Assembly (NCBI RefSeq): GCF_000177215.2
Contig: NZ_CM001368.1
Coordinates: 3,169,625-3,233,624 of the forward strand
Length of the DNA stretch: 64,000 nucleotides
DNA from: Solidesulfovibrio carbinoliphilus subsp. oakridgensis
GTDB lineage: Bacteria; Desulfobacterota; Desulfovibrionia; Desulfovibrionales; Desulfovibrionaceae
Direction of reading: 5' to 3'
Numbering within the stretch: the first letter of the stretch is position 1; each line of letters begins with the position of its first letter. A program made the translations under genes and the position numbers. Shown here in pieces: positions 1 to 64,000 of this stretch. The notes beneath the pieces are model-generated. The model was not told the DNA's origin. It saw nothing but the letters and a program-made list of their open reading frames with translations, and ran no database searches.

Positions 1-279
1 GGGCAGGACGACCGCCACCTGGATGCCGACCGCCTCGATGCATTCGAGCTTGTGCTCGGTCGAGGTGATGGCCGGCGGGGCGGCGTTGCCGAGCAGCACC
101 CGGCGGGGATGGGGATCGAAGGTCAGGGCGGCGCTGACGAGCGAAGCGGCGGCCGCCCGGTCGCGCACGCGCTGGAGGAGCTTCACGTGGCCCATGTGCA
201 CGCCGTCGAAGTTGCCGATGGTCAGGCAGACGCCGTTTAGGGCTTCGTGGATATCCTCGACGCGGGTGACGACAATCAT
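1..279 (-). CDS. ribF: RibF, riboflavin kinase/FAD synthetase (N-terminal part, cut by window edge)
   Basis: The reverse strand reads 93 codons from an ATG at 279 to the window edge. The translation shows the adenylyltransferase signature of bifunctional RibF: TIGNFDGVHMGH near residues 19-30, then LTFDPHPRRVLL about 30 residues later. RibF converts riboflavin to FMN and FMN to FAD in the cytoplasm. The visible part is the N-terminal nucleotidyltransferase domain; the C-terminal flavokinase domain lies outside. The gene is divergent from the tRNA-Leu gene. The family call is firm because both halves of the nucleotidyltransferase motif are present in order. Confidence 0.93.
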   Translation of the reverse strand, partial: MIVVTRVEDIHEALNGVCLTIGNFDGVHMGHVKLLQRVRDRAAAASLVSAALTFDPHPRRVLLGNAAPPAITSTEHKLECIEAVGIQVAVVLP

Positions 280-416
280 GGGTGTGGTTGGTCCGGCGGG
301 CGCTGGTGGCAGACGTTCGCCCACGGGCCTTTGTTGCTATCCCAAAAGAGGACCGGCTTCAACCGGGGGTTCCTGTGGGTCGGTTTGAAAAAATCGCGGG
401 CCGGGCGATTTTTCTC

Positions 417-445
417 TTGCCAAGCCGGGTCCGTTTGCGTAGAAG
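417..445 (+). promoter_or_regulatory. Putative sigma-70 promoter of tRNA-Leu
   Basis: TTGCCA at 417-422 and TAGAAG at 440-445 are separated by 17 nt and lie 19 nt upstream of the tRNA 5' end. The -35 is good and the -10 is weak, so the call rests partly on position. Confidence 0.45.
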
Positions 446-464
446 CCTTCTTCTGCACCGCGCC

Positions 465-551
465 GCCGAAGTGGTGGAATTGGTAGACACGCTAGGTTCA
501 GGGTCTAGTCCTCGCAAGGGGGTGGGAGTTCGAGTCTCCCCTTCGGCACCA
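465..551 (+). tRNA. tRNA-Leu (anticodon CAG)
   Basis: An 87-nt type II tRNA with CCA encoded. The acceptor arm GCCGAAG (465-471) pairs with CTTCGGC (541-547). The anticodon loop TTCAGGG carries CAG at 499-501, there is a long variable arm around CCTCGCAAGGGG, and the T-arm is GGGAGTTCGAGTCTCCC. The long variable arm and the D-arm TGGTAGAC agree with leucine identity. Confidence 0.97.
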
Positions 552-563
552 CAAGCAAGCACA

Positions 564-599
564 GGCTGGGAGTAACTTCCCGGCCTTTTTGCTTTTTTT
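564..599 (+). terminator. Rho-independent terminator after tRNA-Leu
   Basis: GGCTGGGAG, a short AA-containing loop and CTTCCCGGCC are followed by TTTTTGCTTTTTTT. It ends the tRNA-Leu transcript. Confidence 0.8.
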
Positions 600-610
600 C
601 GCCGGAAGGG

Positions 611-631
611 CCGCCCGTCAGGGCGGTTTTC
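611..631 (+). terminator. Second terminator-like hairpin
   Basis: CCGCCC GTCA GGGCGG is followed by TTTT, 12 nt after the first T-run. It probably backs up the tRNA-Leu terminator. Confidence 0.6.
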
Positions 632-1273
632 ACCGCGCAATCCATCATTTGGGCAACGGGTACGAACTGCTGGTCCGTTTTGCTGGTACGGACCGGGGCA
701 GGGTTCCAGGCGGCCGGTCGCGCCCTTGTCTCCCCTTTCTCCCGTGTGTTTCCGCTCTTGTCTTTCCGTTATGTATTGCCCGCATCGTGGGGCAGGGCTT
801 CATGGCCTCTCCCGGACGAGTCTGACGGCGTTGCCTTTGTCGTACGGGTTGCAACCCGGCGAGTCGTTTTTTTGTGGGGCCCTGGTGGGGAGGCGTTGGG
901 TTGGACTGTCGAGGGAGAGGGCAGGCAGCCGGCGCAATAATTTTCCGGGAGACGCCGGAAGCCTTGTCAAAGAAAGGAAAGGGATGGTATTTTTCTGGCA
1001 ATTCGATCTTGAGGGATATTTCCCGTCCGGGAAGTGACTTTCGTGTGTTCCGATTGCAGCCGGAGTAGCGCAGGCGGTCTTCCGTGCGGTGTGATTTTTG
1101 CGGAAATGCCGGAAGCGGGCGGCCGCTGCCGGATCGTGGCACGCTGCGGGAACGATTCTTGATTGGGGAGCGGGCGCGGATTGGGGCGACGATACGTGAC
1201 AGAACCCAGTTGATTTCCATGGCTGTGCATGCCGCAGTGGCAGGCACTCTAAAAAAGACCCGGGGGTGATGAA
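632..1273. other. Intergenic region without a recognisable gene
   Basis: About 640 bp before the metalloprotease. Open frames exist on both strands, but their translations are arginine/proline-rich and without motifs, as expected of GC-rich shadow frames. I found no tRNA, riboswitch or convincing promoter. A TGGCAC at 1137 lacks the matching -12 GC of a sigma-54 site. Confidence 0.5.
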
Positions 1274-2380
1274 ATGGCGACGACGTACGCGAGTCTCTTG
1301 GAATACGATCAAAGTGTTTATTTCAATGCCAGTCAGTACGAGACAAACAAGGCTTCTTATAACAATGCGCATGCGGTGAATGGTATAACGAATTGGACGG
1401 CCTCGTCTGTTGATGCTGTTTTTCAGTCGGTTGGCTTGACGCCATTGCAGCATTACGAAAAGTATGGCGCATTCGAGGATGTGAATCCCTCCGATCTGTT
1501 CGATACGAGTTCCTATTATAGTTCCAAGGCCAGCCAATTGACGGCGACGACGGGCTCGACCTGGACAAGCACCCAGGTCGAGAGCGTTTTCCAGCAGTCG
1601 GACATTGATCCGATCACACATTATGCCTTGTATGGTGCTTCCGAGGACGTCTTTCCGACCACCAATTTTGCCTCGCTCAAGGTGACGTACACGAATGCCG
1701 ATGCCATCGCGGCTTCCAATGACAACAGGGTCGATAGTTTGGTGACGACAACGGCCTGGCTGTTCGAACAGCCGACGAGTTGGAACTGGAATGATCTCGC
1801 CTCGACGCAAAGCAATACCCTGTACTATATGTTTCCCACCTCGGCGGACACTGTCCAAAGCCAGGGCTTTTCCGCGGCCAACCTGTCCCAATTCGCCGGA
1901 TTCAATCAGAACCAGAAAGCTGGGGCCGTGGAGGCCCTGACGGAATTGTCGAAAATAACGGGCATCACGTTCGTGGAGACGACCGACGCCAATCTGGCCA
2001 ACATCTACATGTTCGGGAGCGACATCGGAAACGATGTCGCGGGATTGGCGGATGCCGGAACCCAGAGGTATAAGATCACGGTGGCCGTCAACAGCACGTA
2101 CAGCACGACGGCAGATCTCCGGTCCGGCACGGGGGACCATGAATTGATCGAGCACGAGTTGGGCCACGCCCTCGACATGAAGCATCCCTTCCAAGGCAGC
2201 GTCCAGCTTCCGACGGCGCAGGATAACAACAATTACACCGTCATGTCGTACACGGCCCCAAGCGATACATGGTACAGCGTCAGTTCTTCCATCTACGGCC
2301 CCTATGACATCGCTGCCCTGCAATACATGTACGGGACCGATGGCCTCGGCGGCAACCAGGGCTTCGTCAAGGTGGGCTGA
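1274..2380 (+). CDS. Serralysin-like (M10/metzincin) zinc metalloprotease, no RTX tail
   Basis: A 368-aa protein without an N-terminal signal peptide. Residues ~1-135 hold two imperfect copies of a module ending GLTPLQHYEKYGAFEDVNPS or DIDPITHYALYGASEDVFP. The protease domain follows, with zinc motif HELGHALDMKHP (H294, E295, H298, H304) and the Met-turn YTVMSY about 25 residues on. In metzincins the eighth position of HExxHxxGxxH is normally Gly; here it is Asp. Serralysins usually continue after YDIAALQYMYG into calcium-binding RTX repeats that carry the type I secretion signal; this protein stops 16 residues after that point. A GGGGGTGAT stretch before the ATG is a plausible ribosome site. 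No transporter genes lie nearby, so export is unproven. Confidence 0.82.
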   Translation: MATTYASLLEYDQSVYFNASQYETNKASYNNAHAVNGITNWTASSVDAVFQSVGLTPLQHYEKYGAFEDVNPSDLFDTSSYYSSKASQLTATTGSTWTSTQVESVFQQSDIDPITHYALYGASEDVFPTTNFASLKVTYTNADAIAASNDNRVDSLVTTTAWLFEQPTSWNWNDLASTQSNTLYYMFPTSADTVQSQGFSAANLSQFAGFNQNQKAGAVEALTELSKITGITFVETTDANLANIYMFGSDIGNDVAGLADAGTQRYKITVAVNSTYSTTADLRSGTGDHELIEHELGHALDMKHPFQGSVQLPTAQDNNNYTVMSYTAPSDTWYSVSSSIYGPYDIAALQYMYGTDGLGGNQGFVKVG

Positions 2381-2487
2381 GGCAGGGCGCCCCTCGCCGG
2401 AACCGGCGGAAGGCGTCGGCGGTTTTGCCCCTGGCCTGGCCGGAAGATGGCGGACGAAAGGCGGGAGGGGCGGCAACCCTCGAAGGC

Positions 2488-2518
2488 AAAGGCCGGGATA
2501 ACCTCCCGGCCTTTTTAC
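2488..2518 (+). terminator. Rho-independent terminator after the metalloprotease
   Basis: AAAGGCCGGGA TAACC TCCCGGCC is followed by TTTTT. It lies about 110 bp after the protease stop. The interval 2381-2803 holds no other recognisable feature. Confidence 0.85.
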
Positions 2519-2803
2519 TTTTGTCCACACGCCCCCGTCGCCGGGCACGGGCGGGATGGCGGTTCCCGGCGTGGGTGATGACGCGACCATGGCGGGGCAG
2601 GCGGTCCTCCCGCGCGGGTGTTGCCCAGGGGTCCTGGCCAAAGGCCGTTGACTGGCGCCAAACCTGTGCTAGGCTGGCAAGGCTCGGACTCCCGCCGGGG
2701 CGGTCCGGGCGCGCCGCATGAAACGTTTCGGCGCCGTAGGCGGCGCAACGGGCGTCCTTTGGCCGCCGCGCCGGAAAATGGCCGCGAAACCGAAAGGAGC
2801 GGG

Positions 2804-3076
2804 ATGATGCCGACCGAATACGTCAGGAAACTGGCCGAAGAGCACGACATGTCCATCGAAGAGGCCGAAAAGAAGTGGGACGAGGCCAAGGAAAAGGCCA
2901 AGGAGGAAGGCACGTCGAAGGACTACTACGCCTACGTCACGTCCATTTTCAAGTCCATGATGCACGAGCCCAAGGGCAAGGCGGCCAAGGGGCATGAAAG
3001 CAAAAGCCACGAGACCAAGGGCCACGAAACCAAGGGCCACGCGGCCAAGGACAGTGGCCACAAGAAGGCGAAATAG
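2804..3076 (+). CDS. Small charged protein with a Lys/His-rich tail, unknown function
   Basis: A 90-aa protein. AAAGGAG at 2793-2799 supports ATG 2804 or, with better spacing, ATG 2807. The N-terminal ~60 residues look like a folded helical domain (MPTEYVRKLAEEHDMSIEEA, then a DYYAYVTSIFKSMM segment). The last ~30 residues are a low-complexity tail of KGHExK units (KSHETKGHETKGHAAK), resembling histone-H1-like nucleic-acid-binding tails. No signal peptide or membrane segment. Function unknown; DNA or polyanion binding is only an inference from the tail. Confidence 0.65.
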   Translation: MMPTEYVRKLAEEHDMSIEEAEKKWDEAKEKAKEEGTSKDYYAYVTSIFKSMMHEPKGKAAKGHESKSHETKGHETKGHAAKDSGHKKAK

Positions 3077-3082
3077 CGGTCG

Positions 3083-3169
3083 TCACGGGGCCGTGAACGG
3101 GGCCACCAGGCCGTCGAAGCCCGTGGCCGCCCGGGCCTTGCACAGGGCCGCGTCGGCCTGGTCGTACCC
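3083..3169 (-). pseudogene. Relic of a GGDEF (diguanylate cyclase) C-terminus
   Basis: On the reverse strand the last 28 codons before a TGA read GYDQADAALCKARAATGFDG and a short tail. This matches the closing helix of GGDEF domains (typically ADxALYxAKxxGRN). Upstream of it the frame shows no GG[DE]EF signature and turns into arginine-rich noise, so only the 3' end of a former gene remains. It sits immediately after the small charged protein gene, tail to tail. Confidence 0.45.
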
Positions 3170-3362
3170 CTGACGGTCTGGAGGTCCGAGGACTTGACGA
3201 ACACGGATCGGAGCATGGACACTCGGCGTTTGGAGGAATGCGCGGACGGCGCGCCGGGCCGATTTTTCCACGAACGGGCCGGCCCGTTGCGCCGGGCCGG
3301 AAAAAGCCCGCCGCCCGCGAACCACGGGCCGGCCGGGCCGTCGGCCCAGGGAGGAAACGACC

Positions 3363-3767
3363 GTGGCGGGATTTCCGTTCGACCGGCGAAACGTCTGGCG
3401 CGGCCTCGGCTGGCTGGTGCTGCTGTCCGGGCTTGCCCTGGCGGCCGGGCTGTACGTCCGGGCGCCGCAGCCCTCCGAGGACGCCCTCGGCTACGAGGTC
3501 ATCGACGGCGTGGCCTATCCCCGCCGCCTGGAGGACACCAAGCAGTATGCCCGGCAGATGGAGGCCTACGGCGGCAAGGGGTTGGTTCTGGCCGACGCGG
3601 TGCTGCGCTTTCTGGACAGCCTGCGCCGTGGGCGGCGGCTGGCCGTGGTGGTGGCCGTGGGAAGCGTGCTCGCGGCGCTGGTTTTCTTCCAGGCCGCCCG
3701 CCGGCCGTCTCCGGGAGCGGGCGGGGAGGACGACCCGGACCATGCGGGCGGCGGCGAAGGCCGTTGA
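3363..3767 (+). CDS. Small membrane protein, unknown function
   Basis: A 134-aa protein starting at GTG 3363, preceded by AGGGAGGAAACGACC, a good ribosome site. Two hydrophobic segments (about residues 15-30, WLVLLSGLALAAGLYV, and 92-111, LAVVVAVGSVLAALVFF) flank a ~60-residue polar stretch rich in Tyr and Glu. The C-terminus is acidic and glycine-rich. The layout predicts a hairpin inner-membrane protein with a periplasmic loop. No family recognised. It lies 211 bp ahead of the large sensor kinase and might be co-transcribed with it. Confidence 0.6.
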   Translation: MAGFPFDRRNVWRGLGWLVLLSGLALAAGLYVRAPQPSEDALGYEVIDGVAYPRRLEDTKQYARQMEAYGGKGLVLADAVLRFLDSLRRGRRLAVVVAVGSVLAALVFFQAARRPSPGAGGEDDPDHAGGGEGR

Positions 3768-3978
3768 GGCGCCGCGGCTTTGCCCCTTCGGCCACAGGAA
3801 AATGCTTCGCCTGGACGGGAAAACCGTTGCGGAAGATCCTGGTCTTGTTGCCCGGCCGTGGCCATAATGCTACGTGTCGCCGAATGCATCTTCTGTCCGG
3901 GCCGGCGCCCGCCGCCGGTTCCCGAGCCCTCCGGCCGCCCGCCGCCGGAAGGCCCCTTTGCCCGATACGGGAGCGCCA

Positions 3979-9738
<5,760 letters not shown>

Positions 9739-9774
9739 TCCCTTCCGGGCCGGGCCGTGGCCGGTTTTGCCGGA

Positions 9775-9984
9775 CTACTCGGCCAGTTCCCAGTTCTTTC
9801 CGTCCGGTCCCACTTTCGTGGTCACGGTCTGCCGGGCCCCGCAGTGGCGGCAAAAAACCTCCACGGTGCGGGTCGTTTCCGTGCGCGCGGCTTCGGAGGA
9901 CCGCAGGGCCTCCTTGTCGCAGAAGATGCAGTCGAATTCCGGCTCGGCGCCGAGGGGGGCGGGCTTTCGCAGGGTGAAGCTCAT
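9775..9984 (-). CDS. Small zinc-ribbon protein
   Basis: A 69-aa protein; the ATG at 9984 follows AAGGAG on the reverse strand. Two CxxC pairs (CIFC near residues 19-22 and CRHC near 45-48) predict one zinc-ribbon or rubredoxin-like knuckle. No helix-turn-helix or catalytic motif is visible. It is convergent with the giant sensor and 106 bp downstream of the thioesterase gene, probably in the same transcript. Function unknown. Confidence 0.75.
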   Translation of the reverse strand: MSFTLRKPAPLGAEPEFDCIFCDKEALRSSEAARTETTRTVEVFCRHCGARQTVTTKVGPDGKNWELAE

Positions 9985-10090
9985 GGTGTCGCTCCTTGCG
10001 GGCTGCGGGGGCGGCTTCGGCCGGGTCCGGGGCGGGCAGGCCGGGAGGCCGGCGTCCCCGTCCCGGGACGAACCCCCTGGGTTCGGACCG

Positions 10091-10483
10091 TCAGGCCCCG
10101 GGATCGAGGACGTGCCGGGCCGGGACGATGCAGGTGAAACGACCGGTCAGGACGGTCGTGTCGTCCCGCCGGACCGTGACCGCGACCAGCCGCTTTTTTC
10201 CACTTCCTTCCTCTTCCACCGCCTCGGCCGTCACGGTCTGGCCCACGGTCGCCGGGGCCACGAACCGGACTTCGGCCGCGCCGAGCACGACCAGCGGATC
10301 GTTGACCGCCAGCATGGCCGCGTAGTCGGCCAGGCCGAACACGAAGCCGCCGTGGACGAGCCCCCGGTCGTCGGCGGCCATGGACGGCAGGAGCGTCAGG
10401 CGGACGGTCGCCCGGCCCGGGCCGAGGGCGACGGGCTCGCCGCACAGGGCGGGATCGATGCCGCGATGGGTGTGTGCTTCCAT
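10091..10483 (-). CDS. PaaI-like hotdog thioesterase
   Basis: 130 aa from ATG 10483; an ATG at 10495 and a TTG at 10519 are alternative in-frame starts and none has a strong ribosome site. The hotdog core is clear: DRGLVHGGFVFGLADYAAML is the HGG-containing central helix of PaaI/YbgC-type acyl-CoA thioesterases, followed by the beta-strands EVRFVAPATVGQTVTAEA and LVAVTVRRDDTTVLTGRF. Such enzymes hydrolyse small or aromatic acyl-CoA esters in the cytoplasm. The substrate cannot be told from the sequence. Confidence 0.8.
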   Translation of the reverse strand: MEAHTHRGIDPALCGEPVALGPGRATVRLTLLPSMAADDRGLVHGGFVFGLADYAAMLAVNDPLVVLGAAEVRFVAPATVGQTVTAEAVEEEGSGKKRLVAVTVRRDDTTVLTGRFTCIVPARHVLDPGA

Positions 10484-10634
10484 GGTGCCGACCATGCCAA
10501 AAGGCCGGGCCCGGGGCAATGCGAAAGCGCGGCTGGCGGGTCGCCTCCCCGCCGCGCCAAAAAAGGAAGGGCCGCCCCCCCTTCCCGAGGGCGACCCGTG
10601 GCGCGGCCGGTTGCCGTCGTGGCCGTGGCCGGGC

Positions 10635-10805
10635 CTAGCTGCCGGAGATCGCAGTGGTGATATTGGTGAAGGTGCCCTGCAGGGTCGTGCCGAGGGTGGT
10701 GACGACGCCGACGATGACGGCGGCGATGAGGGCGACCATGAGGCCGTATTCGACTGCGGTGGCCCCTTCCTCGTCGCGGACGAAATTGGTGATGGCGGTG
10801 ATCAT
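10635..10805 (-). CDS. flp: Flp/Fap-type pilin
   Basis: A 56-aa protein. The ATG at 10805 follows AAGGGAG on the reverse strand with good spacing. The short leader ending DEEGA is followed by TAVEYGLMVALIAAVIVGVV: the Flp pilin signature, with Glu and Tyr after the processing site and a 20-residue hydrophobic helix. Flp pilins are cleaved by a TadV-type peptidase and assembled by the Tad machinery; no tad/cpa genes are in this window, so the assembly system must be elsewhere. A good sigma-54 promoter lies 67 bp upstream. Confidence 0.9.
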   Translation of the reverse strand: MITAITNFVRDEEGATAVEYGLMVALIAAVIVGVVTTLGTTLQGTFTNITTAISGS

Positions 10806-10871
10806 GGTGTGTCTCCCTTTCGTTTATTGAAGATGGTTCTTTTGTCTTTCTTCCGGTCTTGCCACAGCTAA

Positions 10872-10888
10872 AGCATGGGCCGTGCCAA
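10872..10888 (-). promoter_or_regulatory. Sigma-54 (-24/-12) promoter of the Flp pilin gene
   Basis: The reverse strand reads TTGGCACGGCCCATGCT, which differs from the sigma-54 consensus YTGGCACG-N4-TTGCW at one base; GG and GC are separated by exactly 10 nt. It would give a leader of about 55 nt before the flp ATG. The rest of 10806-11039 shows nothing else. Confidence 0.75.
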
Positions 10889-11039
10889 CCGGGTATTTTT
10901 CTGTATTGCCTTGAAATGGATGGATAAAAAAGAAATGCCTTCAAATCCGTTCCCCGGATCGTGGAGTGGCGGCGGGGCTGTTCCCGATATTGTGGAACAG
11001 GGGGCCGCGGGGCGTCGACTGCGGGTGGGGAAGGACGGG

Positions 11040-13298
11040 TTAGGGCAAGGCGGGCGCGGGCCCGGACTGCGGGGTGAGCGTGGCCCCGAGGATGCCGAAG
11101 CGTTTGCCCGGCGCGGCCTCGGGCGGGATGACCGTAAAGACCAGCCGGCTTGTGCCGGCCGGAAGATCGGGCAGGGCGAGGGTGATCGGCGTGGACAGGC
11201 CCGTGGAGGCGATGGCCGTGTCGAGCCCCGGCCCGGCGACGGCGAGGCGCACCGGGGAGAAGGCGATGAGCGCAAAGTCCAGCCGGGCGGCGGCCGGGGC
11301 CGGGCCCGGATTGTGAAGGATCACTTCGCCGGTGTTGCCGGCAAAGACCATGGGGCCGGTCAGGGCCCGCTCGGGCAAAGTGAACCCGTCGCCGAAGCGC
11401 AGGGTCAGGGAGGCTCCTCCACCGACCGGGTCTGGGGCCGGGGCCAGGGTCCCGGCCGGCACCAGGGTCAGGGCCCCGACCGCCATGTCCGCGCCCGTGA
11501 CCACGGTTTCGCCAAGCCCCCGCCGGCCGGCGGCGCTGACGGGAAGGACCCGCCAGGACGGGCCGTCCTGGCACAGGAGATCGAAGAACCGGTTGGTGGC
11601 GTCCACGACCACGTCCACCCGGTCGGCCCAGAGCGTCGGCGCGTCCGGCCGGGCGGCATAGGGGTCGGGATGCGGCGGCCCCAGGCGCGACACCCGGGCC
11701 AGGGCGATGACGGTTTCCTCGGCCGTCGGCGCGGACAGCCGGCGCAGGACGTAGACGGGCAACGCGGGCGGGTGGCCGGGGTCGAGCCCTTCCACCACCC
11801 GGACGTGGCGGCCGCTGCGCCGGGCCAGGAAGGCCTCCCAGTAGCCCGGGCCGGTCAGCTCCACGTTGACCGGGGCAAAGAGGTCCGGAGCCACGAGGAC
11901 TGCGCCCTCCGGCATTTGGGCCAGGGCCGGGCTTTTGGCGAGCAGGGCCGCCGCCCGCCACCGCGAAGCCGAGGCCACTTTGCTTTCGAGGACCGAGGCG
12001 TTGACCGAGGCGTTGACGAGGGTTGTGGCCGCGACCAGGACGGCCAGCCCCCCGGCCACGGTCCGTCCCAGACCGGGCCGGCCGGCCAGCCGCCCGGTCA
12101 GCCACAGCCCGGCCAGGGCCAGGAGCACGGCCACGGCATAGCCCGAAAAGGTGGAGGTGACGTACCAGTCGATGCCGCGCGTGGTCGGCTCCTGGTAGTC
12201 GGGCGACAGGGCGACCAGGAAATTCGGGCCATAGACCGCGTAGACCGCCAGCAGCGCCGGCAGCCAGCGGAAACGCGGCCGGCCGTTTCCCGCGGTCAGG
12301 CAGTGGTAGGTCAGCCCGCCGGCGAGGACGGCCAGGGCCAGCCAGGCCGGGGCCAGGCGTGGCCAGTTGGCGGCCAGCCCGGTGAGGTATTGGCCGAAGC
12401 CGAAGACCTGCCCGGTGGTGATGGCCGGAAACCGGTTCACGTATTCGAGGTTCAGGGAAAAGGACCCCAGGGGCAGGGCGCTTTGGCTGTAGGCGGCCAT
12501 GGCCGCCAGGATGCGCAGCGGATGGGCCAGGTCCAGGGCGTTGCCGGCGTACCGGGTGGGGTGCAGGAACCGAAAGCCCAGGTAGAGGGTCAGGTAGACC
12601 GGCACGGCCAGGCTGGCCAGGGCCATGGTCCGAAGCCGCAGGCGCGCCCCGCCCCGGCCGGACAGCCAGACGATGCCCCACAGGACCGGCATGTAGCAGA
12701 GAAAGGGCTCGTAATGGCAGAACCCGGCAAAGGCCAGCAGGTTGGCGGCCGCGAGCCACCCTCCCCGGCCCGATGCCCCGTGCCGCCACAGGCAGAAGCC
12801 GGCCCAGGCCATGCAGAGGAGCCCTGAGTCGAAGACCAGCGGATAGGACGACAGGATGTTGTGGTGCCAGTTGTCCTGGTAAAGGGCCAGGCAAAAAAGG
12901 GCGGTCAGCCAGCCCAGGGCCGGGAGCGCGGCCACCCGGGCCACCAGCAGCGACAGCGAACCGATGGCGGCCAGGAACACGGCCAGGGACAGGGCCTTGC
13001 GGGCCGGCAGGCTGTCCAGGCGGGAGGCCTGGGCCGTCAGGCCGACGTGGAGGTAGTGGTGAAACCGGCCGGCGTTCGCCGCCAGCTCGGCCACGAAATC
13101 CCCGAGCCGGCCGGTGATGGCCTGCTCTTCGTAGACCAGGTCGTCGCTGGTGGTCGGGCCGGTGCGCAGGTACCCGGCAAAGGCGAGCAGGGCCACGGCC
13201 AAAAGGACGGCGGCCGGAAGCAGGCGGCAGGCCGGCCCCGGCCAGGAAGGCGGCCTGTCCGGACCGGGGCCGGGCACGGGCGTTCTGGAGAATAACAT
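11040..13298 (-). CDS. Large polytopic membrane protein with C-terminal soluble domain
   Basis: A 752-aa protein starting at ATG 13298. About eleven hydrophobic segments fill residues ~25-430, beginning with LLPAAVLLAVALLAFAGYL. An acidic loop follows the first helix (TSDDLVYEEQ), the position where GT-C-fold glycosyltransferases carry their catalytic Asp. Residues ~430-750 are hydrophilic and beta-rich, probably periplasmic. This layout fits membrane glycosyl- or mannosyltransferase-like proteins, but no decisive motif is visible and no glycan genes flank it. It stands alone between the Flp pilin and the dehydrogenase. Confidence 0.6.
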   Translation of the reverse strand: MLFSRTPVPGPGPDRPPSWPGPACRLLPAAVLLAVALLAFAGYLRTGPTTSDDLVYEEQAITGRLGDFVAELAANAGRFHHYLHVGLTAQASRLDSLPARKALSLAVFLAAIGSLSLLVARVAALPALGWLTALFCLALYQDNWHHNILSSYPLVFDSGLLCMAWAGFCLWRHGASGRGGWLAAANLLAFAGFCHYEPFLCYMPVLWGIVWLSGRGGARLRLRTMALASLAVPVYLTLYLGFRFLHPTRYAGNALDLAHPLRILAAMAAYSQSALPLGSFSLNLEYVNRFPAITTGQVFGFGQYLTGLAANWPRLAPAWLALAVLAGGLTYHCLTAGNGRPRFRWLPALLAVYAVYGPNFLVALSPDYQEPTTRGIDWYVTSTFSGYAVAVLLALAGLWLTGRLAGRPGLGRTVAGGLAVLVAATTLVNASVNASVLESKVASASRWRAAALLAKSPALAQMPEGAVLVAPDLFAPVNVELTGPGYWEAFLARRSGRHVRVVEGLDPGHPPALPVYVLRRLSAPTAEETVIALARVSRLGPPHPDPYAARPDAPTLWADRVDVVVDATNRFFDLLCQDGPSWRVLPVSAAGRRGLGETVVTGADMAVGALTLVPAGTLAPAPDPVGGGASLTLRFGDGFTLPERALTGPMVFAGNTGEVILHNPGPAPAAARLDFALIAFSPVRLAVAGPGLDTAIASTGLSTPITLALPDLPAGTSRLVFTVIPPEAAPGKRFGILGATLTPQSGPAPALP

Positions 13299-13393
13299 TT
13301 TACAATAATTGTTTTTTTAAAAAATAGGGAAATATTTTCCAGTGTGCGCCACCCTCCCGCCGCAGGCGTTGGCGCGCGGGGTGAGGGCGGCCG

Positions 13394-14395
13394 TCACGAC
13401 CGGCCGCCCGTCGACCGGGTGAGGACCTCGGGATTGAGGCAGGTCGGCGGGGTCTGTCCGGCCAGCATGGCCAGCAGGTTCTTGGCGGCCAGGACCGCCA
13501 TGCCTTCCCGGGCCGTGCTGGTGGCCGAGCCGATGTGCGGGGTGAGGACCACGTTTGGCAGGGCGGCCAGGCCTTCGGCCAGACGCGGTTCGAATTCGTA
13601 GACGTCGAGCCCGGCGCCGGCGATCCGGCCTTCCCGCAGGGCCCCGACCAGGGCCGCCTCGTCGATGACCGGGCCGCGGCCGGTGTTGATCAGGATGGCG
13701 GTCGGCTTCATGCGGGCGAGGGCGTCTGCGTCGAAGGCGTGGCGGGTCTGGTCGTTTAAAGGGGCGTGGATGCTTATGAAGTCGGCGGTCCGGAGAAAGG
13801 CGTCGAAGTCGAGGCGGGTGGCCCCGAGCTCCCGCTCCAGGGCCTGGTTGGGCTTCCTGCCGCCGCAGAAGACCACCGGCATGGCAAAGCCCCGGGACAT
13901 CCGGGCCATGGCCGTGCCGATGCGGCCCGGGCCGAAGATGCCAAGGGTCTTGCCCGTCACTTCCTGGCCGAGGAACTTGAGCGGCCCCCAGCCGGGGCAG
14001 ACGCCGGAGCGCAGGAGGGCGTCGGTTTCGACCACCCGTCGGGCCACGGCGAACAGGAGGGCCCAGGCCATTTCGGCCGTGGCCGTGGTCAGGACGTCCG
14101 GGGTGTTGGACACGGGCAGGCCCCGCCGGGTGGCTTCCGGCACGTCGATGTTGTCAAAGCCGACCGCGTAGTTGGCGTAGCCGCGAAGCTTCGGGGCGGC
14201 CTCGAAAAAGCCGGCGTCGATGCGGTCGGTCAGCTGGCCGAGGACCCCTTCGGCCGTGGCGATGCGGCTAAAGAGCTCGTCTTGGGTCAGGGGCCGGTCC
14301 TCGGGATTGACCCACAGGTCGCAGACGTCGCGCAGTAAGGACAGGCCGGGCTCGGGAATCATCCGGGTAACGACCACGCGGGGACGTTGGTTCAT
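13394..14395 (-). CDS. D-2-hydroxyacid dehydrogenase (glyoxylate/hydroxypyruvate reductase type)
   Basis: A 333-aa cytoplasmic enzyme; the ATG at 14395 follows AAGGAG. The NAD(P)-binding motif GPGRIG sits at residues 155-160. The catalytic triad of the family is in order: R240 in NTGRG, Glu in DVYEFEP (E267/E269) and H287 in PHIGSAT. The N-terminal flavodoxin-like substrate domain contains NYAVGFDNIDV. It reduces a 2-oxoacid such as glyoxylate or hydroxypyruvate with NAD(P)H, or the reverse. It is a stand-alone gene of normal family length; the exact substrate is not determined. Confidence 0.9.
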   Translation of the reverse strand: MNQRPRVVVTRMIPEPGLSLLRDVCDLWVNPEDRPLTQDELFSRIATAEGVLGQLTDRIDAGFFEAAPKLRGYANYAVGFDNIDVPEATRRGLPVSNTPDVLTTATAEMAWALLFAVARRVVETDALLRSGVCPGWGPLKFLGQEVTGKTLGIFGPGRIGTAMARMSRGFAMPVVFCGGRKPNQALERELGATRLDFDAFLRTADFISIHAPLNDQTRHAFDADALARMKPTAILINTGRGPVIDEAALVGALREGRIAGAGLDVYEFEPRLAEGLAALPNVVLTPHIGSATSTAREGMAVLAAKNLLAMLAGQTPPTCLNPEVLTRSTGGRS

Positions 14396-14762
14396 GCTGG
14401 CGCTCCTTGTCCTCGTCCGGTTGGGGGCCGGTGGCGTTGGGCCCTGGCCCGACAGGGAAATCCCGCGCCTCTATACCGCCGCCCGGGTGGTGGTGTCGAG
14501 CCGGCGGCGGGCCTGGGCCGGGCCTTTCCCCGATCCGGCCGGAGCGGGCGCCGGGAACGGGGCCGACCCGGGTCCGTCCGGGGGCGGGCCGGGCCGGGTT
14601 CGGGGCGGAGAAAAGCAGTGTTTCCGCAGGTCAAGGCAATGTGAAGTTTGTATGAAGATTTCACTTTACAAAAGGCCCGGAAGGATTATTTCTAGCATCA
14701 ACGGCACCTCACAAGAGGGTTAACCCAAGCAGGAGGGACAGCCGCGACGAATGCCATCTCCC

Positions 14763-14784
14763 ATACCCGGCGAAGCGAGTCGCC
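14763..14784 (+). repeat. Hairpin repeat, unit 1
   Basis: First copy of the unit-opening hairpin (GGCGA AGCGAG TCGCC), identical over 22 nt to the copy at 14984. Confidence 0.8.
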
Positions 14785-14983
14785 CCTCACAAAGGCAAAA
14801 ACCGGTGAAAGCCGGAGCCTTTAAAGCGAAAGGACATATCCGATCGCCAAGGAACGCGCAAAACGGTACGGTCCGAAGGGCCGGTACAGACCGTCGCAGA
14901 CAGTTGGGTGGAAAGGACCTGGTTTCGACAACGCGCAATGTAATCCGAGCTGGAGGTTTGACGCCGACGGGCGCTACAGTTCC

Positions 14984-15005
14984 ATACCCGGCGAAGCGAG
15001 TCGCC
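14984..15005 (+). repeat. Hairpin repeat, unit 2
   Basis: Second copy, identical over 22 nt to the one at 14763, 221 nt downstream. Confidence 0.8.
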
Positions 15006-15181
15006 CTGACAGGAAGGCCGCCTGCGGGCCGAAAAGGCGAAAGGACTTCCCCGATCGCGGGAGAAGCGGCAGAAAAACCTGCCCATGGGGCACGGGGCCG
15101 CTTCAGAAAAGGGTAGAGGATCAGGACTTCGGCAACGATGCAAATGCAGCGCGAAAGCGCTTGAAAAAACGAGAACTGTCA

Positions 15182-15203
15182 ATACCCGGCGAGATGCCTC
15201 GCC
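15182..15203 (+). repeat. Hairpin repeat, unit 3
   Basis: Third copy, 198 nt after the second. The 12-nt head is conserved; the loop and closing pair differ in a way that keeps the stem (GGCGAG ATGC CTCGCC). Confidence 0.7.
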
Positions 15204-15370
15204 GCGCAGTCGCGGAACCGGAGGTTCTCTCCGGAACCCGCTCGGCGAAGGGAACCGCCCTTTCGCCAGCGCCTGGGAGACGGCCCGGTCGCAACGGCCG
15301 GAACAAGCCGCATCCCTGTACGAAGGGTAACAGGAATCGGTTGCAGTAACGAGAAACATGATCATATTGA

Positions 15371-15407
15371 CCTCGCCTGGCCCATCCCGGACCGGGCGAG
15401 GTTTTTT
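15371..15407 (+). terminator. Intrinsic terminator between the structured RNA and htpX
   Basis: CCTCGCC...GGCGAGG is followed by TTTTTT, 25 nt before the htpX start codon and upstream of its ribosome site. The position suits either the 3' end of a separate RNA or a transcriptional attenuator of htpX. Confidence 0.85.
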
Positions 15408-15431
15408 CTATTCCCCGGAGGAGCAACACGG

Positions 15432-16286
15432 ATGAGCAGCCAGATCAAGACAGCCCTCTTACTCGGACTCCTCACCGCCCTGATCATGATCGTGGGCCAG
15501 GCCCTTGGGGGTCGAAGCGGCCTGGTCATCGCCTTTGGCCTGGCCATCGTCATGAACCTCGGCAGCTACTGGTTTTCGGACAAGATCGTGCTCGCCATGT
15601 ACGGGGCCCGCGAACTGTCCCCGGCCGACGCCCCGGGCATCCACACCATGGTGGAGGAACTGGCCCGAAACGGCGGCCTCCCCAAGCCCCGGATCATGAT
15701 CATCGCCCAGGAATCCCCCAACGCCTTTGCCACGGGCCGCAATCCCGACCACGCGGTGGTGGCCGTCACCCAAGGCCTCCTGCGCCTGCTCTCGCCCGAC
15801 GAGGTGCGCGGCGTCCTGGCCCATGAACTCGGACACATCAAAAACCGCGATATCCTCATCCAGTCCGTGGCCGCGGTCCTTGGCGGGGCCATCGTCATGA
15901 TGGCCAACATGTTCCAGTTCGCGGCCATTTTCGGCGGCAGCCGCAGCAGCGACGAGGAGGGCGGCGGCCCGGGCCTGCTCGGCGGGCTGGCCATGGCCAT
16001 CCTGGCCCCCATTGCCGCCTCGCTCATCCAGATGGCCATCTCCCGGTCCCGGGAATTTCTGGCCGACGCCACGGGCGCGCGCCTGTCCGGCACCCCCCTG
16101 GCCCTGGCCGGGGCCCTCGGCAAGCTCGACAGCTACGCCCACCAGATCCCCATGCAGGCCAATCCGGCCACGGAAAACATGTTCATCGTCAATCCCTTCG
16201 GCGGCCTGTCCATGGCCTCGCTCTTCTCCACCCACCCGCCGACCGAGGAGCGCATCCGCCGCCTGCGCGATATGGCCGGCCGCTGA
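15432..16286 (+). CDS. htpX: HtpX, membrane zinc metalloprotease (M48)
   Basis: A 284-aa inner-membrane protease; GGAGGAG precedes ATG 15432. Two N-terminal membrane helices ([19 protein letters not shown] and [19 protein letters not shown]) are followed by the catalytic motif [12 protein letters not shown] (H131, E132, H135) and a third zinc ligand in SREFLADA. Two further hydrophobic segments lie between them. HtpX degrades misfolded membrane proteins together with FtsH. Length and motif order are typical of the family. The terminator and structured RNA immediately upstream suggest RNA-level control. Confidence 0.96.
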
Positions 16287-16337
16287 GGCGGGCGCCACGA
16301 AGGAAGGGGGACGGAGGGGGAGGGGAGACGGAGGAAT

Positions 16338-16370
16338 GCCTCCGGCGGCCAAAGGGCTCTCGCCCTTTGG
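16338..16370 (+). repeat. REP-like palindromic element, copy 1
   Basis: GCCTCCGGCGGCCAAAGGGC followed by a short loop and GCCCTTTGG. An inverted copy lies at 16495-16527, differing at one base over 33 nt. It lies in the htpX 3' region. Confidence 0.75.
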
Positions 16371-16388
16371 AAACCCTTTCCACAAGAC

Positions 16389-16425
16389 AAAAAGCCCCCC
16401 GGCAGCGTTGCCGGGGGGCTTTTTT
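16389..16425. terminator. Strong bidirectional terminator
   Basis: AAAAAGCCCCCCGGCA GCGT TGCCGGGGGGCTTTTTT is a near-perfect palindrome with A- and T-runs on both sides. It serves htpX (+) and the convergent NYN-domain gene (-). Confidence 0.92.
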
Positions 16426-16494
16426 ATGGATGGAAGGATGGCGGGGACGTCCCGTGTCCCCCGTCGGGCTTACGGCCGGACCGTTTCCGGGATC

Positions 16495-16527
16495 CCAAAG
16501 GGCGACAGCCCTTTGGCCGCCGGAGGC
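16495..16527 (-). repeat. REP-like palindromic element, copy 2 (inverted)
   Basis: Reverse complement of the element at 16338-16370 with a single difference in the loop. The two copies flank the terminator symmetrically in the 269-bp convergent intergenic region. Confidence 0.75.
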
Positions 16528-16555
16528 TTTCCCCCCGTCCTTTCCCGCATCCGCG

Positions 16556-17137
16556 CTACCGGGCCACGTCCTGGGCGAACTCGTCGATCCAGTAGATCCG
16601 GTCGGCCCGGCATTGCAGGTCCGTGGACACGCCGTTTTTGAAGACCAAAAGCTCGAAGCGCTTGTTTTTCTCGGTGATGTACTCGATGGCGTCGAGCAGG
16701 TCGCTGTCGCCGGACGACAGGATCAGGGTGTCGTAGTTCTCGATGTGGGTCAGCGCCAGGGTGGCCAGGCCCACGTCCACGCCCTTTTGCTGCTCGCGGC
16801 TCAGCCGGTGGGCCCGGTCGTTGGGGCAGGAGACCGGGACCTTGCGGCGGTCCTGTTCGCAGTAGAGGTCGGTGATCTCGCTCGAGCGCAGTTCGTAGAG
16901 CTTGGTGATGATTTTCGGGCCGAGGGGCGGGGCGCTGCGCATCCAGTTGTAGAAGGCCACCTGGGAGTCCGGGGTGGGGTGGGGCACGGAATTGAGGTAA
17001 TAGGCCCGCCAGAGCGGCTCTTCACTTTCCAGTCTGTTTCGCAGCTTCACATAATCGATGCTGTACTCCCGGCTGTAAATGGATTGTCCCCGATACATGT
17101 AGCCCGCGTCTATCAACCAGAGTCTGCGATTGAGCAT
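16556..17137 (-). CDS. NYN-domain (LabA/DUF88-type) putative ribonuclease
   Basis: A 193-aa protein starting at ATG 17137. The conserved acidic residues of the PIN-like NYN fold are present: LIDAGYMYRG at residues ~8-17, KGVDVGLATLAL near 118-129, and LILSSGDSDLLDAIEYI near 138-154. These Asp residues bind Mg2+ in the family, so an RNase-type nuclease activity is likely but the substrate is unknown. No membrane segments. It is convergent with htpX. The 261 bp on its upstream side (17138-17398) are AT-rich and hold no other recognisable gene. Confidence 0.85.
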   Translation of the reverse strand: MLNRRLWLIDAGYMYRGQSIYSREYSIDYVKLRNRLESEEPLWRAYYLNSVPHPTPDSQVAFYNWMRSAPPLGPKIITKLYELRSSEITDLYCEQDRRKVPVSCPNDRAHRLSREQQKGVDVGLATLALTHIENYDTLILSSGDSDLLDAIEYITEKNKRFELLVFKNGVSTDLQCRADRIYWIDEFAQDVAR

Positions 17138-17398
17138 GCGTCTTTCCTGTGTTTTTTCAGTTGTCCGTCCGAGGTCTCTTTCTTATTGAAAGGCGTACCG
17201 CACGTGTTTCCTACCCCAGTATACCGGAAACGGGCGGCGCTGGAAGGAGAAGATGCAAGGATGGATTTATCTAAATAAATAAGACAGTTAATTCGAAAGT
17301 GAAAAGAAGGCCGGCCCGAGGGCGGGAGGTGGGCCGGCGCTGGCCGCGACGAGGGAGGAGGGGGGCACAGGCCCAAGCGGGTCTCCCGCTTCCCGGCC

Positions 17399-18022
17399 TC
17401 AGGGTTTGCGGATTTCCACCCACACGCCGTAGGGATCGCGACGGACCGTGGCGCCCCGGACGCCGGCCTCGTCGAGGACCCGGGGCAGATAGCCGTCGTC
17501 CTTCCAGGCGTTGCGTTCGTCTTTGGGGCCGTCGCCGGACCACGTGGGGCGCATGGCCCGGACCTCCTCGATGGGCTGGTAGCGGCTGAAGCCACAGCCG
17601 ACCAGGGCCGCCCCGCCCGGGGCGAGGACCCGGTAAAGCGCGGCAAAGGCCGCCGTGTGGTCCGGCCAGAACGGGATCGAGCCCCGGCTGATGAGCAGGT
17701 CCACGGAGCCGTCCTCCAGTGGGATGTCGGTCACGTCGGCGGTGAGAAATCGGAACCGGTCCGGCGGCAGGGCGTGGCGGGCGACATTTTCCCGGGCCAT
17801 GGCCAGCACTTCGGGCTGGGCGTCGAGGCCGACCAGGTTCAAGTCGGTGATCTTGGCCAGTTCGATGAGGACTGCGGCGCTGCCGGTGCCGACATCGAGG
17901 CACAGGCCCTGCGTGATGCCGAAATCGTCCACGATCTGTCGGGCCAGAAGCGGGTACATGGCCGCGAAACGGTGGTTGGCGTCGTAGCGGTAGAAATCCG
18001 GGTCTGCGAGGGGCTGGGGCAT
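17399..18022 (-). CDS. Class I SAM-dependent methyltransferase
   Basis: 207 aa from ATG 18022, preceded by AAGGAA on the reverse strand; an open frame continues upstream to 18271 but lacks a ribosome site and reads as noise. SAM-binding motif I LDVGTGSAAVL at residues ~43-53, acidic motif II end VGLDAQ, and motif IV LTADVTDIP followed by DLLISRG. It ends with a methyltransferase-11-like core and no extra domain. The acceptor molecule is unknown. Confidence 0.85.
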   Translation of the reverse strand: MPQPLADPDFYRYDANHRFAAMYPLLARQIVDDFGITQGLCLDVGTGSAAVLIELAKITDLNLVGLDAQPEVLAMARENVARHALPPDRFRFLTADVTDIPLEDGSVDLLISRGSIPFWPDHTAAFAALYRVLAPGGAALVGCGFSRYQPIEEVRAMRPTWSGDGPKDERNAWKDDGYLPRVLDEAGVRGATVRRDPYGVWVEIRKP

Positions 18023-18364
18023 GGCGGTTCCTTGCACGGGGTGTCGGGGCCGAAACCCGCCGGGCTGGCGGCGCGGCGACCGGGTATGCCGACAGCATAC
18101 CGCCGCCCCGGCGCCTGGCGCAAGGTGACTCTGCTTTTCTTTTCTGCAGCGGTCGCAGGGGGATAATGGAGGAGCGCGGACAAAAAACCGACACGCGTCT
18201 CCGGAAAACCGGTACGCTGCCGGGAAGGAGGAAAAAAGGCCGGGACAAACGTCCCGGCCTTTGACACTCAAGCTTACGGCTACGGTCCTATCGCGGATGC
18301 CCTGGGGTGCGCCTGCCCGTGGGCATGCGAGGACCGGGGCCAGTGGCCGTCGCCGGTAGAGGTT
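18023..18364. other. Intergenic region between methyltransferase and RRM genes
   Basis: 342 bp. It holds the terminator of the RRM gene at its centre and the probable promoter zone of the methyltransferase gene (18023-18230). No further gene recognised. Confidence 0.5.
18232..18262 (-). terminator. Terminator of the RRM-protein gene
   Basis: On the reverse strand AAAGGCCGGGAC GTTT GTCCCGGCC is followed by TTTTTT, about 100 nt after the RRM stop codon. Confidence 0.85.
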
Positions 18365-18688
18365 CTACCAGCGGCCGCCGCCGCCGCCGTAACCACCGCC
18401 GCCGCCGCCACGACGGCCACCGCCGCCGCCGCCGCCGGAGCGGGGCTTGTCCTGGGCCTCGTTGACCTTCAGGGTACGGCCGCCGAGTTCCTTGCCGTCC
18501 AGAGCCTGGATGGCGGCGTTGGCGCCTTCGTCATCCATCTCAACGAAGCCGAAGCCGCGCAGACGGCCGGTTTCCCGGTCGGTGATGAGGTTGACGCTGA
18601 TCACTTCGCCGTAAGGGGCGAAATGGTCACGGACATCGTCTTCCGAAGAGGAGAAGGACAGGTTACCAACGTAAAGTTTCTTCGACAT
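18365..18688 (-). CDS. Glycine-rich RRM RNA-binding protein
   Basis: A 107-aa protein starting at ATG 18688. A single RRM with RNP2 KLYVGNLSF (residues 4-12) and RNP1 RGFGFVEM (44-51), then a ~25-residue tail of Gly/Arg with one Tyr. This matches the Rbp family of cyanobacteria and deltaproteobacteria, which bind single-stranded RNA and are often cold-induced. The AT-rich ~150 bp upstream (18770-18870) is the likely promoter and leader, unusual against the GC-rich surroundings. It has its own terminator, so it is monocistronic. Confidence 0.95.
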   Translation of the reverse strand: MSKKLYVGNLSFSSSEDDVRDHFAPYGEVISVNLITDRETGRLRGFGFVEMDDEGANAAIQALDGKELGGRTLKVNEAQDKPRSGGGGGGGRRGGGGGGYGGGGGRW

Positions 18689-19003
18689 GTACTGTAGCTC
18701 CGGTCTTTGGCATGGTCTGTTTTCGGCGTTTGGAGGTCAACTTCCTCAAAGTCCAAGAATCGAAAGAAGTCATGCGCGTTGATGATAATGGCCTATTTTA
18801 CACGGACCGAAGACAAACACAACAAATATATGGCCCGCGGCACAGGTTTTTTTTTCATAAATTTGAGGCGGTAAGAAGGCGATCGGTCGCCGGTCCGCCC
18901 GCATCCCGGGCTTTGGCCCGGCCCGGCCCGGGAGGGCCTGGCCCAGGCGTCCCCGTTTGGCCCGGCCGGACGCCGTTTCGACCCCCGCGCCGGCCCGTCC
19001 GCC
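18689..19003. other. AT-rich upstream region of the RRM gene
   Basis: 315 bp with an AT-rich core (18770-18870) suited to a leader and promoter for the RRM gene on the reverse strand. The remainder (18880-19003) is GC-rich and follows the stop of the Gate-domain gene. No gene recognised. Confidence 0.5.
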
Positions 19004-19957
19004 TCAGCCGAGGACCGCGTAGCCCACGGTGACCAGGAGGATGCTCGCCGCCCGGAAGGCCTGGTTGTGGAGGATCAGCCGCGCGGCCGTGCGGGGTTTG
19101 AAGATGCCGGCGTAATACGGGAACTGGTGCCGGAAGGCCCGCATGGGCGTGGACAGGATGTTGCCGACGAGAAGCGCCAGGACCACCTGCCGGGTCGTCA
19201 GGTCGCCGGCCCCGAGCATGGCCCCGGCCGCGGCCAGGCCGGCCGTGGATTCGGCCACCACCTGGAACATGACGATGCTGATCGCCTGGGGCGTGAGAAA
19301 GGACAGGAAGCCGAGGTGGGCCGACAACCATTTTTCCACGGCGTCGAAAAAACCGAACACCGTTATATAGTGGATACCGATATAGATGGGGACCGTAAAC
19401 AGCACCATGGACCGGATGCGGCGGGTGAACCGGTGCCAACCCTTGCGCAGGGCCTTGCCCCAGGAAAAGTCGTTGTCCTTTAAATGGCAGACCACGCAGC
19501 CGTCCGGGAGCGGCGGCAGGACGGCCCGGCCGTAGACCAGGATGGCGACGCTGCGCAGGAGGGCCGCAAAGAGGGTCAGCCCGACGTAGAGGCCGGCCGG
19601 GCGCGGTCCGAGAAAGGGGACGGTCACGAAAAACATCTGGGGCAGGTGCAGGAAATAGGTGGGCAGGCTGTTAAAAAGGTTGGCCAGCACCAGTTCCCTG
19701 TCGGACAGCCGGCCCGCGCCGTAGGCTTCGGCCAGAAGCGAGTTGGCGGCCATGCCCGAGAAAAAGGCCATGGAAAAGCTGGCGCCGACCACGTCTTGCA
19801 GATGCCCCAGGCGGATGACGGGCGCGGCCAGCCGGGCCAGGAAGCGGGTCCAGTTGAGGGCCTCGATCAGGTTGGCCACAAGGAGGCCAAACGCCAGGGA
19901 AACGAGCAGCCGGCCAAGCGGCCACAGCAGGGTGTGCCAAGTGTGGGTCAGGTCCAT
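19004..19957 (-). CDS. Gate-domain (nucleoside recognition) membrane protein
   Basis: 317 aa with about eight hydrophobic segments. The Gate-type segments are visible twice: GASFSMAFFSGMAANSLLAE around residues 58-77 and a related block near the C-terminus (VVAESTAGLAAAGAMLGAGD then LVGNILSTPMRAFRHQFPYY). The central loop contains CVVCHLKDNDFSWGKALRKG. Proteins of this type (SpmA/B-like, nucleoside-recognition domain) are inner-membrane transporters of uncertain substrate. It is a lone gene, divergent from the tRNA pair. Confidence 0.8.
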   Translation of the reverse strand: MDLTHTWHTLLWPLGRLLVSLAFGLLVANLIEALNWTRFLARLAAPVIRLGHLQDVVGASFSMAFFSGMAANSLLAEAYGAGRLSDRELVLANLFNSLPTYFLHLPQMFFVTVPFLGPRPAGLYVGLTLFAALLRSVAILVYGRAVLPPLPDGCVVCHLKDNDFSWGKALRKGWHRFTRRIRSMVLFTVPIYIGIHYITVFGFFDAVEKWLSAHLGFLSFLTPQAISIVMFQVVAESTAGLAAAGAMLGAGDLTTRQVVLALLVGNILSTPMRAFRHQFPYYAGIFKPRTAARLILHNQAFRAASILLVTVGYAVLG

Positions 19958-20045
19958 GCAGGCGGAGGTATAGTCGGCGGGGGTGGCTTTGGGAAGCGCG
20001 TCCGGGCCCGGGTGGATGTTTTTTTCGTTTGCCGAAGAAATATCC

Positions 20046-20074
20046 TTGACAGGCGAACGCCAGGCGCATAATGA
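20046..20074 (+). promoter_or_regulatory. Sigma-70 promoter of the tRNA-Lys/tRNA-Glu operon
   Basis: A perfect TTGACA (20046-20051), 17-nt spacer and TAATGA (20069-20074). The start point would fall about 8 nt before tRNA-Lys. Confidence 0.88.
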
Positions 20075-20088
20075 ATTTCTTCCCGTGT

Positions 20089-20164
20089 GGGCCGTTAACT
20101 CAGTCGGTAGAGTATCTGCCTTTTAAGCAGAGAGTCGCTGGTTCGAGCCCAGCACGGCCCACCA
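20089..20164 (+). tRNA. tRNA-Lys (anticodon TTT)
   Basis: 76 nt with CCA encoded. Acceptor GGGCCGT/ACGGCCC; anticodon stem TCTGC/GCAGA around loop CTTTTAA; T-loop GTTCGAGCC. All arms close. Confidence 0.98.
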
Positions 20165-20175
20165 GCAAAGCGTCC

Positions 20176-20251
20176 GTCCCCATCGTCTAGTGGCCTAGGA
20201 CGGCGGCCTCTCACGCCGCTAACAGGGGTTCAAATCCCCTTGGGGACGCCA
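20176..20251 (+). tRNA. tRNA-Glu (anticodon CTC)
   Basis: 76 nt with CCA encoded. Acceptor GTCCCCA/TGGGGAC; anticodon stem GCGGC/GCCGC around loop CTCTCAC; T-arm AGGGGTTCAAATCCCCT. It is only 11 nt after tRNA-Lys, in the same transcript. Its 3' end is the last clearly chromosomal feature before the conjugative module and is a candidate attachment site. Confidence 0.98.
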
Positions 20252-20262
20252 AGACTTCAATG

Positions 20263-20301
20263 GCGGCAAGGGCCTGCAAAGGCAGGGTCTTGCCGCTTTT
20301 C
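20263..20301 (+). terminator. Terminator of the tRNA operon
   Basis: GCGGCAAGGGCCTGC AAAG GCAGGGTCTTGCCGC is followed by TTTT. It is a long, nearly perfect stem. Confidence 0.9.
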
Positions 20302-20339
20302 TTTGTTTCCTACTCTGTCGCTATACTTCCGTCCTTCCT

Positions 20340-20382
20340 AAAGCCCGTGGGCGTGCTGCCGCAGCACCCCACGGGCTTTTCC
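20340..20382 (+). terminator. Second strong hairpin terminator
   Basis: AAGCCCGTGGG...TGCTG CCG CAGCA...CCACGGGCTTTT. It insulates the mobile module from the tRNA operon. The remaining bases to 20557 show only the ribosome site of the next gene. Confidence 0.85.
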
Positions 20383-20557
20383 TTTTCCGATTGCTTCCGC
20401 CCCTCCTCCCTGCCCTCTCTCCCTGCAAAGGCCGCTCCGCGTTTACGTGGCGGCCTTCCGAGGGCCGTCCCGCGCCGTGACCCCGTGCCTCAGTCGTCTG
20501 GGGATCTCGGCCCGTTCCAGCCCGGGGGCGGAGCCATGCCCAGAGAGGTTGCGCCAT

Positions 20558-21472
20558 ATGAATGAATTGCAGGGCAAAGCCTCCCGAGGCAAGGGCGATT
20601 TGGTGCCGGAGGTCTTCCTTTTGGATGGGGCTCCGGTGGTGACCAGCCTCAAAGTCGGCCAGCACTTTCGGAAAAAACACCTCCATGTCCTGGAAGCCAT
20701 TCGCCGTTTGATGGCGAGTCTCCCGTCCGAGTTCAACGAATCGAATTTTCGATCCGTTGAATACCTCGACGCCAAGGGAGAAAGGCGTCCCGCCTACCAC
20801 CTTTCCCGCGATGGATTCACGCTGCTCGTTATGGGCTTTACCGGCAAGAAGGCCCTGGCCTGGAAGGTCCGGTACATCCAGGCCTTCAACGCTATGGAAA
20901 AGAAGCTCCAGGACCTGAACAGCCCGCCACGCCCCGAACTGGGAACTACCGCAGGGGAAAAAGAAAGGCCACGTCCGGAGCTGGGTACCACCCCAGAGGA
21001 AAAAGGGAGGCCACGTTTCCAGTTCGAAGCGCCCATGTCTATGGATCTGGAAAAGATGGAAGGTATTCGAGGATGGCTTGATTATTGGTGCTACATCGAT
21101 GATTTGGACATTGAAGAGGCTATCCAGCAATTATGTATTGTGCTCCAAGTCCAAAATTTAAATGATTTGCAAGAAAGCGATACGACTTGCGCGTATAATT
21201 TTATATGGTGGTCACTCTTTAAGATTAAAAGTAAAAATGGAATTGAGTTGACTGAAAAAGAAAAAGAGGCTTTCTGTGGGTTGATAAAGTTTTGGGAAAA
21301 GTGTGTTGGCGAAGACTATGACAATATAATATATTTTATTTGCACAAAGTGCAGTATTGTGTCGATTGAAGACATAAAACAGCACTCCCTGCAAAAAGCA
21401 TTCAATGCTGTTTTGCTTGGTATCTTTCGTCATGTGTTCTGCAACGAGAAAGAGAAGGTCTACAGCATTTGA
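20558..21472 (+). CDS. Rha-family phage-type regulatory protein
   Basis: 304 aa from ATG 20558, preceded by AGAGAGG. Residues ~15-105 match the Rha (pRha) domain: VTSLKVGQHFRKKHLHVLEA, then NESNFRSVEYLDAKGERRPAY, LSRDGFTLLVMGFTGKKALA and WKVRYIQAFNAME, the hallmark of phage and island Rha regulators. A proline-rich linker holds two near-identical RPELGTT units. The C-terminal ~140 residues are helical, AT-rich in codon use and not recognised. Rha proteins interfere with phage growth in hosts without IHF; the role here is probably island regulation. The composition shift inside the gene suggests a domain acquired by recombination. Confidence 0.85.
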   Translation: MNELQGKASRGKGDLVPEVFLLDGAPVVTSLKVGQHFRKKHLHVLEAIRRLMASLPSEFNESNFRSVEYLDAKGERRPAYHLSRDGFTLLVMGFTGKKALAWKVRYIQAFNAMEKKLQDLNSPPRPELGTTAGEKERPRPELGTTPEEKGRPRFQFEAPMSMDLEKMEGIRGWLDYWCYIDDLDIEEAIQQLCIVLQVQNLNDLQESDTTCAYNFIWWSLFKIKSKNGIELTEKEKEAFCGLIKFWEKCVGEDYDNIIYFICTKCSIVSIEDIKQHSLQKAFNAVLLGIFRHVFCNEKEKVYSI

Positions 21473-21483
21473 TGGAGGTCGTC

Positions 21484-21984
21484 ATGTTGCAAATTAGGGA
21501 AGGATTGGTAGTTCCCGGCTTTGTCCTGGGCCAGCCTGATCTCAATCCCGGGGCAAAGCTGGTGTTTTCGATCCTGTGTCATGTCGCGGAGGAGGCCGGC
21601 CAAGATCATTGTTCCCCGAACCAAAAGAGTCTGGCCGCATGGATCGGACAAAGCCGTCGCTCGGTCCAAAACCATCTGTCCGAATTGGCCAAGGCGGGTT
21701 TTATCCAGGTTTCCCCTGGGGAACAAACGAAGGCTGCGACCTATCGAATCCTCATGTGGCCGGTAGGGCAGCCCCAGCAACGGCAGGAATTCCGTCTCCC
21801 TCGGCGGCAATCTCGGGGGGATGAAACGTCTTGGCACCGCGAGGCGGGCTTTGAAGCAATGGGCATGATCTGGATTCGGAAAAGCGAAACCGCTGCCCGG
21901 GAGCGGTCGGCCGGGCGTGGTGGTCCGGCCCTGATGAGCCAGCCGCTCTTCAACTTTGTCCACGGAGAATTGCCGTTGGCGTAA
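21484..21984 (+). CDS. Winged-helix DNA-binding protein (HTH_36 type), possible replication/regulation role
   Basis: 166 aa. GGAGG at 21474-21478 favours ATG 21484 over upstream TTG/ATG codons. A helix-turn-helix occupies residues ~25-95: LNPGAKLVFSILCHVAEEAG, CSPNQKSLAAWIGQSRRSVQ, NHLSELAKAGFIQV, then YRIL, the layout of plasmid and phage replication-initiator-type wHTH domains. The C-terminal ~70 residues are basic and unmatched. It is a paralogue of the N-terminal domain of the gene at 22153. It starts 12 nt after the Rha stop codon. Confidence 0.75.
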   Translation: MLQIREGLVVPGFVLGQPDLNPGAKLVFSILCHVAEEAGQDHCSPNQKSLAAWIGQSRRSVQNHLSELAKAGFIQVSPGEQTKAATYRILMWPVGQPQQRQEFRLPRRQSRGDETSWHREAGFEAMGMIWIRKSETAARERSAGRGGPALMSQPLFNFVHGELPLA

Positions 21985-22005
21985 ACCAGTAGGCCGAAAA
22001 AGGCG

Positions 22006-22031
22006 AAACCCGCTGCGTCAACAGCGGGTTT
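22006..22031 (+). terminator. Hairpin after the first winged-helix gene
   Basis: AAACCCGCTG CGTCAA CAGCGGGTTT is a perfect 10-bp stem ending in a short T-run. It could terminate or protect the upstream mRNA. Confidence 0.6.
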
Positions 22032-22040
22032 CAAAGGCAG

Positions 22041-22073
22041 ATGAACTTTTCAGAAAAAGACTGAGAAGTTCAT
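22041..22073 (+). promoter_or_regulatory. Hairpin carrying an 8-codon decoy of the downstream start region
   Basis: ATGAACTTTTCAG pairs with CTGAGAAGTTCAT (13 positions, one G-T) around loop AAAAAGA. The 5' arm is itself a mini-ORF, MNFSEKD then TGA, preceded by AAAGGC. It matches the first codons of the downstream gene (MNFSGKD) at 21 of 24 bases. The 3' arm could also base-pair with the true start region at 22153. It may be a translational attenuator or the scar of a duplication. Confidence 0.55.
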
Positions 22074-22152
22074 ACCCAACTCAGAGAATGGTGTCAAGTG
22101 TTGGGGGGCTTATTTATTGCCTTTTCCCGGTCGTCCATAAGGCGATGAAATC

Positions 22153-23268
22153 ATGAACTTTTCTGGAAAAGACTTACAGCAACGGGGTCTGATTGTGCCG
22201 GATTGCGTGCAACATAGAAGCCTACATCTGGGAGAGCGGTATACGTTCGCCCTTCTCGTGCAGCTGTGCGGGGAGGGGGATCGTTGCTGGCCTTCCCAGC
22301 GCTACCTTTCCACCCGGCTCGGCGTCAGTGTCCGGTCTGTGCAGAACTACCTGAATCATCTTGAGAAATTTGGATTTATCGCCAAAATTCAAGAGAGGGA
22401 TGGGGAGACCAACACCTATCGCCTTCTTCCACATCCACTCGTCCAAACAGAGCTTTCGCGCCGTCGGGTCCTCCCTGTCGCCTCTGAAAAAGCTTCCGAG
22501 GGTACCCGCGAAAAACCTGCGCTCGTAATTAAGAAAGAAGAGAAGAATACCCCCCTACCCCCCAGCGTGGGGGAAGTCGCTGCCCCTCTGTCGCAATCGC
22601 CGCGATCCTGGAAAGCCGAAGCCCTCGCTGCCTTTGATCGCCTGTGGGCGGCGTGGCCCATCCGAGAGGCGCGCATTGCCGCGCTTCGTTGGTGGATGCG
22701 TCTGTGGCGCTTGGGTGTGCTGCCGCCTCTCGAAACGATTCTGCGCCTTATCCAGGAGAACCAGGCCCGCAATCCCCGTTGGCTTCGGGGCTTCGTGCCT
22801 TTCCTGGTTACATGGCTCAAAGAACGGCGCTGGGAAGACGCCGTTTCGCCTACTCCTGCGCTGACAGCTGCCCCAGCCGCCTCGTCGGCCGCGGCCATTC
22901 CAGAACGTGAACCAAGGCCAAGTCCCTCGATTCAGGGTGAAGACCAAAATCCAAAGCCTCTTGGACTCCAAGGGGAAAAACCCGAGGCGGCCCGGACCGT
23001 TCGCCGCATTCCCGAAGGGGCTTGGCGGCAACTCAATGCAGCCCTGGCGATTTGGCCGGGATCGCTGACCGATGCCGAGCTGTCACGGGTCAGGGGGCTC
23101 TGGATGTATCTGCATTCCCGAGGCTGGTTGCCCGCCCAGGAGGTCCTTTTGCAAGCCGCAAAAGCGGCAACTCAAAACTTCAGCAGGTGGTTACATGCCT
23201 ACCAATTCAAAGAAATGCGATTCAGCTCCGCGCAAATATGTGAGGCGGAAGGGTGTTGCGCGTATTGA
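22153..23268 (+). CDS. Winged-helix replication/partition-like protein
   Basis: A 371-aa protein starting at ATG 22153. The N-terminal wHTH (residues ~20-95) reads LHLGERYTFALLVQLCGEGD, CWPSQRYLSTRLGVSVRSVQ, NYLNHLEKFGFIAKI, and is clearly related to the 166-aa protein upstream. The central part is Trp/Arg-rich (RLWAAWPIREARIAALRWWM), followed by an Ala/Pro-rich linker and a C-terminal helical domain with NFSRWLHAYQFKEM. This architecture resembles plasmid helix-turn-helix replication proteins, but no iterons are seen. Its 3' end overlaps the traK-like gene by 74 bp in another frame. Confidence 0.65.
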   Translation: MNFSGKDLQQRGLIVPDCVQHRSLHLGERYTFALLVQLCGEGDRCWPSQRYLSTRLGVSVRSVQNYLNHLEKFGFIAKIQERDGETNTYRLLPHPLVQTELSRRRVLPVASEKASEGTREKPALVIKKEEKNTPLPPSVGEVAAPLSQSPRSWKAEALAAFDRLWAAWPIREARIAALRWWMRLWRLGVLPPLETILRLIQENQARNPRWLRGFVPFLVTWLKERRWEDAVSPTPALTAAPAASSAAAIPEREPRPSPSIQGEDQNPKPLGLQGEKPEAARTVRRIPEGAWRQLNAALAIWPGSLTDAELSRVRGLWMYLHSRGWLPAQEVLLQAAKAATQNFSRWLHAYQFKEMRFSSAQICEAEGCCAY

Positions 23269-23611
23269 TGTAACGGCAAACAGAGAGTTGATAGAAAAAT
23301 GGCTTGATGAAAAATACAGTGCGGAAGCTATATTTAAAACGCTCATCGAGAAAGGAATTATTGAAGAGCGTTATACATATAGAACATTTTTGCGTGCGCT
23401 GTATTCTCTTGTCGCTAAAGCAAAACGCAGCGAATACAGGCCATCAACCACGAGAGCGGCTCCGCTGACTCCGAGACAACAAGAGTTCTTGGCGAAGAAA
23501 AGCTCTTCAAAAAATGAAGAGGAAATTCAAAGAAGTCCTGTCATACAATCTAAATGTGAAACAAAAAGTTTTACCATACCGAAAAACAATATAACCGGGG
23601 ATGATGAATAA
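23195..23611 (+). CDS. traK: TraK-like relaxosome accessory protein
   Basis: 138 aa from ATG 23195 (weak ribosome site AGGTGG), overlapping the previous gene by 74 bp. Basic and Lys/Ser-rich; residues ~15-75 contain RKGVARIDVTANRELIEKWL and KTLIEKGIIEERYTYRTFLR, the arrangement seen in IncP TraK and related oriT-binding proteins. The call also rests on order: it is followed directly by a ParA-like TraL and TraM, as in IncP tra operons. In RP4, TraK wraps the DNA near oriT, so an origin of transfer should lie close by; I could not identify one. Confidence 0.65.
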   Translation: MPTNSKKCDSAPRKYVRRKGVARIDVTANRELIEKWLDEKYSAEAIFKTLIEKGIIEERYTYRTFLRALYSLVAKAKRSEYRPSTTRAAPLTPRQQEFLAKKSSSKNEEEIQRSPVIQSKCETKSFTIPKNNITGDDE

Positions 23612-24352
23612 ATGGCAACTATTCACTTTGTGTTGCAAGGGAAGGGCGGTGTCGGGAAATCCTTCATCGCATCTCTTCTCGTCCAATACTATAAATTAAA
23701 AGAATTTATAGTTCATGCCATTGATACTGATCCTGTAAACAATACCCTTGCAGGATACAAAGAATTTGATGTCAGCGTTTTGCCGATTATGAAAGATACG
23801 AACATTGATGCCAGGATGTTTGATAGCCTGATGGAAACAGCCTTGGGCCTGCCGGATGACGCCCATCTGGTGATCGACAACGGGGCCTCCAGCTTCATTC
23901 CGCTTTGTTCCTACTTGCTGGAAAATGACGCTATAAATCTTCTTCAGGCCGAGGGACATACCGTCGTGCTGCATTCGATCGTGACAGGTGGCCAGGGCAT
24001 CCAGGACACGGTCAACGGCCTGGCTGCCCTGGCCAATCATTTCCCGCAGGCCAACCTGGTTGTCTGGCTCAATCCCAAGGACGGCGAAATCGCACTCGAT
24101 GGCCTGAGATTCTACGATTTCAAGGTCTACGAGGACCATGGCAGCCAATTCCACGCCGTCATCGAGCTGCCTAACCGCAACAGCACCACCTTCGGGAAAG
24201 ACCTCTCCGACCATTTGGCCCGCCGTCAGTCTTTCGAGGCTGCCATCCACTCCTCCCAGCCGGTCATGGTTCGTCGGCGGCTGGCCAAATACTGGGATGA
24301 TGTCGTGACCATCATGGACACGGCAAATCTCCTGCTGGGGAGGGGTGCCTGA
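23612..24352 (+). CDS. traL: TraL, ParA/MinD-like ATPase of the transfer region
   Basis: 246 aa from ATG 23612, the base after the traK stop. The deviant Walker A QGKGGVGKSFIASLL lies at residues 8-22, with DTDP at ~38-41 and a Walker B-like HLVIDNGASSF at ~87-97. This is the P-loop ATPase found between traK and traM in IncP-type plasmids. Its precise role in conjugation is not established. The gene switches from AT-rich to GC-rich codon use about one third in. Confidence 0.85.
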   Translation: MATIHFVLQGKGGVGKSFIASLLVQYYKLKEFIVHAIDTDPVNNTLAGYKEFDVSVLPIMKDTNIDARMFDSLMETALGLPDDAHLVIDNGASSFIPLCSYLLENDAINLLQAEGHTVVLHSIVTGGQGIQDTVNGLAALANHFPQANLVVWLNPKDGEIALDGLRFYDFKVYEDHGSQFHAVIELPNRNSTTFGKDLSDHLARRQSFEAAIHSSQPVMVRRRLAKYWDDVVTIMDTANLLLGRGA

Positions 24353-24777
24353 TGGCTCCCGAAGCACAGGTTCCGGACAAGGCTGATTCAGGTCTGGAAA
24401 TGCCGGATGGCATCGGCCTCAGCATTGAGCAGGTGCGAACCCTGCTGATCCAGAAACATAAGACCACCATGAGCGATGACGACCCCATGCTCATGCTGGT
24501 GACCATCAACAATGCTTTTTTGGGTGACTACGACAAGCTGCTTGGCCGTCATAACAAGGCATTGACCGCTTATTTTGAAAGTCAGGCTCAAAAGCTCTTG
24601 GAGGCAGCCCGTCAGGCTTCGGAAGTCGCCTCTGGCGTCGAGATCGTCCAGGAGGCCTGCCAGAAACACGCCAATGCACTGCACGTTTCCCAAAGCAACC
24701 AGAAGTGGTTGTCGGCCATTGTGGTTGTCTCGGCCCTGCTCAATGTCGCGGTTTTCGTCTTGGGGAGCCTGCGATGA
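24352..24777 (+). CDS. traM: TraM, conjugal transfer accessory protein
   Basis: 141 aa; the start overlaps the last base of traL. Helical: LSIEQVRTLLIQKHKTTMSD, then a coiled-coil-like stretch (QAQKLLEAARQASEVASGVE), and a C-terminal membrane anchor WLSAIVVVSALLNVAVFVLG. This matches IncP TraM proteins, which have a single C-terminal transmembrane segment. It lies between traL and trbB and is translationally coupled to both. Confidence 0.8.
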   Translation: MAPEAQVPDKADSGLEMPDGIGLSIEQVRTLLIQKHKTTMSDDDPMLMLVTINNAFLGDYDKLLGRHNKALTAYFESQAQKLLEAARQASEVASGVEIVQEACQKHANALHVSQSNQKWLSAIVVVSALLNVAVFVLGSLR

Positions 24778-25766
24778 GCGATCCCCGGTTGACGCGCAAC
24801 CTGGAGCAGGCCCTGGGCCAAACGGTCATGACGGCCTTGTCCGATCCCATGACGCTGGAAATCATGGCCAACCCGTGCGGCTCCTTATGGGTGGAGCGGT
24901 TTGGCGAACCCATGCGCGAAGTGGACCGAATTGCTCCTGAGCAGGCCCGGCGCGTCGTTTCGCTGGTGGCGTCCGCTCTTGGCACCACCATCACGCGGGA
25001 GCAACCCGTGGTCGAAGGGGAACTTCCTCTTGATGGCAGCCGCTTCGAGGGGACGGATTACCCCATCGTCCCAGGCCCATCGTTCACGATCCGCAAAAAG
25101 CCCAGCACGATTTTTACGCTCGAATCCTATGCCGAGGCAGGGATCCTGGAGCCGCATCTGCTGGCCTGCCTCCAGGAAGCGATACTGCGCAAGTGCAATA
25201 TCTTGGTGGCCGGAGGAACTGGATCCGGCAAGACGACTTTTGTCAACGCGATGATCGATAGCCTGTGCCGGCTCTGCCCCCATGATCGCATCATCTGCAT
25301 GGAAGATACCAATGAGCTCCAGGTGGCCAGTCCCAACCGGGTGCTCTTCCGCACGTCGGAGACCATGGACATGCAGCGTCTCACGAAGATCTGCATGCGC
25401 TACCGGCCAGACCGGATCATCGTCGGTGAGGTGCGCGACGGCGCGGCGCTCGATCTCCTCAAGGCCTGGAATACCGGCCACCCCGGAGGTCTCGCCACGC
25501 TTCACGCGGATAGCGCCGTCGATGCCCTTGGTCGCCTGGAAGACCTCATTGCTGAGCGTCTTACCTCCCCAATGCACCGTTTGATCAGCCGAGCCATTAA
25601 CGTCGTCATCTTTATTCAAAAAACATCAAAAGGCCGCAGGATAACAGAAGTAACCTATGTCTATGATTATGACTGGCAACGGAGGGAATATAATCTGGAA
25701 TATATCTTAGAAAATAAGGCAAGGGCGAATGATGAACATTGGTTTAAACAATATATAGCTCAATAG
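24774..25766 (+). CDS. trbB: TrbB, VirB11-family secretion ATPase
   Basis: 330 aa from ATG 24774 (ATGA overlap with traM). Walker [12 protein letters not shown] at residues ~145-155, the Asp box MEDTNELQ, Walker [11 protein letters not shown], and the His box [10 protein letters not shown]. It is the cytoplasmic hexameric ATPase that powers pilus assembly and substrate transfer by the type IV secretion channel. Length and motifs are typical of the family. Confidence 0.96.
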
Positions 25767-25777
25767 GGGTAATTATC

Positions 25778-26092
25778 ATGCGCAAGAATAATGTTTTCGC
25801 CTTGGCGGCTGTGTTTGGTGGTTTATTCCTTTGTTCGGATGCCTTTGCCTCTGGAGGCATCAGTGATTTTTCGGCTCCACTTGAAAAGGTCATGAACACG
25901 ATCACAGGTGATGCCGGCAAATATATTTCGATCCTCTTCATGGGTGCGAGCGGCATCTACTACATTATGCATAAGGAAGATATTTCCGGGGGGTTCAAGC
26001 TGCTCCTCTCGATCGTATTTGGGATTTCCTTCATCGCTTTCGCCTCCAACATCGTGACCACAATTTTTACGTTTTCCGGCGCAACGATCTAA
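25778..26092 (+). CDS. trbC: TrbC, conjugative pilin (VirB2)
   Basis: 104 aa. Signal peptide MRKNNVFALAAVFGGLFLC with cleavage after DAFA, then two hydrophobic segments (YISILFMGASGIYYIM; LLLSIVFGISFIAFASNIVT). This is the two-helix VirB2/TrbC pilin pattern. TrbC subunits are trimmed and cyclised by TraF, present at 46663. Confidence 0.93.
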   Translation: MRKNNVFALAAVFGGLFLCSDAFASGGISDFSAPLEKVMNTITGDAGKYISILFMGASGIYYIMHKEDISGGFKLLLSIVFGISFIAFASNIVTTIFTFSGATI

Positions 26093-26102
26093 GAGGCTCA
26101 AC

Positions 26103-26381
26103 ATGAGGACGACTCCCATCCATCAAGCTTTGCATCGGCCCAACCATGTCATGGGTGCCGAGCGCGAAGTTGCCCTGTCCATCTGCCTCCTGGCCTTTCT
26201 CGTCGGCGTCGGAGGCATGACCTGGTTCTCCGGCATGACCGCGATTTTGCTCTATTTGACCGGGTTGATGTTCGCACGACGGATGGCCAAGCATGACCCG
26301 CTGATGTCCAAGGTCTGGATGCGGCATATCAAGCAACAGGTTTACTATGCGCCAAAGTCCAGTCTTTGGAGGAAAAATTGA
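26103..26381 (+). CDS. trbD: TrbD, VirB3-family inner-membrane protein
   Basis: 92 aa. HQALHRPNHVMGAEREVALS followed by two adjacent membrane helices (LLAFLVGVGGM; TAILLYLTGLMFA) and a basic, aromatic C-terminus (VWMRHIKQQVYYAPKSSLW). This is the VirB3 layout. It overlaps trbE by one base. Confidence 0.93.
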   Translation: MRTTPIHQALHRPNHVMGAEREVALSICLLAFLVGVGGMTWFSGMTAILLYLTGLMFARRMAKHDPLMSKVWMRHIKQQVYYAPKSSLWRKN

Positions 26382-28801
26382 TGCTCAATTTGAAGCGTTT
26401 TCGTTCCAGAGACAAGGGATTGGCAGATTTACTGAACTATGCCGCGCTGATTGCTCCTGGGATCGTCCTTTGTAAGGACGGAGCATTGCTCGGTGGATTT
26501 AGCATGAATGGTCGGGATATGGCTTCCAGTACCCCCGAAGAATTGGAATTCGTTTCGGAACAATTCAATCTGGCGGTAAAATTACTGGGTTCCGGGTGGA
26601 TGCTGCATGTGGATGCTGTCCGCAGCCGCTACGATGCGTATTCCCGGCCCGATGAGAGTCATTTCCCTGACCCGGTCTCGAAACTTATCGACGAGGAGCG
26701 CCGTGAATTTTTCAGCGGTGGAATCTGCTACCGCACGAAGACCGTCCTGATCCTGAGCTATAAGCCGGACGTGGGAGCTGATAAAATGGCGGCTCGGGCT
26801 CAGACCGGCGGCGGCAGCTCCCTGACTCTGGAACGCAGCCTGGAGCAGTTCGAGACTGCCCTGGCGGAGTTTGAGGATGCCTTGGCCGGCATTTTGCGCC
26901 TCACTCGGCTGGGGGACACGGTCGAGGAAGATGAGTTCGGGAACCTGATCCGCTTCAGCGAACTGCTCTCGCATCTGCAACTGTGCCTGACCGGAATCGA
27001 GCAGCCCGTTCGGGTGCCCGGCCGGCCCATGTATCTTGATGCCCTCCTCGGCAGCGAAGAGCTGATTGGGGGCCTGACTCCCCGAATCGGAAACCAGCGG
27101 ATTGCCGTCCTGTCGCTCGATGGCCTTCCCCAGGAGAGCTGGCCGGCCATGCTCTCGGTGCTCGATGGCCTCCAGCTCCCCTATCGTTTCTCCTCCCGTT
27201 TCATCTGCTTGGATCAACTGGACGCGGCAAAGGAAATCAATTCCTACCGAAAGGGCTGGCAGCAAAACGTTTTCAAATTCGTTGATAAATTCTTCTCTTT
27301 GCCGAACGCCCGTCCCAATCGCGATGCAGCCCGGATGGTTGAGGATGCCGAAGAGTCTCTTGTCGAGGTTCAAGGCGGGTATGTCGGGGCTGGATTCCTG
27401 ACGTCCTGCATTATCCTGCTGCATGACGATCCGATCGTGCTTGCGGAGTGGACCAGAGAACTGCGCCGCACACTCCTGACGATGGGTTTCGGGTGCCGGA
27501 TCGAGACGATCAATGCTCTGGACGCCTGGCTCGGCACCCATCCCGGCAACGGCTTCGCAAACCTGCGACGGCCGATGGTCAATACGCTGAATCTGGCTGA
27601 TCTGCTTCCGCTTTCCACCATCTGGTCGGGCGACCAGACTTGCCCTTGTCCGTTTTACCCTGCGTCATCGCCGGCCCTCATGGTTTGCACCACAGACGGA
27701 TCGACTCCGTTTTGGCTTAATCTGCATGTCCACGACATCGGCCATACCCTGATCTTCGGCCCCACGGGCTCGGGAAAATCCACACTGCTTGCCCTGATTG
27801 CCGCGCAATTTCGCCGTTATGACCAAGCCCAGGTTTTTGCCTTCGACAAGGGCATGAGCCTGTTCCCCTTGTGCGCGGCCGTCGGGGGGACCCACCACGA
27901 GATCGGCAGGAGTGAGGAGTTGGCCTTTGCCCCTCTCCAGCATGTGGATGACGCCAGCGAACAGGCCTGGGCCGAGGAGTGGATCGCCACCCTTCTGGAG
28001 CTCCAAGGTGTCCTGGTTACCCCTCGTGCCCGCAATGACATTCATGCGGCCATGACCCTGCTGCGCGAGAGCCCGGCCCACATGCGCAGTCTCAGTGATT
28101 TCTCAAGCTTGGTTCAGGATCAGCGCATCAAGGAAGGGCTCCAGCATTACACCCGGGCTGGCGCCATGGGGTTTCTCCTCGACGCAGAGACCGATCAGTT
28201 GGGCCTCTCCCCCTTCATGGTCTTCGAGATCGAGGACCTCATGAACATGGGCGAGAAGAATCTGATCCCGGTGTTGCTCTACCTGTTCCACCGCATTGAG
28301 CGAGCCCTCAAGGGGCAACCGGCCATCATCGTAGTTGATGAATCCTGGGTGGCATTTGGTCATGCCGTCTTTCGCGCCAAGCTGCGCGAGCTCCTGAAGG
28401 TCCTTCGTAAGGCCAACTGCGCCGTCATAATGGCTACGCAAAGTCTTTCCGACGCCAAGGGCTCCGGAATCCTCGACGTCCTGGTGGAATCATGCCCGAC
28501 GAAGATTTTCTTGCCAAACATCACGGCACGTCAGGAGGTGCAGGCCAATCTCTATACCGAGATGGGCCTCAATGGCCGACAAATTGAAATTATCGCCTCG
28601 GCAGTGGCCAAACGCGACTATTATGTTGTGACACCAAATGGAAGCCGCCTCATTCAATTGGCACTCGGAAAGAAGGCGATGCGTTTTGTGGGAGCGAGTG
28701 ACAAGGAGAGCCTGAATAATATTAAAGTGTTGCAAGAGCAATTGGGAGATAAATGGCCTGACGCATGGCTCAACCGTCAACAATGGGGGAAGGCATCATG
28801 A
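26381..28801 (+). CDS. trbE: TrbE, VirB4-family ATPase
   Basis: 806 aa from ATG 26381, with GGAGG 8 nt upstream. The N-terminal CagE/VirB4 domain is followed by Walker A FGPTGSGKSTLLALIA (~residues 459-474) and Walker B AIIVVDESWVAF (~648), then the conserved VIMATQSLSDAKGSG. It energises assembly of the mating channel and interacts with TrbB and the TrbC pilin. Full length for the family. Confidence 0.96.
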   Translation: MLNLKRFRSRDKGLADLLNYAALIAPGIVLCKDGALLGGFSMNGRDMASSTPEELEFVSEQFNLAVKLLGSGWMLHVDAVRSRYDAYSRPDESHFPDPVSKLIDEERREFFSGGICYRTKTVLILSYKPDVGADKMAARAQTGGGSSLTLERSLEQFETALAEFEDALAGILRLTRLGDTVEEDEFGNLIRFSELLSHLQLCLTGIEQPVRVPGRPMYLDALLGSEELIGGLTPRIGNQRIAVLSLDGLPQESWPAMLSVLDGLQLPYRFSSRFICLDQLDAAKEINSYRKGWQQNVFKFVDKFFSLPNARPNRDAARMVEDAEESLVEVQGGYVGAGFLTSCIILLHDDPIVLAEWTRELRRTLLTMGFGCRIETINALDAWLGTHPGNGFANLRRPMVNTLNLADLLPLSTIWSGDQTCPCPFYPASSPALMVCTTDGSTPFWLNLHVHDIGHTLIFGPTGSGKSTLLALIAAQFRRYDQAQVFAFDKGMSLFPLCAAVGGTHHEIGRSEELAFAPLQHVDDASEQAWAEEWIATLLELQGVLVTPRARNDIHAAMTLLRESPAHMRSLSDFSSLVQDQRIKEGLQHYTRAGAMGFLLDAETDQLGLSPFMVFEIEDLMNMGEKNLIPVLLYLFHRIERALKGQPAIIVVDESWVAFGHAVFRAKLRELLKVLRKANCAVIMATQSLSDAKGSGILDVLVESCPTKIFLPNITARQEVQANLYTEMGLNGRQIEIIASAVAKRDYYVVTPNGSRLIQLALGKKAMRFVGASDKESLNNIKVLQEQLGDKWPDAWLNRQQWGKAS

Positions 28802-29604
28802 AAAGTATTACTTTAGGATTTGTCTTGGTCATTTCCTTTTTGAGTATCCGTGATGGGCATTCGCAAGTCGTTTATTGCACCAATTGCAGCGACATTTTTA
28901 CGCAATCGTTGGAGCATGTGACGAGTATTGAACAGCTCTCGCAGCTTTATACGCAGGTTTCTGAGGCATTGAAGCAGACTGAACAGCAAATTCAGCTCGT
29001 GCAGCAGGGTATCGAACAGTATGAAAATATGGTCAAAAATACCGTCAATTTACCGGATAGTATCCGTAATAAAATTCAAGGGACATTTAGTAAGTTGACT
29101 TCTTTGACGCAGCAATTGGATTTGCAAAGGGGAGATGCTTCCGCGTTGAGTCAAATATTTAAAAGCAGCTACTCTAGTACGGATAGTATCCGCGATTTAG
29201 CGAAATCGACAAAGGATAACATGGCTGCTGCCTCAAGTACGTTTGATGAAATGCGAAAGAAATGGTCCGACGAGGTGGACAGGTCGCATCAGGCTGCTTT
29301 TCAGGAATCAGGCATGCAAATCAACGACATCGAACAAAAGGCCGCGGAACTGGATAGCCAGCTCAACGACCTTTTGATGACGCCAGACGGGCAGATGAAA
29401 GCGTTGGAGGCCGGGAACCAAATTGCTGCGCTGCAACTCCAGGAGAGTCAAAAGCTTCGATCGTTATTAGCTGTTTCTGTTCAGGCTAGCGTCCAGAAGG
29501 GAATGAAGGACGAAAAGAATGAGCAGATAAAACAAGATGCGTGGAAGGATTCTTTGACAACAGATAAATTGAAAGAAGCTACCTCGCGTAGTGATCCATT
29601 TTAG
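28798..29604 (+). CDS. trbJ: TrbJ, VirB5-like periplasmic pilus component
   Basis: 268 aa from ATG 28798, overlapping trbE by ATGA. Signal peptide MKSITLGFVLVISFLSIRDG, a CTNC pair just after it (conserved in TrbJ), then a long helical, Gln-rich body. It is a minor pilus-tip/adhesion component by homology. The gene is markedly AT-richer than trbE. Its stop codon overlaps that of a gene on the opposite strand inside an imperfect palindrome. Confidence 0.88.
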   Translation: MKSITLGFVLVISFLSIRDGHSQVVYCTNCSDIFTQSLEHVTSIEQLSQLYTQVSEALKQTEQQIQLVQQGIEQYENMVKNTVNLPDSIRNKIQGTFSKLTSLTQQLDLQRGDASALSQIFKSSYSSTDSIRDLAKSTKDNMAAASSTFDEMRKKWSDEVDRSHQAAFQESGMQINDIEQKAAELDSQLNDLLMTPDGQMKALEAGNQIAALQLQESQKLRSLLAVSVQASVQKGMKDEKNEQIKQDAWKDSLTTDKLKEATSRSDPF

Positions 29605-29831
29605 AATGGGTCTGGATGAGATTGTGCATTTTTCAGTTTGTTTGTGCTGTAAATTTCTTTGCGAAGATTTTTTTGCGCCTCTGCTTCAGCAGATTCACGT
29701 TTTAACTTTTCAACCTCGAGCTGTGTTTTTTTTATTTCAAGTTTATTTTGATCGGATTGGCACCCCTGAATTGTTACACAAATGATTAAAGCAAAAAAGG
29801 AAATTGATACAATGGAAATCAAACGATTCAT
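29601..29831 (-). CDS. Small lipoprotein on the reverse strand, in the TrbK (entry-exclusion) slot
   Basis: 76 aa from ATG 29831, with an excellent ribosome site (AAGGAG, 7-nt spacing) on the reverse strand. Signal peptide MNRLISIVSISFFALIICVT with lipobox IQGC (Cys24), then a charged heptad-like helix (LEIKKTQLEVEKLKRESAEA) and a Pro-rich end. Size, lipobox and coiled coil match TrbK entry-exclusion lipoproteins, which sit exactly between trbJ and trbL in IncP/Ti operons but on the same strand. Here it is inverted: its stop overlaps the trbJ stop and its first 20 bp overlap the trbL start. TrbK identity is inferred from position, not from sequence similarity. Confidence 0.65.
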   Translation of the reverse strand: MNRLISIVSISFFALIICVTIQGCQSDQNKLEIKKTQLEVEKLKRESAEAEAQKNLRKEIYSTNKLKNAQSHPDPF

Positions 29832-30987
29832 GGTTGTGGTACTCCTTATTCTCGTGGTCTTATTAATTACCATGAGCTCTGTGAGTTCTGCTCAGTCTGG
29901 AGTTTCAACAGATGTGGTAAGCAAAGTGGTAAATATTTTTTATGAAAAGTCCAGCTCCTGGAGCAGTGCTCTAGAAAAATATGCATTAAATCTTTTTGGA
30001 ATATGTACAACTATAACAATAGCTATGTTTGGTGTCAAGGCTGTGGTTCATCGAAATAATCTGAATGAAGTATTGGGTCAATTCATAATGACTATTTTAT
30101 TTTGTAGTTTAATTTTAGCGGTAATTCATAATTATAAAGAGTGGTCCTGGAATCTAATTAATGGGTTGAAAGATATAGCAAGTGGATTGGGGCCAGCCAG
30201 TGCGAATGCAGATAAACCCTTGGTGACGGGTTATAACTTGGCGAAAACCATTATAGATAAAATTGCGTTGTTTAGCAATCCAATTGACACACTTGGTTAT
30301 ATTATATCGGCACTTATTGTAATTATAACGTTTGCCTTAATGACGGCGCAAGTCGTTTTGATAAAATGCGAAGCCTCCTTGGTGATGAACGCTAGTATGA
30401 TTTTATTGGGTCTTGGTGGGCTGGTTTATTTTAAAGAGTATGCAATAAATGTAATGCGTTATGTTTTGTCTGTCGCATTTAAATTGTTTGTCATGCAATT
30501 AGTCATGGGGCTTGGGTTGGAATTTATTGAAGATATGTCATTGGCGGATGCTAAGCTTGAAGATATTATAATAGTTATTGGAGTTTCAATAGTTCTTTTT
30601 GCTCTTGTGAAGAGCCTCCCTGATGCAATCGCAGGAATAATTAATGGATCAAATGTTAGTAGTGGTTCGGCATTAAGTCAAGCCGCCGCAGCGGTTGCCG
30701 GCGGGGCGGTCGGCGCGGCAGCGACGGCTTTAGGCGTCAGCGTCGGAGGGAGCATGGCGGTGAAAAAATCTGCCCAAACCGCGCAAGCGTCTGGAGCCTC
30801 CGGCGTCGGCGGCAAAGCGATGCAGTTCGGGAAGGCACTTCTGGGTTCACATCAAGAGGCTCGGCATGAAGCCGGCAAAGTGGGGCATTTTGGTCGAATG
30901 TCCGCCAATGCTGGTAAGCGGCTTCAGGAAATGAAGATGCGTAATATGGCGAATGACTCAAATAAAGAAGGAGATGGAAATGCGTAA
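29812..30987 (+). CDS. trbL: TrbL, VirB6-family polytopic membrane protein
   Basis: 391 aa from ATG 29812 (AAAGGA upstream); an earlier in-frame ATG at 29782 is less likely. A signal-like N-terminal helix and five to six further membrane segments, then an Ala/Gly-rich tail (SQAAAAVAGGAVGAAATALG) and basic C-terminus, as in TrbL. It forms part of the inner-membrane translocation core. The membrane part (to ~30680) is very AT-rich and the tail suddenly GC-rich, suggesting a mosaic origin. Confidence 0.9.
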   Translation: MEIKRFMVVVLLILVVLLITMSSVSSAQSGVSTDVVSKVVNIFYEKSSSWSSALEKYALNLFGICTTITIAMFGVKAVVHRNNLNEVLGQFIMTILFCSLILAVIHNYKEWSWNLINGLKDIASGLGPASANADKPLVTGYNLAKTIIDKIALFSNPIDTLGYIISALIVIITFALMTAQVVLIKCEASLVMNASMILLGLGGLVYFKEYAINVMRYVLSVAFKLFVMQLVMGLGLEFIEDMSLADAKLEDIIIVIGVSIVLFALVKSLPDAIAGIINGSNVSSGSALSQAAAAVAGGAVGAAATALGVSVGGSMAVKKSAQTAQASGASGVGGKAMQFGKALLGSHQEARHEAGKVGHFGRMSANAGKRLQEMKMRNMANDSNKEGDGNA

Positions 30988-31030
30988 AAGAAGTCGCAGG
31001 CGTAATAGATGCGATACTAAGAAATTATAA
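30980..31030 (+). CDS. Possible 16-residue basic peptide
   Basis: ATG CGT AAA AGA AGT CGC... encodes MRKRSRRRNRCDTKKL then TAA. A perfect ribosome site (AAGGAG at 30968-30973, 6-nt spacing) sits inside the end of trbL, and the ATG overlaps the trbL stop region. Ten of 16 residues are Arg or Lys. It could be a real small protein, a coupling device, or chance. Confidence 0.3.
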   Translation: MRKRSRRRNRCDTKKL

Positions 31031-31100
31031 CAAGAAAATTCAACCCTCAAACACTATTTCGAAAGTTAAATCTCAAATCGAATGAGGAGAAAATATCAAA

Positions 31101-31826
31101 ATGCCCGGCAAATCAAAACCCAAAGCAGAGTTCGTAGGAAAAGCCATCCTTCCTGCGGAGAAATGTTCCTACGTCTCCGGCCGCGAGGAATGGCTTGAAC
31201 GCTATGGCAGCTATATCCAACGGGCTCGCCAGTGGCGGCTGGTGGCGTTTGGGTGCCTCGCCATCACGGGGATCTCGATCGCAGGGAACGTGATCCAGGC
31301 CGGGCAGCAGAAAATCGTCCCCTATGTCGTCGAGGTGGACAAACTGGGCCGGATCGCGGCTGTGGCCCAGGCCTCGGAAGCATCGGCCACGCCGACCCGG
31401 GTGATCCAGGCTACGCTGGCGGATTTTGTGGTCAACTGGCGCACCGTCACTGCTGATCTGGATTTGGAAAAGCGACTGCTGGAGCGACTTTCCTACTACG
31501 TCACCGGAGCGGCAAAGGGTCAGATGCGCCAGTGGTACGAGATCAACAATCCCTATGACAGGGCCAAAACCAGTCTGGTCCAGGTCTACGTCAAGAGCCT
31601 CCCTTCCCCGGTCAGCGTCGATTCCTGGCGGGTGGAATGGGATGAAGTCACCCGCAATCACAGCGGTGTCCAGATTTCCAGCGAATCCTACCAAGCAACC
31701 CTCACGATCCAGATGCAGCCGCCAACCACGGACGCCCAGGTCATCCGAAACCCTGGGGGCATCTACGTTGTGGCGATGTCCAGCTCCACGATCATGGAGC
31801 CCACCACCTCTACCTCCCGCAAATAG
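31101..31826 (+). CDS. trbF: TrbF, VirB8-family protein
   Basis: 241 aa; GAGGAG precedes ATG 31101. A cytoplasmic N-terminus, one membrane helix (WRLVAFGCLAITGISIAGNV), then the periplasmic VirB8 fold with VVEVDKLGR near the membrane and QMRQWYEINNPYDRAK in the middle. It links the inner-membrane complex to the TrbG/TrbI core. GC-rich, unlike trbJ/trbL just upstream. Confidence 0.93.
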   Translation: MPGKSKPKAEFVGKAILPAEKCSYVSGREEWLERYGSYIQRARQWRLVAFGCLAITGISIAGNVIQAGQQKIVPYVVEVDKLGRIAAVAQASEASATPTRVIQATLADFVVNWRTVTADLDLEKRLLERLSYYVTGAAKGQMRQWYEINNPYDRAKTSLVQVYVKSLPSPVSVDSWRVEWDEVTRNHSGVQISSESYQATLTIQMQPPTTDAQVIRNPGGIYVVAMSSSTIMEPTTSTSRK

Positions 31827-31836
31827 GATGCCGCAG

Positions 31837-32781
31837 ATGAACAGGATGCTCCTTACTGTGTCTGGCTTGCTTACCCTCCTGGCCTTCCTCGTCAGCCCAG
31901 GCTGGGCCGACGACAAGGGCAAGGGTTGGGTCCCTGAAGATTATAAGATGGATGCGATGGGAAGCGAGGCGAAACCGGGAAAGCCCCTTGCGCCGCTCTC
32001 CCCTATGGCGGTTTTTGGTCCCAATTCCAATGCTCCGCTCACGGCCCGGGATCGCCAAGCCGTGCAGCTGGCCAGGGACTGGGAGAATACCGGTCCGGCT
32101 CCTATCCAGGCCAATGGCAAGGTGATGTTCGTGTTTGGGGCTTTGACCCCCACGATCATTGGTGCGCCGCTTCAGATTTGCGACGTGGAATTGCAGCCAG
32201 GCGAATCCGTCAATGAGGTGGTTGTCGGGGATTCGGCACGCTGGATGCTGGAGGTGGCCAAGTCCGGCACCACTACGCATATCCTCATTAAACCCGTGGA
32301 CGCAGGACTTTCCACGAGCGCCGTCATTACCACCGACCGCCGGGCCTACCACCTCAGTCTCAAAAGCCAGCGCACGGATCACACTCCCCATATTGCATTT
32401 CTCTACCCTGGAGATGGTGCCGCTCGTCTGCGTGAGAAGGAGGCCAAGGACGCCAAGGAAAAGGAGTTCAAAACGGCCGATGTCGATGGCCAGCCGACGG
32501 ACTTGAGCAAGCTGAACTTCGGGTACGAAATAAATGGCGATGCTCCGTGGAAGCCTCTGCAAGTCTTCGACGATGGCCGCCAGATGTTCATCAAGCTTCC
32601 ACCCGCAGTGCAATCCGGTGACGCTCCAGTGGTTCTTGTCCGCAACGGCGGCCAGGACACCCTGGCCAACTTCCGGATGAAGAACCTGACCCTGCTCGTG
32701 GACGGGGTGTTTCCCGAGGCGAAGCTGATCTCCGGCGTGGGCAGCAAGCAGCAACGTATCACCATCCGTAAAGCGCAGTGA
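31837..32781 (+). CDS. trbG: TrbG, VirB9-family core component
   Basis: 314 aa from ATG 31837 (AGGA upstream; ATG 31828 is the alternative). Signal peptide MNRMLLTVSGLLTLLAFLVS with cleavage after GWA. The VirB9 beta-rich domains include GKVMFVFGALTPTIIGAPLQ and RRAYHLSLKS, and the C-terminal WKPLQVFDDGRQMFIKLP segment is typical. It forms the outer-membrane core ring with TrbH and TrbI. Confidence 0.93.
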   Translation: MNRMLLTVSGLLTLLAFLVSPGWADDKGKGWVPEDYKMDAMGSEAKPGKPLAPLSPMAVFGPNSNAPLTARDRQAVQLARDWENTGPAPIQANGKVMFVFGALTPTIIGAPLQICDVELQPGESVNEVVVGDSARWMLEVAKSGTTTHILIKPVDAGLSTSAVITTDRRAYHLSLKSQRTDHTPHIAFLYPGDGAARLREKEAKDAKEKEFKTADVDGQPTDLSKLNFGYEINGDAPWKPLQVFDDGRQMFIKLPPAVQSGDAPVVLVRNGGQDTLANFRMKNLTLLVDGVFPEAKLISGVGSKQQRITIRKAQ

Positions 32782-32789
32782 GGCTGGCG

Positions 32790-34211
32790 ATGCGAAGCAC
32801 TTTTCCTCTTCTTGTTGTCCTGACCCTCCTGGTGCTTCCAGGGTGCGCCGCCATGCGCGGATCTCGCACCGATACCGGCGGCATGACGGCCTATGACGGC
32901 GTGAGCGCCGATTACCCCGGTGATGCCCAGACACTGGCCGCTTCAGTTGCCGAGGAGATGGCCCACCGTTATCCGCCGGCCCGGACAACCCTGGCTCTGG
33001 TCAAAACGGATTCCTCTTTCGGCCAGGACCTCGAATCCGCCCTGAGGGAGCGGGGCTTCCCCGTAGCCGCTCCGGACGCTTCGGGAATGCGTGTCGCGTA
33101 CACCCTGGACGTCATCCATGATGAGACTCCCCCGACCTGTTATGTGCGGGTCCGGACGTCGGATGGCGTTGCGTTTGGGACGTTACGCGCTTTGACCGGT
33201 GAAACCCGGCGGACCAAGGGAGATGCTCCCGCCGAAGGCGTGCCTTCGGTAGCGGCTTTGGCTCCGGAGCCCCGTCCACTCAACGATGCGCTTCCCGTAG
33301 TCGTGTCAGCTCCCCGGCCGGCACCGGTGATGCCGGCCAAGCTGGAGCGCAGGGCCGGATCTGCTCGGGACGAGCGTGCCGACGTGCCGGTACGCGTGAA
33401 GAGCACGGCGGCCAAGATCGCCAAACGTAACAAGGTGCCCGTGGGGGAGTTCTGCCGCCTCAACGACGTGGCTCCGGACACGGTCATTCCCGCCGGGCGG
33501 CGGGTGCTTCTCCATGAGCCCCATGAGCCTGCGGTTGCACTTACGCCACTGCCCGAGCCGGCCCGGGCCGGCTCTCCTTCCGAAGTTCGCCAGCCCAAAT
33601 TCTCGCCGATCCGGACCTTGGCAGCGGCGGACGCGCCGCCGACGATTCAGCCGGCGGTTGCGGTCAGGCCGGTGGAAACTCCTCCCGCCCCTGTAAAGGC
33701 TCCCGATCCTGCTCCGGCGGTTTCTTCTCCTCCTGCCGGGCCTTCCCCTGTCTCCAAATTGCTTTCGGAAAATGCGGCTCCAGCCAAATCCGCCTCCAAT
33801 CCGCCTGCGCCAGTTCCGGCAGCCCCGGCAACTGCGACGCCGGTTCAGCCCGTGAGCGCTCCTGTCGTGTCCGCTCCGACTCCTCCTGTCGTTTCTTCCA
33901 AGCCGGTGGAACATTCGACCGCGCCTGCGGGAGAAACGGGTCAGACGCCGCCACCCATTGCACCCGTCGCGCCGGAGTGGGCCATCGACCGGGGAAGTCT
34001 CCATTCGCAGCTCGAAACGTGGGCCACCCGGGCTCAATATCAACTGATCTGGAAGGCCACGCATGATTTTGATCTGGAGGCCCGGGCCAGCTTTGGGGCG
34101 GACTTCGTGTTGGCGATTCAAAAGCTTTTCTCCGCGTTGCAGCACAGCGGGCACGCCCTGCGGGTAACCGTCTACCAGGGAAATAACGTTTTGGAAGTCG
34201 CAGATAATTAA
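32790..34211 (+). CDS. TrbH-LysM-PilL/TcpQ fusion lipoprotein
   Basis: 473 aa from ATG 32790 (GTG 32778, overlapping the trbG stop, is the alternative). Lipoprotein signal MRSTFPLLVVLTLLVLPGC, then a TrbH-like domain (~20-125: SVAEEMAHRYPPARTTLALV, YTLDVIHDETPPTCYVRVRT). A LysM-like segment follows at ~205-245 (STAAKIAKRNKVPVGEFCRL...VIPAGRRVLL), then a ~140-residue Pro/Ala linker. The last ~80 residues match the TcpQ/PilL domain (SLHSQLETWATRAQYQLIWK...FDLEARASFGADF...ALRVTVYQGNNVLEV). It joins the mating-channel lipoprotein to the type IVb pilus secretin partner in one chain, at the junction of the trb and pil gene blocks. Confidence 0.78.
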   Translation: MRSTFPLLVVLTLLVLPGCAAMRGSRTDTGGMTAYDGVSADYPGDAQTLAASVAEEMAHRYPPARTTLALVKTDSSFGQDLESALRERGFPVAAPDASGMRVAYTLDVIHDETPPTCYVRVRTSDGVAFGTLRALTGETRRTKGDAPAEGVPSVAALAPEPRPLNDALPVVVSAPRPAPVMPAKLERRAGSARDERADVPVRVKSTAAKIAKRNKVPVGEFCRLNDVAPDTVIPAGRRVLLHEPHEPAVALTPLPEPARAGSPSEVRQPKFSPIRTLAAADAPPTIQPAVAVRPVETPPAPVKAPDPAPAVSSPPAGPSPVSKLLSENAAPAKSASNPPAPVPAAPATATPVQPVSAPVVSAPTPPVVSSKPVEHSTAPAGETGQTPPPIAPVAPEWAIDRGSLHSQLETWATRAQYQLIWKATHDFDLEARASFGADFVLAIQKLFSALQHSGHALRVTVYQGNNVLEVADN

Positions 34212-34248
34212 ACGCTTAGCTTTTGAAAGAAGAGGGAAGGAGAGAGAT

Positions 34249-35862
34249 ATGATACGCGGTTTTGGAATAATATTAGCGATGCTTATTGTCGCAGGCTGTA
34301 CGCCAAAGGCAAGAATAAATCCGGAAATTGAAGCGCAAGGTGACAGTTTTCGGGAACAATCCCGGTCTAAATCGGTTCAGGTTGTGGATGAGCCCTATAT
34401 GGGCGCTCGAATCATACCGTTGCAGCCGACCAATCCTGTTTTGGATAAGCACGTGATGCTGCGCCGAAAAGGGTCTTTGCTCAACATTGCGGCAGTCATC
34501 AGCGAGTTGACGGCCTTATCGGTCCAGGTCGCTCCAGATAGTGACGAAAATTCCAAAAAATCCCCATCCGAGCCGCATTCCCACGCACTTCCGGACGCGG
34601 CCGGTGCCGGACAGGGCGGCTCCGGGGTCAACCTGGAACTGGAGGCCTTGCTCCAAAAGAGCGGAGGCGGTGGCCACGGATTGGAGTCCCTCACGACGGG
34701 ACTCGGTGATGGGAAAACGCTTTCCATATCTTATGAAGGAAAACTGCGAGGTTTACTTGATACAGTAGCCATGCAGTCTGGATATGGTTGGGATTATGAC
34801 CAAAAAACGAACATCATCACCTTTGCGAAAATGGTGGTCCGGACATTTACGATCGCGGGCGCGCCGGGAACCATTAGCTATCGCAATCAGTTGACGAACA
34901 AATCCAAAGAAAATTCCTCGTCCGGCGTCAGCAGCTCCAATGTCAATCAAACAGTTCAGCGAGAAGACACGAGCGCCCAGAATGCGCAGCTCAATAGCAC
35001 GTCGCTTAATTATGATATCTGGGCAGACACTGAAAGAAACATCAAGGCATTGCTGACGCCCAAAGGGGTGGTGGTCAGCAATCAGTCGGCCGGCTCCATG
35101 ACGGTGCGCGACACTCCGGACAGTGTGCGCCGGGTGGCGACCTATGTTGAGGATCTGAACGTTCGCCTGTCGCGGCAGGTGGCCCTCAACGTCCAGGTCT
35201 GGTCGCTTAACGTCACGGATAACGCCGAGGCAGGGATCAATCTCCAGGCCCTTTTTCAGGACTCGAACCTCACCGTAGCCGCCGGAAGTTTGAGTGAGGT
35301 CGGGGCCATCAACACCGCCACGGCGACGATCCTTTCCGGGAAGCTGAAGGACAGCGCCGGGGTCCTCAAAGCTCTCGGGCAGTGGGGCAAGGCGAGCCAA
35401 GTCACGTCCGCCGGCGGCCTTGTGATGAGCGGCCAGCCGGTGCCGGTCATGGCCGTGCAGCGGCATGCCTACCTGGCTGGCGTCGGCAAATCGACCACGG
35501 ATTACAGCCAGACCACGGAAGTGACCCCAGGGGAGGTGACCACGGGATTTGCCATGACGGTCATTCCCCACATCCTTGATCAGCGCCGGGTAATACTCCA
35601 GTACAACTTGAACCTTTCGTCGCTCGACGAAATGAAAGAGTTCACGACTTCGGACGTGACGATCGAACTCCCGCAAGTTTCCACCCAGGCATTTTCCCAA
35701 AGATCGACGATGAAGTTGGGGCAGACATTAGTCCTCTGCGGTTTTGAAAAGGAGTCGAATAGCAATAAAAAGACGTTAGGCTTCATTAATGCCTCTCGTG
35801 CTTCGGATTATGGTCGCACCCTGCTGGTCATCACCATACGATTAGAATCGGCCGACGTGTAG
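34249..35862 (+). CDS. pilN: PilN, lipoprotein secretin of the type IVb (thin) pilus
   Basis: 537 aa. Lipoprotein signal MIRGFGIILAMLIVAGC; an N-domain around LNIAAVISELTALSVQVAP; a Gly/Ser-rich insert; and the secretin domain in the C-terminal half (VALNVQVWSLNVTDNAEAGI, GEVTTGFAMTVIPHILDQRR, TLVLCGFEKESNSNKKTLGF). This is the outer-membrane pore through which the thin pilus extends. It is the IncI PilN family by length, lipobox and position. Confidence 0.9.
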   Translation: MIRGFGIILAMLIVAGCTPKARINPEIEAQGDSFREQSRSKSVQVVDEPYMGARIIPLQPTNPVLDKHVMLRRKGSLLNIAAVISELTALSVQVAPDSDENSKKSPSEPHSHALPDAAGAGQGGSGVNLELEALLQKSGGGGHGLESLTTGLGDGKTLSISYEGKLRGLLDTVAMQSGYGWDYDQKTNIITFAKMVVRTFTIAGAPGTISYRNQLTNKSKENSSSGVSSSNVNQTVQREDTSAQNAQLNSTSLNYDIWADTERNIKALLTPKGVVVSNQSAGSMTVRDTPDSVRRVATYVEDLNVRLSRQVALNVQVWSLNVTDNAEAGINLQALFQDSNLTVAAGSLSEVGAINTATATILSGKLKDSAGVLKALGQWGKASQVTSAGGLVMSGQPVPVMAVQRHAYLAGVGKSTTDYSQTTEVTPGEVTTGFAMTVIPHILDQRRVILQYNLNLSSLDEMKEFTTSDVTIELPQVSTQAFSQRSTMKLGQTLVLCGFEKESNSNKKTLGFINASRASDYGRTLLVITIRLESADV

Positions 35863-35864
35863 CC

Positions 35865-37124
35865 ATGCGCCGTGTAATCATTGAACAGCGACCATGGGCC
35901 GTGGGGCTCCAGTGGGTGACGGGCACCGCCAAACCGACCATTGCGGAATTGCGCCAGGATGCTTCCAAGATCGATCCGACGCTCGACATGGTGGCCTACC
36001 GCCAACGGCAACATGGATTTGCCGCCAGCGGTGGGGCCGTTCGTTCTTGGTTGGGAGTCCGCGCCCTGGCGGCAGCCGTCCGCGTGACGTCCCCCTCCTT
36101 TCTTGGACTCTTTTGCCTGGAGGATCAGCAGGAGGGCACCTTCTGGTGGGTCTATGCCGTTTCCCAGGCTTTGATCGTCGGCATGGGCGACCAGGTCTTC
36201 GCGGCCCGGGCCGAGGCCGAGGAATGGATTCAGTCTCTCAAGGGCCTCCTCGTGACGGACTTCGAGGAGATCGTGGTGTGCGAGACGGTGGAGGATAGCC
36301 TGCGCTGGCTCACTCCTCTCATCAGCACCGGGCCCTTTGGCCGTATCCGCAGCCGGACAGGTTCCTTGCAGCCTTTGCGGCCCGTCCCGGGCCAGCGAGG
36401 CAGATTGATCGTCATGGGGAGCATCGCAGGAACGCTTCTTTTCGGGGGGTATGGCCTCAAGCTCTTCCTGGCCCACCGCGCCGGCCAGCAAGCCATGGAA
36501 GCGGCCCGGGTCGCCATGATCAATAAAGAGCAGCGCAAAAAGGAGCTGCAAGCACACCCGGAACGGTACTTTCCTCAACCGTGGGTGAAAGCGCCCGAAG
36601 TGGGGGATCTCGTACCGCGTGGTATTTCCGCTCTGCTTGAGCTTCCTACCGCCGCCTCAGGGTGGACGCTGGATCGGGCCGCCTATGACGGAAAGGCCGT
36701 GGTGGCCACCTGGGGGCATAAATCGGGCGCGGATTATGTCCACCTCCCCTTTGCCGCTCACCTTGAAACGCCGCAAAAGGCCGTTTCACGCCTGCCGCTT
36801 GCCGGTCCTTTCAACCCGCGTCTCGCCAGACCTCTCCTGTCCCGGGAGCAGTGCACACGGATGCTCTATGACGGCACCCAGGTCCTGGGGGCGCGGCTGC
36901 GGCTGAGCTACAGTGTTCCGGAAAAAAAACGTGTGGAGAATGTGGAAGTCACGGCTCCGTGGGCTCGTGGTCAATGGGAACTCAGTGAGATCCCATCCGC
37001 CATGATGCTCGATGGGGGCCTTCCGGAAATTTTCACGCGGATACCAGGGCTGATTCTGGAGACCCTCGCTTTGGAGAAAACCATCTGGGTCATCAAAGGA
37101 AGCGTTTATGTCACAGCCAACTAG
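35865..37124 (+). CDS. pilO: PilO, type IVb pilus inner-membrane accessory protein
   Basis: 419 aa starting 3 nt after pilN. N-terminal ~180 residues cytoplasmic (LGLFCLEDQQEGTFWWVYAV near 83-102), one membrane helix (GRLIVMGSIAGTLLFGGYGL near 184-203), then a periplasmic part with WTLDRAAYDG and LRLSYSVPEKK. This is the PilO/PilL-type bitopic organisation of IncI pili. It overlaps pilP by 17 bp. Confidence 0.85.
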   Translation: MRRVIIEQRPWAVGLQWVTGTAKPTIAELRQDASKIDPTLDMVAYRQRQHGFAASGGAVRSWLGVRALAAAVRVTSPSFLGLFCLEDQQEGTFWWVYAVSQALIVGMGDQVFAARAEAEEWIQSLKGLLVTDFEEIVVCETVEDSLRWLTPLISTGPFGRIRSRTGSLQPLRPVPGQRGRLIVMGSIAGTLLFGGYGLKLFLAHRAGQQAMEAARVAMINKEQRKKELQAHPERYFPQPWVKAPEVGDLVPRGISALLELPTAASGWTLDRAAYDGKAVVATWGHKSGADYVHLPFAAHLETPQKAVSRLPLAGPFNPRLARPLLSREQCTRMLYDGTQVLGARLRLSYSVPEKKRVENVEVTAPWARGQWELSEIPSAMMLDGGLPEIFTRIPGLILETLALEKTIWVIKGSVYVTAN

Positions 37125-37773
37125 CCAACACAGCCAAAAGAAAAGAGTGCTCTGGGTTCTTGGATGCGCAGCGGCGACACTGGTGCTGGTCCTGGCCGGC
37201 GGATGGGCCATCTGGGGCTGGCAAGACCCTCCGAAAGCGCCTGCGTCGAAACTTCCGGCGAAAGCCAAGGAGGTCTCATCCTTACCCTCCCAAGCTCCAG
37301 GGGGACCAGCGCCGAAGGTGGCCGAGATGCCGGAGATCCACGCCGCGACGGCGACGGTGCCTGATCTTACGTCTCAGGTCCCTCAGGTCCCTGTGGCTGG
37401 GAACCTGGGGAAAATGACAGAACTCCGGGCCACCCTCGATGAGGTAAAGCTCCGGGTGGCCATCGAGCAGGAAAGGGAGAAATTGGCTCCCAAACTCCCG
37501 GTCGCCGTGCCCCAAGCGAAGACCCCGCAAACACCCATCATGCTTCCTCCGGAGCCACCCAAAGCTCCGGCGACACCGAAAAAAGAGACTCCAGTCGTTG
37601 TGTCCATGCAGGGCATGGACGGACGGACCAGCGCCACGATTCGTGGCAGCTCCGGACGATTGCAGACGGTACGGCCTGGCGACCCATTTGAAGGCGGCGT
37701 GGTCAATACCATCACCCGCGAGGGCGTCTTGGTGCGTCGCGGCAACACTTCGACCACCTTAACGTTTGAGTAG
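37108..37773 (+). CDS. pilP: PilP, type IVb pilus assembly protein
   Basis: 221 aa. One N-terminal membrane helix (VLWVLGCAAATLVLVLAGGW), a long Pro/Ala/Lys-rich linker, a short helical stretch (MTELRATLDEVKLRVAIEQE), and a C-terminal beta-domain (RLQTVRPGDPFEGGVVNTIT) as in PilP-like secretin-docking proteins. It bridges the inner-membrane platform to the PilN secretin. Confidence 0.85.
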   Translation: MSQPTSQHSQKKRVLWVLGCAAATLVLVLAGGWAIWGWQDPPKAPASKLPAKAKEVSSLPSQAPGGPAPKVAEMPEIHAATATVPDLTSQVPQVPVAGNLGKMTELRATLDEVKLRVAIEQEREKLAPKLPVAVPQAKTPQTPIMLPPEPPKAPATPKKETPVVVSMQGMDGRTSATIRGSSGRLQTVRPGDPFEGGVVNTITREGVLVRRGNTSTTLTFE

Positions 37774-37782
37774 GTTACCATC

Positions 37783-39318
37783 ATGGAATCATTTAGCTTT
37801 CTTGATGTTGTTCCGGAAACCCTCCGAGGTCGCGTGGCTCTGGTCGGCGGTGTCCTCCATATGTCGGCTGAACTTATGGGAAACCTTGAGATGGTTTCCT
37901 TTGTCGGGGGACTGCAACGTCGGGGGATACGCGAATACGCGTGGCACAAGCCGGATGAATTCGACGCCAAATATCGTGATCAGGCCTCGATTACGGGCCA
38001 AGGTGAGAATGCCGTTCAGCAATATGCCATTGATCTTTTGCTTTATGCGTTTGAAGCCGGTGCATCGGATATTCATTTGATGGATTTCGGTTGCTATACC
38101 ATGATTCGATTTCGCTGTCTGGGCATGCTGTCTGACTATACGCAACTCAATGCGGACCTGGGAAAGCGGCTCGTTGCCTGCATTTATCAAAAGCTCTCCC
38201 AATCGGCGGATGCTTGTTTCTCCCCGACTGAGCGCCAGGATGGCCGCATTGCCAAGCGGGAGTACCTGCCGTCGAGCGTTCACTCGGTGCGTGTTCATTC
38301 GGAACCGATCGAGTGTTCGCAGGCGGAGGGAGGCGTGGGAACTTCCATGTCCCTGCGGCTTTTGTATGATGCCACCTCGGCCAAAGGGTCCTTGCAGGAG
38401 CGCATGACAGCCTTGGGTTTTACGAAAGATCAATGTGATACGGCACAATTTTTAACTCGTCGGACAGGCCTTTCCATTATTTCCGGTCCCACCGGCCATG
38501 GGAAATCGACTTTCCTCAAGCACGTCATGGAATCCATGACGCAGCGAAATCCCGAAAAAGCCTATTTCAGCATCGAAGATCCACCGGAATATCCTTTGAT
38601 GGGTGTCCGGCAGGTGATGATCAGTTCCAATGACCGGGAACATCGGGCTGAGGCCTACTGCGATGCGATTGCCGGAGCAATGCGTTCCGATCCGGATGTC
38701 CTGATGATCGGTGAAATCCGTTATGAAGAGGCTGCCGTGGCAGCCATCGACGCGGCGCTCACGGGCCATTCGGTTTGGGCAACGATCCATGCAAATAACG
38801 CCATGGGAATCATTGCCCGTTTGGTCAGTATCCTGGCGACGCATTATCAAAATCCCCTGGAGCAGTTGTGTGATCACAATGTCTTGGCCGGACTGGAATA
38901 CCAGCGACTCCTGCCGATGCTTTGCCCGAACTGTAAGATCCGACTCTTCGATATTCCGGTTGGTGAACGGGAACGCTACCTTCCGGAAGATGTCGCCATT
39001 CGTCTGAGTCGGGCGCTTGATGATCGTGAAAGCGTCTTTGTCCGAGGTGCTGGCTGCGAAAGATGCCGGAAGCGCGGTCTGATCGGTCAGACGGTCGCAG
39101 CCGAGATCATTGCCACCGATCAGGAAATGCTCGGCTACTTGCGAGAGGGCAACTTTCCCCGCGCCCAGGAGTATTGGCTCCAGAAAAAAGGCGGCCACAG
39201 CTACATCGATCATGCCATCGATCTCATTCAAAGTGGTCTGGTTGATCCCTACATCGCCGAGGAACGTCTCGGAGTGCCCCTCAATTTCAACCAGGTCTTC
39301 GTGGCCGGGGGGCGTTGA
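37783..39318 (+). CDS. pilQ: PilQ, pilus extension ATPase (GspE family)
   Basis: 511 aa. Walker A SGPTGHGKSTFL (~residues 233-244), Asp box SIEDPPEYPL, Walker B DVLMIGEIRYEEAA (~305-318), His box SVWATIHANNAMG, and a CxxC pair of the GspE zinc domain (CPNC ~381, CERC ~424). In R64-type systems PilQ is the only motor; here a second one exists at 40869. Confidence 0.93.
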   Translation: MESFSFLDVVPETLRGRVALVGGVLHMSAELMGNLEMVSFVGGLQRRGIREYAWHKPDEFDAKYRDQASITGQGENAVQQYAIDLLLYAFEAGASDIHLMDFGCYTMIRFRCLGMLSDYTQLNADLGKRLVACIYQKLSQSADACFSPTERQDGRIAKREYLPSSVHSVRVHSEPIECSQAEGGVGTSMSLRLLYDATSAKGSLQERMTALGFTKDQCDTAQFLTRRTGLSIISGPTGHGKSTFLKHVMESMTQRNPEKAYFSIEDPPEYPLMGVRQVMISSNDREHRAEAYCDAIAGAMRSDPDVLMIGEIRYEEAAVAAIDAALTGHSVWATIHANNAMGIIARLVSILATHYQNPLEQLCDHNVLAGLEYQRLLPMLCPNCKIRLFDIPVGERERYLPEDVAIRLSRALDDRESVFVRGAGCERCRKRGLIGQTVAAEIIATDQEMLGYLREGNFPRAQEYWLQKKGGHSYIDHAIDLIQSGLVDPYIAEERLGVPLNFNQVFVAGGR

Positions 39319-40385
39319 TGCGCAGGTATTATGGGGAACTCCTGGCCCGCTTGGCCTTTAGCGGTTCAGTCCGCCAGCGTGTGTGGAAAAAACTGGCGGC
39401 CCAGACGCGGCACGGAATGAGTCTGGATCAAAGCCTTCGGCAGATGCGATCGCGGGCCCTGTCACGACGATCTCCCCTGTCTTTCGTCTATACCCGGGTC
39501 CTCGAATATCTTGGCCTCGGCCATAGCCTGGGCGCGAGCCTGACGGAATTTGCGTCGTCGGAAGAGGTGATGCTCATTTCAAGTGGCCAGCGCTCAGGCC
39601 GGTTGGCCGAAGGCCTTGAGCTGGCCGCGGATCTCCTGGCTGCCCGTCAAAAAATCATCAAGGCGGTGGTCGGCTCCCTGGCCTATCCTGTCTTTCTCTT
39701 TGGCATGTGCATCGTCTTATTGCTGGTCGTCTCCATCATGGTGATGCCCAAATTCGCCATGCTGTCCGATCCTCGCAAGTGGCAAGGCGCACCAGCGCTC
39801 TTTTATAAAATGACTTCCTTTGTGGCTTCCGTATCAGGAACCATCACGCTCGTGGTTCTTTTTTGTCTATTTTTGGCGTCAATCTTTACGTTACCTTATT
39901 GGACGGGAAAGTTTCGACTGTATGTTGAAAAAATACCTCCTTGGTCAATTTATCGAATCACCGTGGGCTCTGTGTGGCTCTATACATTATCGACTCTTAT
40001 GCGCTCAGGTATTCAACTCTCTCATATCCTGGAGAGCATGATAAACTCGGATACAATTACACCATATCTGAGAGAGCGAATTGAAGCCATTTCGTTGGAA
40101 AACGGAACCGGAAAAAATCTTGGTGAGGCAATGTACGATTGCGGATTGGACTTTCCGGACCAGGAACTGATCGATGATCTCCGGGTCTATGCTCTTCTCC
40201 CCGGTTTCTATCGTCAAATGCATCAACTGGCTCAAGGGTGGATGTATGATGGCGTCGATCTTGTCCAAAGGCAATCGCGGGTCATGAATCTGATGGGGAT
40301 TGTCTTGATTACTGGAGTTGTCTCGGTTTTGGCGGTTGCTATCGGTTCTTTGCAATCACAACTCTTACCGACTGGAGCGTATTGA
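39318..40385 (+). CDS. pilR: PilR, inner-membrane platform protein (GspF family)
   Basis: 355 aa from ATG 39318, one base shared with the pilQ stop. The GspF domain appears twice: VMLISSGQRSGRLAEGLELA near residues 84-103 and the SIYRITVGSVWLYTLSTLMR region. Three membrane helices, including FLFGMCIVLLLVVSIMVMPKF and ITLVVLFCLFLASIFTLPYW. It anchors the PilQ motor. Confidence 0.9.
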   Translation: MRRYYGELLARLAFSGSVRQRVWKKLAAQTRHGMSLDQSLRQMRSRALSRRSPLSFVYTRVLEYLGLGHSLGASLTEFASSEEVMLISSGQRSGRLAEGLELAADLLAARQKIIKAVVGSLAYPVFLFGMCIVLLLVVSIMVMPKFAMLSDPRKWQGAPALFYKMTSFVASVSGTITLVVLFCLFLASIFTLPYWTGKFRLYVEKIPPWSIYRITVGSVWLYTLSTLMRSGIQLSHILESMINSDTITPYLRERIEAISLENGTGKNLGEAMYDCGLDFPDQELIDDLRVYALLPGFYRQMHQLAQGWMYDGVDLVQRQSRVMNLMGIVLITGVVSVLAVAIGSLQSQLLPTGAY

Positions 40386-40386
40386 C

Positions 40387-40866
40387 ATGACTCTTCTTGA
40401 AACACTTGGCGCTATTCTGGTTGGTCTCATTGTTCTGGCTGGAGCTGCATTGGGCCTTAATGCCGCTTTTTCATCCTCGAAGTTAGGTGAAACGGAGCAA
40501 AACCTTGTGACACTTCGAATGCAGGTCCAGCATATGTTTTCCGGAAATGCCGATTACGCCGGTCTTGATAATGCCCTGGCCCTCAAGGCTGGAGTGGTTC
40601 CGAAGTCATTTATTAAAGGTGAATATTTGAAGAATGCTTTTGGTGGTGAAATTACGTTGGCACCTGTTAGCACAGATGCTGGTTTCTCCATCGAACTTAC
40701 CAGCATCCCGCAGGAAGAATGCACCAAGTTGGCAAAGTTTCAGACAGATGCTTGGCTTGGAGTCGATGTGAATGGTCACGAGGTGAATCGTCTGTCCGAT
40801 ACTGTGGTGTCCGACATTGTGGGATTTTGTGAAGACAGCAATACGATCCTTTTTACAGCGAGATAG
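40387..40866 (+). CDS. pilS: PilS, major type IVb pilin, apparently leaderless
   Basis: 159 aa from ATG 40387, with GGAG 9 nt upstream. The protein begins MTLLETLGAILVGLIVLAGA: the sequence that is normally the mature N-terminus of type IVb pilins (Met+1, Glu+5), with no leader and no Gly-1. An in-frame upstream extension exists but would put Asp at -1. Two Cys in the C-terminal half (EECTKLAKF, VGFCEDSN) are positioned for the usual pilin disulfide. No prepilin peptidase is found in the element. Confidence 0.88.
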   Translation: MTLLETLGAILVGLIVLAGAALGLNAAFSSSKLGETEQNLVTLRMQVQHMFSGNADYAGLDNALALKAGVVPKSFIKGEYLKNAFGGEITLAPVSTDAGFSIELTSIPQEECTKLAKFQTDAWLGVDVNGHEVNRLSDTVVSDIVGFCEDSNTILFTAR

Positions 40867-40868
40867 TT

Positions 40869-41885
40869 ATGCTGGTTGATCTGTCGTTTTCTGATTTGAT
40901 CATTTTACCGGACGGGTCCGCCCGGCTCAAGGGATGTCCGGAAACAGGACAGCAACTTATTCCCGTCCCAGCGGACTGTACGGATGAGATCAAGGATTTG
41001 CCCAATCGATTGACGGACGCCGTGTTGTCTCGTCGCCATATGGACCCCGCTACAGGAATGCGCGTGGAATCTGGAACCATTCGATTTCACCATCAAGGCA
41101 TCCATTATCGGGTGGCCGACATTCAAGATGTCAACTCGGGTCGGACATGGTTTTTACGGCGATTGGCTGAGCGTGTCCCTGACCTGACCGGATTGGGATT
41201 ACCTCCCTACCTCTGCGAGTGGCTGCTGCTGGAGGATCAACGGCAGGGGCTCGTCTTGGTTGCCGGCGCGCAGGCCTCGGGCAAAACCACGACGGCCAGC
41301 GCCTTGGTGGCAGGCCGGTTGATGCGCCATGGCGGTCATGGCGTCACGTTCGAGAACCCGGCGGAACTCCCCTTGGGCGGCAGTTGGGGGGAGCACGGCC
41401 ACTGTTTCCAGACCGAGATCCAAGGCGAGCACGAATTGCCCGAGCAAATCAAGCGCGCCCACCGCTACGCCTCTCCGAATATCATTTTTATTGGAGAAAT
41501 CCTCACCAAGTATGCAGCGCTGGAAGCCTTGCGCGTGGCTCTCGGCTCCAAACAACAATTGGTGGTCGCTACGATCCACGGGCTTGATGTCATCGCGGCA
41601 TTGGAGCGGCTTATCAATTGGGCGCAAGAATTTGATGGTAATAATGCTTGCGAAAATTTGGCCAACTCACTTTTGGCTATCATTCTTCAAGACCTCGAAG
41701 GTGAGCCCAAATGGCAGAAGATTTCCCAATACCTGCTTCTCCCTTTCGTGGCTCCGAACCCGGAAAGTTCCATGCGGGTAAAAGGCATTCGGGCCAAATT
41801 GCGGGAAAGGCAATTTCACTCCCTCCATGATGACATGCGTGAACTTCGCAATCGGATCGCGGATCACGGCCTGAAGGCTATATAA
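40869..41885 (+). CDS. PilT/PilB-like ATPase, second pilus motor
   Basis: 338 aa. Walker A VAGAQASGKTTTAS (~residues 131-144), a VTFENPAELPLG Asp-box equivalent, Walker B-like NIIFIGEILTKYAALEAL, and LVVATIHGLDVIAALERL as the His box. No Cys-tetrad domain, and much shorter than PilQ, as in retraction motors. It replaces the lytic transglycosylase (PilT) and prepilin peptidase (PilU) that follow pilS in R64. Retraction function is inferred, not shown. Confidence 0.82.
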   Translation: MLVDLSFSDLIILPDGSARLKGCPETGQQLIPVPADCTDEIKDLPNRLTDAVLSRRHMDPATGMRVESGTIRFHHQGIHYRVADIQDVNSGRTWFLRRLAERVPDLTGLGLPPYLCEWLLLEDQRQGLVLVAGAQASGKTTTASALVAGRLMRHGGHGVTFENPAELPLGGSWGEHGHCFQTEIQGEHELPEQIKRAHRYASPNIIFIGEILTKYAALEALRVALGSKQQLVVATIHGLDVIAALERLINWAQEFDGNNACENLANSLLAIILQDLEGEPKWQKISQYLLLPFVAPNPESSMRVKGIRAKLRERQFHSLHDDMRELRNRIADHGLKAI

Positions 41886-42313
41886 TGAAACCCATGGCAT
41901 TCCTTATGATCCTTCTCGGCGTCATGGCCATGATCTACGTTGGCAACATGACGTCCCAGGATGAACAGCGGACAGAAGCGATAGCCCTTAACTTCGCTCA
42001 TTACCGCAATGAGGTGCACCGCTATGTATTTGAAGGTCACAAGGCTGCCGGCGACATTGCGGTCTCATCGCTGGACCTGCCTACGGGGTGGACCATGTTG
42101 CGCCCCTGGCAGGCCCGCATCGAGGCGGGATGTCTCTATGTGTGGGGAGAGGCCTCGCCGGAGGAGATCGCGGCCGTGCGGGATCTCTACTGGGGAAGCT
42201 ACGCCATCGGCCGCGCGGCCGGGGGCAGGCTTGATCCCGGATACGGCGGCACAACCCCAATCCCCTCGTTCGTCGCCGCGGACTCGCTCGTGAGCGTCGT
42301 CAGCGTGGAGTAA
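41885..42313 (+). CDS. pilM: PilM, small type IVb pilus protein
   Basis: 142 aa. N-terminal hydrophobic segment MKPMAFLMILLGVMAMIYVG, then a soluble domain with ALNFAHYRNEVHRYVFEGH and a Gly/Ala-rich tail. Size and N-terminus match IncI PilM, although in R64 the gene lies upstream of pilN. It overlaps the preceding gene by one base and ends 3 nt before pilV. Confidence 0.75.
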   Translation: MKPMAFLMILLGVMAMIYVGNMTSQDEQRTEAIALNFAHYRNEVHRYVFEGHKAAGDIAVSSLDLPTGWTMLRPWQARIEAGCLYVWGEASPEEIAAVRDLYWGSYAIGRAAGGRLDPGYGGTTPIPSFVAADSLVSVVSVE

Positions 42314-42316
42314 GGC

Positions 42317-43429
42317 ATGAAATTAATCGAAACCATCGGGGCCTTGTTGATCCTGGCCATCATGCTCCCCGTGCTTTTCAATCTGTGGTCGCTGGGTTCC
42401 AACGAAATCGAAAAGCGCCAAGCCGCCGACCAACTGGCGGCGGTGACCAAGGCCGCTGCCGGTTATGTCCGCAAGCACCAGACCGATCTTCTGGCGCAGG
42501 CCACGGCCAGCAGCGGCCCATCCATCAGTACCGACCCGTTGGTGGCCGAAGGCTTCCTGCAGGATGGTTTTCAGGGACACAATGTCTGGGGGCAGACCTA
42601 CCAGATCAGCTTTCGGCAGCCTTCAGCCAATGCCCTCCAGGCCATCATCCTGACCACGGGCGGGCGCGGCCAGGACACCAACGACCCGCGATTCGCCTCT
42701 GCCCTCGTTCCTTCAGCGGCTGCGATGGTCGGCGGAAGTGGCGGCTATATTCCTACCGGTGATGTCCCAGGCCAGTCGCCGGACTCCCTGCGGGGCGCAT
42801 TTGGCGGATGGATAGTCACCCTGGCCAACTTCGGGATCGCCTCACCTGGTGCCGGCCACCTCGGGGCCTTGACCACCTTCGACTCCAGCAGTCTCGGTCA
42901 GGACTTTCTTTATCGGGTAGCCGTGCCCGGCCACGCCGAACTCAACGCCATGCAAACCGACCTGGATATGACGGATCATTCGATTCGAAACGTCCATGAG
43001 CTTCAATTTACTGTCCGGACGCTTGATGGTGAAACCTGTGATGAATCAACTGAAGGACGGACGTTTTTGGACAAAGATCAGGGGTTGTACCTGTGTCGCA
43101 ACGGCAAGTTGGAGGTCATAGGCGATAGCGGAAACAGTTTTTTGCTGAAAAATGCCACCTTGGCCAAGGATGGCGACCTCATCACAAAGCCCGTTTGTGC
43201 GCCCGGGACCGAGACTGCTCCTCAGATTTTTGTCGCTCCGTCACTTGCCGCTGCCGGCGCGGAAGCTCCTCCCATCACCGCCTTCCAGGCCTGGGCCATC
43301 AGCAAAAGCGAAACAGAATGGGAGGTGCATCTGCGGCTTTTGACCACGGACGATAACTTGGGCTGGATCAATCCTGGCTCGGATTATGGCCGCATCATGG
43401 TTTGCACGTTGTGCGGCAAAGGAAATTGA
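42317..43429 (+). CDS. pilV: PilV, minor (tip) type IVb pilin, leaderless
   Basis: 370 aa from ATG 42317 (GGAG, 6-nt spacing). It starts MKLIETIGALLILAIMLPVL: Met1-Glu5 as in a mature type IV pilin. The in-frame codons just upstream are TAA GGC, so a longer leader is impossible. The body is Gly/Ala-rich beta-structure, as in PilV adhesins, and the C-terminus carries CTLCGKGN. No shufflon recombinase or inverted C-terminal cassettes are visible. Confidence 0.85.
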   Translation: MKLIETIGALLILAIMLPVLFNLWSLGSNEIEKRQAADQLAAVTKAAAGYVRKHQTDLLAQATASSGPSISTDPLVAEGFLQDGFQGHNVWGQTYQISFRQPSANALQAIILTTGGRGQDTNDPRFASALVPSAAAMVGGSGGYIPTGDVPGQSPDSLRGAFGGWIVTLANFGIASPGAGHLGALTTFDSSSLGQDFLYRVAVPGHAELNAMQTDLDMTDHSIRNVHELQFTVRTLDGETCDESTEGRTFLDKDQGLYLCRNGKLEVIGDSGNSFLLKNATLAKDGDLITKPVCAPGTETAPQIFVAPSLAAAGAEAPPITAFQAWAISKSETEWEVHLRLLTTDDNLGWINPGSDYGRIMVCTLCGKGN

Positions 43430-43431
43430 TC

Positions 43432-44664
43432 ATGGAAGATCCAAATCAGTACATCGAAACAAAGAGAATGCGAAAATGGCCACTCTACGTGGCGATTGCC
43501 GGGATAACGCTCGGGATAGGCATCATGGTCTTTGCCATTGAACATTCCGGGAAGAAAAAAGCGGAAGAAGCCAAAAAGCCGGAAATTCAAATGCGCGACG
43601 ACAAGCCCCTTGTCAGCACGGACGGGGGGATGGGGTTGGCCAATCCGCCAGCGCCGGCACCTGCTCCGGCCCCGGTCGAGCCAAAGCCGATTGTCGTGGT
43701 CAAGGACAAGGACCCCCGCGACACGTCGCGCGAGCTGGACGATCTGCGCCGGCAGAAAGTTCAGGCCGCCATGACCGCGCTTTCCTCTCCGCTCGTGATC
43801 CGTAAGGTTTCGGAAAAGGAAGATAAAAAATCAGACGGCAAACAACTGGTCGAGAAGACGATGGACGGCTCACGTCCGGACTCGCGCGAGAGGCCTTCCG
43901 ACCGGCTTGACCAGCTGGATCGTCTTGAACGTCTCGCGGGCGCTACGAAAGGCGGGGAGTATAATCCCGCTGCCGACCGGGACAAGGAGGCATTTTTCGA
44001 CCGGGCCAAGGTTTCGGATCGTCAGTGGATCTCGCCCAACACCCGGATGGCGGGGCACCGGTTCGAAGCGAAAACCGGCACAGTGATCCCGGCCTTGATG
44101 ATCGGCGGCATCAATTCGGATCTGCCCGGCCAGATCATCGCCCAGGTGGCCCAGAACGTCTACGACACGGCGGATGGGCGCTACCTGCTCATCCCGCAGG
44201 GTGCGCGCCTCTATGGGGTCTATGACTCCAGGATCATCTATGGGCAGTCCCGAGTCCTTGTTGCCTGGAACCGCATCATCTTTCCCGATGGCTCGGCCAT
44301 TACCCTCGAATCCATGCCCGGTGCGGACAGCGCCGGCTATAGCGGCTTCGAGGATCAGGTCAATAACCACTATTTCCGCATCTTTGGCGGTGCGCTCCTC
44401 ATGTCGCTCGTCTCCGGTGGCGCTTCCTGGGCCGTCGATTCCGTCACGCCAAGCGACAACTCAAACAATGGGTCTCCCACGCTGCAACAACAGATGTCGT
44501 CCTCTCTGGCAACCCAGCTTGGCCAGACCACCTCGCAGCTCCTCTCGAAAAACATGTCCATCAAGCCGACGCTGGAAATTCGTCCTGGGTACCGCTTCAA
44601 CGTCATCGTGACCAAGGATCTGGTCTTCAGGGCACCTTATCGGGAGCAGCGTCATGAACCATGA
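43432..44664 (+). CDS. trbI: TrbI, VirB10-family core protein
   Basis: 410 aa from ATG 43432 (AAAGGA upstream). A cytoplasmic N-terminus, one membrane helix (WPLYVAIAGITLGIGIMVFA), a Pro-rich periplasmic stretch (NPPAPAPAPAPVEPKP), then the conserved C-terminal domain (GTVIPALMIGGINSDLPGQI, YLLIPQGARLYGVYDSRI, NRIIFPDGSAITL). It spans the envelope and completes the core with TrbG and TrbH. The pil block is inserted between trbH and this gene. Confidence 0.95.
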   Translation: MEDPNQYIETKRMRKWPLYVAIAGITLGIGIMVFAIEHSGKKKAEEAKKPEIQMRDDKPLVSTDGGMGLANPPAPAPAPAPVEPKPIVVVKDKDPRDTSRELDDLRRQKVQAAMTALSSPLVIRKVSEKEDKKSDGKQLVEKTMDGSRPDSRERPSDRLDQLDRLERLAGATKGGEYNPAADRDKEAFFDRAKVSDRQWISPNTRMAGHRFEAKTGTVIPALMIGGINSDLPGQIIAQVAQNVYDTADGRYLLIPQGARLYGVYDSRIIYGQSRVLVAWNRIIFPDGSAITLESMPGADSAGYSGFEDQVNNHYFRIFGGALLMSLVSGGASWAVDSVTPSDNSNNGSPTLQQQMSSSLATQLGQTTSQLLSKNMSIKPTLEIRPGYRFNVIVTKDLVFRAPYREQRHEP

Positions 44665-46666
44665 CGTGGTGCAATACGGCCTCGGTGGCAGCAAGATCCG
44701 CCGACGTACCCTGCGCTGGGGCTATCTATTTTTCATGGTTGTCCTGGCCCTGGCCAGCATGAGCCGGGCCACGCAGCTCGTGGCCTCCCATTTCGGGCCT
44801 CAGGCGGCCCTGGGGCAGCCCTGGGGCCAGGCGCTGGGAATCACATGGTATGCACCGTGGAAAATCTTGTCCTGGCATTCGTGGGGTGTCGAGCACGAGG
44901 CCGTGAAGCAGGCCGAATCCCAGGCGCAGATGCTGTTTCTGGTGCCGCAGTTCGTGGTGCTGGGATTTGCCTTGCTCGGCATGCGTAAACCAAAGGCAGG
45001 GAGAGATATACACGGGTCGGCCCATTGGGCGACCGAGCAGGAAATTCAGGAGATGGGACTCCTGGACGGCCGTGGGGTGTACCTCGGCGGTTGGGTCAAA
45101 CGCTTTGAGGGAATTTCCGCCCTGTACCGACGGCTCTGTGGATATGCTTCCGAAACACAACGCTATCTACGCCATAATGGTCCGGAGCACGTCCTCCTTT
45201 ATGCGCCTACCCGGTCCGGCAAGGGTGTAGGCGTCATTCTTCCCACGCTCCTTTCTTTCCCGGATTCCGTAGTGGTTTTGGACATCAAAGGTGAAAACTG
45301 GGCGTTGACGTCGGGCTGGCGGCAATCGCAGGGACAAAAAGTCCTCCAATTCGATCCTTCCGATGCCGGAGGAGGATCGGTGAGCTTCAACCCTTTGGAT
45401 GAGGTTCGTCTCGATACCTTGCTCGCCATCCCCGACGTCCAAAATATCGCCACCATGGTCGTCGACCCGGAAGGCAAGGGTCTTCAGGACCATTGGAGCA
45501 AGGCCGGATTTGCTTTTATCGCCGGAGCCTTGTTGCATTGTCTGGTCATGGTGCGCCATCGTGAGAAGCGCACGGCCACCCTTCACGATCTTGGGACGAT
45601 GTTGGCTGACGAAAGCCGGTCCATTGATGATCTTTTTGAAGAGATGCTCAAAACGGATCATGCCGCGAAGGTGAAGGAGTGCTTTCCGAAAGACCCGACC
45701 GGGGGAGATGAAATTCATACCTTTATCGCTTCTTCTGCGAGGGAAATGCTTAACAAAGCTCCCAATGAAGCAAGCGGAGTCGTTTCTACCGCTCTGGTCA
45801 ACTTGGCTCTTTATCGTGATCCTGTCGTTGCCCTTAATACTTCAAGAAGTGATTTCCGAGTTCAGGACCTCATGAATCATGAGACTCCTGTGAGCCTTTA
45901 TCTCGTCATGAGTCCGGCCGACGTCAACCGGCTGCGCCCTCTTATCAGATTAATCCTCAATCTCATTATTTCGCGGATCTGCGAGAAGATGGAATTCATA
46001 GAAGGCGTCCAGGTAAAACCGAAACGCCGCCTGCTGTTGCTGCTCGATGAGTTTACGAGCATCGGTAAAATGGAAATTGTCAACAAATCCATTGCCTATA
46101 CTGCCGGCTACGGAATTAATTATCTTATTGTTATCCAGAATATTGAGCAGTTAAACGATACGTATGGAAAGGAAAACGGCATCAAGGGCAATTGCCATGT
46201 GCGGGTTGCATATGCCCCAAATACCCTTGAGACGGCCCGGGAACTCTCGGAAATGACCGGGAAGACCACCGTCGTGAGCGAGAAGACCTCATTGTCTGGC
46301 TCCCGGAGCGGGCACTTGAAAAATGCTTCCGTAAGCCTTTCCGAAACAGCCCGCCCTTTGTTGACTTCCGATGAATGCCTGCGGTTGCCAGGACTCCAGA
46401 AGAAGGGGGACCGAGTGGTCAAGGCTGGCGACGTGCTCATTTTTGTGGCCGGCCGGTCCGCGATTTACGGACGGCAAATTCTCTACTTCCTGGACCCCGT
46501 ATTCTCCAAACGGGTCAAGGTGCCGGCTCCCGCCAAATCCGATTCCCTATGCCCGGCCGTCGCTGGCCAGGAAGCCAAGCCCGCCATGCAGACGGAACAG
46601 CCGGAGGCCGAAAGCGGCTATGCCGCTTATCTCAAAAAGCAGGACAAGCAGGTGGAATCGGCATGA
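44654..46666 (+). CDS. traG: TraG, VirD4-family coupling protein
   Basis: 670 aa, overlapping trbI by 11 bp. Two N-terminal membrane helices (LRWGYLFFMVVLALASM; MLFLVPQFVVLGFALLG), GSAHWATEQEI, Walker A YAPTRSGKGVGVILPTLL (~183-200) and Walker B RRLLLLLDEFTSIGKM. It brings the relaxase-DNA complex to the channel. Its presence implies a relaxase, which is not in this window. Confidence 0.96.
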   Translation: MNHDVVQYGLGGSKIRRRTLRWGYLFFMVVLALASMSRATQLVASHFGPQAALGQPWGQALGITWYAPWKILSWHSWGVEHEAVKQAESQAQMLFLVPQFVVLGFALLGMRKPKAGRDIHGSAHWATEQEIQEMGLLDGRGVYLGGWVKRFEGISALYRRLCGYASETQRYLRHNGPEHVLLYAPTRSGKGVGVILPTLLSFPDSVVVLDIKGENWALTSGWRQSQGQKVLQFDPSDAGGGSVSFNPLDEVRLDTLLAIPDVQNIATMVVDPEGKGLQDHWSKAGFAFIAGALLHCLVMVRHREKRTATLHDLGTMLADESRSIDDLFEEMLKTDHAAKVKECFPKDPTGGDEIHTFIASSAREMLNKAPNEASGVVSTALVNLALYRDPVVALNTSRSDFRVQDLMNHETPVSLYLVMSPADVNRLRPLIRLILNLIISRICEKMEFIEGVQVKPKRRLLLLLDEFTSIGKMEIVNKSIAYTAGYGINYLIVIQNIEQLNDTYGKENGIKGNCHVRVAYAPNTLETARELSEMTGKTTVVSEKTSLSGSRSGHLKNASVSLSETARPLLTSDECLRLPGLQKKGDRVVKAGDVLIFVAGRSAIYGRQILYFLDPVFSKRVKVPAPAKSDSLCPAVAGQEAKPAMQTEQPEAESGYAAYLKKQDKQVESA

Positions 46667-47196
46667 AATACGCCTTTTTGCTTGTCCTGCTCTTGGTTTG
46701 CGGCGGTGCCTTTCTTTTTCAGGAAGGCTTTCGGCTCAACGCCACCGCCTCGATGCCAAGGGGCATCTACCGGCTTGTCCCTGGCCATCCTGTGATCGAG
46801 CACGGAGATCTCGTCAGCTTCTGCCTGGAAGACGCCTCTTTCGCCGCCCTGGCCCTCGATCGGGGCTACCTACGGCCCGGGTCCTGCCCGGGCGGCCTTG
46901 AGCCCTTGCTCAAGCGCATTGCCGGCCTGCCGGGAGACTTCGTGGACATCGGTCCGGACGGTCTCATGGTCAACAGCCGGTTACAGCCGGAGAGCCGGAT
47001 ATGCGTCCAGGACCGCCACGGCCGGCCTCTGCCGCCTGTGGCCCTCCATCCGGGCCGGATACCCGCAGGTATGGCCTTGATCCTATCCGAGGATCATCCC
47101 GGTGGATTTGATGGGCGGTATTTTGGCCTGGTCCCCCTTGCCTCACTGCGGAAGGTAAGGCCCGTTCAACTCTTCGACTCCATGGGAGGAAATTGA
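46663..47196 (+). CDS. traF: TraF, S26-family conjugative pilin peptidase
   Basis: 177 aa from ATG 46663 (ATGA overlap with traG). An N-terminal helix (FLLVLLLVCGGAFLF), then NATASMPRGIYRL with nucleophile S30 and LLKRIAGLPGDFV with general base K84, the Ser/Lys dyad of type I signal peptidases. TraF matures and cyclises the TrbC pilin. It is not a prepilin (type IV) peptidase. Confidence 0.93.
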   Translation: MKYAFLLVLLLVCGGAFLFQEGFRLNATASMPRGIYRLVPGHPVIEHGDLVSFCLEDASFAALALDRGYLRPGSCPGGLEPLLKRIAGLPGDFVDIGPDGLMVNSRLQPESRICVQDRHGRPLPPVALHPGRIPAGMALILSEDHPGGFDGRYFGLVPLASLRKVRPVQLFDSMGGN

Positions 47197-47198
47197 AG

Positions 47199-47387
47199 AT
47201 GGAGAGAGAAATTCTTGCGAGGGCGGCCCGAGCGGTGGATGCCCAGGCTTCCGAAGATCCGAGTCTGGGTGTCCCGGTTGACCCGGACGTGGCGGACTTC
47301 ATGGGGGCTTTCGAGGAAAAGGCCGTCGGTCTCGATGACCTGGACGAAATCCAGGGAAACGAGGGGGAGGGCGGCCATGGTGCATAA
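47199..47387 (+). CDS. Small acidic transfer-region protein
   Basis: 62 aa from ATG 47199 (GGGAGGA upstream). Strongly acidic in the second half (VDPDVADFMGAFEEKAVGLD, then DEIQGNEGEG). It lies between traF and traC, where IncP-type elements carry a short TraD-like gene, and overlaps traC by 11 bp. No domain recognised. Confidence 0.65.
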   Translation: MEREILARAARAVDAQASEDPSLGVPVDPDVADFMGAFEEKAVGLDDLDEIQGNEGEGGHGA

Positions 47388-49569
47388 AGACCGCAAACCC
47401 TTCCACGAGCAGTTTGCTGAACAGATCATCGAGGACCTCAAGAAGGGAGTCGCTCCTTGGCAAAAGCCCTGGCAGCCCGGGGAGCGGCATGCACCGTTCA
47501 ATCCCATCTCGGGAACCGTCTACAGCGGCATCAACCGGGTGATGCTTTCGCGCAAAGGATTTGATGAGCCACGCTGGATGACGCTCAAGCAGGCCAATAC
47601 CATTGGGTGCCGAGTCAGAAAGGGCGAGAAATCCCAACCCATTGTGTACTGGCAGTTTACGAAGGAGGAGCCGGCCAAGGACGATCAGGGAAAGCCTCTT
47701 TTGGACGGGGAAGGCAACCAGGTCATGGAACAGGTCCACCTGACCCGCCCCATCATCCGGTTCTCCTCGGTCTTTCATGCGACCCAACTGGAGGGCGAGA
47801 TGCCTCCCCTTGATCCCGCCACGCTCAGGCCCACCTGGGATCCCAACGAAAAGGCCGAGACCATCCTCGGCAACTCCGGGGCGGTCATCAAGCACAACCA
47901 GCGGGATCGGGCGTTTTACAGCCTGCGCACCGATGAGATCAGCCTGCCCCCAAAAGAGCATTTTCCCTCGGGCGATGGCTACTATGCCACGGCGCTCCAC
48001 GAGCTGGGCCATTGGACCGGTCATCCCTCGCGCCTTGACAGGGAATTTGGCCCTTTCGGCTCCGAACCCTATGCCCGCGAGGAACTCCGGGCGGAAATCG
48101 CCTCCTGGATGCTCGGAGAGGATTTGGGCATCGGCCATGATCCGGGCCAGCACGTGGCCTATGTCGATTCCTGGATCAAGGCACTGGAAAAAGATCCTTA
48201 TGAGATCGTTCGCGCCTGTCGCGATGCGGAGAAAATCAAGCAGCACGTGGTGGCCATGGAACAGAAGCAGGATCTCACGCAGGAAGTCACGCCCGCTCAG
48301 GAACAAAATGCCGTCCTTCCTGGCCATGAAAAATCCATGACGCCCACGCAGGCGATGGAGCCTCAGGAACGTGTCCCGGCACAAGGTGTCCCCGAGGCGC
48401 CAGACCATCGGACTTATTTGGCCGTCCCCTACCGGGAAAAGAACCGAGCGAAGGCGGCCGGCGCACGGTGGGATGGCAAAGCCAAACTCTGGTACGCGCC
48501 AGAAGGTTCGGACATGGCCAAGCTCGGGGCCTGGCTCCCTCAAAACGAACCGGCCCCGGCCGCGACCATGGAACCCGCCGAGGAATTTGCCCAAACGCTC
48601 CAGGCGGCCGGGTTCTACCTCAAGGGCCTTCCCGTCATGGATGGCAAGATCCATCGGGTTCCTGTCGTGGGGAAGCCCAATGGGCTCGATGGGGCCTATC
48701 AGGGCTTCCTCGATGGCCATCCTGCCGGCTGGTATCAAAACCATGTGACCGGCGAGAAAGCCACATGGAAAGCCCACGGCCATAGCCTTACCGAGGAGCA
48801 AAAGGCAGCGCTCAGGCTCGAAGCGGCAGAGCGCAGCCGACAGCGGGAACAGGAACGTGTGGCCCTGCAAGACGCGGTTGCCCGCCGATGCGACCAGGAT
48901 TTCGAGGCTCTCCCTCCCATCCGGCCCATAGCCGCCATAAACAACCCCTATCTTCTTAGCAAAGGAATTCCTCCGCTGGGCGGCATCAAGGAGTCCCCGG
49001 ATGGAACGATCCTTCTGATCCCCCTGCACAATGCCCAGGGGACGATCCGCAACGTCCAGGAAATCTCCTGGGGCGGGGAGAAACGTTTTCAGACAGGCGG
49101 CGAGAAAAAGGGCTGCTTCTGCCTGATTGATCCCGAAAAGAAACTCGAACACGGGGAACCGGGACAGGAGGGGGAAATCCTTCTGGCCGAGGGGTACGCG
49201 ACCAGCGCCAGCCTCAATCTGGCGACGGGCAAGCCGGTGGCTGTGGCGTTTGATGCCGGGAACCTGGAGCCTGTGGCCCAGGCGCTTCGGGAAAAGTACC
49301 CCATGGCCACCATCACGATCTGCGCGGACAATGACCATGCCCGTGAGCATGGAAACATTGGGGTTGAGAAAGCCCGGCAGGCCGCTCAGGCCGTGGGCGC
49401 AAGTGTGGTCGTTCCGATCTTTAATAAAGAGGAGAAAGCCGCAGGCTTGACGGATTTCAACGATCTGCACCAATCGCGCGGACTCCTGGCGGTGGAAGAG
49501 CAGGTGGCCCGGGGACGGACCCGGGCGCGGGGACAGCACCAGGAACGGGAGCTGTCGCGTGAACTCTAA
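47377..49569 (+). CDS. traC: TraC: ArdC ssDNA-binding/metallopeptidase plus TOPRIM protein
   Basis: 730 aa from ATG 47377 (GGGGGAGG upstream). Residues ~1-150 match the ArdC ssDNA-binding domain (WQKPWQPGERHAPFNPISGT, YSGINRVML). A zincin motif follows, HELGHWTGH (H208, E209, H212, H216), then AEIASWMLGEDLGIGHDP. The middle has a DUF5710-like strand (YLAVPYREKNRAKAAGARWD). The C-terminal ~200 residues hold a TOPRIM (ILLAEGYATSASLNLATGKP, ITICADNDHAREHG) of primase type. ArdC proteins protect incoming single strands and block restriction; TOPRIM primases prime the transferred strand. The protein probably travels with the DNA. Confidence 0.88.
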   Translation: MVHKDRKPFHEQFAEQIIEDLKKGVAPWQKPWQPGERHAPFNPISGTVYSGINRVMLSRKGFDEPRWMTLKQANTIGCRVRKGEKSQPIVYWQFTKEEPAKDDQGKPLLDGEGNQVMEQVHLTRPIIRFSSVFHATQLEGEMPPLDPATLRPTWDPNEKAETILGNSGAVIKHNQRDRAFYSLRTDEISLPPKEHFPSGDGYYATALHELGHWTGHPSRLDREFGPFGSEPYAREELRAEIASWMLGEDLGIGHDPGQHVAYVDSWIKALEKDPYEIVRACRDAEKIKQHVVAMEQKQDLTQEVTPAQEQNAVLPGHEKSMTPTQAMEPQERVPAQGVPEAPDHRTYLAVPYREKNRAKAAGARWDGKAKLWYAPEGSDMAKLGAWLPQNEPAPAATMEPAEEFAQTLQAAGFYLKGLPVMDGKIHRVPVVGKPNGLDGAYQGFLDGHPAGWYQNHVTGEKATWKAHGHSLTEEQKAALRLEAAERSRQREQERVALQDAVARRCDQDFEALPPIRPIAAINNPYLLSKGIPPLGGIKESPDGTILLIPLHNAQGTIRNVQEISWGGEKRFQTGGEKKGCFCLIDPEKKLEHGEPGQEGEILLAEGYATSASLNLATGKPVAVAFDAGNLEPVAQALREKYPMATITICADNDHAREHGNIGVEKARQAAQAVGASVVVPIFNKEEKAAGLTDFNDLHQSRGLLAVEEQVARGRTRARGQHQERELSREL

Positions 49570-50203
49570 ACTCCTGTGTGTCGTTTGCAGCCTCGGTCTG
49601 TTGCTCCTGGCCGGACAGGCCAGGGCGCAATCCCCGGAAGATCTCGATCTTCTCTTTGACGCGCCCTGTGCCCGCTACGGCGCGCCCAAGGCTTTGGCCC
49701 GGGCCATTGCCCATCACGAAAGCGGCCTGCGCCCCTGGGCCATGAACATCGAGGGTAGACCCATCCTGCACGCCTCCAAGGAGCAGGCTTTGGCGGTGGC
49801 CCGGGCCGCCCTCCAAGCCGGCCTCTCCTTCGATGTCGGGGTGATGCAAATCAATTCGTGGTGGATCAGGCGCTATCACCTCCCCCTGGAGGTGGTGTTC
49901 GAGCCTCGGGGTAACGTCCAGGTCGGCGTCTGGATCTTGGCCCAGTCGATCAAACGCTTTGGCCTCACGTGGCAGGCCGTGGCCACCTACCATACCCCCA
50001 ATCCGGAACGCGGACGGGCCTATGCCGCCGCCGTGCTTGCCCGCCTGAGCGGGAGACCTGTCGCTGCATCGACCGCGCCCTCGATGGCGGCGGATTCTTC
50101 CGCAGCGTCCAAATCCAAATCGTCGCCGGCGGCCTCCGCGTCGCCGTTGCTGGTGAAGCGGTTTCGCCAGCTTGCCAGCAATGAAACCAAACTTGTGAAG
50201 TGA
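49559..50203 (+). CDS. Lytic transglycosylase (VirB1/TrbN/PilT type)
   Basis: 214 aa from GTG 49559, overlapping traC by 11 bp. Signal peptide ending GQARA; soluble SLT fold with catalytic E54 in IAHHESGLRPWAMN, followed by SFDVGVMQINSWW and the CAR/YG start (CARYGAPKALARAIA). It locally opens peptidoglycan for the mating channel or the pilus. A Ser/Ala/Lys-rich tail. Confidence 0.92.
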   Translation: MNSKLLCVVCSLGLLLLAGQARAQSPEDLDLLFDAPCARYGAPKALARAIAHHESGLRPWAMNIEGRPILHASKEQALAVARAALQAGLSFDVGVMQINSWWIRRYHLPLEVVFEPRGNVQVGVWILAQSIKRFGLTWQAVATYHTPNPERGRAYAAAVLARLSGRPVAASTAPSMAADSSAASKSKSSPAASASPLLVKRFRQLASNETKLVK

Positions 50204-50210
50204 GGGTCTC

Positions 50211-52211
50211 ATGAAAAACCTCCTGATCGTCGAATCTCCCGGCAAGATAAAAAAGATCCAGGGATTCCTGGGAAACGACTGGCAGGTCATGGCCAGCGTG
50301 GGTCATGTCCGTGACCTTCCCCCGCATGATCTTGGCATCGACGAGGCGGATCTTCGGCCCCGCTACGTCCCTACCGAGAGGGGAAGGACTGTCCTGGCCA
50401 AGCTGGCCAGGGCGGTGGAACTCGCGGACTCGGTTTTTTTGGCGACAGACCCTGACCGCGAGGGGGAGGCCATCGCGTGGCATCTGGCGGATGCCCTGGC
50501 CCTGCGAAATCCCCAGCGCATCACCTACACCGAAATCACGGAGCAGGCCGTCAAAGGCGCGATTTTAAAGCCTCGCCAATTGGATATGCGGCTGGTTGCC
50601 GCACAGGAAGGCCGTCGCGTCTTGGATCGGCTGGTGGGGTACAAGGTTTCGGGGCCCCTGTCTCGCTTGGCCGGCAGAAAATCGTCTGCCGGTCGGGTAC
50701 AGAGCCCGGCCGTGCGCCTGGTGGTCGAACGTGAACGCGAAATCCGAGCCTTCAAGGTGACCACGCATTATGGGGTGGATCTCATCTTCGACGCCTTGGA
50801 CAACATCACGCCGGGTTGGAAAGCCGAGTGGAAGGTGAAGCCGTGGCTGGAACCCGGCCAGGAGTATCTGCTCGATAAGGCGCTGGCCACGACGGTGGCC
50901 GGCGTACGGAGGGTCACGGTCCTGAGCTGCGAAGAATCCGAGAGCCGCGCCGCGCCGCCAGCGCCGTTCACCACGTCCACTTTGCAGCAGGCGGCCTCGA
51001 ATGCCCTGAAGATGTCTCCCAAGGAGACCATGGGACTCGCGCAACGGCTGTATGAGGCTGGCCACATTACCTACATGCGTACGGACTCGCCAAATTTGAG
51101 CGAGGAGGCGGTGGCTTCCATCCAGGAATACTGCCGCAGCCGGAACTGGCCGGTCGTGGCCAAGCCCAGGCACTGGAAAAGCAAGGAAGGCGCGCAGGAG
51201 GCCCATGAGGCCATCCGCCCAACGCACATCGAGATCGAAGAGGCCGGCGAAACCGAGGGAGAGAAGGCCCTTTATGCGCTTATCCGTCAGCGCACGCTGG
51301 CCAGCCAGTTGGTGGATGCGGTTTTTGCCGTACGCACCGTGCGGCTTGTCGGGAATCCTGTTGAGGATCGGGGCCCCGAGTTCGAGGCGAAGGGGCGGAC
51401 CCTGACCAGTCCCGGTTGGAAAGTTGTCCTGGGAGGGGATCAGGCTGACGAAGGAGAAGAGGAGGCGGAAAATCCTGTGCCTAAACTCCAGGCCGGCAGC
51501 CAACTGACGGTAGGCGAGGGGAAGGTGACGATCCATAAGACCAAGCCCCCGGCGCGCTTTTCCGAAGCATCACTCGTCAAGGCCCTGGAAGATCGCGGCA
51601 TCGGACGTCCATCCACGTACGCCGCCATCCTGGAGAACATCCTGCGCCGGGAATACGTGCGGCTGGAAAAGCGCAAGCTGGCCCCCACCCCGGCTGGTGA
51701 GGACGTGGTTGATGCGCTGCTTGGCCGCTTCGGATTCGTGGATTTTTCCTACACGAAGGGGATGGAAGAAAACCTGGACGCCCTGGCTGCCGGGCAAGCC
51801 CGGTACCTCGATGTCATGCGCCAGTTCACCTCCGGGCTCGACGGGGAACTCAGCGCGTTTTTGGCCACGATCAACCATGCCTGCCCCGAATGCGGAAAGC
51901 CTCTGCGGCGGATATCCAAGGCATCTGGCAAGGACGGCCGGGGCGGATATGATTTTTGGGGATGTACGGGATACCCGGATTGCCGGGCGACCTTTGCCAA
52001 TGAAGATGGCAAGCCGGGAGGTCGTATAGAGCCCCGGCAGAAGCTTCCCCTCAGCGCTGTCAAATGCCCGGAATGCGGAAAGCCCCTGGTCCACCGCATG
52101 AAGGAAGGAGCCAAGGGATATAATTTTTGGGGGTGCTCGGGTTACCCCAATTGCAAAGTCTCCTTTCCCGATGCCGGCGACCGGCCTGACATGCAGGGAG
52201 ACAAGTCATGA
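50211..52211 (+). CDS. DNA topoisomerase type IA (TopA-like) of the transfer module
   Basis: 666 aa. TOPRIM (MKNLLIVESPGKIKKIQGFL; DPDREGEAIAWHL), catalytic Y288 in YMRTDSPNLS, EAHEAIRPTH, and the RPSTYA block. Two C-terminal zinc ribbons (CPECGKPL...GCTGYPDC and CPECGKPL...GCSGYPNC). Shorter than chromosomal TopA (~865 aa in E. coli). IncP plasmids carry a topoisomerase (TraE) in the same operon; it relaxes or decatenates transferred DNA. Confidence 0.93.
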   Translation: MKNLLIVESPGKIKKIQGFLGNDWQVMASVGHVRDLPPHDLGIDEADLRPRYVPTERGRTVLAKLARAVELADSVFLATDPDREGEAIAWHLADALALRNPQRITYTEITEQAVKGAILKPRQLDMRLVAAQEGRRVLDRLVGYKVSGPLSRLAGRKSSAGRVQSPAVRLVVEREREIRAFKVTTHYGVDLIFDALDNITPGWKAEWKVKPWLEPGQEYLLDKALATTVAGVRRVTVLSCEESESRAAPPAPFTTSTLQQAASNALKMSPKETMGLAQRLYEAGHITYMRTDSPNLSEEAVASIQEYCRSRNWPVVAKPRHWKSKEGAQEAHEAIRPTHIEIEEAGETEGEKALYALIRQRTLASQLVDAVFAVRTVRLVGNPVEDRGPEFEAKGRTLTSPGWKVVLGGDQADEGEEEAENPVPKLQAGSQLTVGEGKVTIHKTKPPARFSEASLVKALEDRGIGRPSTYAAILENILRREYVRLEKRKLAPTPAGEDVVDALLGRFGFVDFSYTKGMEENLDALAAGQARYLDVMRQFTSGLDGELSAFLATINHACPECGKPLRRISKASGKDGRGGYDFWGCTGYPDCRATFANEDGKPGGRIEPRQKLPLSAVKCPECGKPLVHRMKEGAKGYNFWGCSGYPNCKVSFPDAGDRPDMQGDKS

Positions 52212-53167
52212 AAATGCTGCAAGCCCTTATCCTTCTCCTTTCGTTCATTCTTTCCGCTGGGCATAGCCTGGCTGGCGATGGATCCAGCTTCAACCCTGTC
52301 CCGATCCCGATCACCAGCCAGGGGACCATTCCGGTTGGGACGGTCATTCCGTGGCCGTCTACGTCAATGCCGGCGGATGCGACGAGGTGGTTGGAATGCA
52401 ACGGTCAAGCCGTGCCCTCAGGCAGTCAGTATGACCGACTGCGCGTCGTGCTTGGAAGCAAGCCAATCCCTAATTATAACGGGCAATTCTTGCGAGGAAC
52501 GACGGTATCCAGCGAAGTGGGGCAGACGGTCGCTGACTCGACCCGTGCCCATGATCATCTCATCGATGCGCATCAGCATACCGTCAGCGGTACGGCGTCA
52601 GGGCAATCGTATGGGGGGGCTATCGCCAGCGTCTCTATCAGTGGCAGCACGTCAAGCCAAAGTTACAGCGGAACAATCGCTGGTCAACATATAACAGGAG
52701 CAACATCGGGACAAGCTTACGGTGGTAACATTGCCGGCCAGCACGTAACGGGTTCGACTTCGGGGCAAGCCTACATATATGACATCGCGGCGGCTGGAAG
52801 CACATGGTGGCCTGCCACCGGTACTCCAGGTTATATCGATACCGTTTCGAGCATCACCCACTATACAGGCCACGGCACGACTGCTGGTGGAACATTTGAC
52901 GGATATACCGCGCCGACGTCCTATTCGGGAGTCACCGCCGGAGGAACATTTGACGGTTATACTTCCGCGAGTAATTATTCGGGAGTCACTTCAACAGGTA
53001 CTTATAGTGGCTACACGCCAACTCTTTATTATTCCGGGAATACTTCTGGCGGAACGATCAATGGCGTGACTAATTATGCCGGAGGTGGCTACACACATCA
53101 AACGGGCGGATCGGAAACAGCTCCGGTACATACCAAGGTCCGATACTTGATCCGTGCTATTCCGTGA
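52208..53167 (+). CDS. Secreted tail-collar/fibre-like protein, candidate mating adhesin
   Basis: 319 aa from ATG 52208 (ATGA overlap with the topoisomerase). Signal peptide MKMLQALILLLSFILSAGHS. Residues ~40-100 match a phage tail-collar domain (GTVIPWPSTSMPADATRWLE, PIPNYNGQFLRGT). Two repeat blocks follow: Gly/Ser units of the type GxTSGQAYxGxIAGQHxT, and Thr/Tyr units of the type SGVTAGGTFDGYT. The C-terminal TAPVHTKVRYLIRAI is typical of fibre tips. Phage fibres lack signal peptides, so this is a domesticated, exported version; its place at the operon end suggests a pilus-tip or surface adhesin. Confidence 0.75.
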   Translation: MKMLQALILLLSFILSAGHSLAGDGSSFNPVPIPITSQGTIPVGTVIPWPSTSMPADATRWLECNGQAVPSGSQYDRLRVVLGSKPIPNYNGQFLRGTTVSSEVGQTVADSTRAHDHLIDAHQHTVSGTASGQSYGGAIASVSISGSTSSQSYSGTIAGQHITGATSGQAYGGNIAGQHVTGSTSGQAYIYDIAAAGSTWWPATGTPGYIDTVSSITHYTGHGTTAGGTFDGYTAPTSYSGVTAGGTFDGYTSASNYSGVTSTGTYSGYTPTLYYSGNTSGGTINGVTNYAGGGYTHQTGGSETAPVHTKVRYLIRAIP

Positions 53168-53168
53168 A

Positions 53169-53333
53169 GTGAGGTCGCTCTGGATCTCGCCGCGCTGGAA
53201 TGTGGTGTTGCTCATCATTGTCCATCGGGCCAGCAAGACGCAGAAATCGTTCGGCAGTATTGATGATCTGTGGGGTGGAGCGGGCCGGCATCGCCGGCCC
53301 GACTTCGCCTCGGTCCGGTTCGTCCTTTCGTGA
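53169..53333 (+). CDS. Possible 54-aa protein at the operon end
   Basis: GTG 53169 lies just after the fibre-gene stop. Translation: RSLWISPRWNVVLLIIVHRA, a KTQKSF stretch, then GSIDDLWGGAGRHRRPD, with a short hydrophobic segment. The ribosome site (GTGAAG) is weak. A perfect CGGGCCGGC/GCCGGCCCG hairpin lies at 53281-53301. Nothing else is seen up to the hicA promoter. Confidence 0.25.
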   Translation: MRSLWISPRWNVVLLIIVHRASKTQKSFGSIDDLWGGAGRHRRPDFASVRFVLS

Positions 53334-53425
53334 CCCACTCCTGATGATCTCCCTTCGTTTGATGGCCAGGAGGGCAGTGGGTTCGGCTACAAAGCCCTTT
53401 TAATGTGTACTGTGCGCAAAAAATC

Positions 53426-53453
53426 TTGACTCCCGCCCTCTCGTGTGTATCAT
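53426..53453 (+). promoter_or_regulatory. hicAB promoter
   Basis: TTGACT (53426-53431), a 16-nt spacer, TATCAT (53448-53453). The expected start point is at or next to the hicA ATG at 53460, so the mRNA would be leaderless. Confidence 0.7.
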
Positions 53454-53459
53454 ACGCAC
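53443..53459. promoter_or_regulatory. Palindromic operator over the hicAB -10 box
   Basis: GTGTGTAT C ATACGCAC is an 8-bp inverted repeat with one mismatch, covering the -10 and ending at the ATG. The HicB ribbon-helix-helix domain is the obvious candidate ligand (autorepression). Confidence 0.6.
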
Positions 53460-53666
53460 ATGGACAGCAAGGAACTTATCCGCCGGCTCAAGGACAGCGG
53501 CTTTACGCTTCTGCGTGTCAACGGCAGCCACCACGTCTTCGGCCATGCCGACGGCCGCCGGGTAGTCGTCAAAGACCCCTGCAAGGACATCCCGGCCGGC
53601 ACCTTGCGAAACATCTTCCGGCAAGCGGCTTGGCCCTGGCCGCCACGAGAAGGAGGAAAACCATGA
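53460..53666 (+). CDS. hicA: HicA mRNA-interferase toxin
   Basis: 68 aa from ATG 53460, with no ribosome site. The dsRBD-like HicA fold: MDSKELIRRLKDSGFTLLRV, GSHHVFGH with the catalytic His, VVVKDP and KDIPAGTLRNIFRQA. It cleaves mRNA when free of HicB. It overlaps hicB by ATGA. Confidence 0.93.
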   Translation: MDSKELIRRLKDSGFTLLRVNGSHHVFGHADGRRVVVKDPCKDIPAGTLRNIFRQAAWPWPPREGGKP

Positions 53667-54055
53667 AGCGACGCTATCCGGCGATCCTGCATACCGATGA
53701 CGGCATCGGGTATGGCGTGACCATTCCCGACCTGCCCGGCTGCTTCACCACGGGCGAAACCCTGGACGAGGCCCTGGCCAGCGTTCAGGAAGCGGTGGAA
53801 GCCTGCCTGTTCGACGCCGACGAAGCGCCCCAGGCCAGCCCGGCTACGAAGGTCTTGGGAACGGCCGAGGCCGAAGGCGGCGTCCTGGCCTTTGTCGAAG
53901 TGGACTTGTCCTTTCTCGACGGCGAGCCCATCCGGGTAAACATCAGTGTGCCGCGCAACCGCCTGGAGCGCATCGATGCCGCAGCCAAGGAAATGGGAAT
54001 GACCCGCTCCGGCTTCCTGGTCCAGGCGGCGGAGCAGCTCATCGAGCGACGGTAG
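53663..54055 (+). CDS. hicB: HicB antitoxin
   Basis: 130 aa from ATG 53663 with a strong AAGGAGG. N-terminal HicB fold (YPAILHTDDGIGYGVTIPDL PGCFTTGETLDEA in order) and a C-terminal ribbon-helix-helix (IRVNISVPRNRLERIDAAAK, SGFLVQAAEQLI). It neutralises HicA and probably binds the operator at 53443. Its stronger ribosome site than hicA would favour excess antitoxin. Confidence 0.94.
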   Translation: MKRRYPAILHTDDGIGYGVTIPDLPGCFTTGETLDEALASVQEAVEACLFDADEAPQASPATKVLGTAEAEGGVLAFVEVDLSFLDGEPIRVNISVPRNRLERIDAAAKEMGMTRSGFLVQAAEQLIERR

Positions 54056-54071
54056 CCTCCGCATCGTCCAG

Positions 54072-54099
54072 GCCCCGCCCCGGCGGGGCTTTTCTTTTT
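54072..54099 (+). terminator. Terminator of hicAB
   Basis: GCCCCGCC CC GGCGGGGC is followed by TTTTCTTTTT, 16 nt after the hicB stop. Confidence 0.9.
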
Positions 54100-54118
54100 C
54101 CTGGCCCGGGCCGGAAGG

Positions 54119-54367
54119 CCGCATCTGTTTATCGCGAGAGAAGCGCAGGCGTGGTGCCTCCTCCGTGGTGCCATGAACAAGTTCGTCGCTGATCTCCCGC
54201 TGCCAGCGGTCCAGGCTGACTTCAAACGCTTCCCAGTTCGGGAACCGATATCCCGCCAGGACATTTTCCTTCACGTAGCCCACGCCGTTTTCGTCCTTGC
54301 CCTTGGGACGCGCTCGATAGCGTGACACGAACAGATGTACTCTGGTCTTGTGCCCACCGATTTTCAC
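54119..54367 (-). pseudogene. IS21-type transposase (IstA) remnant
   Basis: Reverse-strand frame from 54367: SRYRARPKGKDENGVGYVKE, NVLAGYRFPNWEAFEVSLD, and VHGTTEEAPRLRF. This matches the C-terminal part of IS21-family IstA (RPKGKxExGVGYVKxNxLAGR...VHGTTxExP). The catalytic core and istB are missing and the frame then runs opposite to hicB. Just upstream, GCGACAGGATAACCTGATCC (reverse strand, near 54380-54400) may be the IS end. A degenerate insertion between island and lipid cluster. Confidence 0.8.
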
Positions 54368-54369
54368 GG

Positions 54370-54859
54370 TCGCTTCGCCAGAGGATCAGGTTATCCTGTC
54401 GCCTGACAACAGGTAACGATCGATTGACAGCACGTTAGGCGGTTACCTATCCTAGACGTCGTGTATGGGAAATACGTGGGTTTTGCCTTGCGATCGCTGC
54501 TGGCGGCGAGAACTTGCCCATCCTCCGCAGTCTCTCAGGAGGAAGGGAAGGCCAAGAAGGGAATAGGATGAGGGATGTTGCTGATGGGTAGGATTGTCAG
54601 CATTCCGTGGGTTGATGGCTCTGGTCGGTGCATGCCTGTTCAAAAACCGGTTAAGATGACCAGGAGACAATTGAAGATTTGGTCTTCCAGGCTGTTATTC
54701 ATTGCAATAAAATTGATGTTTTTATTATCTAACTTTTATATATAAATTAAACAATTGAACTTCGTGTTGATGGGGCGTAGTAAATTTCAAGATGTATAAA
54801 CTTTTGTCATAAAATATTAATTTAAATAGTAATAATTCAGTTTGTGAGGTCTCTTTTTT
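54370..54859. other. AT-rich intergenic region upstream of the lipid/polyene operon
   Basis: About 490 bp without a gene. AGGTAAC (54411) and GTTACCT (54442) form a 7-bp inverted repeat with a 24-nt gap. The last 200 bp are extremely AT-rich against the GC-rich genes on both sides, suggesting a regulated or silenced (H-NS-like target) promoter region. Confidence 0.5.
54713..54742 (+). promoter_or_regulatory. Possible sigma-70 promoter of the lipid/polyene operon
   Basis: TTGATG (54713-54718), 18-nt spacer, TATATA (54737-54742), with a ~110-nt leader before fabG. In such AT-rich DNA similar pairs arise by chance, so this is tentative. Confidence 0.35.
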
Positions 54860-55588
54860 ATGACTCAAAAAGTACCCCTTGCACTGGTGACCGGAGCCAG
54901 TAGAGGAATTGGAGCGGCCATAGCTTTGGGGCTTGCAGAAGATGGCTTCGACATTTGGCTAAACTACAAGAGCAGACATCATGAAGCCCAATTCGTGGCC
55001 AGATCAATCCAAGAGATGGGGCGCAAATGTCACCTGCTTCCCTTTGATGTGACCGACCAAGACATGGTTTCGAATGCTCTTGCACCGCTGCTGGAACAAT
55101 ATACACCCCACGTGCTGATCAACAACGCCGGATTCGTCCGTGATGTCCTCTTAGTTTGGATGAAACGCGAGGAGTGGAGCGATGTACTCGGCGTGCATCT
55201 GAACGGATTTTTCCATGTCACTAAGACTGTGTTGCCGTCTATGATTCGGGCTCGCGGCGGACGCATCGTTACGATCGTCTCCACTTCTGGAGAGCGGGGC
55301 GTGGCCGGCCAAGTCAACTACTCGGCGGCTAAGGCCGGACTCATTGGCGCGACTCGGTCCCTGGCGGCCGAGGTGGCTAAACGTAATATCCTGGTCAACG
55401 CGGTCTCGCCCGGGTTCATCGAAACGGAAATGACCGAGGCGATTCCTAAGGAGAAAGTGCTGCCCATGGTTCCCATGGGCCGGTTCGGCACGCCCGGGGA
55501 AGTGGCCGCCGTGGTGCGATTTCTCTGTTCCCCAAGCGCGAGTTATGTCACCGGCCAGGTCATCGGTGTCAACGGGGGCGTGTCGTGA
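54860..55588 (+). CDS. FabG-like 3-ketoacyl-ACP reductase
   Basis: 242 aa starting at ATG 54860. SDR motifs: TGASRGIG near residues 11-18, INNAG, catalytic S141, Y154 and K158 (YSAAK). NADPH-dependent reduction of the 3-keto intermediate of chain extension. It is the first gene of a coupled operon; the end overlaps the next start (GTGA). Codon use is more AT-rich at its 5' end. Confidence 0.92.
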   Translation: MTQKVPLALVTGASRGIGAAIALGLAEDGFDIWLNYKSRHHEAQFVARSIQEMGRKCHLLPFDVTDQDMVSNALAPLLEQYTPHVLINNAGFVRDVLLVWMKREEWSDVLGVHLNGFFHVTKTVLPSMIRARGGRIVTIVSTSGERGVAGQVNYSAAKAGLIGATRSLAAEVAKRNILVNAVSPGFIETEMTEAIPKEKVLPMVPMGRFGTPGEVAAVVRFLCSPSASYVTGQVIGVNGGVS

Positions 55589-56808
55589 CCCGGCGGGTCG
55601 TCATCACCGGTGTCGGCATCGTCTCCTGTCTGGGCATTGGCGCACAGGCCGTGGGAGCGGCGCTTCGCCAAGGGAAAAGCGGCATCGTCGCCGATCCAGA
55701 GCGAGTAGCGTTGGGCTTTCGCAGCCCGCTCACAGGCAGGATTTCCGGGTTCGATCGGCAGGCCTATCTGACCCGGAAACAGCGTAAGACCATGCCAGAT
55801 TGCGCCCTTCAAGCCTATGCGGCCGTGGAAGAAGCCATGGGTATGGCCCGGCTCTCCCCGGAGGATGTCCGCGAATCGGAGACCGGCATCGTGTTCGGGG
55901 CGGATTCCAGTTGCGAGCCGGCCATCCGGGCGGTGGACATCGTGCGCGCATCCGGCGAGACCAAGGCCATCGGCGGATCCGCCGTGTTCGGGGTCATGAA
56001 TTCCACGGTCAGCATGAATCTGGGATGCGTGCTCGGCGCGCGGGGCGCGTGTTGGACCGTCAGCGCCGCCTGCGCCAGTGGAACCCTGGCCATCGGGCAG
56101 GCGGCGCAGCTCATTGCCCTGGGGCAGCAGCGGCGCATCCTTTGCGGCGGCGCCCAGGAGATCAACTGGCAGGCCGCGTCCAGCTTCGATGCCATTGGCG
56201 CCTTCAGTCTTGATACCGCCGATCCGGTCCGGGCCAGCAAACCTTTCGATGCCAGGCGCGACGGCCTGGTCCCCAGCGGCGGCGCGGCGGCCCTGGTGCT
56301 GGAGGATCGAGAGTCGGCGATCCGGCGGAACGCCCCCATCCTGGGCGAAGTGCGGGGATTCGGCTTCGCCTCGGATGGCGATAAATTGGCCGTGCCTTCC
56401 GGGGACGGCTTGGCCAGGGCCATTGGGCTGGCCATGCGCCAGGCCGGGGTCCATCCGGAGGCCATCGACTATGTCTGCGCCCATGCCACGTCCACGCCGC
56501 GCGGCGACGCAGTCGAGACCCGGGTGCTTCTGGACGTGTTTGGCCAAGCCAGGCCCCCAGTCTCCTCGCTCAAGTCTATGACCGGCCACGAGCTCTGGAT
56601 GGCCGGAGCCTCCCAGGCGGTGGGTTGCGTCCTCATGGCCAGCCAGGGTTTTCTGGCCCCGAACATCAATTTCGAGAAGCCTGACGACCTGTCCGCCGGG
56701 CTCAACATCATCCGCGAGACCATCCCGCACGGCCCGCGACTGACGCTTTGCGATGCGGCCGGCTTCGGCGGCACCAATGCCGCCTTGGTGCTGGGGTTCG
56801 AGGGATGA
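55585..56808 (+). CDS. Ketosynthase (FabF/FabB type), first copy
   Basis: 407 aa from GTG 55585. Thiolase-fold condensing enzyme with intact triad C163 (SAACASG), H300 (CAHATSTPRGD) and H335 (SMTGHELWMAG). ACP-dependent decarboxylative Claisen condensation. The second copy at 58223 also has a full triad, so neither is an obvious chain-length factor. Translationally coupled on both sides. Confidence 0.92.
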   Translation: MTRRVVITGVGIVSCLGIGAQAVGAALRQGKSGIVADPERVALGFRSPLTGRISGFDRQAYLTRKQRKTMPDCALQAYAAVEEAMGMARLSPEDVRESETGIVFGADSSCEPAIRAVDIVRASGETKAIGGSAVFGVMNSTVSMNLGCVLGARGACWTVSAACASGTLAIGQAAQLIALGQQRRILCGGAQEINWQAASSFDAIGAFSLDTADPVRASKPFDARRDGLVPSGGAAALVLEDRESAIRRNAPILGEVRGFGFASDGDKLAVPSGDGLARAIGLAMRQAGVHPEAIDYVCAHATSTPRGDAVETRVLLDVFGQARPPVSSLKSMTGHELWMAGASQAVGCVLMASQGFLAPNINFEKPDDLSAGLNIIRETIPHGPRLTLCDAAGFGGTNAALVLGFEG

Positions 56809-58229
56809 AGCGTTCCTGCGTGGTTATCGGCGGGGGAATCTCCGGCATGAGCGCCGCCATCCTGCTGGCGAGGCAGGGGCTTGCCGTCACCCTAGTGGAG
56901 AAGGCCCCCAGGCTCGCTCCCCTGGTGCGCGGGTTTTCCCGCCAGGGCCTGCATTTCGACACCGGCTTCCACCATACCGGCTACCTAGGGCCAGGGGAGA
57001 TCTTGGATCGGGCCTTCAGGCTCATGGGCATGACGGAACTGGCGTCTTTTCCCTTTGGTCCGCAAAACGACCCGCGGGTGGTTGTGGACGAAGGGCCAGG
57101 GGAGGGCTATCCCATGCCTTCCGGTTTCGACCGTCTGCTGGAGGTCCTGGGGGACTGCTTTCCCCGGGAACGCAACGCGCTGCGGGTCTATCTGGACGCG
57201 GTGCGGGCGGCCCAGGACAGCTCTCCCTATCTGGCGCCCGGGACGTCCGACCGGCCATCAGCTCCCTACCCGGACGCCACCCTGGCCGAGGTGCTTGACG
57301 GACTATTCCGCGATATCCGCCTCAAAAGCCTTCTGGCCTCGCAGACCTTGTACCACGGCGTGCCGCCCGCCGAGGTGCCCTTCGTGTTCCATGCCTGGGT
57401 CGGAGCGGCCGCCATGCGGTCCCTGCACGGGGTCAGGGGCGGTGGGAAGCATCTGGCGCAGGCCTTCGAAGGCGCTCTTGATCGTGCCGGAGTCCGCGTG
57501 GAGACGGGCATCGGTGTCGACAGGATCACCCTCTCGCCAGCGGGGGCCGTAAGTGGAGTCCGCCTCGGGGACGGACGCGTGCTGGAGGCGGAGGTTTGTC
57601 TCGGCACTATGCATCCTGCCCTGCTGGCCGGGGTCGTCCCCCAAGGGGTTTTTAGGCCGGCCTATCTGAATCGGTTGGCCAGGCTCGCGGAGACCCCTCG
57701 TGCCGCCATGGTGTTCGGCACGATCCCCGGCGGAGGTGGGGGCGAGTCCGGAGACTGGTGGTTGTTTCTGAACAGCCACGATCCGGCTCGCTGGCTGGGT
57801 GAGCGGGGCGGCGCGGAGCCCGGCGCCATGTCCGTCATGATCTCTGCCTCTCTCGGCGGCGATGGTTTGGTCGGCCTGGAACTGGCCGCCTGCTGCGACC
57901 CGGAGTCCTCGAAGCTCGATGCCCGTGAACGTATGATCGGCTTTTTCACGCGAAGGCTGCCCAGCCTCTCCCGGAATGCCCACTTTCTGGACTCCGCCTC
58001 CCCGTCCACCTTCGCGCGTTACGCCAATTCGCCGTTTGGCAGCTATTACGGCCCGAAACATGCGATGGGGGCGCACACTCCCCAGCCCCGCACCAGACTG
58101 CCGGGGTTCTATCTCGCCGGACAGGCGGTCGTGGCTCCCGGCATCGCCGGTGCCGTCATCTCGGCCTGTGTTGCCGTGGACGTCCTGCTTGGGGCAGACT
58201 ACGTGTTGACGGAATTGCGCCAATGCTGA
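56805..58229 (+). CDS. Phytoene-desaturase/CrtI-like FAD oxidoreductase
   Basis: 474 aa from ATG 56805. Rossmann FAD motif VVIGGGISGMSAAILLARQG at the N-terminus, then LVEKAPRLAPLVRGFSRQG with the conserved start of the second CrtI motif (FDTGFHHTGYLGPG), and the C-terminal FAD block FYLAGQAVVAPGIAGAVISA. Carotenoid desaturases/isomerases and related amine-oxidase-fold proteins act on long acyl or polyene chains. No carotenoid genes (crtB, crtE) are present, so the substrate is more likely the ACP- or lipid-bound chain made by this operon. Confidence 0.85.
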   Translation: MKRSCVVIGGGISGMSAAILLARQGLAVTLVEKAPRLAPLVRGFSRQGLHFDTGFHHTGYLGPGEILDRAFRLMGMTELASFPFGPQNDPRVVVDEGPGEGYPMPSGFDRLLEVLGDCFPRERNALRVYLDAVRAAQDSSPYLAPGTSDRPSAPYPDATLAEVLDGLFRDIRLKSLLASQTLYHGVPPAEVPFVFHAWVGAAAMRSLHGVRGGGKHLAQAFEGALDRAGVRVETGIGVDRITLSPAGAVSGVRLGDGRVLEAEVCLGTMHPALLAGVVPQGVFRPAYLNRLARLAETPRAAMVFGTIPGGGGGESGDWWLFLNSHDPARWLGERGGAEPGAMSVMISASLGGDGLVGLELAACCDPESSKLDARERMIGFFTRRLPSLSRNAHFLDSASPSTFARYANSPFGSYYGPKHAMGAHTPQPRTRLPGFYLAGQAVVAPGIAGAVISACVAVDVLLGADYVLTELRQC

Positions 58230-59455
58230 AGCGCCGGGTGGTCGTCACCGGCTATGGGGCGGTCTCCCCATTCGGACTGGGAGTCCGTGCCCTGTGGGAC
58301 GGCCTGGTTGCGGGGCGAAGCGTCGTTGTTGCGGATGAGCATGGGCTGGGCGAGGTCGGCATCCGCAGTCGTCTTTGCGCCAGGGTCGACGACTTTCCGT
58401 CCCGGGAAATCCCCAGGCAGTACCGGCGGACCATGAGCCGCATGTCACAGTATGCCTATCTAGCCGCCAGGGAGGCACTGGACATTTCCCGACTGCCCGA
58501 GAGCCTCCTTCGCGGAGGGCGGACGGGGATCGTGCTGGGCTCCACCATCGGCAGCGTGGACGGACTGGAAGAATTCTTCAGACCCTTTATCACCACCGGC
58601 CGGGTGGACGCGGTCAAGTCTACTTTGTTTTTTAAGGTGATGAACCACTCGGCGGCCTCCAACCTAGCCCAGGCACTGGGCACGACCGGACCGCTCCTCG
58701 CCCCCTCGGCCGCGTGCGCTACAGGTTGTCAGGCCCTGGGCATAGCGGCAATGCTGGTGGTTTCGGGCCAAGCCGATGTTGTCTTGTGCGGGGGAACCGA
58801 CGAGCACCATCCGTTGACAACCGCCACTTTTGATATCATGAATGCCGCGTCAACCCTCTATAACGACTTCCCGGAAAAAAGTCCCCGGCCATTCGATTGC
58901 GCCAGGGATGGTGTGGTCTGTTCCGAGGGGAGCGGCGTCCTGGTGCTGGAGGCCTTGGAAAGCGCCGAGAAGCGGGGTGCGCCCATCCTGGCCGAATTTA
59001 AGGGGTACGGGTCCAATCTCGATCCCGGTCATATCGCCCATCCCAGCCGAGAAAGTATCGCTGAGTGCCTGCGCTTGGCCCTGCAGTGCGCGGGCATGGG
59101 ACCGGAGGAGGTGGATTACGTCAACGCCCACGCCACCGGAACAATTCAGGGCGACGCCGCCGAGGGGTTGGCCATCGAGGACGTTTTCGGTTCGCGGACA
59201 CCGGTCAGCTCCCTGAAAGGATATTTCGGTCATGCCATGGCCGCCAGCGGAAGCCTGGAGTCCATCGTCTGTCTTGAAATGCTCCGGGAAGGGCTCCTCC
59301 TTCCGACCCGCAACCTGGACGACCCCGATCCTTCCTGCGGCGCTATAGAGCATGTTCGGCAAGCGATCTGCAAGCCGATCACCACGGCGGTCAAGAACAA
59401 TTTCGCCCTTGGCGGTGTGAATGCCGTGGCGGTATTTAGGAGCTTTATCTCATGA
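58223..59455 (+). CDS. Ketosynthase (FabF type), second copy
   Basis: 410 aa from ATG 58223, overlapping the previous gene by 7 bp. Intact triad C165 (SAACATG), H303 (NAHATGT), H337 (GYFGHAMAASG) and the GGVNAVAVF end. More FabF-like than the first copy. Two different ketosynthases with one ACP are typical of polyene and ladderane-type fatty-acid clusters. Confidence 0.92.
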   Translation: MLKRRVVVTGYGAVSPFGLGVRALWDGLVAGRSVVVADEHGLGEVGIRSRLCARVDDFPSREIPRQYRRTMSRMSQYAYLAAREALDISRLPESLLRGGRTGIVLGSTIGSVDGLEEFFRPFITTGRVDAVKSTLFFKVMNHSAASNLAQALGTTGPLLAPSAACATGCQALGIAAMLVVSGQADVVLCGGTDEHHPLTTATFDIMNAASTLYNDFPEKSPRPFDCARDGVVCSEGSGVLVLEALESAEKRGAPILAEFKGYGSNLDPGHIAHPSRESIAECLRLALQCAGMGPEEVDYVNAHATGTIQGDAAEGLAIEDVFGSRTPVSSLKGYFGHAMAASGSLESIVCLEMLREGLLLPTRNLDDPDPSCGAIEHVRQAICKPITTAVKNNFALGGVNAVAVFRSFIS

Positions 59456-59712
59456 CCGATCAGGAAATTATCAAGCGCATCAACGAGGGACTCGAGGAAG
59501 AATTCGAGATCCCCAAGGAGAAACTCATTCCCGGCGCGAGACTCTACGGGGAACTGGGACTGGACAGCCTGGACGCCGTGGACATGGTGGTGGTCCTCGA
59601 ACAGCAGTTCAGAATCAAGATCCGGGAGGATGACGGCATCCAGGCCATCAGGACTCTAGACGATCTGCACGTCTTCATCCTGGCCAAGGTTTCCTCAAGG
59701 CCGGACCCATGA
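59452..59712 (+). CDS. Acyl carrier protein
   Basis: 86 aa. Phosphopantetheine attachment S39 in GELGLDSLDAVDMVVVLEQQ. A four-helix ACP with an acidic first helix (IIKRINEGLEEEFEIPKEKL). It carries the growing chain for the surrounding enzymes; overlaps both neighbours by 4 bp. Confidence 0.94.
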   Translation: MTDQEIIKRINEGLEEEFEIPKEKLIPGARLYGELGLDSLDAVDMVVVLEQQFRIKIREDDGIQAIRTLDDLHVFILAKVSSRPDP

Positions 59713-60458
59713 CGGGCCGGGGCGTCGCGAGCCTAGCGGTGTGGACCGCCCTGATGCTCATCACCTCGGGGTTCGTGATTCTCGCCCCTCCTGTCTGTCT
59801 GGTCATCCGTCTGACCGCCCGAACCCCCTGGCCCAGGCTGGCCCGGTGGTGCATCTGGTCCTACGGCAGGGCCGTAGCCCGGATGCTCGGCCTTTTCTTT
59901 CCCGTCTTCGTCCACGGACGGCCTGGCCGTATCGGGGATCCGCCGTGCATCTTCGTGTTTAACCACACATCGTTTTTGGACCTTTTCTTCATCACCCTGG
60001 CCGCCCCACCAGATTCGGCCTGCTTGGCCCGGCAGTGGCCTTTCTCGGTGCCCCTCTTCGGCCCAGTCATGCGACTGGGGCAATACGTCAACGTGGAGCG
60101 GCTTTCGGTCGAAGAACTGCTGGACCGAGCCCGGGAGCTCTTGCGCCAGGGGGTCAGCCTGGCCGTCTTCCCCGAGGGAACCCGATCACGCACCGGAGCG
60201 ATGGGGCGGTTCCGCTCCGGGGCCTTCAAGCTTTCTATCGAGACAGGCATTCCGGTCCGGCCCGTGCGTATCGAGGGCTCGGGCTGGATTCTTCCTCCGG
60301 GTGTCTGGAAGATGCGCCGAGGAACACTGTGCGTGAACGTGCTGGAGGATGTCGCTCCAGCTCCATATACAGGCGAAGTATTGGGGCACGTGGCGATGCG
60401 CCGCCACGCGCGCGAACGCATAAGCACTGCCTGCATGCCCTCCCCTGCAACCTCTTGA
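59709..60458 (+). CDS. PlsC-type lyso-lipid acyltransferase
   Basis: 249 aa. Membrane helix near the N-terminus, the catalytic NHTSFLD motif (~residues 84-90), FPEGTRS (~156-162), and VRPVRIEGSG. It transfers the acyl chain to a lyso-phospholipid or another acceptor at the inner membrane. In this operon it probably attaches the unusual chain to a lipid head. Confidence 0.92.
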   Translation: MTGRGVASLAVWTALMLITSGFVILAPPVCLVIRLTARTPWPRLARWCIWSYGRAVARMLGLFFPVFVHGRPGRIGDPPCIFVFNHTSFLDLFFITLAAPPDSACLARQWPFSVPLFGPVMRLGQYVNVERLSVEELLDRARELLRQGVSLAVFPEGTRSRTGAMGRFRSGAFKLSIETGIPVRPVRIEGSGWILPPGVWKMRRGTLCVNVLEDVAPAPYTGEVLGHVAMRRHARERISTACMPSPATS

Positions 60459-60475
60459 CCCAGATGGAGCCAAGC

Positions 60476-60898
60476 ATGATCCCCCGTCGAATTCTTCTTG
60501 CGGCACTTGTCATCCTGACAGCCACCTTCGTCTCCTGTCGCACGGCGCCGATTCGTAATATTCCCATGAACAGCATCCCGACAACGCAATATATGAGTCT
60601 TACTCAGGACGAAGTCGCGGGTGCCATCATCATGGGTGGTAACAAGGCTGGCTGGAGCATGCGCAAGGTCGAGCCCGGGCTCATCGTCGGGACCATCCAG
60701 GTCCGGACGCACGAAGCGCAAGTGGATGTTCGGTATTCGGCGACTACCTGGAATATCACCTATCGGGACAGCAAAAATTTGAAATTCAATGGTGAAAAGA
60801 TCCATTCGAACTACAACAAGTGGGTCAGTCGTCTGGGTGACTTCATCAGGAACCAGATCAATGAGGATATGGAATTTCATGTTCAGAGAAAAAACTGA
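60476..60898 (+). CDS. Small lipoprotein, unknown function
   Basis: 140 aa from ATG 60476 (GGAG 6 nt upstream; ATG 60464 is the alternative). Lipoprotein signal ending TFVSC, then a domain with TQDEVAGAIIMGGNKAGWSM, YSATTWNITYRDSKNLKFNG and NKWVSRLGDFIRNQINEDME. Similar small lipoproteins occur in aryl-polyene-like clusters; the role may be in transport of the product between membranes. Confidence 0.7.
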   Translation: MIPRRILLAALVILTATFVSCRTAPIRNIPMNSIPTTQYMSLTQDEVAGAIIMGGNKAGWSMRKVEPGLIVGTIQVRTHEAQVDVRYSATTWNITYRDSKNLKFNGEKIHSNYNKWVSRLGDFIRNQINEDMEFHVQRKN

Positions 60899-60910
60899 AT
60901 CGGATCGTCT

Positions 60911-61366
60911 GTGACCGCATCGTCTTCAGGGATTTTCCCGGTTGCCGCATCGCTGCTCATCCCCCACCGCCCGCCCATGGCCATTGTGGAGAGTCTGGAG
61001 CAGGCGGACAGTGGGGGCGCCCTTGCCCAGGCGCAGGTCGAGGTCGGCTCCCCGTTCGTCCGTTCGGACGGAACCGTGGAGCCCCTGATCCTGCTGGAGA
61101 TCATCGCCCAGGCCTGCGCTGCCTATGGCGGCTGGCTGGCCGGGGACGCCGGCCGGGGAAAACGCGCCGTGTTCCTGGTCGGGGTCCGCTGCTTCGAGGT
61201 CCTCGGGAAGGCCGTAGCCGGGAAAACCATGGAGATAGCAATGACCCTGGACAAGGCGTTCGGCGGCTTCCATCTGTTTCGAGGCGTGCTTCGCCAGGAC
61301 GGACACGCGGTGGCCCAGGCCAGCCTTAAGGCCTATCATCCCGAAGAACCAACCACGGGCGCATGA
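60911..61366 (+). CDS. Hotdog-fold 3-hydroxyacyl-ACP dehydratase-like protein
   Basis: 151 aa from GTG 60911. LLIPHRPPMAIVESLEQADS resembles the HRxPM-type active-site strand of FabZ/FabA-like proteins and of ApeP-type dehydratases, followed by EPLILLEIIAQACAAYGGWL, the central hotdog helix, where the Glu/Asp catalytic position is in EIIAQ. It removes water from 3-hydroxyacyl-ACP to make the double bonds of the chain. Confidence 0.82.
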   Translation: MTASSSGIFPVAASLLIPHRPPMAIVESLEQADSGGALAQAQVEVGSPFVRSDGTVEPLILLEIIAQACAAYGGWLAGDAGRGKRAVFLVGVRCFEVLGKAVAGKTMEIAMTLDKAFGGFHLFRGVLRQDGHAVAQASLKAYHPEEPTTGA

Positions 61367-61367
61367 C

Positions 61368-61994
61368 ATGAAGTTGCCGTTGACCACCCTGTTGGCTGTC
61401 GGACTCGCGGCCCTGGCGTCCGTGGCCCTAGCCGCCGGCTCACCAGGGGATACCTTGTTGCGTCTCGCGGCCAAGGCCGGACAGGTGCGCAGCATCCAGA
61501 CCGAGTTCACCCAGGAGAAGCGGCTGAGCATTTTCAAGCAGATATTGCTTTCCAAGGGGGAGTTCGCCTTCCAGAGGCCAAGGTCTCTGCGGTGGGAATA
61601 TCTGGAGCCAGTGCGCTCGGGCTTCATCCTCCACGGGGATTCGGGCAAGCGCTGGAACGAATTGGCGGGTGAGACCCAGGATTTTTCGGTCCGCAAGGAT
61701 CCAATCATGCAACTAGTGTCCAGCCAGATCCTCCTCTGGACCACCCTGGATCTGAAGGCGCTCTCCAGAACCTATACGATCGCGGTCAAGTCGGATGCTC
61801 CGGCGGTCCTACTGTTCACGCCGCGTGCGGCCGAGGTCGGACCCATCGCCGGCCTGTGCATCACCTTCACGCCTGACGATGCTGCCATCGCCGTGATCGA
61901 AATCCTGGAAGGGCAGGGCGACTCCACCACGATCCGTTTCCACGGCACTCGGCTCAACGACGACATTGATCCTGGAGTATTCACGCGGCCATGA
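61368..61994 (+). CDS. LolA-like periplasmic lipoprotein/lipid carrier
   Basis: 208 aa. Signal peptide MKLPLTTLLAVGLAALASVA with cleavage after ALA, then the LolA fold: SIQTEFTQEKRLSIFKQILL, SKGEFAFQRPRSLRWEYLEP, and LKALSRTYTIAV. Chaperone across the periplasm. Dedicated LolA homologues next to MMPL exporters are a hallmark of aryl-polyene-type clusters. The stop overlaps the MMPL start. Confidence 0.88.
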   Translation: MKLPLTTLLAVGLAALASVALAAGSPGDTLLRLAAKAGQVRSIQTEFTQEKRLSIFKQILLSKGEFAFQRPRSLRWEYLEPVRSGFILHGDSGKRWNELAGETQDFSVRKDPIMQLVSSQILLWTTLDLKALSRTYTIAVKSDAPAVLLFTPRAAEVGPIAGLCITFTPDDAAIAVIEILEGQGDSTTIRFHGTRLNDDIDPGVFTRP

Positions 61995-64000
61995 CATTCC
62001 CCTGTCTGATCATGCGGTTGAACCGGTGGTTCGCGACTCACAGACGGGTCGGATTCTGGTGCCTGGGGCTCTTCCTGGTGGCGGGGCTGACGGGCATGGT
62101 CTTCTTGCGACCCGTGGAGAACATCGCCTCCATGATCCCGGACGACGGCTCCGGCCTGGCCGGGGATTTTAGGCTCATCCAAAAGGCTCCGTTCACCCGG
62201 CGCGTGCTCATCGACGTGGCCGCGCCTCCGGGAGCGGCTTCAACGGATCTGGCCGCCGCTGGGGATGCCCTGGCGGCGGCGTTGCCGGCCGTCCTGTTTC
62301 CGGAAGTGCGTGATGGGCCGGAAATAGGGAACCCTGCGACCTTTGTCTCCGGGATGCTCGACCTTCTGCCGGCGCTCTTTACCGAGCGGGACCGGCGCGA
62401 GATCGAAAAGCGGCTGACGCCGGAAGCGATACGCCGGTCCCTGCGCGAGTGCGTGCGCACCCTGACCTCCCCCGAGGGCCTGGGCATGAAGGAAGTCCTT
62501 CGAAGAGATCCCTTGGGCTTTCGTCAACTGGCCCTGGCCAAACTGGTCCACCTGCGCCTGTCCGATGCGTTGCGTATGGAGCAGGGGCGCTTCATGAGCC
62601 AGGACGGGCGGCACCTGCTCCTCATCGCCCGTCCCGCTCCGGAAATGACCGATTCCGACGGCGCAGGCCAAGTCATGACGGCCTTCCTCCAGGCCCGGGC
62701 CGTACTGCCCCCGGGCTACACGGCCACGCTGATCGGCGGCTACAGGCACACCCAGGCCAACGTCGCCGCCATCAAGTCCGATATGTCCATGGTGTTGGCG
62801 GCGTCATCCCTCGGGCTCGCCCTCATCTTTCTGTCTTGGCTGCGCACCAGGGCCGGGCTGTTCGCCTTCCTGTTGCCCCTGACCATCCTGCCCCCGGCGG
62901 CCCTGGCCACACGACTGGTCTTCGGATCCATCTCGGGCATCACCATTGGCTTCGGCTCCGTGCTCATGGGAGTGGCGGCGGATTACTCCATCTACGTCTA
63001 TTTCGCCTTGCGCGCCTCTCCGGATTCCGCCCGGACGGCTCTGAGCCGCGTGGCCGCACCGGTCTGGTACGGGGCGAGTACCTCCCTGGTTTCCTTCGCA
63101 GCTCTGCTGTTTTCCGCCATGCCGGGCGTGCGGGAGCTGGCCTTTTTCTCCCTGAGCGGGCTTTCCCTGGCGCTCATCCTGGCACTGGTGGTTCTGCCCT
63201 GCCTGATCGGTCCGGGGGGCGTCCCGGCCGGGGAAGCGCCAAGGCTTCCACCCAAGCCGCTGCTCACCCCGTGGCAGGCGCTTGTCCTGGTTGCCCTGGT
63301 CCTTGCCATCGGGGCGTACTGGGGCGGGAGCGTGCGCTTCGATTCCGATCTGCGCTCGCTTTCCGCCTCCGGTCTCGACATTAAAGAGGACGAGGCCATG
63401 ATGCATTCCGTTTGGGGGAGCATGCGGGATCGGACCATGGTCTTCGCCCAGGGGGGCAGTCTGGATGACGCCTTGGCGGCCAACCGGGAATTCTTCGACC
63501 AAGCTTCGGGGGAATCGGATGCAACTGGCCTCATAAGCCTCGCCCCGATACTGCCGCCAAGGCAGGTGCAAGCCGCCAATGTCGCCAGATGGCGGGCCTT
63601 GTTCACTCCCGAACAGGTGGCCGGGCTTCGTGCCACGGTCGCATCCGAGGCGGCATCTCTCGGATTTACGCTGGACGCGTTCGACCCCTTCTGGAACGCT
63701 CTGGATGACCCTGCCCCGGCGCGGGCCACACCCGGGAGACTGCGCGCCATCGGATTGGGCGAGGCGGTTGATCTGCTGCTGACCAGTGACGCAAGCGGCT
63801 CTCTGGTCATCAGCCTAATGTCGGACAACGCCGGCATCATCGCCGTGGGCGAAAGCTTGCCCGCCGGGGTTCGGGTCGTTTCCCGCAACACGTTCGCCAG
63901 GGAACTGACCACGGCCGTCAGATCCGACTTCACACGTTTCATCCTGCTGGCCTTGGGCGGCAACCTTGTCCTGCTTTACGTCTTCCTGCGTTCGGTCCGG
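61991..64000 (+). CDS. MMPL/RND-family exporter (cut by window edge)
   Basis: 670 codons from ATG 61991 to the last base with no stop. One N-terminal helix (GFWCLGLFLVAGLTGMVFL), a large periplasmic loop, then five membrane segments with the family signature GVAADYSIYVYFALR, a sixth (LVLVALVLAIGAYWGGS), a second periplasmic loop, and the start of the last helix bundle (FILLALGGNLVLLYVFLRS). Proton-driven export of hydrophobic compounds or lipids, probably the operon product, to the LolA-like carrier. Confidence 0.92.
   Translation, partial: MTFPCLIMRLNRWFATHRRVGFWCLGLFLVAGLTGMVFLRPVENIASMIPDDGSGLAGDFRLIQKAPFTRRVLIDVAAPPGAASTDLAAAGDALAAALPAVLFPEVRDGPEIGNPATFVSGMLDLLPALFTERDRREIEKRLTPEAIRRSLRECVRTLTSPEGLGMKEVLRRDPLGFRQLALAKLVHLRLSDALRMEQGRFMSQDGRHLLLIARPAPEMTDSDGAGQVMTAFLQARAVLPPGYTATLIGGYRHTQANVAAIKSDMSMVLAASSLGLALIFLSWLRTRAGLFAFLLPLTILPPAALATRLVFGSISGITIGFGSVLMGVAADYSIYVYFALRASPDSARTALSRVAAPVWYGASTSLVSFAALLFSAMPGVRELAFFSLSGLSLALILALVVLPCLIGPGGVPAGEAPRLPPKPLLTPWQALVLVALVLAIGAYWGGSVRFDSDLRSLSASGLDIKEDEAMMHSVWGSMRDRTMVFAQGGSLDDALAANREFFDQASGESDATGLISLAPILPPRQVQAANVARWRALFTPEQVAGLRATVASEAASLGFTLDAFDPFWNALDDPAPARATPGRLRAIGLGEAVDLLLTSDASGSLVISLMSDNAGIIAVGESLPAGVRVVSRNTFARELTTAVRSDFTRFILLALGGNLVLLYVFLRSVR

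Follow-up and report, generated by a model that had tools for sequence, protein, structure and literature searches.

The window analysed here is a 64-kb stretch of the genome of the sulfate-reducing bacterium Solidesulfovibrio carbinoliphilus subsp. oakridgensis (G000:C1:3169625-3233624; host genome of 4.2 Mb in three contigs) that encodes a P-type type IV secretion system (T4SS) together with an R64-type set of pilus genes, all on the plus strand. Pfam searches identified VirB2-4, VirB6, VirB8-10 and a coupling protein: virB2, virB3, virB4, virB6, virB8 and virB9 (25778-32781; TrbC, VirB3, CagE, TrbL, VirB8 and CagX families) lie upstream of the pil genes, and virB10 and the traG/virD4 coupling protein gene (43432-46666; PF03743 and PF02534) lie downstream of pilV. 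The whole pil cluster (32778-43429) sits inside the virB operon, with virB9 on one side and virB10 on the other, which suggests that pilus and T4SS genes are expressed together. A small minus-strand ORF within this plus-strand operon (29601-29873) has a lipoprotein-like signal (IQGCQSDQ) and is a possible entry-exclusion lipoprotein. Elsewhere in the conjugation region, a tail-fibre-like protein with repeated Ser/Gly/Thr-rich units is encoded at 52208-53167, with a 54-nt direct repeat at 52880-52987. The nearest named relatives of the element are found in Desulfovibrio sp. DV, with further members in D. piger and other Desulfovibrionaceae.

The pil cluster begins with a PilL-like TcpQ-domain protein with LysM (32778-34211; PF10671 and PF01476), followed by the secretin PilN (34249-35862; PF00263), PilO (35865-37124; PF06864), PilP (37108-37773; TIGR03021, E 4e-8, at the cut-off), the assembly ATPase PilQ (37783-39318; PF00437, E 2e-53) and the platform protein PilR (39318-40385; PF00482). 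After pilS come a second T2SSE-type ATPase gene, nearest the PilT/PilU family (40869-41885; PF00437; TIGR01420 at E 2.5e-21, below the curated cut-off), pilM (41885-42313; PF07419) and pilV. Secretin, PilO, PilP, assembly ATPase, platform protein, PilM and PilV are thus recognised together and in order by Pfam and NCBIfam models, as in R64-type systems. ATPase genes in a similar position are annotated on plasmids of N. vulgaris, Stutzerimonas, P. fluorescens R124 and Acidiphilium.

With the R64/IncI thin pilus (type IVb, PilL-V) the element shares the PilN, PilO, PilP, PilQ, PilR, PilS, PilM and PilV families, and its PilV matches annotated IncI-type shufflon adhesins. R64 has a prepilin peptidase of its own, PilU (Akahane et al. 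2005, as cited in PMC10191384), and a paper on the R64-related IncI2 plasmid TP114 describes its PilS and PilV as preproteins with leaders (PMC9045228). Compared with R64, whose traits are taken here from papers, the window element lacks both the pilin leaders and pilU and carries a PilT-like ATPase gene between pilS and pilM. In reviews, possession of a leader that a dedicated peptidase cleaves off is a defining feature of type IV pilins, required before their assembly, and the prepilin peptidase is one of the few components conserved in all type IV filament machines (PMC4471445, PMC10191384).

PilS, the type IVb major pilin (40387-40866; 159 aa; PF08805, E 1e-19), has the sequence MTLLETLGAILVGLIVLAG and begins M1-T-L-L-E5, its ATG coding for residue +1. 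PilV, a predicted tip adhesin or minor pilin (42317-43429; 370 aa; Shufflon_N PF04917, E 3e-23), has the sequence MKLIETIGALLILAIMLPV and begins M1-K-L-I-E5. The acidic residue at +5 is therefore present in both, and in both the first codon specifies the residue that is usually exposed only once a leader has been cleaved. A Shine-Dalgarno sequence, GGAG, precedes pilS at 40374-40377 (GGAGG in the relatives L033-L041), and another precedes pilV within a short segment (42307-42313) that comprises GGAG (42307-42310) and an in-frame TAA (42311-42313). This TAA, at pilV codon -2, terminates pilM. As an earlier note on this DNA had pointed out, it rules out a PilV leader; MKLIE, MKIIE or MNLLS starts are conserved among PilV relatives. 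PilS likewise has no class III signal peptide, that is, a hydrophilic leader ending in Gly or Ala, and none can be encoded, given the stops or missing upstream starts in close relatives.

Comparison with solved pilins places PilS in the same mature register. Residues 1-5 (MTLLE) are identical to residues 1-5 of mature TcpA (PDB 8uhf) in a phmmer alignment whose overall match is weak (E 0.08). The AlphaFold2 model (pLDDT 91) shows the type IVb pilin fold, with a homologous globular domain and an N-terminal helix in a lollipop arrangement. It superposes from residue 1 on solved type IVb filament structures, those of CofA (9iuf; Z 13.6, 154 residues, 1-159 on 1-208) and TcpA (8uhf; Z 12.8, 149 residues), the matches spanning residues 1-158 or 1-159, and also matches Salmonella PilS (3fhu; Z 16.4). 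Both TcpA and CofA are synthesised with a leader, which is cleaved off by a peptidase of their own system; in the window PilS, by contrast, translation begins at the mature residue itself. PilM, an N-terminal transmembrane protein, lacks a prepilin-type leader in every relative inspected, including systems with leadered PilS and PilV. Its AlphaFold2 model predicts a pilin-like architecture, a helix (residues 2-49) with a beta-sheet, that matches solved PilM (3eoi; Z 12.0) and, with middling scores, TcpA (8uhf; Z 6.2 over 132 residues) and C. difficile PilW (Z 6.2). Going by this model, PilM is possibly a leaderless minor pilin of R64-type systems.

For 60 related stretches from the same order, and for named relatives, we inspected the 5' ends of both pilin genes. 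Of 47 leaderless pilS and 37 leaderless pilV genes, 27 each have no in-frame ATG, GTG or TTG upstream of the mature start, and a Shine-Dalgarno sequence stands at the right distance in 40/47 and 33/37, respectively, compared with 9.8% of random positions. The possibility that a leader is nevertheless made from a hidden start, through an upstream non-AUG codon or a programmed frameshift, draws on a TTG in the window that lies in frame 23 codons upstream of pilS (40318). Initiation there would place Asp at -1, not Gly or Ala, and in relatives with 86-90% identity to the window (L033-L035) an in-frame stop precedes pilS by 15 codons, with no intervening start codon; the TTG extension is therefore unused, and we discarded it as the pilS start. 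Since, in addition, pilV codon -2 is a stop and the same leaderless starts also turn up in remote lineages, where stops stand 2-5 codons upstream (L043, L064, L067, L084, L153, L157 and L158), we regard a hidden start as extremely improbable. The earlier note had named homologues whose leaders align to upstream DNA here as evidence against direct synthesis in mature form; leadered homologues do exist, and nothing upstream in the window or its close relatives encodes a leader. Its reading that both pilins are made directly in the mature register holds, and the starts are not an artefact of start-codon calling.

Both genes are under strong purifying selection that includes the first 25 codons. 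Between PilS of the window and of L033, these codons differ by 16 synonymous changes and one nonsynonymous change, and across genera the whole-gene dN is far below dS. An acidic residue occupies position 5 in 32 of 47 leaderless PilS proteins and falls within residues 2-6 in 43; of the leaderless PilV proteins, 17/37 have no acid in their first ten residues. Since Glu5 has been lost in some leaderless PilV proteins, the chemistry between N-terminus and Glu5 is not identical in all. This loss, together with the nesting of the pil genes between virB9 and virB10, from which a T4SS-accessory role is conceivable, lends some weight to the main rival reading, that the leaderless proteins are stable pilin-like proteins of the inner membrane that support the T4SS or scaffold the envelope and form no extracellular filament. 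Against such a role, the full assembly apparatus is kept (secretin, two ATPases, platform protein, PilO and PilP), the adhesin domain of PilV is conserved, and the purifying selection covers the very codons that encode the polymerisation helix. We therefore consider a purely membrane-bound role unlikely, and favour a filament.

A home-made HMM found no Peptidase_A24 in the 64-kb window, and a whole-genome Pfam search placed A24 domains only elsewhere, in agreement with the note's statement that the element has no PilU/PilD-type peptidase. Processing by the S26 (TraF-like) peptidase of the element was set aside, as there is no leader to cleave. A whole-genome search for GspO/PilD, which the note had proposed, showed that the host is not peptidase-free: it encodes, outside the element, a canonical PilD with CxxC motifs and a second A24 protein, together with nine class III prepilins. 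Leader loss is therefore a property of the element and not a deficiency of the host. The same conclusion follows from G062, G220 and G290, each of which holds a leadered element with its own A24 gene and a leaderless element on different contigs.

Among the relatives, A24 genes turned up on elements at eleven places (some confirmed by the home-made HMM), for example in L063, L066, L073 and L079-L081, and always next to leadered pilins. No leaderless element examined has a nearby peptidase gene, and none was found on the named plasmids on which both pilins are leaderless. Leadered systems on Stutzerimonas, P. fluorescens R124 and N. vulgaris plasmids are also without A24 and presumably use the host peptidase. 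Leadered relatives of the same family, such as L066, L073 and L076-L081, have a PilV homologous to that of the window; PilS is homologous in L066, L073 and L076-L078 and was not found by HMM in L079-L081. Unlike the window element, these relatives have leaders with Gly or Ala at -1 and an A24 gene adjoining pilV.

At the genome level, we restricted the tally to hosts at least 90% complete. All 24 genomes with a leadered PilV are A24-positive (none is negative); genomes with leaderless PilV only comprise nine with A24 and 12 without. Fisher's test of leader state against A24 gives p 1e-5, and the data hold only 2-4 phylogenetically independent pairs, too few for significance once corrected for kinship. 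Two leadered elements occur in A24-negative genomes, in assemblies 82% and 87% complete. The 12 Desulfovibrionaceae genomes without detectable Peptidase_A24, three of them single-contig, thus lack the dedicated peptidase that counts as a core component of the type IV filament superfamily; the host of the window has A24 outside the element. In the three single-contig genomes (G112, G165 and G166), no A24 exceeded the cut-off, even in a relaxed search (E<=10), and no N_methyl prepilin was found at all. Each has only two T2SSF domain matches, the number expected from a single PilR. A candidate degenerate A24 pseudogene in G176 (E 0.005) proved to lie in an ordinary open frame in which no peptidase motif was seen, and we treat it as a chance match.

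Class III prepilins and A24 are entirely lost from several Desulfovibrio genomes that carry these elements, which could also be read as decay, in which the loss of pilU left unprocessable pilins and the truncated starts are a step toward pseudogenes. The reading frames are intact, however, with dN/dS far below 1 across genera, and recurrent leader losses fall exactly at +1 or within a few residues of it, not at random positions, so that we hold decay to be very unlikely.

Leader state was mapped by parsimony on an IQ-TREE phylogeny of the PilV core (77 sequences). The tree requires seven changes of state for PilS and five for PilV, counts that come from a single gene tree in which branches are long and horizontal transfer is possible. 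As other relatives retain classical leaders, leader loss is, judging by this tree, recurrent, and the existence of leadered homologues makes it derived or at least labile. The window element falls inside a large group in which both pilins are leaderless; L082-L085 form a second such group beside the leadered L076-L078. The earlier note had proposed to see whether loss of the leader and of pilU always go together. They do not: in one genus (g13) and in Mailhella, elements without pilU combine a leaderless PilS with a leadered PilV. The reverse rule was true in every case seen, an element with its own A24 gene having leadered pilins. Leadered PilS with leaderless PilV was not seen among the elements inspected.

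Pairs in which both pilins are leaderless also occur outside the family, in Acidiphilium, Acidocella, another Acetobacteraceae genome, Acidithiobacillus sulfurivorans and Trinickia. Named plasmids with such pairs are those of Acidiphilium multivorum JZ-6, Acetobacter vaccinii, Cupriavidus basilensis (pRK1-1), C. necator H16 (pHG1), C. taiwanensis, Paraburkholderia fungorum and Burkholderia contaminans. Like the window element, pHG1 (L192) encodes leaderless PilS, here two proteins beginning MDGILGR, and leaderless PilV (MEAILGY), and the plasmid carries no A24. It differs in its distant sequence, in having no PilT-like ATPase gene between pilS and pilV, and in an N-terminal acid at position 2. 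The two near-identical pilS genes of pHG1 form a tandem pair (L192, 7364-8456).

Taken together, we consider it quite likely that the window encodes an R64-like type IVb conjugative pilus whose pilins lack the class III leader and are polymerised without peptidase or N-methylation. The note's statement that the locus is consistent with a pilus bypassing processing holds as a statement of consistency; polymerisation without processing, and filament assembly from leaderless pilins as such, are what we infer. Nascent PilS would enter the inner membrane via Sec and, like a processed pilin, keep its N-terminus on the cytoplasmic side. Deformylation, with Met1 kept or removed, would then provide a free alpha-amino group in place of the cleaved N-terminus opposite Glu5, and PilQ and PilR would build the filament from PilS, together with PilV and perhaps PilM, with no peptidase or N-methylation step. 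The likely benefit would be a mating-pair pilus whose assembly is freed from whichever prepilin peptidase a new host has. More broadly, we lean towards regarding these systems as a recurrent functional class of peptidase-independent type IV pili on conjugative elements, in which PilS, PilV and PilM are translated in mature form and the peptidase is dispensable and has been shed repeatedly for host independence.

Our literature search, with most subscription journals outside its scope, found no published precedent for leaderless or peptidase-independent pilins. These elements would be natural exceptions to the peptidase rule, and they come with internal controls, namely leadered and leaderless versions of one pilus within one bacterial family, sometimes on separate contigs of one genome. 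They open several questions to experiment: the purpose of leader removal and of N-methylation, a possible requirement of Glu5 for a processed N-terminus, and the way in which a pilin enters the membrane without a positively charged leader. Searches that define type IV pili by a class III signal peptide or a nearby peptidase miss some conjugative pili, including that of pHG1 in C. necator H16.
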